This document shows, piece after piece, positions 1-32,679 of a stretch of 32,679 nucleotides of DNA. The notes under the pieces are model-generated. The model ran no database searches. It saw only the letters and a program-made list of their open reading frames with translations, and had not been told where the DNA came from. The stretch is from a virus. Positions within the stretch are counted from its first letter, which is position 1; the number at the start of each line of letters is the position of its first letter. The position numbers were made by a program, and so were the translations under genes. The DNA lies in the IMG/VR virus record IMGVR_UViG_3300029922_000211, positions 1 to 32,679 of that record. One strand, 5' to 3'.

Positions 1-254
1 CGAACCAAGAATGTATGGAGCATTTTTGTAAACTCATCTCTAGGCTCAATTGGTAAATTTACAAGAGGCGCTTCCTTGTATTCTGGATCGTCCAGCCAAG
101 ATCTTTCTATTTCATATTCTTCTGCAACCATGTCTTTCAATGGGTCTGCAAAGCTAATCCTGGTAAAACCATGTTTTTCGATCAAAAATTCAGCAGCCGT
201 ATCTTTTCCTGAACGTTTCCAACCACTTATAGCGATAATTCTATTGTATTTCAT
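1..254 (-). CDS. Deoxynucleoside monophosphate kinase-like P-loop protein (partial)
   Basis: The reading frame starts at an ATG at 254 and runs off the left edge, leaving 84 residues of the N-terminus. The first strand is followed by a phosphate-binding loop of the form SGWKRSGKDTAAEFL (G11 to D18, GxxxxGKD). Next come a GFTRISFADPLKDM segment and an acidic stretch with a WLDDPEYKEAPL motif. This layout is typical of phage dNMP kinases and related P-loop nucleotide kinases, which phosphorylate dNMPs to dNDPs for phage DNA synthesis in the cytoplasm. The FADPLK motif is the usual substrate-side signature in these phage kinases. The lid and C-terminus are outside the window, so substrate specificity cannot be judged. 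It is the last gene seen of a minus-strand run that includes the genes at 259-756 and 746-1024. Confidence 0.75.
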   Translation of the reverse strand, partial: MKYNRIIAISGWKRSGKDTAAEFLIEKHGFTRISFADPLKDMVAEEYEIERSWLDDPEYKEAPLVNLPIEPRDEFTKMLHTFLV

Positions 255-258
255 ATAT

Positions 259-756
259 TTATTTTCCTAAGTATAACATGATTCCGATTAAAGCAAAAAC
301 TACAATTGTAGCCATTATATTATTTCTAGTCATATCGTTTTGAACTTTTTCAGATTCAACTTCATCGTAAGTAGGATTATTAATAATATGACTATCCTCA
401 TCACCTGAAGAAGAGGTGATGTCGCCTACTAAAGAGGTGGGAGAATTGTTAACTGTACCTGTATCAGGAGGAGCAGCTTCGACTTGAACTTTTAAAGTAG
501 AACCAACAGAGGGTATAAACTGCAGATCGAGTTGTTTTTTTAAAATATCAACAGTTTCTTGATCAAAAACCACAGAATTAAGATTAGACAGACTGATTTT
601 TTCAAGAACCACAGAATCTGCATTTTGTGTAATAAGATTAGATAGATTGATTTTTTCAAGAACCTTTTTATTTCTCTTGTAATGTTTTTTTCGAAGTTTA
701 GACACTGCACCCTTTTTGGGCAACTTTACTTTTTTAGCTTTCTTTTTAGTTTTCAT
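259..756 (-). CDS. Lysine-rich tail-anchored membrane protein, unknown function
   Basis: 165 residues, not recognised. The first 30 residues are strongly basic (KKKAKKVKLPKK). A duplicated 18-residue unit follows: VLEKINLSNL and then VLEKISLSNL, about 18 residues apart. The middle is acidic and rich in Ser/Thr/Asp and probably unstructured. The last 20 residues (IMATIVVFALIGIMLYLGK) form one hydrophobic helix ending in a short charged tail. This looks like a C-terminal tail anchor with the basic N-terminus in the cytoplasm. Its 5' end overlaps the 3' end of the gene at 746-1024 by 11 nt, suggesting one operon with translational coupling. A basic, membrane-tethered protein could bind DNA or the ribosome surface near the membrane, but nothing in the sequence settles this. 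Confidence 0.6.
   Translation of the reverse strand: MKTKKKAKKVKLPKKGAVSKLRKKHYKRNKKVLEKINLSNLITQNADSVVLEKISLSNLNSVVFDQETVDILKKQLDLQFIPSVGSTLKVQVEAAPPDTGTVNNSPTSLVGDITSSSGDEDSHIINNPTYDEVESEKVQNDMTRNNIMATIVVFALIGIMLYLGK
580..664 (-). repeat. In-frame 54-bp-spaced duplication within the tail-anchored protein gene
   Basis: Two 31-bp copies, at 580-610 and 634-664, differ at two positions and lie 54 bp apart. They encode the repeated VLEK(I)xLSNL unit of the protein at 259-756. Because the spacing is a multiple of three, the duplication keeps the frame and lengthens the protein by 18 residues. Confidence 0.75.
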
Positions 757-1024
757 CTACTTCTACCTCTATTTCTTCGTATTCTTCTCTAAGCTTACCG
801 GTACCCTTGATTCTAATGAATGAAGGAATTCTTTTTGTCCAATTATCGCTTTCCTTCCAAGAAGTGTGCCAATCTAAGTTTCCTCCACCATCTCCTCCGC
901 CATCCAACCACCAACTTGTAAATTCTCCAGCAGCTTTCTTATTATCAAAGATAAGTCTTATCTCAAATTTGTTGACAATTTTTGATTTTGAGGGTTGCTT
1001 TTTAGTTTTCTTCTTAGATTTCAT
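746..1024 (-). CDS. Small basic protein, unknown function
   Basis: 92 residues from the ATG at 1024. An in-frame ATG at 1030 is possible, but it sits one base from the AGGT ribosome-binding sequence, so the second ATG is better spaced. The N-terminus is a Lys-rich tail (KSKKKTKKQPSKSK). A compact region follows with a glycine-rich loop (WWLDGGGDGGGNLDW) and several tryptophans, and the C-terminus is very acidic (EEYEEIEVEVDEN). No family was recognised. It is first in the minus-strand run leading to the tail-anchored protein and the nucleotide kinase. The lysine-rich N-terminus resembles that of its downstream neighbour, so both may act at a nucleic acid or an acidic surface; this is inference only. 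Confidence 0.6.
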   Translation of the reverse strand: MKSKKKTKKQPSKSKIVNKFEIRLIFDNKKAAGEFTSWWLDGGGDGGGNLDWHTSWKESDNWTKRIPSFIRIKGTGKLREEYEEIEVEVDEN

Positions 1025-1064
1025 ATACATACCTATCTCGTTGGTTTTACAACCATTTTAAGAC

Positions 1065-1080
1065 CAATCTTTACTATAAA
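1065..1080 (+). promoter_or_regulatory. AATCTTTA-type promoter-like box upstream of the gene at 1129
   Basis: The sequence CAATCTTTACTATAAA lies in the 104-bp divergent intergenic space, 48 nt before the ATG at 1129. The core AATCTTTA recurs in gene-start regions at 6048, 11346, 11607, 17257, 21392 and, on the minus strand, 29861. No -35-like element is conserved upstream. It is proposed as a phage promoter, probably late because it precedes virion genes. Confidence 0.5.
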
Positions 1081-1101
1081 TCCTACTCGAAAGAGGGATT
1101 T
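1078..1101 (+). other. Stem-loop with GAAA tetraloop in the leader of the gene at 1129
   Basis: AAATCC (78-83 of the thousand) pairs with GGATTT (1096-1101), a two-base TA bulge follows, then CTC pairs with GAG around a GAAA tetraloop at 1089-1092. The hairpin would sit at or near the 5' end of a transcript started at the AATCTTTA box. GNRA-capped hairpins at 5' ends can protect mRNA from decay. No U-run long enough for a typical terminator follows. Confidence 0.5.
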
Positions 1102-1128
1102 TCGTCAAGTTAAATTTAGAGGTACAAA

Positions 1129-1581
1129 ATGGCAAGACTATCAGCTAAACCCATTGTAAACTATGCTAGTATAAATTCATTTAGCTACGCTAATCAATGG
1201 ATCATAAGTGCTTCTAATACTAATACTTTGTATTTCCAGCTTATCAATCTAGATAGCGGTTGCGCCAATGGCGAATGTCCTCTACGTTACTTGCCAGGCG
1301 TTGGGGTTTCGAACCAGCCGGTAGGTCTTAAGGTCACATTCCCTTCCATCGATTGTACTCAAGTTATCACTATGTTTGCGACTCAAGCCTCTACATGCGG
1401 TGATGCTTCAATTTGGAGCGTGTCGATTCCTTCAACAATTACACCACAAACTGGCGCTGTACAGTTCCAGTTATTTGAAGGAAACAATATTAGCTCATTC
1501 CGTGTAGAACAAATGATAGCTGTAAACTATAATGGCTCGGGCTCAGATGGAACTTTGCCTGATAATACGTTTTTCTTTTAA
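1129..1581 (+). CDS. Putative virion protein, beta-rich
   Basis: 150 residues beginning MARLSAKPIV, with an AGAGGT ribosome-binding site before the ATG. The sequence is rich in Ser, Thr, Asn and short beta-strand stretches and has few charged residues. This is the usual composition of phage head-decoration, fibre or baseplate beta-sandwich proteins. Four cysteines occur (SGCANGECPL, SIDCTQ, STCGDA). No specific family was recognised. It opens the long plus-strand virion block, behind the AATCTTTA box and hairpin. A homing endonuclease gene separates it from the next structural gene at 2485. Confidence 0.55.
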   Translation: MARLSAKPIVNYASINSFSYANQWIISASNTNTLYFQLINLDSGCANGECPLRYLPGVGVSNQPVGLKVTFPSIDCTQVITMFATQASTCGDASIWSVSIPSTITPQTGAVQFQLFEGNNISSFRVEQMIAVNYNGSGSDGTLPDNTFFF

Positions 1582-1586
1582 ATAAG

Positions 1587-1616
1587 TTGACTTTTCAATA
1601 AGTTATAGGTTATAAT
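1587..1616 (+). promoter_or_regulatory. Sigma70-like promoter of the homing endonuclease at 1623 (leaderless)
   Basis: TTGACT at 1587-1592, an 18-bp spacer, then a perfect TATAAT at 1611-1616. Only six bases (AAGATT) separate the -10 from the ATG at 1623. Transcription would therefore start at or within a base or two of the A of the start codon. No ribosome-binding sequence precedes the ATG. Confidence 0.65.
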
Positions 1617-1622
1617 AAGATT

Positions 1623-2483
1623 ATGAGTAGAACGAAATATACTTTTGAAATTATCCAAGAAGAAGCTCTTAAATATAAGAGCCGTGGAGAATTTCAACGT
1701 TTGAATATTAAACTCTATAGAGCTGCCTACGATAGAGGCATACTAGATCAGATTTGTTCTCACATGCCCAAACACGTGAATATGTCCGGAGAAAACAACC
1801 CAACTTTCAAATGGTCAGATCAAAAATTACAAGCTGAAGCTTTGAAATATCAAACAAAAAAAGATTTTTTGAAAAATAATAGAAGTGCTTATTTTACTGC
1901 ACAAAAAAAGAAAATTTTAAACGAAATTTGTTCCCATATGACCGCACTGATTAGGGCAGATTGGACACATGAAGAATTACAAAAAGAAGCATTAAATTAT
2001 AACACTAGAGGCGATTTCTATAAAAACCACAGCGCTGCTTATGGAGCCGCAAAGAGACGTAGAATTTTAGATGAAATATGTAAACACATGAAACTTTCTT
2101 GTGGTATTTCTCTTCCAGAAAAAAATCTTTTTGATTCAATAAAAGCTATTTATCCTAAAACACAGAAATTAAGAGATAGTAAAGTTAAAATCGAAGGAAA
2201 GCCATATATAAAAGGTTTCGATCTTGATATCTACATTCCAGAACTAAGATTAGGAATCGAATTTGACGGAACATATCATCACTCTATTCTTGGCATGAAA
2301 AGATCGAGACCATGGTGGCCAGAAGAAGATTTAAAGATCTATCATGAGCTAAAAGATAGTTGGTTCAAAAGTAAAAATATTAAGGTAATTCACATCAAAG
2401 AGGAAGACTGGATTAAAAATAAACAGGCTTGCATCGATAAATGTTTAGAATTTTTAAATTACAGTAAAGAAATGGCAGCGTAA
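1623..2483 (+). CDS. Free-standing homing endonuclease, Vsr-like/EDxHD type, three N-terminal repeats
   Basis: 286 residues. Three repeats of about 45-50 residues (roughly 6-48, 62-106 and 112-156) share a pattern of Trp or Tyr, then EALKY, then R/K-x-x-F, then AY, and end in ILDxICxHM. They probably read DNA. From about residue 165 there is a nuclease domain with GFDLDIYIPELRLGIEFDG followed by YHH, and later HIKEEDW. This is the Asp/Glu/His arrangement of Vsr-like PD-(D/E)XK homing endonucleases such as I-Bth0305I. Such enzymes cut alleles lacking the gene and are copied in by repair. It lies between two virion genes, has its own promoter and ends 1 nt before the gene at 2485. Its last 144 bp are about 95% identical to the end of the gene at 17274. 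Confidence 0.8.
   Translation: MSRTKYTFEIIQEEALKYKSRGEFQRLNIKLYRAAYDRGILDQICSHMPKHVNMSGENNPTFKWSDQKLQAEALKYQTKKDFLKNNRSAYFTAQKKKILNEICSHMTALIRADWTHEELQKEALNYNTRGDFYKNHSAAYGAAKRRRILDEICKHMKLSCGISLPEKNLFDSIKAIYPKTQKLRDSKVKIEGKPYIKGFDLDIYIPELRLGIEFDGTYHHSILGMKRSRPWWPEEDLKIYHELKDSWFKSKNIKVIHIKEEDWIKNKQACIDKCLEFLNYSKEMAA
2316..2459 (+). repeat. Tract shared with 18090-18233 (about 95% identical)
   Basis: By eye, these 144 bp differ from 18090-18233 at seven positions, without gaps. Both tracts encode the C-terminal part of the nuclease domain. The corresponding part of the third relative at 24251-25105 is far more diverged, so the similarity is not uniform along these genes. Confidence 0.8.
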
Positions 2484-2484
2484 T

Positions 2485-3339
2485 ATGGCAATTTATACTA
2501 ACAGCAGGACGTTTCAAACAGCAATGTATCCGGTTCATGCCACACAGACCTCGGGTCTTCTTAGACGTATTGAGCCGTTTCTTACTCCAGAACTTTTTAA
2601 AAGCAGATTTTTGTTGGGCATTCCTCTAACTTTCCCAAATGGTGAAAAGCTTACCGATGCCATTTTAAAAGATCGCATCATGATGGCAATGAATGAGACG
2701 GAAGCTCAGCTTGGAACAACCGTAACTCGTGAAGAGTTTAAAGATAAGCTCCCGTTCGATTGGAGTTTATACAAAAGCTTCATCCATTTAAAACCAAGAC
2801 ATTCTCCCATCATAAGCTTAGAAGATCTTTCTATTGTGGCTTCTAACGACGAAGTAATTTTTCAAGTCCCCTCGATGTGGGTAGACATGGCAAATGCTTC
2901 AATTGGACAATTAAATGTAATTCCATTACTTGCAGCTTTCGGTGCCTCCAATGCGAGCGGTACGCCTATAACCGCAACCAATCAGGGCGCAGGCGTCGCG
3001 TTTCTAGCAATTTGGGGTGCTTCCGGAGCGACAACTCAGGTTCCTTCTTATTGGCAGGTAACTTATTCATCTGGCTTGTCAAATATAGAAGGACAGGTTC
3101 CAATTATAGTAAACCAGCTGATTGGAACAAATGCTGCTATTTCAATTCTTTCGGAAATTGCAGTTTTATTTTTCGCAACTTCTCAATCGCAAAGTCAAGA
3201 TGGAATTTCTCAATCTTCCTCAACCCTAGGACCTAGAAGATTTCAGCTTCGTATTGAAGAACTTGTAAGAAATCGTGACGAACTTATTTCGAAGATTAAA
3301 ATGATTTTTGCTAAATCTTATGTAATTGGTGAGTATTAA
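2485..3339 (+). CDS. Putative virion protein, possible head-tail connector
   Basis: 284 residues, family not firmly recognised. The N-terminal half is alpha/mixed and begins MAIYTNSRTFQT. It contains RRIEPFLTPELFKSRFLLGI and a FDWSLYKSFIHLKPRHSPI segment that looks like a conserved phage structural core. A VPSMWVDMANASIGQLNVIP segment then leads into a Ser/Gly/Ala/Gln-rich region (about 150-235). The C-terminus is helical and charged (RRFQLRIEELVRNRDELISK). The start follows the upstream endonuclease stop by a single base, so translation may be coupled. Its place in a cluster of neck- and tail-type genes favours a connector or neck role, but this is inference. Confidence 0.5.
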   Translation: MAIYTNSRTFQTAMYPVHATQTSGLLRRIEPFLTPELFKSRFLLGIPLTFPNGEKLTDAILKDRIMMAMNETEAQLGTTVTREEFKDKLPFDWSLYKSFIHLKPRHSPIISLEDLSIVASNDEVIFQVPSMWVDMANASIGQLNVIPLLAAFGASNASGTPITATNQGAGVAFLAIWGASGATTQVPSYWQVTYSSGLSNIEGQVPIIVNQLIGTNAAISILSEIAVLFFATSQSQSQDGISQSSSTLGPRRFQLRIEELVRNRDELISKIKMIFAKSYVIGEY

Positions 3340-3342
3340 TAC

Positions 3343-4434
3343 ATGAGTATGTATAAAAGTCTCCTCAAAGCTTTGAAAGAACCGTCTCTCGTAAAAGCTG
3401 AGAACCCGGAAGCTTATAAAAAATTGGCTTCTACAGGATTTCTACTAGCTCATCCTGTAAAGATAAAGGGGCAAGATAAAAGACACGATAACGGGATTGG
3501 TTATCATGCTAGTATCAAGTTTTTTGACAAAGATACCGATAAAGAACATGACGCACACAAGGCAGCTTCCAAACTTGAAATGCATCCTCCAAATCCAAAA
3601 GAAGTTGGAATTGAACCTAAGGTTTTAAAAGATCGTAACGGAAACGATGTCTACGCATTGGGCTTAACTGGTAAGCATGCAGATAAGATGAAAGAGCATC
3701 ACGAAAAACTTGGACACATGGGCCACAAAGAAAATTACAAATGGGGCGCACATATTTCAGTTCCTAAATCCGTTCACGACGAAGTTAAAGAAAAAGGTCA
3801 CAAGACAGCCCATGACGCAGGGATCGAATTTGGACACGCAGAGTTAAAAAGAGGCCCTAAAATACTTCAAACTTATAAGCCTAAAGAAGTTAAAAAATCA
3901 GAAGATTTAGAACCATTGATGAAGCCCTTTGTATCTGAAGCCCAAAGAAAATGGGGACACACAGAAGCTGGCAAAAAAGCCCTAGGTGGTAACGCTGGAG
4001 TTCACGAATGGGACGAAGCGACCAAGGGTAAAAAACTTCCAGAGAAGATTACAAAATCAGAAGAGCTAAGGCCTTCAAAGTTAAACATAGAAAAAGGCTC
4101 AAAAGATATCGAATTAAAAAGTTTGGCTCAAATTCAAGAAGAGACAGCCTGGACCTGGGCTTCTCGCGCAGCTGCTGCTTATAAGAAATTAGAAGAAACT
4201 GGCGACTGGAAATGGAAGACTGATGCCGAAGAATATCGTCATGAAGCGGTAGAACATGCGGCCCTTATTGGGGATACTCATCCTACAGTTTTGACAGAAA
4301 TTCATGATGCTTTGGAAGAATATAGAAAAGAAGCTCAAGAATCAGCTGAAGAAATTAAAAAAGCTGAAAAATTAAGTAGACTTTCTGGAGATGACTTAAG
4401 ACGTTATCTAGAAGACAACAAGGGAGAAAAATAA
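3343..4434 (+). CDS. Virion-cluster protein with N-terminal 2H-phosphoesterase-like domain
   Basis: 363 residues. The N-terminal part has two histidine motifs, YHASIKFF with H55-A-S57 and WGAHISVP with H137-I-S139. They are 82 residues apart and separated by a VYALGL strand. Two H-hydrophobic-(S/T)-hydrophobic motifs at this spacing define the 2H phosphoesterase fold (LigT, cyclic-nucleotide phosphodiesterases and the phage anti-CBASS protein Acb1). The middle carries SEAQRKWGHTEAGKKALGG and HEWDEATKGKKLPEK, a short module that resembles ones seen in other phage structural proteins. The C-terminal third is helical and highly charged. K-S-E occurs at about residues 186 and 240. The gene is packed between structural genes, 3 nt after the previous stop. 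Enzyme activity and substrate are unknown. The domain could instead be a non-catalytic structural copy. Confidence 0.6.
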   Translation: MSMYKSLLKALKEPSLVKAENPEAYKKLASTGFLLAHPVKIKGQDKRHDNGIGYHASIKFFDKDTDKEHDAHKAASKLEMHPPNPKEVGIEPKVLKDRNGNDVYALGLTGKHADKMKEHHEKLGHMGHKENYKWGAHISVPKSVHDEVKEKGHKTAHDAGIEFGHAELKRGPKILQTYKPKEVKKSEDLEPLMKPFVSEAQRKWGHTEAGKKALGGNAGVHEWDEATKGKKLPEKITKSEELRPSKLNIEKGSKDIELKSLAQIQEETAWTWASRAAAAYKKLEETGDWKWKTDAEEYRHEAVEHAALIGDTHPTVLTEIHDALEEYRKEAQESAEEIKKAEKLSRLSGDDLRRYLEDNKGEK

Positions 4435-4435
4435 T

Positions 4436-4918
4436 ATGGATATACAACCAAATGATATAGATACTGTAGAAACTGGCGGCATGCTAGATGGTCAAGAAGT
4501 GAAATTAATTCGCCTAAAAGGCGGATTTTGGATGGGCATTCATAGAGGAAAAGCTATATCTGGTGGGAGTCATCCTGCTATAGTAAAACATACTATTTCC
4601 AAAATGTTTCCCAATTTCCAAGCCGCTATGTGCAAATCGGAATCGATGGCTGATGCCTTAGTTGAAAAACATTCACACTTTTTGTCTGACGATCTCCGTA
4701 AATCTGGACATGACATTTACAGTATTCAAAATGGTTCAGATGTAGAATTTCAAATTACAAAACAAAACATGAAAGTTGCTTCACTTCAAACAGTTCTAAG
4801 AGAAGATGCTTTGTTTGTTCCTGAAGTTAAATTTCCAAAAGAATTCACAAGAGCAATGGCCGGCGCGACCACCGAAAAGGCCCTTTCTTGCAGTTCTAAA
4901 ACCATAAAGATTAGGTAA
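4436..4918 (+). CDS. Virion-cluster protein, unknown function
   Basis: 160 residues preceded by an AGGGAGA ribosome-binding site inside the end of the previous gene. The N-terminal 55 residues look like a small beta domain (VKLIRLKGGFWMGIHRGKA). This is followed by AAMCKSESMADALVEKHSHF, which carries one of the recurrent K-S-E motifs, and then by mixed alpha/beta sequence. No family was recognised. It is part of the close-packed virion operon, 1 nt after the 2H-phosphoesterase-like protein and 5 nt before the next gene. Confidence 0.5.
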   Translation: MDIQPNDIDTVETGGMLDGQEVKLIRLKGGFWMGIHRGKAISGGSHPAIVKHTISKMFPNFQAAMCKSESMADALVEKHSHFLSDDLRKSGHDIYSIQNGSDVEFQITKQNMKVASLQTVLREDALFVPEVKFPKEFTRAMAGATTEKALSCSSKTIKIR

Positions 4919-4923
4919 TATTT

Positions 4924-5121
4924 ATGGAAAACCAGGATCAAAAATTCAAAAGCAACGTCGTAGACGCCTTTTTATTTAAGAAAAACAAAAAGTTAAAGAA
5001 AGATAAATTGGTTGATGATATAATATCCGGTATCGTACTTCTTCATAAGAAAGCAGACGACAGTTTAAAAGAATTATCAGAAATGTGTTATAAGGAAGCA
5101 GATGGCAAACGAGAAACCTAA
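4924..5121 (+). CDS. Small basic helical protein, unknown
   Basis: 65 residues with an AGGTAA ribosome-binding site upstream of the ATG. It is Lys-rich in the first half (FKKNKKLKKDK), then has a helix with hydrophobic spacing (VDDIISGIVLLHKKADDSLKEL). It overlaps the next gene by 20 nt in a different frame, which fits coupled translation. It could be a chaperone or assembly factor for a neighbouring virion protein. Nothing specific was recognised. Confidence 0.5.
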   Translation: MENQDQKFKSNVVDAFLFKKNKKLKKDKLVDDIISGIVLLHKKADDSLKELSEMCYKEADGKRET

Positions 5122-6049
5122 CGGCGAACAAATTGAAGTAATACCTTCATTTATTCCCTATATAGAAGAATCTTTCGATCTAAATCGACTTGATTTATTC
5201 GTCGAAAGCCTTGGCACGACCTTCATTCATTGGGCAGCTACACCTTCTCCTATTGGATTGAACGACAAGGGTGATTACAGACGAAATGATCAGGTTGACG
5301 TTCTGACTTCTAATGGTTACGTATATAATCTTGCTGGTAAATTTACCGCCGTCCTAACTTCTAACAATAAAGACCAAAAAAGACCTAACCAGGGCGGTCT
5401 TTTAGACTCAGCACAAGGAAATCTAGTACTTCCTAGATTTTACGATGCTCAGATCCCTGGCGACGAATGTGTTGAGCCCCTAGCTGGCCAAAGAATTTAT
5501 CTTACTCCTGGAGACAGACTTTACCATTCAGACACACAAGCCGACGATTTGGTTATTAATAAAGAACTAATGAGCTATTCTTATAATGCACAAAACGTGC
5601 CAATGTATCCTATTAAGAGGATGCTAGCCCCTATTATTGACTCTAGAGGTGCTACTTACCAAGAAGGCATTGATTTCGCTATAACAAAACAAGGTAATAT
5701 CGAATGGTTAGATGGCGGAGCTAATCCTGGCATCGACCCTGATACTGGATCTGGCAGAACCTATGGAATTCGTTATCTTTATCGTGCATTTTACTATGTC
5801 ACTTCAATTTTAAGAGAAGTTCGCATAACTAATGTTACTGAAGGTGGCGTTCGTAGATCTGAAAGAATGCCCATGTTTGTGCAGTTGACCAGAGAGTATT
5901 TGTATCATAACGTAAACAACGGAAGTGTTTTAAATAAACCTATTAGTGAGCAGATTGAAATCAGACAAACTGTTGGAATACCTGAAACTATTAACATAAA
6001 TAGCCCTCCTGTAAAAGTTGAAACTACTGATAGGAATGCTAAGAACTAA
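5102..6049 (+). CDS. Putative virion structural protein (neck/tail region)
   Basis: 315 residues with an AAGGA ribosome-binding site. After an N-terminal IPSFIPYIEESFDLNRLDLF segment there is a beta-rich middle with polar loops. A pattern then follows that I associate with phage neck or baseplate proteins: TYQEGIDFAITKQGNIEWL, YGIRYLYRAFYYVTSILREV, and a C-terminal ERMPMFVQLTREYLYH. No enzymatic motif was seen. It probably forms part of the connector or baseplate, judging from position before the tail-completion-like genes. The specific role is not determined. Confidence 0.5.
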   Translation: MANEKPNGEQIEVIPSFIPYIEESFDLNRLDLFVESLGTTFIHWAATPSPIGLNDKGDYRRNDQVDVLTSNGYVYNLAGKFTAVLTSNNKDQKRPNQGGLLDSAQGNLVLPRFYDAQIPGDECVEPLAGQRIYLTPGDRLYHSDTQADDLVINKELMSYSYNAQNVPMYPIKRMLAPIIDSRGATYQEGIDFAITKQGNIEWLDGGANPGIDPDTGSGRTYGIRYLYRAFYYVTSILREVRITNVTEGGVRRSERMPMFVQLTREYLYHNVNNGSVLNKPISEQIEIRQTVGIPETININSPPVKVETTDRNAKN

Positions 6050-6060
6050 TCTTTAATAAA
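6047..6060 (+). promoter_or_regulatory. AATCTTTA-type promoter-like box upstream of the gene at 6082
   Basis: TAATCTTTAATAAA begins in the stop codon of the gene at 5102 and lies 21 nt before the ATG at 6082. An AAGGA and a GGTGA ribosome-binding sequence follow. It shares the AATCTTTA core with six other gene-start sites in the window. Confidence 0.5.
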
Positions 6061-6081
6061 TATAAGGAATTACGGTGACTT

Positions 6082-6567
6082 ATGGCAAATAATTCGATAA
6101 TGAAAAGAAATTTTCCAGGCAATAAGAGCTTAGATCCAGCTTCTATTGATAATATGATTTATAACAACGCTTCTGGCGCACGTAAATCGGTTCAAATGGG
6201 CCCACATCTTTTGCCTCTTCCGAAGCCAGGTGTTGGAACCGGCTACACTACCAATGTTTCATCTGCTGCTTATGCTCTGCCAGCCGCCGGTGTTAGCTTG
6301 GCTGTATATAACAATTCAGGAACCGTAGCTTCCATCACTTTCGGAACCGACAATACTGTAACAGCTTTAGCCGCTGGTACTACCGACTCCTCAGGAAGAG
6401 TTGGTTTGGCTTGTCTTCCAAACGCATATACCTATCTTGCAAGCGGCTACTCAAATTGGGTGATCTCAAGCGCTTCTACACTTTTAGTATATCTTATAAA
6501 CGACGACACAAGTATTACACCAGTAGCTCCAGTATTAGTCAGTCAACCAAATATACCAAATCTATAA
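6082..6567 (+). CDS. Putative virion protein, beta-rich
   Basis: 161 residues. After a polar N-terminus (MKRNFPGNKSLD) the protein is rich in Ala, Ser, Thr, Gly and Val in short strands (VSLAVYNNSGTVASITFG, TLLVYLINDD), with almost no charge. This is the usual composition of decoration, fibre or tail-associated beta-sandwich proteins, and is like that of the proteins at 1129 and 21418. No family was recognised. Ten bases upstream of the ATG (ACGGTGACTT) are repeated upstream of the gene at 9413 and contain a GGTGA ribosome-binding core. Confidence 0.5.
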   Translation: MANNSIMKRNFPGNKSLDPASIDNMIYNNASGARKSVQMGPHLLPLPKPGVGTGYTTNVSSAAYALPAAGVSLAVYNNSGTVASITFGTDNTVTALAAGTTDSSGRVGLACLPNAYTYLASGYSNWVISSASTLLVYLINDDTSITPVAPVLVSQPNIPNL

Positions 6568-6570
6568 TAT

Positions 6571-7500
6571 ATGAACAAGAATGCCGAAATCTTTCTTAAA
6601 AAGACTCTTGGAGATGATTTTTTAGAATCATTTGGCGATTCTTTGTCTAAAAGCGAAATATACAAACAAGGGACCAGAACAATCACGGACACAAATGACT
6701 TGTTCCAGGGTCTTCAAATTGTTCCAAAAGCTCTTCTGAGTCTTTTAATTCAAGAACTATCACCAATGCAAATTGGCGACAACAAAGAAATAAAGATTCC
6801 CGGTAAAGAAGACACCATTTTAGTTGTTACTAAACATGAAAGAGACAGTTTTTCAGGTCAGATAATTCAGAACAACGTTAAGATATCAGATTTTCTACAT
6901 CGCTCTATTCCTGGACTTGGTTTAGTTCTCCTCTCAATTCTAGAACTCTACAACGTAGATGATCTAAATATGGAACCTTCCTCTGTTGATCACGAAAAAG
7001 AATCTGAAATAAATCGCATTATAGACGAAAGAATGAACTTACATAGCTTAGTTAATAAGGTTGTCGATGGCAAACTAATGCATAGAGACGCGGTTCAACA
7101 ACTTCTTATGTCTAAGCTAAATCAGTTATCTGACGAACATAAGAAGATTGAAGAAGAACATCAAGATATAATGGCCCCAAAAGAAGAGCCAAAGTCTGTG
7201 GTTATAGTATTAGCTCCTAAAAAAAGACCCCTTCAAGAATTCGTTGAAAATAGAAAAAAGAAATTAGATAAAAAAGAACACTTTATTCAGATGGAAAAAT
7301 CTGAAACCGTTTCTTGCACTGATTGCGGTCAAAGCATTTTTTCAAACGGAACCTATTCTGGCTGCATCTGTTACGGTGAAAGTAATAAAAAGCTTCATAT
7401 TAAAAAATCTGAAAATGGCTACAAGATCTCTTTTGGTAGAGGTTGGGACGCTGAAAATATCGAAATGCTGCTTGAAGTACTGAGGAGTCGAAATGGATAA
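6571..7500 (+). CDS. Virion-cluster protein with C-terminal zinc-ribbon-like motif
   Basis: 309 residues. The N-terminal half is mixed alpha/beta (GLQIVPKALLSLLIQELSPM). Residues about 140-235 are helical and charged with coiled-coil character. From residue 249 there is C-T-D-C, then a glycine/serine loop and C-I-C, giving a four-cysteine pattern that could bind zinc. The C-terminus is KISFGRGWDAENIEMLLEVL. K-S-E occurs three times (27-29, about 244 and about 275). The start has no clear ribosome-binding site, and it ends 8 nt inside the next gene, so the two are coupled. Function unknown; perhaps an assembly or chaperone factor for the virion. Confidence 0.5.
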   Translation: MNKNAEIFLKKTLGDDFLESFGDSLSKSEIYKQGTRTITDTNDLFQGLQIVPKALLSLLIQELSPMQIGDNKEIKIPGKEDTILVVTKHERDSFSGQIIQNNVKISDFLHRSIPGLGLVLLSILELYNVDDLNMEPSSVDHEKESEINRIIDERMNLHSLVNKVVDGKLMHRDAVQQLLMSKLNQLSDEHKKIEEEHQDIMAPKEEPKSVVIVLAPKKRPLQEFVENRKKKLDKKEHFIQMEKSETVSCTDCGQSIFSNGTYSGCICYGESNKKLHIKKSENGYKISFGRGWDAENIEMLLEVLRSRNG

Positions 7501-9394
7501 TCAAAATCTTTTTTATGCATTCGATGGAGACGATATTGGAATTCGTCATGCTCAAGCTATTCTTTCCGATAATGTAGGAGAGATTCAGCATATATCTTCA
7601 GAAATCACAGACGCGAACGCCATGGTTAAACAGTTTGTTGAATCCAATGGCGGACAAATGATTAGCTTTGGTGGCGATGAAGGCGTTTTTACGGCCCCAG
7701 CCGATTTTGTAAACTTGCTAGAAGATCTTCGTAAAAAATATGAACAAACCGTAGGCGCCACACTCTCCATTGGCTATGGATCTAAGCCCAGCGAAGCAGG
7801 TAAAGCTCTTTTAGCTGCAAAACAGACCGGTAAAAATAAAATAGTCCAATATGATGAGAATGCTGAAAAATACGCACAAGAAGCTCAACAAGATAGAGAT
7901 TCTGAAAACGCTCCAAAGCTAGAAGAGAGTGAAGAGCAAAAAAAGATTAAAGATGTTTTAGCTTCTGAAGAAAAACCAGAAGAAGATGGTATTAATGAAT
8001 TTGATGAAGCATTTCGTTCTTTAAATGAAGCCCATCAAAACGAAGATGTTGCTTCTGACAAGGTTCTCCCTGCCGGGGCCGATTCAGCACAAAATGAGCC
8101 AACACTTTGCGAACCTGACCAAGAAGATAATAACCTAGGTTACGACTCTGGTTATAAAAACTCGGACCAGATGGTTAGAGAAGAATCGTATCAAAGAAAT
8201 GATTTGACACCTCCAGTTAACAAAAAACCAAATTTAGTGCCTCAAGAAAGAACTAAAGAAGCGGTTTCTACAGATATACAGGAAAGCACTCGTCCAATGA
8301 ACGAAGTGCTTCCAGACCCGAAGGATGAGGAAGCTATGGACAAGAAACCAGCGCCGAAACAGTATCATGGTCAGGCCGAAGGTGAAGGATCTGAAGTTTC
8401 AGAATTACCAGCAGATAACAAACCTAGCGACTTGAAATATAACTATCATGAAGTTACGGAACCACAAGCTGACGTTCCAATTGAAAACGCAACTTCTGAT
8501 ATTGCAGAAGAAACAGAACAACAAGATATGCTTGGCGACAAACATTGCGCCAGCTGTACTTGTGGTAATCACGATGATTCGATTGAAAACGTTTTAGATC
8601 AACATCTAGAGAATTCTAAAGATTTTAATGAACATATAGATAACGATGAGCAAGATGACAATAAAGAGCCATCTGATACAGAAGATCTTTTAGACGCACA
8701 TTTGGAAAATGCAGCTGACTTAGAACATAGAATGGAAAATGGAACCAGCCGTCCAGAAGACTACGATCAAGAAAGCGGCGATATGGGCTTAAGCGAAGAG
8801 GATGCTGGAGAGCCAGATCTTTCCCAGGTTCTTCAGGGTGGGCTAGACCAACACGCTGATAGCATTCAAAAAGAAAAAGTTATACAGTTGGTTGGGCAAG
8901 CCTTAGAAGGCTTCAAATCTCAGAAAGCCATCTTAGATAAAGCGAAAGAACAAGCACCTGAACTACATGACGCTTGTATCAACATGTTAAAAGCAATGAT
9001 AGAATTATGTTCTTTGGCAGGGATAGACGAAAGTCGAGCAGAACAAGAAGTCTCTGAGATTGAAGGGCAATCAGGAGAAGAGGCTCAGAAACCAACTGAA
9101 GCTTGCCCCACCTGCGGTAAAGAAGACGCTCATAAAGAAGCAGCGTCTCCAGCTATAGATAGTCTAGATTCAGCACCAAAATCAGATTCATCAGAACAAA
9201 ATGCTGTAGGGCAATCTGTTAAAAAACTTCCTACTAAGCACGGCACTCCTCATATTGCAAAAGAGCCCATTCCAGAAGGCGGAATTAATGCTAAAGGACA
9301 GAAGAAAGTCACAGATAAAGACGGATCGGTACGTTTTATTGACATGAAACAAGGCAGAGTAAAAGGTCCATCTGGCGTACCTGTAAAAGGGTAA
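7493..9394 (+). CDS. GGDEF/minimal-CRISPR-polymerase-like domain fused to a long acidic tail
   Basis: 633 residues. Residues 1-121 read as a palm-type nucleotidyl cyclase. Strand one is YAFDGDDIG (D11, D13, D14). The hairpin is ISFGGDEGVF (G60-G61-D62-E63). Then come TLSIGYG and AGKALLAAKQTGKNKIVQY, matching the SIG and AK-x-x-GKN ends of GGDEF domains. DGDDIG plus GGDD/E is also the signature of mCpol (minimal CRISPR polymerase) proteins. All acidic residues expected to bind metal are present. The remaining 500 residues are acidic, low-complexity and probably disordered. They include a Cys cluster near 352-358 (CASCTCG), a duplicated (E)xLLDxHLEN unit near 363-415, and CPTCG near 538. The last 60 residues become basic. 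It sits among virion genes and overlaps the previous gene by 8 nt. Its product may be a nucleotide second messenger, or the fold may have been kept as a structural head. Activity is not shown. Confidence 0.6.
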   Translation: MDNQNLFYAFDGDDIGIRHAQAILSDNVGEIQHISSEITDANAMVKQFVESNGGQMISFGGDEGVFTAPADFVNLLEDLRKKYEQTVGATLSIGYGSKPSEAGKALLAAKQTGKNKIVQYDENAEKYAQEAQQDRDSENAPKLEESEEQKKIKDVLASEEKPEEDGINEFDEAFRSLNEAHQNEDVASDKVLPAGADSAQNEPTLCEPDQEDNNLGYDSGYKNSDQMVREESYQRNDLTPPVNKKPNLVPQERTKEAVSTDIQESTRPMNEVLPDPKDEEAMDKKPAPKQYHGQAEGEGSEVSELPADNKPSDLKYNYHEVTEPQADVPIENATSDIAEETEQQDMLGDKHCASCTCGNHDDSIENVLDQHLENSKDFNEHIDNDEQDDNKEPSDTEDLLDAHLENAADLEHRMENGTSRPEDYDQESGDMGLSEEDAGEPDLSQVLQGGLDQHADSIQKEKVIQLVGQALEGFKSQKAILDKAKEQAPELHDACINMLKAMIELCSLAGIDESRAEQEVSEIEGQSGEEAQKPTEACPTCGKEDAHKEAASPAIDSLDSAPKSDSSEQNAVGQSVKKLPTKHGTPHIAKEPIPEGGINAKGQKKVTDKDGSVRFIDMKQGRVKGPSGVPVKG

Positions 9395-9412
9395 AAACGG
9401 TGACTTTAACCT

Positions 9413-10285
9413 ATGATCAAACTTACAATAGATTCGAAAGAAATTTTAGCGGCTTGTCAAGAGTCTGTAAAAGAAGTTAAAAAACAACTTTCGAAGTCTG
9501 TTGGAGACCTAGCTAAGGCTACCCAGAGACATGTTTTAGAACTTGCAGATTCAGAACTTAGCTCTAACCTTAAACAAGTTTTTCGTGGTAAAGAAGGCCA
9601 GCAAAATATACATCTTGATACTATTTCACCAGATGTACACGTGATAACCCTGACCGGCTCAGCCTATTGGATTGAAGAGGGTATCCCGAATAATACAGAC
9701 ATGAAAACCGATCGTTGGTTGTTCAAATCCAAGAACACCAAGACTTCGAAAAGTGGCAGCAGGTACTTAGTAATTCCTTTTGAGCACTCTAAGGCATCTT
9801 CAACCCAAACCGGTTACCAAAAGAATTTGACAGACCGTGTTAAGTTTGAATTAAATGCACAAAATAAGGTACGAAAAACAAACGGACTAGGCCCAATCCC
9901 ATGGGCTGGGATTGAAAAAGACAGTAGCGGAAAACCTAAAGAAGGATTGCTTCACGAGTTCGATTTTAAAGGCGGTAAGGCTAGTTCGAAATGGTCTAAC
10001 GATCCTTTAGAAAAATTAAGAGTATATCAGGCTGTAGAAAAAGATTCTGAAGGAAAAACAAAATTGACCAAGGGCGGTAAGGCTAAGGTAAGCCGTTCTT
10101 GGATGACTTTTAGAACTGCTTCTGATAGCACTAAAGTAAATCCGGAAACTGGTAGCTCTCCAAAAGAAAAATTTATTCATCCCGGATATACTGGCAAAAA
10201 GTTTATGGACAAATCGGCAGACTGGGCCGAGCAACAATTCTACAATAATATACTTCCTGATATTTTCTCGAAATGGAAGGATTAA
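9413..10285 (+). CDS. Putative tail-completion / HK97 gp10-like protein
   Basis: 290 residues. The first 50 residues are helical (KEVKKQLSKSVGDLAKATQR), followed by a SAYWIEEGIP segment. The C-terminus has KFIHPGYTGKKFMDKSADWA. The last two resemble the conserved features of HK97 gp10-type head-tail joining proteins, which usually combine a G/P-rich loop carrying H-P-G with a final helix. Here the family core is enlarged by a charged insertion of about 100 residues. Position just before the putative terminator, sheath and tube genes agrees with a role in joining head and tail. GGTGA upstream serves as the ribosome-binding site. Confidence 0.5.
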   Translation: MIKLTIDSKEILAACQESVKEVKKQLSKSVGDLAKATQRHVLELADSELSSNLKQVFRGKEGQQNIHLDTISPDVHVITLTGSAYWIEEGIPNNTDMKTDRWLFKSKNTKTSKSGSRYLVIPFEHSKASSTQTGYQKNLTDRVKFELNAQNKVRKTNGLGPIPWAGIEKDSSGKPKEGLLHEFDFKGGKASSKWSNDPLEKLRVYQAVEKDSEGKTKLTKGGKAKVSRSWMTFRTASDSTKVNPETGSSPKEKFIHPGYTGKKFMDKSADWAEQQFYNNILPDIFSKWKD

Positions 10286-10289
10286 TCAA

Positions 10290-11342
10290 ATGATTTTTCA
10301 AACAGATGCCCTCCTCAAAACTCTTTTAGAACAAACAATTGACGATATTCGTCAAAATCTATGGTTATTGGACTATATTCTAGACGATTTCACAGAAAAT
10401 CCATTTCTAAGAACCAAGTATGGAACAAAACAGATCCAAGCTGCTAAAGAATACTTTGCAAATAATAATATTAATGTCCAGCTCCAATTTTCCAAAGATA
10501 AAGAGAAGTTCCCAGCCATATTTTTAACTCTTGGTAGCAGTAACGAGGTTCAAGAAATGCGCACCATGAGTGACATTAGTCAAGACGATCTTACACTAAT
10601 GCCAAACAGAGTGGGTCAGCCAATACCCTATGTTATAAAGCCTTTTGTACCAGTTGAATATGAGCAATCCACAGGACTGATCACGGCTCCAATTGGAACG
10701 GATGTTCCGTTAGTAGCACAAGGTATGGTTTTAGTTAATCCAGCAAACGGCAATGGATTTGTTATAGAAGGTATAACTGACGGTAAAATTCAAATTGCAC
10801 CCGGAACAGTTGTGGACGCTTCTCAATTAGGTGTTATACCAAAATATCGTTTCTTTACTTCCAGGCTTGGAAGAAGTTTTTTCGAAGAAAATTGGAATAT
10901 AACAATTGCTACTAATGATCCTCAAACCCTACTTTGGCTTCATTCGATAGTTGTATTTGGATTGTTAAGATACAGAGAATTTCTGGAACACAATGGATTT
11001 TTGGAAACTCACTTTAATAGCACTGATATATTTAATCCTGAATTTTCAAATCCAGCTGGAGAAGAAATATACGCTAGACAGGTAACTATGTTTGGTAAGG
11101 TACAACAACGCTTCATTCGTGGTCTTCATAGACATATTGAAAATGTACTACTTAGAGGTATAGACCCCTCAACGGAAACACCAGAAAATCCAGATGGTTT
11201 TGTTGGTGGCATAAGAATTGTATCAAATCTTAACACTCCAATAGATGAAAGAGACCAAACAAATTGGTATACTATAGATCATGCTGCCGCACAGCCCGTA
11301 AAGACTTATCCCGAAGAATGTGATGAAGAGGAAGTAGATTAA
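10290..11342 (+). CDS. Putative virion protein, possible tail terminator
   Basis: 350 residues with an AAGGA ribosome-binding site. The N-terminus is helical (LLKTLLEQTIDDIRQNLWLL). A beta-rich central region follows, and then ENWNITIATNDPQTLLWLHS leading to VVFGLLRYREFLEHNGFLE, an arrangement that recalls tail-terminator or tail-completion folds. The C-terminus ends in an acidic tail (EECDEEEVD). It sits between the gp10-like gene and the sheath/tube genes, where tail terminators commonly lie. The family was not firmly recognised. Confidence 0.45.
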   Translation: MIFQTDALLKTLLEQTIDDIRQNLWLLDYILDDFTENPFLRTKYGTKQIQAAKEYFANNNINVQLQFSKDKEKFPAIFLTLGSSNEVQEMRTMSDISQDDLTLMPNRVGQPIPYVIKPFVPVEYEQSTGLITAPIGTDVPLVAQGMVLVNPANGNGFVIEGITDGKIQIAPGTVVDASQLGVIPKYRFFTSRLGRSFFEENWNITIATNDPQTLLWLHSIVVFGLLRYREFLEHNGFLETHFNSTDIFNPEFSNPAGEEIYARQVTMFGKVQQRFIRGLHRHIENVLLRGIDPSTETPENPDGFVGGIRIVSNLNTPIDERDQTNWYTIDHAAAQPVKTYPEECDEEEVD

Positions 11343-11344
11343 AC

Positions 11345-11359
11345 TAATCTTTATATTAT
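11345..11359 (+). promoter_or_regulatory. AATCTTTA-type promoter-like box abutting the gene at 11360
   Basis: TAATCTTTATATTAT immediately precedes the ATG at 11360, with six bases between the AATCTTTA core and the start codon. There is no ribosome-binding site. If the box is a promoter core, the transcript would be leaderless or nearly so. Confidence 0.45.
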
Positions 11360-11566
11360 ATGAAACTGAAGAAAATGCTACCAACAAGTCCGGCTTTAGG
11401 TATAAATAATAAAAGCACTTCAGTTAAAACACCTAAGCTTAAGAAGCCAGCTAACGCTTTTGCCGCACCATCTGTTTTCTTTGGGAAAAGTGAGAATTTT
11501 GAAGGTCCCAAGCATAAAAGCTTAAAAAGTCTTTGGAATTTTCTAAATAAAAAACATAAAGTATAA
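11360..11566 (+). CDS. Small basic protein with K-S-E motif, unknown
   Basis: 68 residues, strongly basic (Lys-rich throughout) with no acidic cluster. It contains AAPSVFFGKSENFEGPKHKS. The K-S-E at about residues 43-45 belongs to the motif that recurs across virion genes here. Small basic proteins cut by prohead proteases are often internal head proteins bound to DNA. That would fit, but is inferred only from composition and motif. The gene follows an AATCTTTA box without a ribosome-binding site. Confidence 0.5.
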   Translation: MKLKKMLPTSPALGINNKSTSVKTPKLKKPANAFAAPSVFFGKSENFEGPKHKSLKSLWNFLNKKHKV

Positions 11567-11604
11567 TAAAATCAATGAGTTATATTCAATAAGCAACATG
11601 CATT

Positions 11605-11620
11605 TCAATCTTTAAATCAA
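11605..11620 (+). promoter_or_regulatory. AATCTTTA-type promoter-like box upstream of the gene at 11636
   Basis: TCAATCTTTAAATCAA lies in the 69-bp gap, 15 nt before the ATG at 11636. An AGAGG ribosome-binding sequence sits between the box and the start. Same core as the other boxes in the window. Confidence 0.5.
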
Positions 11621-11635
11621 TACAGAGGCTTAACT

Positions 11636-12502
11636 ATGTCTAATAATGATAAAAAGTTTTCAGCGCGTGAAGCAGCTCAAGCGGTACTTGCTAAAGCTTA
11701 TCAAGTGTTAGCTAAATCTGAAACACTCAAGAAATATGAAACAGCCAATTCCCCTAAAGCTGGCGTTAAATATGGTAAAATTGAGACAGCACAAAAGCCA
11801 ATGGAACGCGATTATAGTGAATACGAAGTAAAGCCAGGAAGCTCTTTAGATTCCGCTGGACCTCGTTTAAAGAGACAGATTTCGCCTTCCATGAATCCAA
11901 AAGAAGAAGCTGAAGGCAATAATAAGCCCGATGGCATGGAACCTCGTTACGAATTTAAAGATAAAGTTGCAAAAGAGCTTGCTAAAGAAAAAGCTGCTCA
12001 CATGGATAAAGGCGAAAAGCTTGCTAAAGGTGATTGGGCTAAAATTCACAGTAAATTGAAACGTGAAGGTTACTCCGAAGAATCTGCCGACAAGATTGAT
12101 GGCGCTATTAAGGCCAAAATGGGCAAAGCTGAAAATCCAGATAAAGAAGCAGACGCTAAGCTTGGTGAAAAAGTCGAGCATGACGTAGAAGATCATTTTA
12201 AAGAAAACAAAGAAGCAGAAGCCAAAGAAGGACACAAACTCATGGTTAAGCCAGATGAAAAGATGCCTATGAAATCTGAAGAATCAGAAGGCGAAAAAAC
12301 TTTCGTTCCTGCTGCCTTAGTAGGGTCTGCTAAACTTGCTAAGTTTATGGAAAGAAAGCACGCTAAAAGAAAGGCTGCTCAAGGATCTGAATCCCAAGCA
12401 CCAGCTGCCGTTGGAGAACCTGCTTCTGACGCCCCTGCTGCAAGATCTCCAGAAGGTCAGCCAAAAGCTTCATCTGCACCTAATAAAAAGATGCTAGGAT
12501 AA
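11636..12502 (+). CDS. Highly charged virion-cluster protein, possible internal or scaffold-like protein
   Basis: 288 residues, rich in Lys, Glu and Ala and mostly predicted helical or disordered. The N-terminus is AREAAQAVLAKAYQVLAKSE, with K-S-E at 27-29 and again near 216. A short recognisable module near residues 130-160 (LAKGDWAKIHSKLKREGYSE, then SADKIDGAIKAKMGKAE) looks like a small helical domain seen in other phage virion proteins. The C-terminus is Ala/Pro/Ser-rich and ends KKMLG. No catalytic motif. A charged, helical, protease-motif-bearing protein beside tail genes could be scaffold-like or an internal head protein. The evidence is compositional. Confidence 0.5.
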   Translation: MSNNDKKFSAREAAQAVLAKAYQVLAKSETLKKYETANSPKAGVKYGKIETAQKPMERDYSEYEVKPGSSLDSAGPRLKRQISPSMNPKEEAEGNNKPDGMEPRYEFKDKVAKELAKEKAAHMDKGEKLAKGDWAKIHSKLKREGYSEESADKIDGAIKAKMGKAENPDKEADAKLGEKVEHDVEDHFKENKEAEAKEGHKLMVKPDEKMPMKSEESEGEKTFVPAALVGSAKLAKFMERKHAKRKAAQGSESQAPAAVGEPASDAPAARSPEGQPKASSAPNKKMLG

Positions 12503-12505
12503 AAT

Positions 12506-12781
12506 ATGGCAAGAGAAAGAATTAGAGAAGAATCTAAAGAAGAAATGAGCCTAGAAGAATCAAAGGCTTATCGCGCTTCCTTGGCTAAATCTGTAGTAAA
12601 AGATCTTAGTCAAAAAGAAAAAAGAGACGCTTTTAAAGTTTATTGGAGCCAGAATAAAAAGAAATATGGAATGACCAATAAACTAGAAGAAATCCTCTGG
12701 TTGCACCTAGTTAGTATTAAAAATGACAGTCCTGACAAATTCGATGCTGGACTTAAAAATTTCGGAATTAAGAAAGTTTAA
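12506..12781 (+). CDS. Small conserved-looking phage protein, unknown
   Basis: 91 residues, entirely helical in appearance. The C-terminal half (FKVYWSQNKKKYGMTNKLEE, then ILWLHLVSIKNDSPDKFDAG) has the regular aromatic and leucine pattern of a folded helical bundle. AGGAT upstream serves as ribosome-binding site inside the previous gene's end. It lies 14 nt before the tail sheath start, so a role in tail assembly is plausible. No family name is known to me. Confidence 0.5.
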   Translation: MARERIREESKEEMSLEESKAYRASLAKSVVKDLSQKEKRDAFKVYWSQNKKKYGMTNKLEEILWLHLVSIKNDSPDKFDAGLKNFGIKKV

Positions 12782-12795
12782 CAGGGAGAAATAAA

Positions 12796-15153
12796 ATGAG
12801 TCAAAGACTATCGACAACTTTTGTCAATACCAATGTACCTGGAGCATATGTTAACTATAACGTATTAACTCAGCCAGTTGGTGTTAGTTCTTCTGGTATC
12901 GTAGTAATCATGGGGGAAGCGGACGGCGGACCTAGTTATGAAAATACTACCCTTATAAAGAGCGTTTATGGACCTGATCAATTGAGCCAGATTGTAAACA
13001 CCTTTACTAGTGGACAAATTGTAGACGCTTTCCAGGCCCTAACAGCTCCTTCAAACGATGCTAATATTACAGGGACTGCTTCTGCTATTTACGTTGTTAA
13101 GACAAATACTGGTACCATCGCAAATGCTACCCTGTCAACTTCGATTCCTTCCACCTACGGAACTCTATCGGATGTAAATTGGGGTATTCTTGGAAATCAA
13201 GACCAATATCAAATTCTTTCTGTAGCTGCTGAAGTTGCTCCCACTGTAACTGGAACAACTATTCCTGCTTTTGGCGCTGCTTTGAATGGTGACACTTTTT
13301 CGATTCGCTTAAACGGCGGACCTGTTGATGTTGTTACTCTTTCTAATACTTCTGCAGATCACTCTAGTATTTCTGCTTTGGTAAATGAATTAAATCAGTA
13401 TACTTTTACAGTCACTTCCGCAAACGCAACCGCTGGAGCCGTATATAGCAATAACGGAAAAACTTTTACTGTAGAATCTACTATCGCTTCTGCTACGACC
13501 CTCCTAGCACTTGGTACTGGAGCACCATTACCATCCGGAACTCTTACGAAAGTAACAGGAACCGGAGATGCAACTATTACCTTCTCTGCAGTTAGCAGAC
13601 TTTTACCAGCTGGTATCAGTGCTTCTGCTGGAACTCCTCTAAACACACTGGCTCTAACGATGGATGCCGATGCTAATGCTTGGAACAACGGATGGGGAAA
13701 ATCGTTTGAACTTATCGATTCAACTCCTGGAGATCTAGCTGCTCTTGGTTTATTAGCCGGTTTAAACATTTCTTCTCAAGAACCAGAAATTGAAATGCAA
13801 GATTCTAATATTTCCAGAGGCGTCAACGAAACGTTGGCTGCTGCTGCAACCGTTGCTCTTAGCGTAGGATATGCTGGAACTAGCGGTACTCTCACTATTG
13901 CTGCTGGAATGCTCACAACCACTGTAACTGGTGGAGTTGGCGGAAACCTAAGTATCAATTTAAGTCAGTATACTACCATCGGTACACTTGCTACTTTTAT
14001 AGCAGCACAACCAGGCTACTCTGCAAGCGTAGCTCCTGTTGCAAATCAACTTCCAACTAGTGCTCTAGACGAAGTTGCTGCTATCGGAATCGCTGCAACT
14101 GGTGCAAGCGACGAACCAGGACGTATTAAAAACGCTCTGTATAATTTCGAACAAGCAATGTCTGTAAGCAGAATACTAGTATTTAGTGCCACGGCCACAT
14201 CTGGATTACCAGCACCAATGGCGATGGCTTCATTCTTATCAGGCGGAACTCGTGGAGCAACTTTGGCTTCCGATATTGTTAATGTTGTGAACTCTTTGGG
14301 TTCAATCAACTGTAATATTATCGTTCCATTGTTTTCTCAAAATGCATCTGCTGACATTGCAGCTGGTTTAACAAGTCCTTCTTCTACCTATACAATTGCT
14401 GCTATTAATGCTCTGTTAAAAAGTCATTGTATTGAATATAGCGATCCAAGTCTCAATAAAAACAGAATTTGTATTCTGTCTTATAACGGAACTTTTGCTA
14501 ATGCCTCTGCAATGGCTCAAACCCTTGCAAGTTATCGTTGTTCTTTGACTTTTCAACAAGTCAATCAGATCAACTCGCTTGGAGTTAGCACCTTATTCCA
14601 ACCTTGGTATGCAAGTGTTGTGGCTGCTGGGATGCAAGCAGGTGGTTTTTATCAGGCTATTGTTAACAAATATGCTAATCTTATTAGCCTTGTAGATCCA
14701 TCCGACTATGATAGTGGAAGTCCTGGAGATACATCTGAAGCTTTAGATGCAGGAACATTGCCTCTTTTCACAGATGTAGGCGGAGTTCGTTGGGTTTCCG
14801 ATCAGACGACATATGGAGTCGATAGTAATTTCGTTTACAATAGTATTCAAGCAGTCTACGATGCAGACTTGATTGCTATTGACTTGAAAGCTAGCTTCTC
14901 GAATGCGTTCGTTGGTAGATCATTAGCAGATGTTTCAGCTGCTTCTGCATCTGCTTTCCTGACTCAGAAAATGAGCACGTATATGCAGCTTAAGTTGATC
15001 GCTCCAAGCAATGGCGCTCCACTTGGGTTTAACAATGCGAAAGTTGCAATTTCTGCACCTACTATGACCATATCACTGAATATCTATCTTGCTACTGCAA
15101 TATATTTTATCCCCATCAGCTTTAGCGTATCCGCTGTTCAACAATCGGCATAA
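12796..15153 (+). CDS. Contractile tail sheath protein
   Basis: 785 residues with an AGGGAGA ribosome-binding site. The N-terminus (PGAYVNYNVLTQPVGVSSSG) is the typical sheath opening that makes the inter-subunit handshake. Residues about 150-450 are Ala/Thr/Gly-rich beta repeats, read as variable outer domains inserted in the core. The conserved core follows (about 480-785), with VRWVSDQTTYG, FVGRSLADVSAASASAFLTQ and a C-terminal beta region suited to subunit linking. It is larger than T4 gp18 (659 residues), because of the inserted domains. The tail tube gene follows directly, the usual order. The sheath contracts to drive the tube through the host envelope, which marks the phage as a myovirus. 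Confidence 0.85.
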   Translation: MSQRLSTTFVNTNVPGAYVNYNVLTQPVGVSSSGIVVIMGEADGGPSYENTTLIKSVYGPDQLSQIVNTFTSGQIVDAFQALTAPSNDANITGTASAIYVVKTNTGTIANATLSTSIPSTYGTLSDVNWGILGNQDQYQILSVAAEVAPTVTGTTIPAFGAALNGDTFSIRLNGGPVDVVTLSNTSADHSSISALVNELNQYTFTVTSANATAGAVYSNNGKTFTVESTIASATTLLALGTGAPLPSGTLTKVTGTGDATITFSAVSRLLPAGISASAGTPLNTLALTMDADANAWNNGWGKSFELIDSTPGDLAALGLLAGLNISSQEPEIEMQDSNISRGVNETLAAAATVALSVGYAGTSGTLTIAAGMLTTTVTGGVGGNLSINLSQYTTIGTLATFIAAQPGYSASVAPVANQLPTSALDEVAAIGIAATGASDEPGRIKNALYNFEQAMSVSRILVFSATATSGLPAPMAMASFLSGGTRGATLASDIVNVVNSLGSINCNIIVPLFSQNASADIAAGLTSPSSTYTIAAINALLKSHCIEYSDPSLNKNRICILSYNGTFANASAMAQTLASYRCSLTFQQVNQINSLGVSTLFQPWYASVVAAGMQAGGFYQAIVNKYANLISLVDPSDYDSGSPGDTSEALDAGTLPLFTDVGGVRWVSDQTTYGVDSNFVYNSIQAVYDADLIAIDLKASFSNAFVGRSLADVSAASASAFLTQKMSTYMQLKLIAPSNGAPLGFNNAKVAISAPTMTISLNIYLATAIYFIPISFSVSAVQQSA

Positions 15154-15177
15154 TTTTTAATATAAGGAGAGAATAAC

Positions 15178-15705
15178 ATGGCTGCACAATTACCAAATCT
15201 GAAGCCCACCAACGGTGGACCAGGTCAAACGTATACGGTTACTGGCGGTAGGGCTCAACTTTACTTGCCCGATCAATCAGGAAACCTAGTATTAGCTGGT
15301 GTGTTTGATACTGTTAGCAGAGGCAAGGGTCTTTCTACAGAAGCCATTCATACCTTAGGACAGTATTCTGCACGTGAAATTACAATTACTGCTTACAATG
15401 AAGTAACCATTAATTGTAGTGGATTTCGTGTAGTTGGAGCTGGAACTACGGTTCTTGGAAACTTTCCTACTTTAGCTGAACTTTTAAACTATCAATCGGT
15501 AGTAATTAAAGTAGTTGATAGACAAACCGGTGACACCCTATTAGTTGTAACCGGCTGTGTTCCAACTAGTGACAATGAAAATTACTCTGCCAAGGCAACT
15601 ACTAAGACTAGCATCAGCTATACCGGAATTGCTGCATTCGACGAATCAACTACGGATTCTTCAGGCAACCCAACCGATGGCGAAGGCACCCCAAGTTGGC
15701 CATAA
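15178..15705 (+). CDS. Tail tube protein
   Basis: 175 residues, with AGGAGAG eight bases before the ATG. The protein is beta-rich with an N-terminal polar arm, a VFDTVSRGKGLSTEAIHTLG segment, EITITAYNEVTINCSGFRVV and a Ser/Thr-rich C-terminus. Size, position straight after the sheath and beta composition fit the myovirus tube protein that stacks as hexamers to form the inner tail channel. A strong intrinsic terminator follows the gene, so this ends the virion transcription unit. Confidence 0.7.
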   Translation: MAAQLPNLKPTNGGPGQTYTVTGGRAQLYLPDQSGNLVLAGVFDTVSRGKGLSTEAIHTLGQYSAREITITAYNEVTINCSGFRVVGAGTTVLGNFPTLAELLNYQSVVIKVVDRQTGDTLLVVTGCVPTSDNENYSAKATTKTSISYTGIAAFDESTTDSSGNPTDGEGTPSWP

Positions 15706-15737
15706 GTCTTTAATTTTACTGTAAAATATAACTACTT

Positions 15738-15774
15738 AAAAGGATTGTCGAATTTATTTTTGACAATCCTTTTT
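15738..15774 (+). terminator. Intrinsic terminator after the tail tube gene
   Basis: AAAAGGATTGTC (15738-15749) pairs perfectly with GACAATCCTTTT (15762-15773) around a 12-nt AT-rich loop. The right arm ends in a run of five Ts. The right arm also contains the -35 of the next gene's promoter. Confidence 0.85.
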
Positions 15775-15787
15775 CTTGTGATATAGT
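15760..15787 (+). promoter_or_regulatory. Promoter of the homing endonuclease at 15794, overlapping the terminator
   Basis: TTGACA at 15760-15765 lies in the terminator's loop edge and right arm. A 16-bp spacer follows, then TATAGT at 15782-15787, preceded by TG one base upstream (extended -10, TGATATAGT). Six bases separate the -10 from the ATG at 15794 and there is no ribosome-binding site, so a leaderless transcript is expected. Confidence 0.6.
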
Positions 15788-15793
15788 GGGTAT

Positions 15794-17167
15794 ATGAACA
15801 AAATTAAATGGACCTCAGAAAGGTTACAAGAAGAAGCGCTAAAATATACCAGCCGTGGAGAATTTCAAAAGAACAGTAAGACAGCTTACAATCTAGCACA
15901 AAGACGTGGATACTTAGAACAAATATGCAAACACATGTATATTTTAGATTGTTCTAAAGAAAATAATCCCAACTTTAAATGGACTTATGAAATGCTAAAG
16001 CTAGAAGCATCAAAGTATTATAATAAAACAGATTTCAGAAATAATAATTATCAAGCATATTCGGCAGCATGGAGAAATGGGATATTAAATGAAATTTGTT
16101 TACATATGATAAAAAATAGAAATACTAAAAAAACTATATCAGAAGTATGTGAAATATTAGAAAAAGACGGCTATAAACTGTTAAGTACAGAATACGTAGA
16201 TGCCCATACTAAAATGGAAACTCTTTGTCCGGTTGGACATGCTTACAATACCAAATTGAATGGCTTTTTGGGCGGCTATAGATGTGGTATGTGCTCAGAC
16301 AAAGGCACTTCTGGTCCAGAAAAAGAAATTTTTAATTTTATTAAGGCTTTGCATTCGGATGCTGTTAATAATGATAAAAAATTAGTATATCCTAAAGAAA
16401 TAGATATTTACATTCCATCTATAAGTCTTGCTATCGAATATTGTGGACTTTATTGGCATAATGAAAATAGTCCAGAGCCTAGGCTTAGAATGTATCACAT
16501 CAACAAAATGAAACAGTGTAACGAAAAAGGCATACGTTTAATTACTATATTTGAAGATGAATGGCTAGAAAGACAAGAGCAAGTTAAAAATTTTCTGCTT
16601 TCCGTTATAGGAAAAAATTCGATTAAAATAGGCGCTAGAAAAACTGAGCTTAGGGAAGTTCCAAACAAAGAAGCCGCTATCTTTCTAGAAGAAAATCACA
16701 TACAAGGCAAATCTACTCTAAAAATAGCTTTCGGTCTCTATCATAACGAAGAATTGATAGCTATAGTAACTGGAAACAAACACCATAGAAATGGTCACGA
16801 AAATACTTTTGTATTGAATAGACTTGCTTTTAAAACCAATGTATCTGTTAGTGGCGGTTCTTCTAAACTTCTAAAAGCTTTAATAAAATATGCTAAAAAC
16901 AATGGTTATTCTAAGCTAGTTTCTTGGTCCGACAATAGGTGGTCAGAAGGTAGAGTTTATGAAAAACTTGGCTTTGTTCTTGCAGAGAGTTTGGGTCCCG
17001 ATTACTCGTATGTTCAAAAACAAAGCAGAATTTCCAAACAGTCGTGTCAAAAGAAGAACCTAGTTAAAAAGGGCGCTATTGGTAATACAGAGCATGAAAT
17101 GGCACTGTCTTTAGGACTACACAGAATATGGGATTGTGGAAAAAAACAATGGCTAATAAAGTTATGA
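15794..17167 (+). CDS. Homing endonuclease, EDxHD/Vsr-like, chimeric N-terminus
   Basis: 457 residues. Two repeats of the EALKY...ICxHM type occupy about 6-110. One zinc-finger-like unit follows (CPVGHAYNTK, then YRCGMCSD, about 145-175). Then comes a nuclease core with EIDIYIPSISLAIEYCGLYW, the following H and N, and later LITIFEDEWLERQ. The order D, E, H, then E-D-E-W is that of EDxHD/Vsr-like homing nucleases. The C-terminal 190 residues (EENHIQG, KYAKNNGYSKLVSWSDNRWS, NTEHEMALSLG) match the C-terminus of the minus-strand gene at 29913. It shares its N-terminal repeat type with the genes at 1623, 17274 and 24251, so it is a hybrid of two endonuclease families. It sits between tail tube and terminase with its own promoter. 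Confidence 0.8.
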   Translation: MNKIKWTSERLQEEALKYTSRGEFQKNSKTAYNLAQRRGYLEQICKHMYILDCSKENNPNFKWTYEMLKLEASKYYNKTDFRNNNYQAYSAAWRNGILNEICLHMIKNRNTKKTISEVCEILEKDGYKLLSTEYVDAHTKMETLCPVGHAYNTKLNGFLGGYRCGMCSDKGTSGPEKEIFNFIKALHSDAVNNDKKLVYPKEIDIYIPSISLAIEYCGLYWHNENSPEPRLRMYHINKMKQCNEKGIRLITIFEDEWLERQEQVKNFLLSVIGKNSIKIGARKTELREVPNKEAAIFLEENHIQGKSTLKIAFGLYHNEELIAIVTGNKHHRNGHENTFVLNRLAFKTNVSVSGGSSKLLKALIKYAKNNGYSKLVSWSDNRWSEGRVYEKLGFVLAESLGPDYSYVQKQSRISKQSCQKKNLVKKGAIGNTEHEMALSLGLHRIWDCGKKQWLIKL

Positions 17168-17200
17168 TATTGTTGATGTAATAGAAAATATCTATTTTAT

Positions 17201-17229
17201 TTGACTTTTTACAGTAAAGATAGTAATAT
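17201..17229 (+). promoter_or_regulatory. Sigma70-like promoter of the endonuclease gene at 17274
   Basis: TTGACT (17201-17206), a 17-bp spacer and TAATAT (17224-17229). The left arm of a 13-bp inverted repeat occupies the spacer, so a factor bound there would block RNA polymerase. An AATCTTTA box (17257-17264) lies further down, giving a second possible start near the ATG. Confidence 0.5.
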
Positions 17230-17270
17230 CTTAGTATAAAGTAATAATACGTTATCAATCTTTACTGTAA
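17209..17270. repeat. Perfect 13-bp inverted repeat (operator-like) before the gene at 17274
   Basis: TTACAGTAAAGAT at 17209-17221 is the exact reverse complement of ATCTTTACTGTAA at 17258-17270, with a 36-bp spacer. The left arm lies between -35 and -10 of the promoter above. The right arm contains the AATCTTTA box and ends four bases before the ATG. The left arm would not be transcribed from that promoter, so an RNA hairpin is unlikely to be the function. Confidence 0.7.
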
Positions 17271-17273
17271 TGG

Positions 17274-18239
17274 ATGCAAAAAATGAAATGGTCTAAAGAA
17301 AAAATTATAAAAGAAGCCCGTAAATACAAAACTAAAACTGAGTTTCATAAACTTAGTGGGGGCGCTTATTTTGTTGCGAATAAAATTGGTATATTAAATG
17401 AGATTTGCTCTCATATGGGTGAATCTAAAAATTCTCCCTGGACGTTTGAAGAGTTACAACAGGAAGCGTTAAAATACAAAACTAGAGGCGAATTTCAAAA
17501 TAAAAATCCAAATATATATCAAGTTGCATATAGAAAAAAAATTCTTGATAAAATATGCGGTCATATGGAGTACATTTGTTACCCTTGGTCTATAGAAGAA
17601 TTACAAGAAGAAGCTTTAAAGTATAATAATAGAACTGAGTTCAGAAAAAAAAGTCCGGCAGCTTATAATACAGCATCTCAGAGAAAAATATTAAACGACA
17701 TATGTAGCCACATGACAAGGTTGCTCAGAGAAGACTGGACGCTTAAAGAGCTAGCCATAGAAGCTTTAAAATACAAAACTCGTTGGGAATTTCAGCAGGC
17801 TAGTTTAGGGGCTTATAAAGCGGCATATAAAAGAAATTTATTAGATGAAATTTGTAAGCATATGATAATAGGCACTAATTCTTCTGTTCCCGAAATATCT
17901 CTTTTTGATATTGTAAAAATGCTATACCCTAAAACCCAAAAACTCGTGGATCGTAAGGGTAAAATCGAAAACAAACCCCATATTAAGGGTTTTGATTTAG
18001 ATATTTACATTCCAGAACTACGTAAGGGTATAGAGTTTGATGGTAAGTTTCACCATTCTTTTGAAGGCCTAAAAAGAGGAAGACCTAATTGGCCAGATGA
18101 AGATTTAAAGATCTATCATGAGCTAAAAGATAATTGGTTCAAAAGTAAAAATATTAAGGTAATTCATGTCAAAGAAGAAGACTGGATTAAAAATAAACAG
18201 GCTTGCATTGATAAATGCTTAGAATTTTTAAATAAATAG
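17274..18239 (+). CDS. Homing endonuclease, Vsr-like/EDxHD type, four N-terminal repeats
   Basis: 321 residues. Four copies of the repeat ending in ICxHM lie in about residues 5-200 (the first as KYKTKTEFHKLSGGAYFV). A nuclease domain follows with GFDLDIYIPELRKGIEFDG and then FHHSFEG and HVKEEDW. The first start (ATG 17274) has no ribosome-binding site; an in-frame ATG at 17283 is possible. DNA at 17960-18040 is identical over 81 bp to 24808-24888. DNA at 18090-18233 is about 95% identical to the end of the gene at 1623. This is a mosaic of the two relatives. It lies between another endonuclease gene and the terminase gene, whose promoter box begins beside its stop codon. Confidence 0.8.
   Translation: MQKMKWSKEKIIKEARKYKTKTEFHKLSGGAYFVANKIGILNEICSHMGESKNSPWTFEELQQEALKYKTRGEFQNKNPNIYQVAYRKKILDKICGHMEYICYPWSIEELQEEALKYNNRTEFRKKSPAAYNTASQRKILNDICSHMTRLLREDWTLKELAIEALKYKTRWEFQQASLGAYKAAYKRNLLDEICKHMIIGTNSSVPEISLFDIVKMLYPKTQKLVDRKGKIENKPHIKGFDLDIYIPELRKGIEFDGKFHHSFEGLKRGRPNWPDEDLKIYHELKDNWFKSKNIKVIHVKEEDWIKNKQACIDKCLEFLNK
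17960..18040 (+). repeat. 81-bp tract identical to 24808-24888
   Basis: By eye the two tracts match at all 81 positions, with different bases immediately outside. Both encode the catalytic core (IENKPHIKGFDLDIYIPELR, ending in EF). The surrounding parts of the two genes are much less alike. Confidence 0.85.
18090..18233 (+). repeat. Tract about 95% identical to 2316-2459
   Basis: Partner of the tract in the endonuclease gene at 1623, with seven differences over 144 bp and no gaps. It begins 50 bp after the identical tract shared with the gene at 24251. Confidence 0.8.
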
Positions 18240-18242
18240 TTA

Positions 18243-18251
18243 TGATATAAC
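18243..18251 (+). promoter_or_regulatory. Extended -10 element upstream of the terminase gene
   Basis: TGATATAAC-type sequence (TATAAC at 18246-18251 with TG one base upstream) lies five bases before the ATG at 18257. No convincing -35 was found. The same TRTGATATA pattern occurs before the genes at 15794, 22399 and 27526. Confidence 0.5.
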
Positions 18252-18256
18252 ACTAT

Positions 18257-21200
18257 ATGGACTTCTCCCAGCTTCAGGATGACAAAAAAGCCGAATTAGC
18301 AAAAATAATGCTAACTCCTCTTAACTCTGCTGCAGAGATTAAGGATTGGGCACGCTTTTATCTTGATCTAGAACTACCCACTGAAAATACCGATCCAGAT
18401 TCTACTTCTAATCCATTAGAAGCGGCATGGTATATATATGAAACCTTTAAAAATAACTGGGGCGACCGTAGACCAGGCGCTATAATGATCAGCTGCAGAG
18501 AAGGTTTAAAAACGATTATAGTTACAATCCTAGAGTTACTTCTAATGGTTCATTTTCAGCTAGAGGTAGGACACGCTGCTGCTATTGAATCTCAATCTGC
18601 AATTGCTCTAGGTTATATCGAAGGATTTCTACTTAAAATTAGTCCTCTCCTAGACGCCGCCGGCTGGATACCAACATCTTCCAATAAACGTGTTATTCGT
18701 TACAAAACACCTCAAAGAAAATCTCCTTTTATTAAAGTTGTTATTTGTTCAAGCAAAGGAATGAACGGCTTACATTCAAACGTCCTTTTCTTAGACGAAT
18801 TAGATCTTGCAGATAAAGCTGCTCTTAAGGAAGGTCAAAATATTACCGGATTTTCTCGTGGTATTCACGGTATGATGGTCCTAGTTTCTTCCTACAAGTA
18901 TTCATTTGGTAATGTTGCCGAAGCGCTAGAAAAGGCAGAAGAAAGAAATTATAAAATATTAAAATGGAATCTTATAGATTTGACTGAAAGATGTCCTACC
19001 GATAGACATTTGCCTGATGGCCCAAAACAAGACATGTATACTTCCAAGAACCTACCTCTAAAAAATCTTACATCCGATGAGTACATTGGGCTACCTGAAG
19101 TCGAAAAATCTAAATACGATTTTATAGCACAAGCGCATGCTGGTTGTGTTAAGTGCCCTCTTTTAGGGCTTTGTAAGACAAAATTAGCAACTAAAGATGC
19201 AGCTGCTACAGGCGGATTTTATAAGCCAATTGGAACCGTCATTCAGAAATTTAGAGAAAATGATCCAGATACTGCTGAATCCCAGCTATTATGCAGAAGA
19301 CCCGGCAGTGAAGGGTTAGTTTATCCAAGATTTAGTGCTGCATCGAATGTCATAACTACAAAACAAGCTTACGAAACTCTAATAGGACCCACTACCTATC
19401 AGGACATATCTGAAGCAACCCTATTATACGAAATGCAAAGAATAGGCATAGAGTTTTTTGCAGGAGTTGACTGGGGTTTCTCTCACGATTTTACTCTTAC
19501 AGTTGTGGCTAAAATTCCAAATGGCGAGTGGTGGCTTATGGAAACCTACGCTAGTCCTGGATTAGAGTTTGATGATATTTTGCAAGTATCTAAGACATTC
19601 AGAGATAAGTACGGTCCACAAAAATGGTGGGTTGACCAAGCAATGCCTGCTTATATTAAGAGTTTTAATAAAAATGGAATGAAGTGTCCTGATTTTACAA
19701 AAGACGTCCTAGGCGGCATATCGGCAGTTAGATCTAAAATAGTTAATTCTAGTGGAAAAAGAAGTTTTAAAATAATTCAAAATGATTCAAATAAAAAAAC
19801 AATAGTAGCCTTGTCAAAGCATCGATTCCAGATCGATGGTCAGGGCAATGTAACCCAGAATCCAGCCGATGAACCAGGTATTGCCGACATTTGTTTTTTA
19901 CCGGAAACCATCATTTATACCAAAAAAGGTGCTAAAGAAATAAAAGATATAGAAACAGGAGATTTAGTATTAACTCATACTGGAAAATTTCAAAAAGTTT
20001 TATCTAAAATAAGTCGACAGTACAAAGGAAAAATTGTTGCGGTAAACTCTCACTGCAAACCCTTAGTTAAAAGCACGCCAAATCACCCTTTTTTCTTATC
20101 TAATTCTACTAGAACTTTTACTAAGGATAAAGACAATTTGACTGGTCAGAGAAGAATAGAAGAGAAATTCTCTTTTAAGCCTATAGGAGAAGTTTTAATT
20201 CCAAAAGGAAAAGAAAGAAAGACAAAACCAATCCCATCTACCTTTTTCCCAAAAATAATAATAAAAAATGAACCATATTTTATAAATTTCTCTAAGTACG
20301 TTCCTGAATGGATAGAAAAAGACGGTTTATTGTATAATAAAATGAGACATAATGGAAAAATAAACAAAAATGTTGAGATAACTGAAGAAATTGCTTTTAT
20401 GGTGGGATATTTTGTAGCAGAAGGTAGTAAAAGCGGGAACGGAAGCGGAGTACATTTTTCTGGACATAACAAAGAAACCAATGTTTTACTATTATTGAAT
20501 GAAGCTACACAGCAATTAGGAGTAAATAATCCCATTTATTTAAATAGTAAAAATGATAATAGTAGGAATATTATTATCAGCAGCAAGCCTCTTCATAATT
20601 TCTTTAATGAATTATCAAAAGAAAAAAATAAAAAATTTCCAGATTTTACACATGATTTAAACAGAAAATGTTTAATCGCTCTATTGTCAGGCTATATATT
20701 TGGAGATGGCCATATAACAAAAAATAATAATGGTATTTCTTCTAATTCTATTAGCAAAAACATATCTTTCACCGTTCATGCACTAATGGCACAACTAGGA
20801 TATAGACCTAGAATAAAATTTATAAAAAGAAAAAATAGATGGAAAGGAATAAACGGCCTTATAAAGAGCGATATGTGGGTTGTTCAGTTAAATTCTTCAG
20901 ATTCTGCTTCTTTTTTAAAAGAAGCTTTTTTAAACGAACTCATTAAAAAGTCTTATATAGATAAAATAAACACAGTTTTAACACCGAAACAGAACTCTTG
21001 TACACAAATTATATTAGAAGATGGAATAAGCTCTTCTATAGTAGACATTACTACAGAAAACTACTCTGGTTTAGTATATAATTTAGAAGTAGAAAACGAC
21101 AATTCTTACGTAGCAAATTGTTCTGCTGTTCATAATTGTGATAATGTACGTTATATCGGACAGAATATGTGGGCCGTAAAGGGTACCCAAAGAGCAATGG

Positions 21201-21358
21201 TTGAATATACAGATGATCCAGGAAAATTGGGATTGCCAAATAAACCTATTCATAAAGCAAATGATCTTATGTTGAACGAAATTACAAAAAGACTTGGCGG
21301 TTCTGCTGTAGTTGCTAGTACTACTAAAAAGAAGGGTGGATTTACATTTTCCGTATAA
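18257..21358 (+). CDS. terL: Large terminase subunit interrupted by an intein
   Basis: 1033 residues including a 415-residue intein; the spliced protein would be 618 residues. The ATPase part has a degenerate P-loop SCREGLKT (79-86) and Walker B VLFLDELDL with D180-E181. A C-x2-C-x5-C cluster at 297-306 (CVKCPLLGLC) is extra and may bind metal. The RNase H-like nuclease has GVDWGFSHDF (D405), WWVDQA and, after splicing, IADICDNVRYIG. The terminase powers DNA packaging into the prohead through the portal and cuts the concatemer. The ATG is preceded by an extended -10 box and no ribosome-binding site. Portal and minor head genes follow. Confidence 0.85.
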   Translation: MDFSQLQDDKKAELAKIMLTPLNSAAEIKDWARFYLDLELPTENTDPDSTSNPLEAAWYIYETFKNNWGDRRPGAIMISCREGLKTIIVTILELLLMVHFQLEVGHAAAIESQSAIALGYIEGFLLKISPLLDAAGWIPTSSNKRVIRYKTPQRKSPFIKVVICSSKGMNGLHSNVLFLDELDLADKAALKEGQNITGFSRGIHGMMVLVSSYKYSFGNVAEALEKAEERNYKILKWNLIDLTERCPTDRHLPDGPKQDMYTSKNLPLKNLTSDEYIGLPEVEKSKYDFIAQAHAGCVKCPLLGLCKTKLATKDAAATGGFYKPIGTVIQKFRENDPDTAESQLLCRRPGSEGLVYPRFSAASNVITTKQAYETLIGPTTYQDISEATLLYEMQRIGIEFFAGVDWGFSHDFTLTVVAKIPNGEWWLMETYASPGLEFDDILQVSKTFRDKYGPQKWWVDQAMPAYIKSFNKNGMKCPDFTKDVLGGISAVRSKIVNSSGKRSFKIIQNDSNKKTIVALSKHRFQIDGQGNVTQNPADEPGIADICFLPETIIYTKKGAKEIKDIETGDLVLTHTGKFQKVLSKISRQYKGKIVAVNSHCKPLVKSTPNHPFFLSNSTRTFTKDKDNLTGQRRIEEKFSFKPIGEVLIPKGKERKTKPIPSTFFPKIIIKNEPYFINFSKYVPEWIEKDGLLYNKMRHNGKINKNVEITEEIAFMVGYFVAEGSKSGNGSGVHFSGHNKETNVLLLLNEATQQLGVNNPIYLNSKNDNSRNIIISSKPLHNFFNELSKEKNKKFPDFTHDLNRKCLIALLSGYIFGDGHITKNNNGISSNSISKNISFTVHALMAQLGYRPRIKFIKRKNRWKGINGLIKSDMWVVQLNSSDSASFLKEAFLNELIKKSYIDKINTVLTPKQNSCTQIILEDGISSSIVDITTENYSGLVYNLEVENDNSYVANCSAVHNCDNVRYIGQNMWAVKGTQRAMVEYTDDPGKLGLPNKPIHKANDLMLNEITKRLGGSAVVASTTKKKGGFTFSV
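19892..21136 (+). mobile_element. Intein with LAGLIDADG homing endonuclease in the terminase
   Basis: Residues 546-960 of the terminase frame. Block A begins at Cys546 (CFLPETIIYTKKGAKEIKDI). Block B has T-P-N-H in KSTPNHPFFLS. The endonuclease has two LAGLIDADG-type helices, MVGYFVAEGS (about nt 20400-20430) and LSGYIFGDG (about nt 20683-20710). Block F is YSGLVYNLEVENDNSYVA and block G is SAVHN. The penultimate His, final Asn and the following Cys961 are all present, so splicing should be active. The insertion lies inside the conserved D-I-C-D-N segment of the nuclease domain, close to a catalytic acid. Confidence 0.9.
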
Positions 21359-21389
21359 TATCAAATATTTGCACTATCCTTTCCAAAAA

Positions 21390-21403
21390 GCAATCTTTAA
21401 GAT
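21390..21403 (+). promoter_or_regulatory. AATCTTTA-type promoter-like box upstream of the gene at 21418
   Basis: GCAATCTTTAAGAT lies in the 59-bp gap between the terminase and the gene at 21418, 14 nt before the ATG. TAGGAG serves as ribosome-binding site between them. Confidence 0.5.
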
Positions 21404-21417
21404 ACTAGGAGCAAACA

Positions 21418-22380
21418 ATGGGTACATTAAAAACCTTAATATTTCTGCAAGCTTATCAAGATTCGTCTTGTTGTGATACCCGTTCTAGTCCGCAACGCAA
21501 CGACTTCAAGTGGACCCGTGAATACAGCAATGCTTCTATATCAAACGCATTGTCTGAAACTTTCCAGGTACCCCCACAAACCACACAACTCCTCTTTAGC
21601 GGCACCAGGACCTTAACACAGGATGGTACCACAGAATACTCCATAGCACCTGTAATGTTCAATACAAGCCTATATCAGCTTACTAACGTTGGTGGCATGG
21701 CTTCTGGATTCAGAACTCTAAGATCTATTGGTACCGACGCTACAACACAAGTAACAACCTCTATAAACGGACCGATTTTAACCTATACCTTCACAGGCGG
21801 AACCCTTCCTGATCTCAGCTCAGTACAAGCTGGAGATAATGTTTTAATTGGAAACCTTTTTAATCAATTAAATCAAGGAACTACCGGGATTTGGCAAATT
21901 ATTTCAACTACTTCTACTAGTATTTCCTTAGTAAATCCAAATGGATATGTTCAAGGACCAATCACCCTTGGTTCTGGATTTGCAACACAACTTCGTATTT
22001 TTAGTAGTACTGGAGTTCAAATAGGTGATACCCTCAATATTTCAAGTGGATTTAGTCCAGTATCTCAGAATTCTTATGAAATTACACAAGTAACCGATTA
22101 CTATGTACAATTTTCATATACGGGGAGCTTACCATCTGAAGGTCCAATAATGACCGAAGTTGCTATCTATAGTATGGCTAAAACTACACTATATCTAGAA
22201 ACTAACCAAAGTTTAGAGCTTCTAATAAATGGAGCTATGTCTGGACCTTCTGTTATTCCAACAGTTAGTAATGGAATTGCCTATCCTGGTTTGTTTCTAA
22301 TTAATTCTCTAGTTTATAGCCTATCGGTGGTTAATAATAGCATAAACGTAGCTAATGTTACTCTCTTGTCTACCGAATAG
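21418..22380 (+). CDS. Putative virion protein, beta-rich
   Basis: 320 residues with an AGGAG ribosome-binding site. Thr/Ser/Gly-rich beta sequence throughout and little charge. A short N-terminal TLIFLQAYQDSSCCD contains paired cysteines. The middle has PILTYTFTGGTLPDLSSVQA-like strands, and the C-terminus is strand-rich (YLETNQSLELLING, NVTLLSTE). It probably belongs to the virion as a decoration, fibre or stopper component, given its composition and location between terminase and portal. No catalytic motif or known family was recognised. Confidence 0.5.
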   Translation: MGTLKTLIFLQAYQDSSCCDTRSSPQRNDFKWTREYSNASISNALSETFQVPPQTTQLLFSGTRTLTQDGTTEYSIAPVMFNTSLYQLTNVGGMASGFRTLRSIGTDATTQVTTSINGPILTYTFTGGTLPDLSSVQAGDNVLIGNLFNQLNQGTTGIWQIISTTSTSISLVNPNGYVQGPITLGSGFATQLRIFSSTGVQIGDTLNISSGFSPVSQNSYEITQVTDYYVQFSYTGSLPSEGPIMTEVAIYSMAKTTLYLETNQSLELLINGAMSGPSVIPTVSNGIAYPGLFLINSLVYSLSVVNNSINVANVTLLSTE

Positions 22381-22383
22381 TTG

Positions 22384-22392
22384 TGATATAAG
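22384..22392 (+). promoter_or_regulatory. Extended -10 element upstream of the portal gene
   Basis: TGATATAAG (TATAAG at 22387-22392, TG one base upstream) is followed by six bases and the ATG at 22399. A weak TTGTCT (22366-22371) lies 15 bp upstream. There is no ribosome-binding site, so a leaderless portal transcript is possible. Confidence 0.5.
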
Positions 22393-22398
22393 GTATAT

Positions 22399-24249
22399 AT
22401 GGACCAAAAAGATAAAAATAAAATTGCTATTGGTTTTGGTGATAGCATAGAAGATGCCGAAGAGCGATCTGGTCTATCAGCATTGGAAAATGCTATTCAA
22501 AAAATGGATTCTCCAGAATACCTAGCTAAGAGCGAGTCCCCGCTTTCTCAATTGATAAAACAAACGACTGGTGCTGCTAAAAAGAAAGCGCCAAGTTTAG
22601 CATTTACAGAACTCCCTTCTCCTCAGTCAAACTTTCTAGGTCTTTTTAAAGCTAGAACAAGACTACTTCCTCCAGAACTTATCAAAACGGTTAGAATTAC
22701 CGATCATCTAATTGCTGCAATTCTTAGAACTCGCGGCAACATAATGAAACTCTATGGCCATCTTAAAAAAGATCGCTTTGACGTTGGTATTGAACTTAAA
22801 ATTAAGCCCGAGTTTTTAAAAGTTTTGAATCCGGAACAATATGAAAAAATTGTAAAAAGGATGAAAAGACTAGAGACTATTCTTTTAAATTGCGGTCACA
22901 CCGAAGGCCTAGAACATCATGACCAAATGACTCTAGCAGATTTCATGAGCACTCAGACTATTAACGGACTGAGCTTTGGTTCTCATGCTACAGAAATTAT
23001 CTATGATCGTTCTCATGAGCCAGATGAAAACGGTAATTTCCCTTTTCATAGATTTAGACCAAGAGACATGGCTACTATCTATCGTGCAGTTCGAAGGGGC
23101 GAACAAGTTGGAAGTAACCTCAGAGAACTAGCTCTAAAAGCTCTAGAAGCAATGGATGGCAAGAGTTTTAATATTGATATTAAAAAGCTTAGAGAAGACG
23201 AATACGCCTGGTTGCAAGTTATAGAAGGCCAACCAAGACAGGCTTTTACTGATAACGAAATGATTATCTATAATCTATTTCCTTCAACCGATGTAGAGCA
23301 CAACGGATATCCTGTTAGCCCTTTAGACACTTGCATTAACTGTATTACTACTCATATTTCTATCGAAGCTTATTGGAAGACCTATTTTAGTAACGGTAAG
23401 TCGGCTAAGGGTATGCTCGTCATCAAGAGTGATGAGGTTGACCAGCAGATGATCGACGCGATTAAGATGCAGTTTAATGCTTCTATTAATTCCGTATCAA
23501 ACGCTTTCAGAACTCCTATTTTCGGCCTCTCAAAAGGAGACGAAGTAGAATGGACAAGTACTGCTGACAAACTAGAGAATGGCGAATTCGGGTACACATA
23601 CGATGCGGTTGCCCGTAATATCCTGTCTTCTTTTGGTGTTTCTCCAGACGAAATCCCAGGATACGGGCATCTTTCCAAATCTTCTAATTCTCAAACTTTG
23701 AGTGAATCTAACAACGAATTTAAAATGACCGCTGCCAGAGATTCTGGATTGCGTCCTCTTATCCTAGGGTGGCAAACTTTCTTTAATCAGCGTTTAATTC
23801 CAATCATTGACCCAGAATTAGGCCAATTGATAGATCTCAAACTTTCTGGTTTAGATAGTGAATCTAAAGAACAAGAAGCTGCTAGATTACAACAAGACTC
23901 TGAACTTTTCTATGATTATGACTCCTTATTGAGAGAAGTGGATCTTGAAGGTGTCGGCGAGGCAATGGGCGGCAGAATGCCGTTCAACGAAAGATATCGT
24001 CAAGTTCTAGACTTCTACACTAGTGTTGGTGAAATTAGAGGCAGATTTTTTGGCGATCCAGGCGCAACTTTTGATCCTCTTCTTAGATTCAAAAGAGATG
24101 CGTTTTGGTTACAGAACATACAATTACAAATACAAACTAACCCAAATAGCATCAAAGCCCTATATGCTCCTAGAGATCCAGAGTTAACCAAAGAATTACT
24201 CGAAATGGAAATTCAGGACATGCTAGAATCGGACGAGGAAGGAGTATAG
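22399..24249 (+). CDS. Portal protein
   Basis: 616 residues. It has the portal sequence layout: an N-terminal acidic tail, a ALRTRGNI-like helix segment (RITDHLIAAILRTRG), an EYAWLQVIEGQP region, a long central IISIEAYWKTYFSNGKSA-like segment, SKGDEVEWTSTADKLENGEF, and a GVSPDEIPGYGHLSKSSNSQ loop before the C-terminal stem (GLRPLILGWQTFFNQRLIPI). The dodecameric portal forms the head vertex through which DNA is packaged. K-S-E at 44-46 (YLAKSESPL) would be a site for trimming an N-terminal arm by the prohead protease. It is followed 1 nt later by a homing endonuclease gene, then head genes. Confidence 0.8.
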   Translation: MDQKDKNKIAIGFGDSIEDAEERSGLSALENAIQKMDSPEYLAKSESPLSQLIKQTTGAAKKKAPSLAFTELPSPQSNFLGLFKARTRLLPPELIKTVRITDHLIAAILRTRGNIMKLYGHLKKDRFDVGIELKIKPEFLKVLNPEQYEKIVKRMKRLETILLNCGHTEGLEHHDQMTLADFMSTQTINGLSFGSHATEIIYDRSHEPDENGNFPFHRFRPRDMATIYRAVRRGEQVGSNLRELALKALEAMDGKSFNIDIKKLREDEYAWLQVIEGQPRQAFTDNEMIIYNLFPSTDVEHNGYPVSPLDTCINCITTHISIEAYWKTYFSNGKSAKGMLVIKSDEVDQQMIDAIKMQFNASINSVSNAFRTPIFGLSKGDEVEWTSTADKLENGEFGYTYDAVARNILSSFGVSPDEIPGYGHLSKSSNSQTLSESNNEFKMTAARDSGLRPLILGWQTFFNQRLIPIIDPELGQLIDLKLSGLDSESKEQEAARLQQDSELFYDYDSLLREVDLEGVGEAMGGRMPFNERYRQVLDFYTSVGEIRGRFFGDPGATFDPLLRFKRDAFWLQNIQLQIQTNPNSIKALYAPRDPELTKELLEMEIQDMLESDEEGV

Positions 24250-24250
24250 T

Positions 24251-25105
24251 ATGAAACGCATCAGATGGACTAATGAAATGTTACAAGAAGAAGCATTGAA
24301 ATTTAATAACAAAAGAGATTTTCATAATAATAGTCCTGCGTATAAGACAGCCTCGTTTCGAGGAATTTTAGACGATATTTGTAAACATATGCCCGAAGTC
24401 TCCAACTTTCCCTGGTCTATAGAAGAATTACAAGAAGAAGCTTTAAAATATAAAAGTAGAAAACATTTTCAGATAAATAGCAATGCCTATCAAGTAGCAC
24501 AAAAAAGAAAAATACTAGATCAAATTTGTTCACATATGCCAAAACATATGGATGTGTCTGGTAAAAATCATTCAAGATTTAAATGGACTTTGGAAAAACT
24601 GCAAATAGAAGCCTTAAAGTATAATAATAGAGGCGATCTATTTCTAAAAAATTTAGGTGCATATAAAGCTGCGGTACGATTAGAGATATTAGATGAAATC
24701 TGTAAACATATGAATAAATCTCATAATATTTCTAAACCAGAACAAAATTTATTTGATACAATTAAAAATATTTATCCAAAAACTCAGATTTTAAGAAAAC
24801 GTAGTATTAAAATCGAAAACAAACCCCATATTAAGGGTTTTGATTTAGATATTTACATTCCAGAACTACGTAAGGGTATAGAGTTTGACGGAACTTATTG
24901 GCATTCTGTGGAAGGATTAAAAAGATCCAGACAACATTGGCCTAGTGAAGATTTGACCGATTATTCTAAAATTAAGGATAGTTATTTCGCTTCAAAAGGT
25001 ATCCAAATATTTCATATCAAGGAAGAAGACTGGAATAAAGATAAACAAGTTTGTATTGATAAATGTTTAGAATTTTTGAATGTTACATTGGAAAAGGTAG
25101 CTTAA
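24251..25105 (+). CDS. Homing endonuclease, Vsr-like/EDxHD type, three N-terminal repeats
   Basis: 284 residues. Repeats lie at about 5-50, 55-100 and 114-158, each ending in ICxHM (ICKHMPEV, ICSHMPKH, ICKHMNKS). The nuclease domain begins near 165, with GFDLDIYIPELRKGIEFDG followed by TYWHSVEG and HIKEEDW. Unlike its relatives at 1623 and 17274 it has no promoter of its own. AAGGAG inside the end of the portal gene is the ribosome-binding site, so it would be expressed with the portal. Its catalytic core shares an 81-bp identical tract with the gene at 17274. It sits between the portal and the gene at 25107. Confidence 0.8.
   Translation: MKRIRWTNEMLQEEALKFNNKRDFHNNSPAYKTASFRGILDDICKHMPEVSNFPWSIEELQEEALKYKSRKHFQINSNAYQVAQKRKILDQICSHMPKHMDVSGKNHSRFKWTLEKLQIEALKYNNRGDLFLKNLGAYKAAVRLEILDEICKHMNKSHNISKPEQNLFDTIKNIYPKTQILRKRSIKIENKPHIKGFDLDIYIPELRKGIEFDGTYWHSVEGLKRSRQHWPSEDLTDYSKIKDSYFASKGIQIFHIKEEDWNKDKQVCIDKCLEFLNVTLEKVA
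24808..24888 (+). repeat. 81-bp tract identical to 17960-18040
   Basis: Second copy of the shared catalytic-core tract. A separate shared run of 35 bp, around 24413-24447 and 17586-17620, encodes part of a repeat unit. Confidence 0.85.
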
Positions 25106-25106
25106 T

Positions 25107-25694
25107 ATGTCGATGATAGATTATAAATCAAAATATATGGATCTGAAAGCTAAATTTCTAAGTACTGTTGACTTGAGTTACAGACTCGGTTATGAAGCAG
25201 GACTTAAAGATTCACAAGCAGATCAAGCTCAACAACAAATGCAACAACAGGCAGCTATGTCACAACCAGGAATGCCTACAGAATCTCCTTCTATCGAAGA
25301 TACCACTCCAGCTCAAGAACAACCTAAATCAACGAATCCAAATGAAGACGAACTTGGACAGCACATCGAAAAGCTTGAGTCTATGGTTGCTAAGGGAGAA
25401 ATCTCCTCTTCAGAAGTACAAGAACTCAAAAAAACTTTAAATGATATTAAGTCTCTTCAGATTCAAATGAACTTGACTAAATCTATGGATAGTATCAAGC
25501 ATAATCATAAACGTCCCGCTTTGACGCTTAGTCCAAAACTTCAGGCTAACCTGTCTGCACCGGCCAAAAAAGCCCTAACTCTGCAAGAACAAATTGTTGG
25601 GGATATTTTTAGCAAATGGGAGAAAGACGCTTCTAGTACAACTTCTGGAATCAGCTCCATCATTGGTATGGAAGGTTTGACTAAAAAAGATTAG
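25107..25694 (+). CDS. Glutamine-rich head-module protein, unknown
   Basis: 195 residues. After a helical start (KYMDLKAKFLSTVDLSYRLG) there is a Gln-rich stretch (QADQAQQQMQQQAAMSQ) and a Pro/Ser/Thr linker. A coiled-coil-like region follows (GQHIEKLESMVAKGEISSSE, then VQELKKTLNDIKSLQIQMN), and then a basic region with HNHKRP. The C-terminus is IVGDIFSKWEKD with a polar tail. Its place between portal and minor head protein, and the coiled-coil character, make a scaffold or assembly factor plausible. No direct evidence. Confidence 0.5.
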   Translation: MSMIDYKSKYMDLKAKFLSTVDLSYRLGYEAGLKDSQADQAQQQMQQQAAMSQPGMPTESPSIEDTTPAQEQPKSTNPNEDELGQHIEKLESMVAKGEISSSEVQELKKTLNDIKSLQIQMNLTKSMDSIKHNHKRPALTLSPKLQANLSAPAKKALTLQEQIVGDIFSKWEKDASSTTSGISSIIGMEGLTKKD

Positions 25695-25706
25695 TCGAAT
25701 TAAAAA

Positions 25707-26474
25707 ATGCATGGACTACACTCTTCCTCCAAAGACCAAATTACAAGACTAGTCGAAAACCTATTCGATAAGACAGCCCTACGTTTTTTGGGCGATCATC
25801 CAAAACTAAAACATAAAAAAATACCTTTGCTTGGATTTGAAGCAGGATTAGGCCTAGCTGCACTTTTTGTTCAATCCATGAATAACCGATGGTTAAACAA
25901 CATAGAACAAGATGTACTAAAAGGTCTTGTAGATGGTTCTCTTTCCTATATAGAAGTTCTTAAGAACAAAACTTCAAACGATATCATACAAAAAGTAGAT
26001 GGACTAGCTAGGGAAGCTAGGATTAGTGGTGAGAAAATACCAGAATCTGAGTTAAATAAGGCAGTCCAAGAAGAACTTTCTAAGGCTACCTCTCATTTAG
26101 AAATGATACTTTCATCAGAAAGTACTAAAAGCCGTAACTTAGGAATGGCCATGGATATCACCAGAGCTGCTGCGATCGATGGCGAACGCGATCCCATCGT
26201 TGGTTTTGCTGTTATTAGAGACGATAGTACTTGCGAAGTTTGTATAAAGCTAAACCTAATGCCAGACGGTGTCACTCCAAGACTTTATAGAATGTCAGAA
26301 TTGAGTGCCGGCTATTATAAACGTGGAGATACAAAGCCTAGCCTTCTGGGTAATCACCCTCGATGTCGTTGCACACCATTTAATGTGCCCTCTGATTGGG
26401 GTTTTACCAAAGACGGGCATATTACCTTTGTAAGTGCTGGCCACGATGCCTTAGAAGAACAAAGAAAAGATTAA
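25707..26474 (+). CDS. Minor head protein, Mu gpF / SPP1 gp7-like
   Basis: 255 residues. The N-terminal half is helical. The C-terminal half has the cysteine/histidine pattern of phage head-morphogenesis proteins: DDSTCEVC (C176, C179) and NHPRCRC (H217, C220, C222), with G/D residues between. These proteins contact the portal and are needed for head assembly or DNA injection. The initiator (ATG 25707) has no obvious ribosome-binding site and sits 13 nt after the previous gene. It is the last plus-strand gene of the packaging module; a minus-strand accessory cluster begins 3 nt beyond its stop. Confidence 0.75.
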   Translation: MHGLHSSSKDQITRLVENLFDKTALRFLGDHPKLKHKKIPLLGFEAGLGLAALFVQSMNNRWLNNIEQDVLKGLVDGSLSYIEVLKNKTSNDIIQKVDGLAREARISGEKIPESELNKAVQEELSKATSHLEMILSSESTKSRNLGMAMDITRAAAIDGERDPIVGFAVIRDDSTCEVCIKLNLMPDGVTPRLYRMSELSAGYYKRGDTKPSLLGNHPRCRCTPFNVPSDWGFTKDGHITFVSAGHDALEEQRKD

Positions 26475-26477
26475 GTT

Positions 26478-26576
26478 TCACACAACTACTATCTTAGTGA
26501 GACCAAGACTATCTAGGACCTTGTAAACAAAGTACTTATCATTAAAATCTCTACCGCCGGTAAACACAACCTTCAT
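26478..26576 (-). pseudogene. Truncated SLOG/DUF2493-type gene (N-terminal remnant)
   Basis: A 32-residue frame from the ATG at 26576 to TGA at 26478. It reads MKVVFTGGRDFNDK, then YFVYKVLDSLGLTKIVVV. The TGGRDF opening is the nucleotide-binding start of the YspA/DUF2493 branch of the SLOG superfamily, whose members are usually well over 100 residues. All the rest of the fold is missing. The stop codon lies 3 nt from the end of the plus-strand minor head gene, so the loss coincides with a module boundary. It overlaps the preceding gene by ATGA, so it would still be translated. Confidence 0.65.
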
Positions 26577-26875
26577 GAGTCTAAACTTATTTTGCAAATT
26601 TCTACATCCCATTTATTTTTGGCGGCTTCTAAAAACATAGAAAACACTTCTTCTCCACACATTTGTTTGAACTTCTCTATATTTTCTGGAAATTGGTAGA
26701 TTATATACTCATCTCCTTTTTTTGGTCCTTTAATCTTAACTATATCAAATGCTTCAATCATTACATGATTTACCCAATCATGTTGAGTTGCATTAGGTTC
26801 TCCAGTCCAAACGTAAAAATGATGTCCTTCGCCAGTAGCAAAATATAAACTAAGCTGACCTTTGTAAATTTTCAT
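26573..26875 (-). CDS. Small acidic/mixed protein, unknown
   Basis: 100 residues with an AGGAAA ribosome-binding site. It is compact and mixed alpha/beta (KIYKGQLSLYFATGEGHHFY, then IEAFDIVKIKGPKKGDEYII), with a helix near the C-terminus. No recognised family. It overlaps its downstream neighbour (the SLOG remnant) by ATGA and its upstream neighbour by 4 nt, so the four minus-strand frames at 26478-27470 look like one operon. Confidence 0.55.
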   Translation of the reverse strand: MKIYKGQLSLYFATGEGHHFYVWTGEPNATQHDWVNHVMIEAFDIVKIKGPKKGDEYIIYQFPENIEKFKQMCGEEVFSMFLEAAKNKWDVEICKISLDS

Positions 26876-27090
26876 GTATTTCCTAAATTTCCCGGCGTCT
26901 TATGACAAATTTCACATTCACTATAGAAAGTACCTGGTATACCCGGTTGCTCATTAGGCCGCCACCTATGGGGCGGACAAGCCTTTTCTTTTGGACCCAA
27001 TAGCTCGGGAGTTTGTGTCTTTTTATCCATTTTATACATGAATAGATTAAAGATTATTAAAACTGCAGCCATAATGAAAAAATTACTCAT
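26872..27090 (-). CDS. Membrane-anchored CxxC protein, unknown
   Basis: 72 residues from the ATG at 27090. This start was chosen because AGGAG lies eight bases before it; a TTG at 27105 would overlap that site. Residues 2-20 form a hydrophobic anchor (SNFFIMAAVLIIFNLFMY). A soluble part follows, with CPPHRW and, later, CEICHK, giving a possible zinc site. With a short N-terminus outside and positive residues just after the anchor, it is probably a single-pass inner-membrane protein. It lies between the ImmA-like peptidase and the gene at 26573. Confidence 0.55.
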   Translation of the reverse strand: MSNFFIMAAVLIIFNLFMYKMDKKTQTPELLGPKEKACPPHRWRPNEQPGIPGTFYSECEICHKTPGNLGNT

Positions 27091-27101
27091 CTTATCTCCT
27101 A

Positions 27102-27470
27102 TCAAATTTCATGCCAAGACTTTATACGATTTTTAACTATTTTTTTAGCATGACTGTAAAAATTTTTATATTCATATACTTCGACACCATTAATTCTAAG
27201 TAGTTGAATAGCAAACCAATTCGCCTGCTCTTCTGTTCTATTCTTTTTAGCTCTTTTGAATAGCTTACCCTTAGTCATATAAAAGAGATGCCCCGATTCA
27301 TGCGCAAGTATGAAATATTTTTCTTTATACGAAAGACTTGGTTTAATAAATATAAAAGCCTTTAAAGATCCTACTTGACAGCAGTACCCTAGAAAGTCGT
27401 GATCGCATATACAACATCCTAAGTTAGTCAAATCGTTGGCTAATTCTTTATAAAGTTCTTTATAGTTCAT
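27102..27470 (-). CDS. ImmA/IrrE-type metallopeptidase
   Basis: 122 residues. YFILAHESGHLFYM gives the HExxH zinc motif (H57, E58, H61). RTEEQANWFAIQLL (about 78-91) supplies the third ligand region (E80/E81) in the ExxAN-FA form typical of the ImmA/IrrE (M78) family. In phage and mobile elements such peptidases usually cleave repressors; no repressor-type partner is seen beside it here. Five cysteines (19, 20, 22, 30, 31) in the N-terminal part are unusual and could be a second metal site. It is short compared with ImmA, but the catalytic motif is intact. It begins a minus-strand operon behind its own promoter. Confidence 0.75.
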   Translation of the reverse strand: MNYKELYKELANDLTNLGCCICDHDFLGYCCQVGSLKAFIFIKPSLSYKEKYFILAHESGHLFYMTKGKLFKRAKKNRTEEQANWFAIQLLRINGVEVYEYKNFYSHAKKIVKNRIKSWHEI

Positions 27471-27488
27471 TTAACCTATCCCACAATT

Positions 27489-27517
27489 ATGATATAGTAT
27501 TTATACAAGAAAGTCAA
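27489..27517 (-). promoter_or_regulatory. Sigma70-like promoter of the ImmA-like operon
   Basis: On the minus strand: TTGACT (27517-27512), a 17-bp spacer and TATCAT (27494-27489). An ATAGG ribosome-binding sequence lies before the ATG at 27470. The -10 overlaps the plus-strand -10 of the DUF5675 gene, so the two promoters compete for polymerase. Confidence 0.55.
27490..27498 (+). promoter_or_regulatory. Extended -10 element upstream of the DUF5675 gene
   Basis: TGATATAGT (TATAGT at 27493-27498) has the same TRTGATATA pattern as the boxes before 15794, 18257 and 22399. No good -35 is present. An AAGGTG ribosome-binding sequence follows before the GTG start at 27526. Confidence 0.4.
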
Positions 27518-27525
27518 GGTGTTTT

Positions 27526-28107
27526 GTGGGACAATCTATATGGCAAACCATAGCTCAAGTCATAGCTCAAGTCATAGGTAAAATATTGGGTAGTGGAACC
27601 GAAGATGGGGCAAGTATAAGCGCTTCTATCGATATACCAATCAATGATGTCCCAAAAGAACCGATTGCTAATGAGTCCAAGATAGAGAGTTCTATGAAAC
27701 CAGAGACTGTTAGTTTAGTAGTAACTCGTTCCAGAATCACGCCAGAAGGCATATTCGGCCAGCTTAAAAAGCAAGATGGATCTTTTATAGCCTATACTTT
27801 GGAACACTCTTTTAATGAAAAACCTAAGGTAGCCTTGGGCGTATACAAATGTGTACGCGGACAACATAGACTTCATAGTATGACAGAAGACTTTACCACC
27901 TTCGAAGTTACCGGCGTTCCAGACTTTCAAGGTAAGCCTGTATCTGGCATCCTATTTCATTGGGGTAATTTCGACAAAGATAGCAGCGGGTGCTTTTTGC
28001 TTGGTAAAGGAGAAACCCCAAATATGATTACAAATTCAAAAGTAGCATGGCAGGAATTTATGGATATGCTAGCTGGTGTTGACAGTTTTGAATTGACAGT
28101 AGAATAG
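27526..28107 (+). CDS. DUF5675 domain protein, possible cell-wall/lysis role
   Basis: 193 residues starting at GTG. The first 24 residues are amphipathic or hydrophobic (WQTIAQVIAQVIGKILGSG), encoded by a 12-bp tandem repeat at 27549-27572. After a polar linker the domain at about 62-193 has the DUF5675 features: an early TRS strand, AYTLEHSF, the G-x-Y-K-C strand, a VTGVP segment, ILFHWGNFDKDSSGCFLLG near the end, and a C-terminal helix. DUF5675 proteins occur near phage lysis and tail genes, and the HxGN...GC pattern has been compared with L,D-transpeptidase-like folds. Its biochemistry is not established. It is flanked by convergent genes and has a divergent promoter. Confidence 0.6.
   Translation: MGQSIWQTIAQVIAQVIGKILGSGTEDGASISASIDIPINDVPKEPIANESKIESSMKPETVSLVVTRSRITPEGIFGQLKKQDGSFIAYTLEHSFNEKPKVALGVYKCVRGQHRLHSMTEDFTTFEVTGVPDFQGKPVSGILFHWGNFDKDSSGCFLLGKGETPNMITNSKVAWQEFMDMLAGVDSFELTVE
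27549..27572 (+). repeat. 12-bp tandem repeat in the DUF5675 gene
   Basis: CATAGCTCAAGT occurs twice in tandem, followed by a partial third copy (CATAGGT). It encodes the IAQV-IAQV-I(G) helix and keeps the frame. Confidence 0.75.
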
Positions 28108-28108
28108 T

Positions 28109-28363
28109 CTAATCTACGACTTCTTCTAGCGAACTATAGGTTCTAGTTGTTTCAGCATGAACTGTAAATTTTCTAGGTGCTGTATCTTGAATTTCCATAA
28201 TCCAAACAGTGTACGTATCTTTTGAGTATTCTGCCGAATCTGATTCGTATCTTTCTACAGCATCTTCGGCAGCAGAAGAATAACCACCCAGGATAGTAAT
28301 TTTAGATGTGTCATCTTTATCCCATTCTTTTCCAACACAATATAGGTAAGTTCTAAAGTTCAT
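28109..28363 (-). CDS. Small acidic protein, unknown
   Basis: 84 residues with a GGAG ribosome-binding site. It has beta strands separated by acidic loops (NFRTYLYCVGKEWDKDD, YTVWIMEIQDTAPRKFTVHA). No family recognised. Its start overlaps the stop of the gene at 28360-28536 by ATGA-type overlap, suggesting a pair expressed together. It converges with the DUF5675 gene. Confidence 0.5.
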   Translation of the reverse strand: MNFRTYLYCVGKEWDKDDTSKITILGGYSSAAEDAVERYESDSAEYSKDTYTVWIMEIQDTAPRKFTVHAETTRTYSSLEEVVD

Positions 28364-28536
28364 GTGCTTTCTCCTCTAACGCCTAATTCTTCGTAAATTT
28401 CATTAGCTAGAGCTATTTCTTCTCCAATTTTATTGGCTTGCTGTTCAAATAGTTCTCTGAGAGTCTCTGTATCTAAGCTCTCAAAGTCTAAATTTTTGTA
28501 TTTTAATCGCTTTAGATATGAGTTCTTATTATTCAT
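28360..28536 (-). CDS. Small helical protein, unknown
   Basis: 58 residues from the ATG at 28536. It is rich in Glu, Leu and Lys with heptad-like spacing (LRELFEQQANKIGEEIALAN, EIYEELGVRG) and probably a coiled coil. There is no ribosome-binding site; a promoter -10 lies six bases upstream. The stop overlaps the start of the gene at 28109-28363. No function assigned. Confidence 0.55.
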   Translation of the reverse strand: MNNKNSYLKRLKYKNLDFESLDTETLRELFEQQANKIGEEIALANEIYEELGVRGEST

Positions 28537-28542
28537 CTTAGT

Positions 28543-28571
28543 AGAATAGCAAGCTCATCTGAATAAATCAA
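28543..28571 (-). promoter_or_regulatory. Sigma70-like promoter of the small gene at 28536 (leaderless)
   Basis: TTGATT (28571-28566), a 17-bp spacer and TATTCT (28548-28543). Six bases follow to the ATG at 28536 and no ribosome-binding site is present. Confidence 0.5.
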
Positions 28572-28574
28572 GTT

Positions 28575-29855
28575 TTATTTTTGCTTTTTATCGAGCCAAC
28601 TATGCATGGATGGACGAGCCATCATTTTTTTAAGCTTTTTCTCAGCTTTAAGCGATTTATTTAAACAGAGGGTTTGCCCTAGAGCTTTGATTTCGCCTTT
28701 AGTCAAGTTTGGCATGGTTTTTGCCATATAGGATTCGAATTCTTCTCTTTTATTCCAGGCTTTATACTCTTGCTCAGCTCTGGCTAACATGCTCATTCCC
28801 ATAGCGCCTTCTCTGGCGTTAGGGTCATTTTTCTTGTCTTCAAAGCCTTTTTTCATTTTTTTGTCAAGCGACTCTTTACCAAGAGCGGCGCCACCGACTA
28901 GGGTAGCAGGAGCTGCCATTCCAGAGCCAGCCGTCATAGCTTTGTTAAGTTTAGGTTTAATCATTCCTGCGGATGAAACACTGTGAAGTCTATTTGGACT
29001 TACTTTATTTTCGCTAACTCCAGACATGTATTTTACAGCGTGCGCTCCAGCATCTTTTGGATTACTAAAGGTACCTTTTTCTCCACCAACTCCGGCTAGC
29101 TTACCAGCATGCTTTACGTGGAAATTGTCGCCTTCTTTTATAACAGAAACGTGCCCATGTTCTGGGTGTTGAAAATTACCACCACCAGTGTGATTCCAGC
29201 CTTTTGCACCATTAACAGGGGTTGATTTTGTAGGAGCCGGATGAGCGGATGGAATACTAGAACCAGGAACTTCTGCTTTTTTCATAGATTTTTCTTCTTC
29301 AAATAGCTCTATAGTTACGGAGGGTTCTGATTTGAATAGAGAATCCGCATCCGAATCTTTTTTCTTATCTTGTGCGGATATTAGTTCTGCAATACATTGT
29401 TTGTTAGCACTTGCTCCGGTTACTGTTATTCTACGAGCAATTGACTTAGTAACAACAATACCTTGTTTATCTACCTTAGAGCCTTCTATACTGAATCCAA
29501 CCATAGGGTTTTCATCGGGATGCTGTGAATCATCTATAAATAAAGCAGCACATTCTTTGGCGGAATCTTTTTTGTCATCAAATAAACGTCCCATCACATA
29601 TAGGTATGGTGTTTTGCATTTTTCCCAGTAATATTTATGACGGTCATTTTCACAATCTTTATCGGAAAATATTTTTTTATATTCTAGTATTTTTCCAACT
29701 GTTTGTGCAGGGATATCGCTCTTGTGCTCCCAATTAAAGGCTCCGCCTATCAATGAAGAACAATCTATACCCGCAAGATCTACGATTTCACCAGCGGTAT
29801 CTATTGCTTGGCTAGATCCAATTCCGTCTATATAGGTGCACTGATTATCTGACAT
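28575..29855 (-). CDS. Prohead (capsid maturation) protease
   Basis: 426 residues. The N-terminal domain has GGAFNWEHKSD (H44), YLYVMGRLFDD, MVGFSIEGSKV (S122 in SIEG) and then ITVTGASANKQ, the order of His, Ser and V-T-x-x-x-N motifs in the T4 gp21/S80-like prohead proteases. The protease domain ends near residue 160. K-S-E at 175-177 (LFKSEPSVT) may be a self-cleavage site. The remaining 250 residues are basic and Gly/Ser/Lys-rich and look like a scaffold or internal region. The gene is on the minus strand, unlike the portal and terminase, and has an AATCTTTA box four bases before the ATG. No neighbouring major capsid gene is visible. Confidence 0.75.
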   Translation of the reverse strand: MSDNQCTYIDGIGSSQAIDTAGEIVDLAGIDCSSLIGGAFNWEHKSDIPAQTVGKILEYKKIFSDKDCENDRHKYYWEKCKTPYLYVMGRLFDDKKDSAKECAALFIDDSQHPDENPMVGFSIEGSKVDKQGIVVTKSIARRITVTGASANKQCIAELISAQDKKKDSDADSLFKSEPSVTIELFEEEKSMKKAEVPGSSIPSAHPAPTKSTPVNGAKGWNHTGGGNFQHPEHGHVSVIKEGDNFHVKHAGKLAGVGGEKGTFSNPKDAGAHAVKYMSGVSENKVSPNRLHSVSSAGMIKPKLNKAMTAGSGMAAPATLVGGAALGKESLDKKMKKGFEDKKNDPNAREGAMGMSMLARAEQEYKAWNKREEFESYMAKTMPNLTKGEIKALGQTLCLNKSLKAEKKLKKMMARPSMHSWLDKKQK

Positions 29856-29858
29856 ACA

Positions 29859-29870
29859 CTAAAGATTGGT
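29859..29870 (-). promoter_or_regulatory. AATCTTTA-type promoter-like box abutting the protease gene
   Basis: On the minus strand ACCAATCTTTAG (29870-29859) is followed by TGT and the ATG at 29855. Four bases separate the AATCTTTA core from the start codon. There is no ribosome-binding site. It is the only minus-strand member of the seven boxes. Confidence 0.5.
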
Positions 29871-29912
29871 TTAAAGACATAATAATGAAAATTACTGAGT
29901 AATATCTAATAG

Positions 29913-31352
29913 TTATAAATTTATTTCCCATCTAATTTTACCACAGTCCCATATTCTACGAAAACCTAATGAAAGAGCCATTTCTTTTTCTGTATTGCCG
30001 ATCCCACCCATTTTTTTGAGCTTTTTCTTGTTGAGAGATTGTTTAGAATATCTAAATTCTTTTTTAACATAAGAATAGTCTGGAGGCAGCTCTATACTTC
30101 TTTTAAATCCTATTTTACCGTATACGTTTCCCTTAGACCACCTATTGTCGGACCAAGAAACTAGCTTAGAATAACCATTGTTTTTAGCATATTTTATTAA
30201 TTGTTTCAATAACTTACTAGCACCACCAACTACAGTTGTGTTATTTTTAAATGCCATTCTACTTAGTATCAACTCTTTATCGGAAAGGTTCCTATGATGT
30301 TTGCCTCCTGTCATTATTCCTAACAATTCTTTTTCCATATAAATACCGAATGCTATTTTAAAATTACAAGAACCCTGAATATGATGCTCTTCCAAAAATG
30401 CTGAAGCTATTTCTTTAGAAACTTCTATAACTTCCGTATTTCTAGCATATACCGTATCGGTGTTGCAATTAAAAAGAGATTTTAAATACCCTATTACCTG
30501 ATCTTTTCTATTTAGCCATTCATCTTCAAATATAGTTATGAGATTAATTCCTTTAGAGTTAGATATTTCTAATTTGTTTTTATGTTCTCTTCTGTTTTTA
30601 TATTCTTCGTTGTGCCACCATAAGCCGCAATATTCCAAGCCAATCATATTCTCAGGACACAGAATGTCTATTTCAAATGGTTTTATAAATTTTCTATCAT
30701 TTTCTATTATTTTTATACCTAAATTAGATATAAAATCACTTATTTCTGACTGAGCACTGGAATGATGGGCTGTACATTTTCTGCATCCATTACCATATTT
30801 GAGTCTGTCTAAGTTACTAGCAAACTCTCCATGAATTTCGCATTCAAATTTTGCTGATTCTTTTAAACCTATATAATCTCCGTACTTAAATAGTGGCTTA
30901 ATTTTCTTTTTATTTAAATCTTCTATCAATAGATCGTATTCTTTTTCTTTTAATCTATTTAGCTTAGATATATTATTAAAAGCGCATTTTTTACATCTCT
31001 TACCCTGTCTAAGGTTGTCGTATGTTATACTAGATTCCCCATGTAAGGGGCATAAATATGGAAGTTTTTCTTTGGCACGGTTATATTCTGAAAAAAGCGG
31101 AACATAAGAACAATCTAAAAAAAGCTTTCTAACTTTTTCTATATCTGTTCTTTGTTTTGATGCTCCAACAGCAAAGCCACACTTTGGGCATCCATGACTT
31201 CGTAAAAAAGAGCTTAATGAAGTTGAAAAACTACCATGTTTATGGCATTCGAAATCCAAAGGCAATTTTTTATTTTTATATATTGTAGATAATAACTTAA
31301 CATCCTTAGAAATAGCTATATATGAAATTTGTTCTATTGTATAAGGCTTCAT
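29913..31352 (-). CDS. Homing endonuclease with three zinc-finger repeats, EDxHD/Vsr-like
   Basis: 479 residues. Three treble-clef-like units (about 33-60, 98-125, 168-195) follow the pattern C-x2-H, a short region, then C-x2-C: FECHKHG to CPKCG, YLCPLHG to CKKCA, and FECEIHG to CRKCT. The nuclease core has EIDILCPENMIGLEYCGLWW, followed by H and N, and ITIFEDEWLNRKDQ. The last 190 residues closely resemble the C-terminus of the gene at 15794 (HHIQG, KYAKNNGYSKLVSWSDNRWS, NTEKEMALSLG). It is inserted between the protease and chaperonin genes, and a sigma70-like promoter lies before its start. Its N-terminal DNA-reading part differs from the ICxHM repeats of the other endonucleases, while the catalytic half is shared with one of them. 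Confidence 0.8.
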   Translation of the reverse strand: MKPYTIEQISYIAISKDVKLLSTIYKNKKLPLDFECHKHGSFSTSLSSFLRSHGCPKCGFAVGASKQRTDIEKVRKLFLDCSYVPLFSEYNRAKEKLPYLCPLHGESSITYDNLRQGKRCKKCAFNNISKLNRLKEKEYDLLIEDLNKKKIKPLFKYGDYIGLKESAKFECEIHGEFASNLDRLKYGNGCRKCTAHHSSAQSEISDFISNLGIKIIENDRKFIKPFEIDILCPENMIGLEYCGLWWHNEEYKNRREHKNKLEISNSKGINLITIFEDEWLNRKDQVIGYLKSLFNCNTDTVYARNTEVIEVSKEIASAFLEEHHIQGSCNFKIAFGIYMEKELLGIMTGGKHHRNLSDKELILSRMAFKNNTTVVGGASKLLKQLIKYAKNNGYSKLVSWSDNRWSKGNVYGKIGFKRSIELPPDYSYVKKEFRYSKQSLNKKKLKKMGGIGNTEKEMALSLGFRRIWDCGKIRWEINL

Positions 31353-31362
31353 TACAATTACT

Positions 31363-31391
31363 ATAATAAAGTGTAACTATTGTTTTGTCAA
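31363..31391 (-). promoter_or_regulatory. Sigma70-like promoter of the endonuclease gene at 31352
   Basis: TTGACA (31391-31386), a 17-bp spacer and TATTAT (31368-31363), on the minus strand. Ten bases separate the -10 from the ATG at 31352. No ribosome-binding site is seen. Confidence 0.65.
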
Positions 31392-31401
31392 TAAAAAACG
31401 T

Positions 31402-32679
31402 CTACCAACGAACGTTAGCTTCATTGACATTAGCTTCAGGATTGTTAACATTTTTCATGAACTCACTATCAGCTCGGGCTTCTTGACGCTCGAACTCATT
31501 GTCTCTGGGAGCTACTATTATACCCCCAAGAGTGCCAAGTACACCTGCGATAGATACCGCATTAACTAGGGATTCCTCAACTGCTTTAGTTGCATCAAAA
31601 AGTCCTAACTCCATGGGATCACCATAAGTCTCATTTTCTACGTCGTAGACCAGTTCAGGACTTCTTATGAGTTTTCCAATTACTTCACCGATTTCATCAG
31701 AGCTATGACCAGCATTATCCAGTAGGGTTCTGGGAAGACTTAACAGGGATTCCATAAGAACATCTCTAGCCGGATCTCCTTCTGGTAGAACTTCTGCAAG
31801 CTTAATAGCCATATCTATAGCCATCCTAGTGCCGCCTGGTAAAGCTCCGTGTTTAATAGCAGAACGCATAGCCATAGTGGCGTCTTCTATTCTATCGTGT
31901 TTTTCCTTGAGATCTGCTCCACTACCGGCAAATACGGTAAACTTGGCGATGCCGCTGGTTAACAAAGCTAGTCTTTCTTCAAACCATAGTTTTTCGGCTT
32001 TAGATTCAGCGTTAGTTGTCATTTTTTTGATTTCATCAGCTCTAACTTCAATATTAAGAGGATCTGAGTTTCCAACCACTGTAGACCTGTAGCGGTAACA
32101 CTCGAAGGTCTCCATACCACTTCCTAGATCGTTTACAGAGCCATTAGAAAGTTGATCTTTAAGACCAAACACCTTTGCACCTGTGAAAGCACCAAGATCT
32201 ATCAAAAACTGTTGTTGACTGTTAACAAACTGCCTAAGATGGGTCTTTAATGGCATAATGTTAATAGTCGTCGGATTTGCGAAGTTATAAGCTAGAGTTG
32301 TCATAACATTATCTGAAAATCCATGTGCTACTACTACTACGTTCTTAAAGTTTTCATCTCCATTGGCATATCTTTCACCAACTTCATTCAAAATAGGAGT
32401 GATTTGAAGCAAATCATTAATCATGCCATCAAATAGAATAAAAAGAGGTTTTTGCAAGAAAGTTCTAAGATTAGCCTGGTCATTTATGAAAACACTTGAA
32501 AACTTACCAAGATCTTCGTGTCCAGAGTAAATCGGGAGTCCGTCTATTCGCTCAATCTGATAACCCTCAGGTCCTGGCATTTCTTTGATGGTAATATGAG
32601 AACCTTCACCAAAACCTATCAATTCAAAACATTCATAGACCTTATTTGCCATTTCTTCATCGCCATTGGCACTAATCTT
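31402..32679 (-). CDS. GroEL-like chaperonin (partial, N-terminus outside window)
   Basis: The frame stays open through the right edge. The residues before the Met at 32652 read KISANGDEE, matching the GroEL ISANGDEE element, so that Met is internal. The visible 425 residues cover the apical domain (EDLGKFSSVFIND, PLFILFDGMINDLLQITPIL) and the second half of the equatorial domain (LALLTSGIAKFTVFAGSGAD, KHDRIEDATMAMRSAIKHG, GALPGGTRMA, ELGLFDATKAVEESLVNAVS). The Asp of RIEDA, corresponding to the catalytic GroEL Asp398, is kept. Phage chaperonins fold capsid or other phage proteins when the host machine is insufficient. No GroES-like gene is in the window. Sequence is diverged from bacterial GroEL throughout, as expected of a phage copy. 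Confidence 0.85.
   Translation of the reverse strand, partial: KISANGDEEMANKVYECFELIGFGEGSHITIKEMPGPEGYQIERIDGLPIYSGHEDLGKFSSVFINDQANLRTFLQKPLFILFDGMINDLLQITPILNEVGERYANGDENFKNVVVVAHGFSDNVMTTLAYNFANPTTINIMPLKTHLRQFVNSQQQFLIDLGAFTGAKVFGLKDQLSNGSVNDLGSGMETFECYRYRSTVVGNSDPLNIEVRADEIKKMTTNAESKAEKLWFEERLALLTSGIAKFTVFAGSGADLKEKHDRIEDATMAMRSAIKHGALPGGTRMAIDMAIKLAEVLPEGDPARDVLMESLLSLPRTLLDNAGHSSDEIGEVIGKLIRSPELVYDVENETYGDPMELGLFDATKAVEESLVNAVSIAGVLGTLGGIIVAPRDNEFERQEARADSEFMKNVNNPEANVNEANVRW

Follow-up and report, generated by a model that had tools for sequence, protein, structure and literature searches.

A conserved 2H phosphoesterase domain in a modular, predicted head-cargo protein of a soil phage, with an mCpol gene further down its operon

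According to our analysis, the gene at 3343–4434 of the soil-phage DNA studied here (the window, meaning the whole stretch of 32,679 nucleotides) encodes a protein of 363 aa, read from an ATG start codon, that carries a conserved 2H enzyme domain with a predicted activity on cyclic nucleotides or RNA ends. We consider it probable (roughly 60%) that the product is a head-cargo proprotein whose 2H enzyme would be freed in the capsid, ejected and set to act on a nucleotide signal. In detail, 3343–4434 would encode a proprotein carried in the head of a contractile phage resembling myxophage Mx1, with a metal-independent 2H phosphodiesterase (active site H-x-[S/T] ... H-x-[S/T]) as its constant module. 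As the head matures, the prohead protease of the phage itself would cut after the motif hydrophobic-x-K-[S/A]-E and release the enzyme inside the capsid; ejected with the DNA, the enzyme would then act immediately. Its substrate would be a small nucleotide, in the most likely case an immune signal of the host that is a cyclic (oligo)nucleotide or 2',3'-cyclic; RNA ends are less likely. The gene and its parts are as follows.

3343–4434, plus strand: predicted modular head-cargo (polyvalent-type) protein, 363 aa, with a 2H domain.
3388–3402, plus strand: candidate prohead-protease site LVKAE (residues 16–20), from the motif counts; its first residues lie in the low-confidence linker 8–17.
3439–3876, plus strand: 2H phosphoesterase domain (residues 33–178), from the AlphaFold2 model and fold matches.
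3505–3513, plus strand: predicted first catalytic motif, H55-A-S57 (H in 29/29 domains, S/T in 29/29).
3751–3759, plus strand: predicted second catalytic motif, H137-I-S139 (H in 29/29, S/T in 29/29).
3889–3903, plus strand: candidate prohead-protease site VKKSE (residues 183–187), from the motif counts, in the linker 182–192.
3925–4047, plus strand: WGHTEAGKK/HEWDEATKGK module (residues 195–235), which occurs too as small stand-alone phage proteins.
4048–4062, plus strand: candidate prohead-protease site ITKSE (residues 236–240), mostly in the low-confidence linker 237–258.
4123–4377, plus strand: C-terminal helical module (residues 261–345), from AlphaFold2 helices.
4354–4368, plus strand: weakest candidate site, IKKAE (residues 338–342), a motif match but within the predicted helix 314–345.

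Relatives were collected as 24 loci through the whole protein and 16 through the profile of its N-terminal domain, with several records recurring; the duplicates L006, L008, L014, L031, L032, L036, L074, L076 and L097 are omitted from all distinct counts. What the closer relatives have in common is the N-terminal ~170 residues; the C-terminal parts vary. His 55 and His 137 are kept in all 29 distinct 2H domains, each with Ser or Thr at the +2 position (57 and 139), at a median identity of 30% and a minimum of 14%; the only invariant residues are Y25, G43, H55, F61, G127 and H137. The record G003 (= L013/L014/L052), with a degenerate 2H domain, was kept out of this set. Judged from these sequences, the active site is strongly constrained. 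The motif pair alone is a weak criterion: two H-x-[ST] motifs 60–110 residues apart appeared in 26% of 5000 composition-preserving shuffles, and in 1.4% once a hydrophobic fourth residue was added, a stricter pair of which 3343–4434 is the sole carrier among the 62 window ORFs of at least 60 aa. We take the 2H identity as real because the active site is conserved in the 29 domains and the fold is confidently predicted; a chance motif was rejected, since the tetrad is retained across the 29 domains despite the frequency of the bare pair in shuffles.

Neither Pfam nor PHROGs recognised the whole protein, and no close relative of it was found in named phages. The 2H domain itself is mostly missed by single-sequence profile searches. 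One of 14 domain sequences (L038) reached Pfam 2_5_RNA_ligase2, at an E value of 3.5e-4 that lies below the curated cut-off; beyond this match, the 14 domains gave nothing useful when scanned against Pfam, NCBIfam and PHROGs. None of 15 records searched with Pfam PF13563 gave a match, and the profile of the 2H alignment, run against PDB sequences, returned a single, unrelated match (E 1.1). By contrast with these profile searches, the AlphaFold2 model of the N-terminal domain (14-sequence alignment; pLDDT 88.8, pTM 0.85) and the structure searches agree on the bilobal beta fold of 2H proteins, and the H55 and H137 motifs sit on predicted strands 53–61 and 137–139. Ranks 1–16 of the Foldseek search against the PDB, in which a single match reaches E 0.001 or better, are all 2H proteins or one phage phosphodiesterase of unchecked family; they include YjcG, Usb1, AKAP18, Acb1, the rotavirus VP3 C-terminal domain and CPDase, and the top structural match is 9q2g, the phosphodiesterase of Burkholderia phage BCSR5. 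The viral structure library gave matches to Acb1 proteins, an "RNA ligase" and a capsid morphogenesis protein.

The first-pass annotation had read H55-A-S57 and H137-I-S139, spaced 82 residues, as the signature of a 2H phosphoesterase domain and had named homologues without either His as evidence to the contrary. The pair is present as described, the predicted fold and its 2H structural matches bear the domain out, and the structure comparison it had proposed with Acb1, LigT and CPDase recovered the 2H fold with matches to all three; 29/29 homologous domains keep both His, with the one degenerate relative (G003) outside the set. The spacing of 82 is indeed 2H-like but is not specific, because that of Acb1 is 69.

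In VIA the highest Z values fell on CPDase 1jh6 (9.4), a Pyrococcus 2'-5' RNA ligase-like protein (9.0), YjcG (8.9) and LigT (8.7). An RNA-directed role is possible, if on the unlikely side: the enzyme would heal 2',3'-cyclic RNA ends, or trim or cut RNA early in infection, in the manner of LigT, CPDase or Usb1, for example in repairing tRNAs cut by host anticodon nucleases. The best Z values, which fall on CPDase, the archaeal ligase-like protein and LigT among others, the high place of Usb1 in the Foldseek list, and an RNase role proposed for polyvalent 2H domains in the accessible part of Iyer et al. (2017; PMC5512222) speak for it. However, no RNA ligase gene was recognised among the window ORFs searched, and the rows for Acb1 (Z 7.2–7.6) and for CPDase, LigT and Usb1 (8.4–9.4) differ by a spread of about 2 that does not separate the subfamilies. 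Assignment to Acb1 was not made, since VIA places Acb1 among, and not above, the other 2H families; an anti-CBASS role is accordingly speculative.

The position of the gene is that of a virion gene. With the window ORFs named by their start positions (w2485, w4436 and so on), the order is w1129, w2485, the 2H gene, w4436, w4924, w5102, w6082, w6571, the mCpol fusion gene, w9413, w10290 and the sheath gene w12796. This order is kept in the relatives, with homing-type genes inserted in places and w4924 not always seen; the 2H slot, flanked by w4436 and by the tail fibre-like w2485 (phrog_772), is kept as well. The neighbours that matter for the argument are the following.

4436–4918, plus strand: conserved neighbour of 160 aa with the motif MCKSE, from synteny in relatives.
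22399–24249, plus strand: portal protein (phrog_12, E 1.9e-16) with LAKSE at residues 42–46.
28575–29855, minus strand: candidate prohead protease, extended by a long C-terminal part (match to phrog_1028, head maturation protease, E 8.2e-7).

In this variable phage "polyvalent" protein the 2H domain stays constant and the other domains swap. In relatives an SLT transglycosylase replaces the helical tail of the window protein, so that the 2H domain is found joined to unrelated, exchangeable domains, either this transglycosylase or a phrog_3170 region; the 2H protein of G002 contains, by reading, an acetyltransferase-like stretch, and of the relatives read, L027 has the helical module too. The first-pass annotation had described a fusion of the domain to a WGHTEAGKKALGG / HEWDEATKGK module and charged helices within the structural operon. 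Both stretches of the module occur, at residues 204–216 and 221–230; position and synteny support the operon location; the charged helices exist but are merely one among several interchangeable C-terminal modules. Three stand-alone WGHTEAGKK-type phage proteins scanned with Pfam gave 0 matches. The gene order is recognisable in the cultured Myxococcus phage Mx1 (L043), whose slot protein (L043:24404–28843, 1479 aa) has acetyltransferase, ADP-ribosyltransferase ("ART-PolyVal") and NUDIX matches and no 2H match; it is annotated as a NUDIX hydrolase only. Polyvalent proteins were named by Iyer et al. (2017), who listed 2H as a phage-only domain of these proteins and, in the text available to us, proposed RNase, oligoadenylate-degrading or nucleotide-signal roles for it (PMC5512222). 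The architecture of 3343–4434 is that of their polyvalent proteins, and the general idea is therefore already in print.

Several other features of the window were observed. Related endonuclease-like ORFs lie among the structural genes on the plus strand (1623–2483, 15794–17167, 17274–18239 and 24251–25105); they cross-match each other, and one that was scanned matches the homing endonuclease phrog_3339. The large terminase subunit at 18257–21358 (plus strand) is split by an intein with a LAGLIDADG domain. On the minus strand, 29913–31352 has a Mom-like match (E 7e-7) downstream of DUF723/treble-clef-like stretches in the protein, and 31402–32679 encodes the C-terminal part of a Cpn60/GroEL-like chaperonin; an annotated GroEL is present in Mx1 too.

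The case for processing in the head comes from a short motif. K-[S/A]-E occurs 34 times in the 2H family, where shuffling predicts 8.0; in 108 of 128 unique contexts one of L, M, I, V or F stands two positions before K. The tripeptide is also found in the neighbours w4436, w6571, w11360 and w11636, and not in w1129 or the sheath. Whole-genome counts gave 29 motif sites in 39 head/tail-region ORFs (23–59 kb) against 5 in 195 others for G002 (p 1e-14) and 16 in 35 structural-region ORFs (5–43 kb) against 4 in 198 others for Mx1 (p 1e-7), for regions picked after the structural genes and sites had been located and for two genomes that are non-independent via homologous genes. Reversed, Arg, Asp and Gln versions of the motif showed no enrichment in these counts. 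The richest proteins of G002 are the one beside the major capsid protein (7 sites), the 2H-slot protein (7) and the homologue of 28575–29855 (6), which matches the "putative prohead protease" of Mx1 (6e-33); the motif is thus concentrated in protease, capsid-adjacent protein and cargo, a sequence pattern expected of processed head cargo. The portal of Mx1 has LAKSE at residues 45–49.

In 18 2H proteins, 38 sites fall outside the 2H core and 1 inside it (L049); the core count is close to the shuffling prediction (0.6), and therefore the contrast stems from enrichment outside the core. In the full-length model, pLDDT drops below 50 in segments 8–17, 182–192 and 237–258, which wholly or partly overlap three of the four window sites; the fourth lies within a helix. 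No motif site is present in the relatives L082, L088, L092, L093, L041 and L053, nor in the major capsid proteins of G002 and Mx1, unlike the capsid proteins of SPN3US and its relatives, which have protease sites according to the available text of PMC10052503 and PMC5694885. We infer that the sites bracketing the 2H domain would be cut by the prohead protease, freeing the enzyme inside the head. Delivery with the virion, which the earlier annotation had raised, is plausible, and this cleavage-site signature is in its support. Neither the candidate sites nor the nearby mCpol gene had been noticed in that annotation.

The same motif could instead be a packaging or assembly signal, with the 2H protein entering the head uncleaved. 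Sites are often doubled, some proteins have seven, and no published measurement of protease specificity was found for this phage group, all of which suits such a signal. We nevertheless regard it as rather unlikely, because the Glu before the cut is common to known prohead proteases (A-x-E in SPN3US and S-x-E in phiKZ, as given in the accessible parts of PMC10052503 and PMC5694885), and the G002 protease itself has 6 sites, as self-cleavage would predict. A packed 2H protein with a structural or scaffolding role, in which catalysis is irrelevant, is very improbable: the degenerate domain of G003 indicates that the domain is able to persist without its active site, but the site is complete in the 29 other domains at very low identity.

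A further gene of interest lies in this operon, six genes downstream of the 2H gene.

7493–9394, plus strand: mCpol-domain fusion protein, 633 aa (Pfam mCpol, E 1.8e-20).
7511–7852, plus strand: mCpol (minimal CRISPR polymerase) domain, residues 7–120, with motifs DGDD and GGDE (Pfam and OptS match).

The mCpol domain here is joined to a long acidic protein, and repeated C-P-Y-C motifs follow mCpol in some relatives. Searched against the PDB, the family profile matches Panoptes OptS (E 5e-17), and 14 of 15 aligned rows retain the predicted catalytic DxD and GGD, the exception being the degenerate mCpol of Mx1. By pattern, both motifs are found in 27 of the 28 mCpol proteins from the mCpol-only search described next; L077, where the domain lies further inside the protein, was missed.

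A search with mCpol only gave 29 loci. The 2H slot is covered by 23 of them (20 distinct), all 23 with an intact 2H domain; five (L077, L079, L090, L091, L095) do not reach the slot, and L096, cut inside mCpol, has an intact 2H. Ten of the 20 distinct loci (L071, L080–L083, L087–L089, L092, L093) were new to any query and all ten have an intact 2H; they are the cleanest test of linkage because they were reached through mCpol only. G012, an exception to the linkage, is a short record. G010 keeps the 2H domain and G011 has it in a different background, both with no mCpol match; in G003 both domains are degenerate; G005–G009, with the WGHTEAGKK-type module only, match neither. The linkage, as seen in these sequences, fits functional coupling and equally fits simple descent within one phage group. 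Among the part of the window ORFs scanned with Pfam, none is an S-2TM-beta partner (OptE).

Within named phages the mCpol protein matched Mx1 only. Although its mCpol is degenerate, Mx1 has a separate gene, L043:17173–17904, that is annotated as "nucleotide cyclase", has a GGDEF match (E 1.3e-9) and adjoins the prohead protease. A genome scan gave a single Deltaproteobacteria MAG contig with both domains, which is probably a phage contig. The source genome of L053 (G023, a Deltaproteobacteria bog MAG) has two contigs with this mCpol, one of them also with the 2H gene, a hint as to the host group.

As described in the available text of PMC12657230, the mCpol of Panoptes makes 2'3'-c-di-AMP, which restrains a toxic effector, and T4 Acb1, a 2H enzyme, degrades 2'3'-c-di-AMP and can trigger Panoptes. 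A second group found deletion of acb1 in T4 to be without effect and plasmid-borne acb1 to lower colony formation (PMC12657218, in the part available). No mention of a phage-encoded mCpol was found in the accessible portions of these two papers. We tentatively raise, as an unlikely extension, a matched pair delivered from the virion operon, in which the 2H enzyme would destroy host cyclic-nucleotide alarms and mCpol would produce its own cyclic nucleotide, which would either be a decoy that silences Panoptes-type guards during erasure of the alarms or serve to steer the host as a signal.

If packed in the head, the 2H enzyme would be able to act as soon as infection begins, ahead of phage gene expression, unlike a counter-defence enzyme that has to be synthesised first. 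The motif hydrophobic-x-K-[S/A]-E may serve as a means of listing likely head cargo in this phage group from sequence alone. The linked mCpol suggests that phages may make the nucleotides of guard systems, beyond destroying or soaking them up; beside the 2H enzyme it could supply the guard's ligand while host alarms are erased and, if this is true, the two would form a phage-side mirror image of Panoptes.

Among known systems, the polyvalent 2H proteins of Iyer et al. (2017) are alike in being multidomain and encoded among virion genes, with predicted injection and a possible nucleotide-signal target (PMC5512222, available part); they differ in that here 2H is constant, candidate protease sites bracket it, and an mCpol gene lies in the operon. 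Our literature search found no publication uniting these three features and none containing both "mCpol" and "polyvalent", while "prohead protease" and "polyvalent protein" occurred together only in PMC5512222. Acb1 (phage T4 57B, FBB1) shares the 2H fold, the H-x-[T/S] tetrad and phage origin. Its spacing is 69 (H44/H113) against 82 in the window protein, and it has a C-terminal lid and the base-contacting residues Y12, W74, F107, W147 and E141 (PMC9117128). The window protein is a fusion in a virion operon, and its match to Acb1 (Z 7.2–7.6) is not above those to other 2H enzymes.

The internal proteins of T4, with Alt, are head cargo of a large contractile phage; some are processed by the prohead protease, and they are ejected with the DNA. 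The ejection proteins of SPN3US are likewise head cargo co-ejected with DNA, some cut after Glu by the prohead protease; for the window protein the same fate is predicted from sequence. Compared with these cargo proteins, the motif here is hydrophobic-x-K-[S/A]-E, and the putative internal cuts would separate enzyme domains, beyond removing a propeptide. The phage mCpol differs from OptS of Panoptes in its fusion to a long acidic protein and its place in a structural operon, with no S-2TM-beta partner recognised nearby. Its profile matches along the length of OptS (E 5e-17) with the first motif, D-G-D-D, aligned, whereas the second reads GGD[E/Q] in the phage proteins and ADG in the aligned OptS.

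Follow-up and report, generated by a model that had tools for sequence, protein, structure and literature searches.

Why does a gene in the structural cluster of a phage open with what looks like an enzyme that makes a nucleotide signal? The gene lies in a single virus record of 32,679 bases (the window, by which we mean the whole stretch of DNA that was analysed), which among named phages is closest to Myxococcus phage Mx1. The open reading frame at 7493-9394 on the plus strand starts with ATG and encodes 633 aa, arranged as an mCpol head, an acidic linker, a helical module and a basic tail. A preliminary description of this DNA had pointed out cyclase-type motifs at the N-terminus, and these were borne out as DGDD (residues 11-14, 7523-7534), GGDE (residues 60-63, 7670-7681), SIGYG (residues 92-96) and AKQTGKN (residues 109-115, 7817-7837), all on the plus strand. 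The acidic, cysteine-bearing tail that it had described was also found. Residues 121-460 (7853-8872, plus strand) form a low-complexity linker of 340 residues with 28% D/E versus 9% K/R, and two CxxC motifs are located at residues 352 (8546-8557) and 538. The linker is followed on the same strand by a conserved helical module (residues 461-510, 8873-9022) and by a basic C-terminal tail (KKLPTKHG...GPSGVPVKG, 9221-9391), which is a separate 66-aa gene in one relative, L067.

In sequence and predicted fold, the head of this protein is almost certainly an mCpol domain. Residues 7-120 (7511-7852, plus strand) matched the Pfam mCpol family (PF18182) with an E-value of 1.8e-20 and 73.8-77.7 bits against a cut-off of 26.4, and the NCBIfam mCpol model (NF033576) with 52.8 bits against a cut-off of 40. 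The 633-aa protein also matched the PADLOC CARF_HEPN_mCpol model (2.1e-9) and, by sequence, the Panoptes OptS structures 9mnr and 9nwn (~6e-9). The Pfam match was obtained for 29/29 phage domains, each scanned singly. An AlphaFold2 model of the domain, for which an alignment of 29 phage homologues was the input, had a mean pLDDT of 94.1. Its six best PDB matches in Foldseek were all OptS/mCpol chains (TM 0.82-0.89, rmsd 1.4-1.7 Å, E ~2e-9 to 1e-8), with GGDEF and Cas10 palms ranking after them (E ~3e-5). The assignment is made because the Pfam, NCBIfam and PDB sequence matches agree with the AlphaFold2/Foldseek ranking. The mCpol signature noted in the preliminary description is thus mCpol-type by Pfam, NCBIfam, PDB sequence and structure and not merely GGDEF-like, and the fold search that it had proposed placed mCpol first, ahead of GGDEF and GTP cyclohydrolase III. 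Two other identities were considered and rejected. A GGDEF diguanylate cyclase was discarded as the window protein has no PF00990 match and GGDEF structures rank below mCpol, and GTP cyclohydrolase III (2qv6) was discarded as it ranks 25th in Foldseek, with an E-value of 2e-4 versus 2e-9 for mCpol.

In KpOptS, D6 and D57 hold the metals and are required for activity, and S30 touches the adenine (PMC12657218, PMC12657230). Alignment placed D11, D62 and S35 of the window protein at these three positions. Site statistics were compiled over 41 distinct phage mCpol domains. D13 was present in 41/41 and D62, K110 and K114 each in 40/41; the D11 column was Asp in 30 domains, Asn in 10 and Ser in one, and the S35 column was Ser in 34 and Thr in seven. 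The preliminary description had listed D11, D13, D14 and D62 among the retained metal-binding residues. D13 and D62 stood across the relatives and D11 was Asp in 30 of the 41, but D14 was not conserved, its column varying freely (N/G/S/D). Relatives lacking D11 or D62 had been proposed as an argument against catalysis, and D62 was lacking in a single domain and D11 in the 11 with Asn or Ser. With the degenerate Mx1 sequence left out, the sole invariant columns in the 40 non-degenerate domains (~27 effective) were D13, G16, G61, D62, G94, G96, K110 and K114, of which D13, D62, K110 and K114 are common also to KpOptS and a plasmid mCpol. K110 and K114 are presumed to be triphosphate-binding lysines, a role taken from GGDEF/mCpol enzymes. 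In almost every comparable pair, the mCpol domain was under tighter constraint than the remainder of the protein, with pN of 0.08 versus 0.16-0.22 in pairs whose synonymous sites were near saturation, and in one N-type pair the dN/dS was 0.07 for the domain versus 0.30 for the remainder. Judged by their sequences, the D-type phage domains are likely to be catalytically competent. The Asn-type domains (10/41) may be inactive or may use D13 instead, since the residue equivalent to the catalytic D6 is Asn. As the mCpol catalytic site is preserved by selection, these data suggest that phages of the Mx1-related lineage produce their own nucleotide signal.

When either the whole protein or the mCpol domain alone served as a single-sequence query against viral contigs, no relatives were returned. 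Relatives were gathered through mCpol and sheath alignments, and the scan with a three-sequence sheath alignment gave 214 viral stretches with relatives, of which 80 were kept. An mCpol-family head was present in 34/37 loci with both flanking genes, some of these loci being near-duplicates. The upstream neighbour in the window (6571-7500, plus strand, 309 aa) is conserved in Mx1 and relatives and is translationally overlapping with the mCpol gene by 8 nt, an overlap that is kept in many relatives. The conserved downstream neighbour (9413-10285, plus strand, phrog_16819) occupies a neck-region position, and the tail sheath gene (12796-15153, plus strand) encodes a homologue with 39% identity to the tail sheath annotated in Mx1. 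The gene order of upstream protein, mCpol protein, two neck-position proteins, sheath and tube was identical in Mx1, the sole isolate among the relatives, and in those from IMG/VR. Homologues of tail sheath, tube, portal and terminase share the cluster with the mCpol gene, in agreement with the structural-gene setting originally described. The phage mCpol proteins of the lineage are acidic virion-cluster proteins of 385-790 aa. Gene position and synteny indicate that the mCpol protein of this Mx1-like myophage lineage most likely belongs to the virion module and is made late. Stand-alone mCpol of the Panoptes type was not found in the viral contigs or phage records searched.

All 50 orthologues have the ~50-residue helical module near the C-terminus, downstream of the acidic linker, which in many of them carries CxxC knuckles. 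Three of them keep the slot without mCpol: in L016 (5975-7297) and L062 (5944-7377) the domain is cleanly absent, and in L067 (3943-5310) a different N-terminal segment stands in its place. These three are rich in repeated CPYC/CxYC knuckles that are probably zinc-binding. In the sheath tree, the Asn-type domains form one clade, and mCpol was lost at least twice, because the mCpol-less relatives sit at two places inside the mCpol-bearing group. These data bear on the suggestion that, in a neck or head-completion protein, the mCpol fold is a head without catalytic activity that serves structure or nucleotide binding. Strict synteny and the fusion to a conserved helical module fit such a head, as do the degenerate orthologues of Mx1 and L086 and the clade in which D11 is replaced by Asn. 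However, the invariant positions belong to the motifs for catalysis and nucleotide binding, and mCpol is not needed for structure, since the remainder persists after deletion of the entire domain. We consider an inert head, which the preliminary description had raised, to be decidedly improbable. Because the domain is deletable yet its site is kept wherever the domain stays, mCpol behaves in these sequences as an accessory enzyme, a selected enzymatic module, rather than as an essential structural part.

In Mx1 itself, the orthologue (OR576727.2, 33963-35369) scores below the Pfam mCpol cut-off (E 4.6e-4), has Ala in place of D62 and has lost the catalytic residues. The same phage encodes a GGDEF protein with an intact motif (WNM70324.1, OR576727.2 17173-17904) between the prohead protease and capsid genes. 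It is possible that in Mx1 one cyclase was replaced by another, GGDEF taking the place of the degenerate mCpol. The Mx1 GGDEF protein suits a reading in which an active or nucleotide-binding mCpol serves the phage's own programme, as a messenger or NTP sensor timing assembly, lysis or host reprogramming, with the GGDEF protein of its head cluster having taken over in Mx1, the phage with a decayed mCpol. The position of the mCpol gene in a late structural module suits it also, and so does the near-universal retention in the lineage although the candidate host phylum rarely has mCpol, CBASS or type III cyclases. The contig of one relative (L087) is binned with a Myxococcota metagenome assembly and that of L086, with its degenerate mCpol, with an Elusimicrobia assembly. 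No mCpol was found in 57 other genomes of the candidate phylum, CBASS cyclases were found in 3/58 and Cas10 in 1-2/58, figures that depend on an uncertain and weak host assignment. Since host mCpol, CBASS and Cas10 are absent or rare, near-universal mCpol retention fits counter-defence alone poorly, and the host side offers little support for a role directed solely against Panoptes or CBASS. Nevertheless, the two independent losses count against a role in the phage's own programme. Neither mCpol nor GGDEF occurs elsewhere in the near-complete genomes of L062 and L067 (G019, 170 kb, and G020, 166 kb), and a signal that was lost twice without a replacement cyclase is dispensable for the phage programme. 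A receptor for such a signal was not identified either. Taken together, a role in the phage's own programme is possible but on the unlikely side.

As mCpol is the OptS enzyme of Panoptes, the domain could instead belong to a phage-borne, Panoptes-like guard against rival phages or superinfection. The Cap15-like effector model (PF18153) had no match in 25 phage records, many of them fragments, and none in the control genomes, but it detected the true, plasmid-borne OptE at 4.6e-19. The OptE protein sequence likewise had no convincing relative in 15 phage records. The gene is moreover in a late structural cluster and not in a moron or defence island, and we regard a guard as very improbable indeed. 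Identity with a Panoptes system as such was rejected, as no Cap15-like effector was found, the domain is fused to a virion-cluster tail of ~500 aa and the neighbourhood is unlike that of the Sulfitobacter plasmid.

The late cluster that carries the mCpol gene also encodes a 2H-phosphoesterase-like protein (3343-4434, plus strand) with HASI at residues 55-58 and HISV at residues 137-140, its superfamily being that to which the anti-CBASS enzyme Acb1 belongs. Neither histidine varies in the aligned family, and both HxS/T motifs are present in 15/15 rows. A structure model of this protein had a pLDDT of 82.7, and its Foldseek matches with a probability of at least 0.9 were all 2H enzymes (E 1e-3 to 7e-2), among them phage BCSR5 phosphodiesterase, Usb1 and Acb1, with modest scores. 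The gene was found in 19/37 records tested, comprising 18 with D-type mCpol, none with N-type and one without mCpol, the genome of L067. The contrast between 18/23 D-type and 0/8 N-type records (Fisher p 1.6e-4) is confounded by descent, and because the N-type domains are one clade it is an association and not proof of a link. Strict coupling of the two genes was rejected, as the genome of L067 has the 2H gene without mCpol and the N-type records have mCpol without the 2H gene. The 2H phosphoesterase of many phages in the lineage could remove host signals.

The motif hydrophobic-x-K/A-S/A-E was enriched in the proteins of the window, with 17 occurrences versus 5.1 expected from shuffles. The hydrophobic-x-K-S-E form recurs in the products of 6571-7500, 11636-12502, 22399-24249, 28575-29855 and others, and the motif is a possible prohead-protease processing site. 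One such sequence, LASE (residues 156-159, 7958-7969), is located just past the mCpol domain and is a tentative processing site. Across the mCpol orthologues, the motif was not above chance (16 versus 15.2 expected), so that release of mCpol by cleavage is a mere suggestion. Several other genes of the window were recognisable. The terminase large subunit (18257-21358, plus strand) is split by an intein with a LAGLIDADG endonuclease, and five genes resembling homing endonucleases lie amid the structural cluster (1623-2483, 15794-17167, 17274-18239 and 24251-25105 on the plus strand and 29913-31352 on the minus strand), of which at least that at 15794-17167 has a GNAT-like C-terminus. On the minus strand, the product of 31402-32652 matches the C-terminal part of Cpn60/TCP-1 chaperonins (E 5.6e-13) and that of 27102-27470 is an IrrE/ImmA-like M78 peptidase (E 3.8e-7).

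Our best explanation is that the protein is an active cyclic-dinucleotide synthase, tethered to the virion module, that interferes with host cyclic-nucleotide signalling. We infer its activity, product, packaging and role, and as a whole chain we hold this account to be evenly balanced between right and wrong. The N-terminal mCpol would be an active synthase of the OptS/Cas10-palm type, probably acting as a dimer. It would probably use ATP and yield an adenine-containing 2',3'-type cyclic dinucleotide, since Ser35 (Ser30 of KpOptS) is conserved. The acidic linker and helical C-terminus would tether the enzyme to the head-neck assembly module, and because of this tie it may either be packaged and injected or be produced late beside the particle. 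During infection, its product would compete with host ligands or act as a decoy for them, and would in this way disturb the cyclic-nucleotide signalling of the host. We think it unlikely that the further version applies, in which the lineage packages and injects an active Panoptes-type cyclase so that, from the first minutes, its own 2',3'-type cyclic dinucleotide occupies immune receptors or holds inhibitory-type effectors off, and the 2H phosphoesterase from the same cluster clears host signals.

To our knowledge, phages are known to counter nucleotide-based immunity by taking the signal away, with sponges and hydrolases. An mCpol kept throughout a phage lineage with a selected catalytic site would mean that phages make such signals too, and if the packaged-cyclase reading is true, it would be counter-defence by making rather than destroying a signal. 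Such an mCpol would make it possible to test concretely whether CBASS, Panoptes or type III receptors can be saturated or spoofed by a virus. The putatively active D-type, the Asn-type, the degenerate and the cleanly deleted forms provide a defined set of natural states for experiment. A phage mCpol would also help to explain the origin and movement of bacterial mCpol. We came across no description of mCpol as part of a phage virion module in the literature searched, which is no proof of absence.

The phage domain resembles the Panoptes OptS/mCpol enzymes (9mnr, 9pd0, 9nwn; PMC12657218, PMC12657230) in its fold, its Pfam and NCBIfam family, its Asp pair and its adenine-contact Ser. In contrast, Panoptes mCpol is a stand-alone protein of ~120-130 aa beside a Cap15-like OptE effector, often with CBASS, whereas the phage mCpol is the head of a larger protein, with a GGDE-type loop where OptS has AADG. 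Mx1 (OR576727.2) shares the orthologous slot, the neighbours and the C-terminal module but differs from the window in its degenerate mCpol site and in the separate GGDEF protein near the capsid gene. The product of 3343-4434 is like the anti-CBASS 2H phosphoesterase Acb1 (7t26, 7t27) in its two HxS/T motifs and its fold match to 2H enzymes, but the likeness is weak (Foldseek E ~0.03, TM 0.30-0.42) and the BCSR5 phosphodiesterase and Usb1 score better. GGDEF domains with predicted cyclic-nucleotide signals were described in a few giant phage polyvalent proteins by Iyer et al. 2017 (PMC5512222). Those proteins are alike in that a palm that makes cyclic nucleotides is part of a multidomain protein delivered by the phage and is proposed to disturb host nucleotide signalling. 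Unlike the polyvalent GGDEF, the domain here is an mCpol that is lineage-wide and syntenic in a virion module, with its site under selection and its losses traced.
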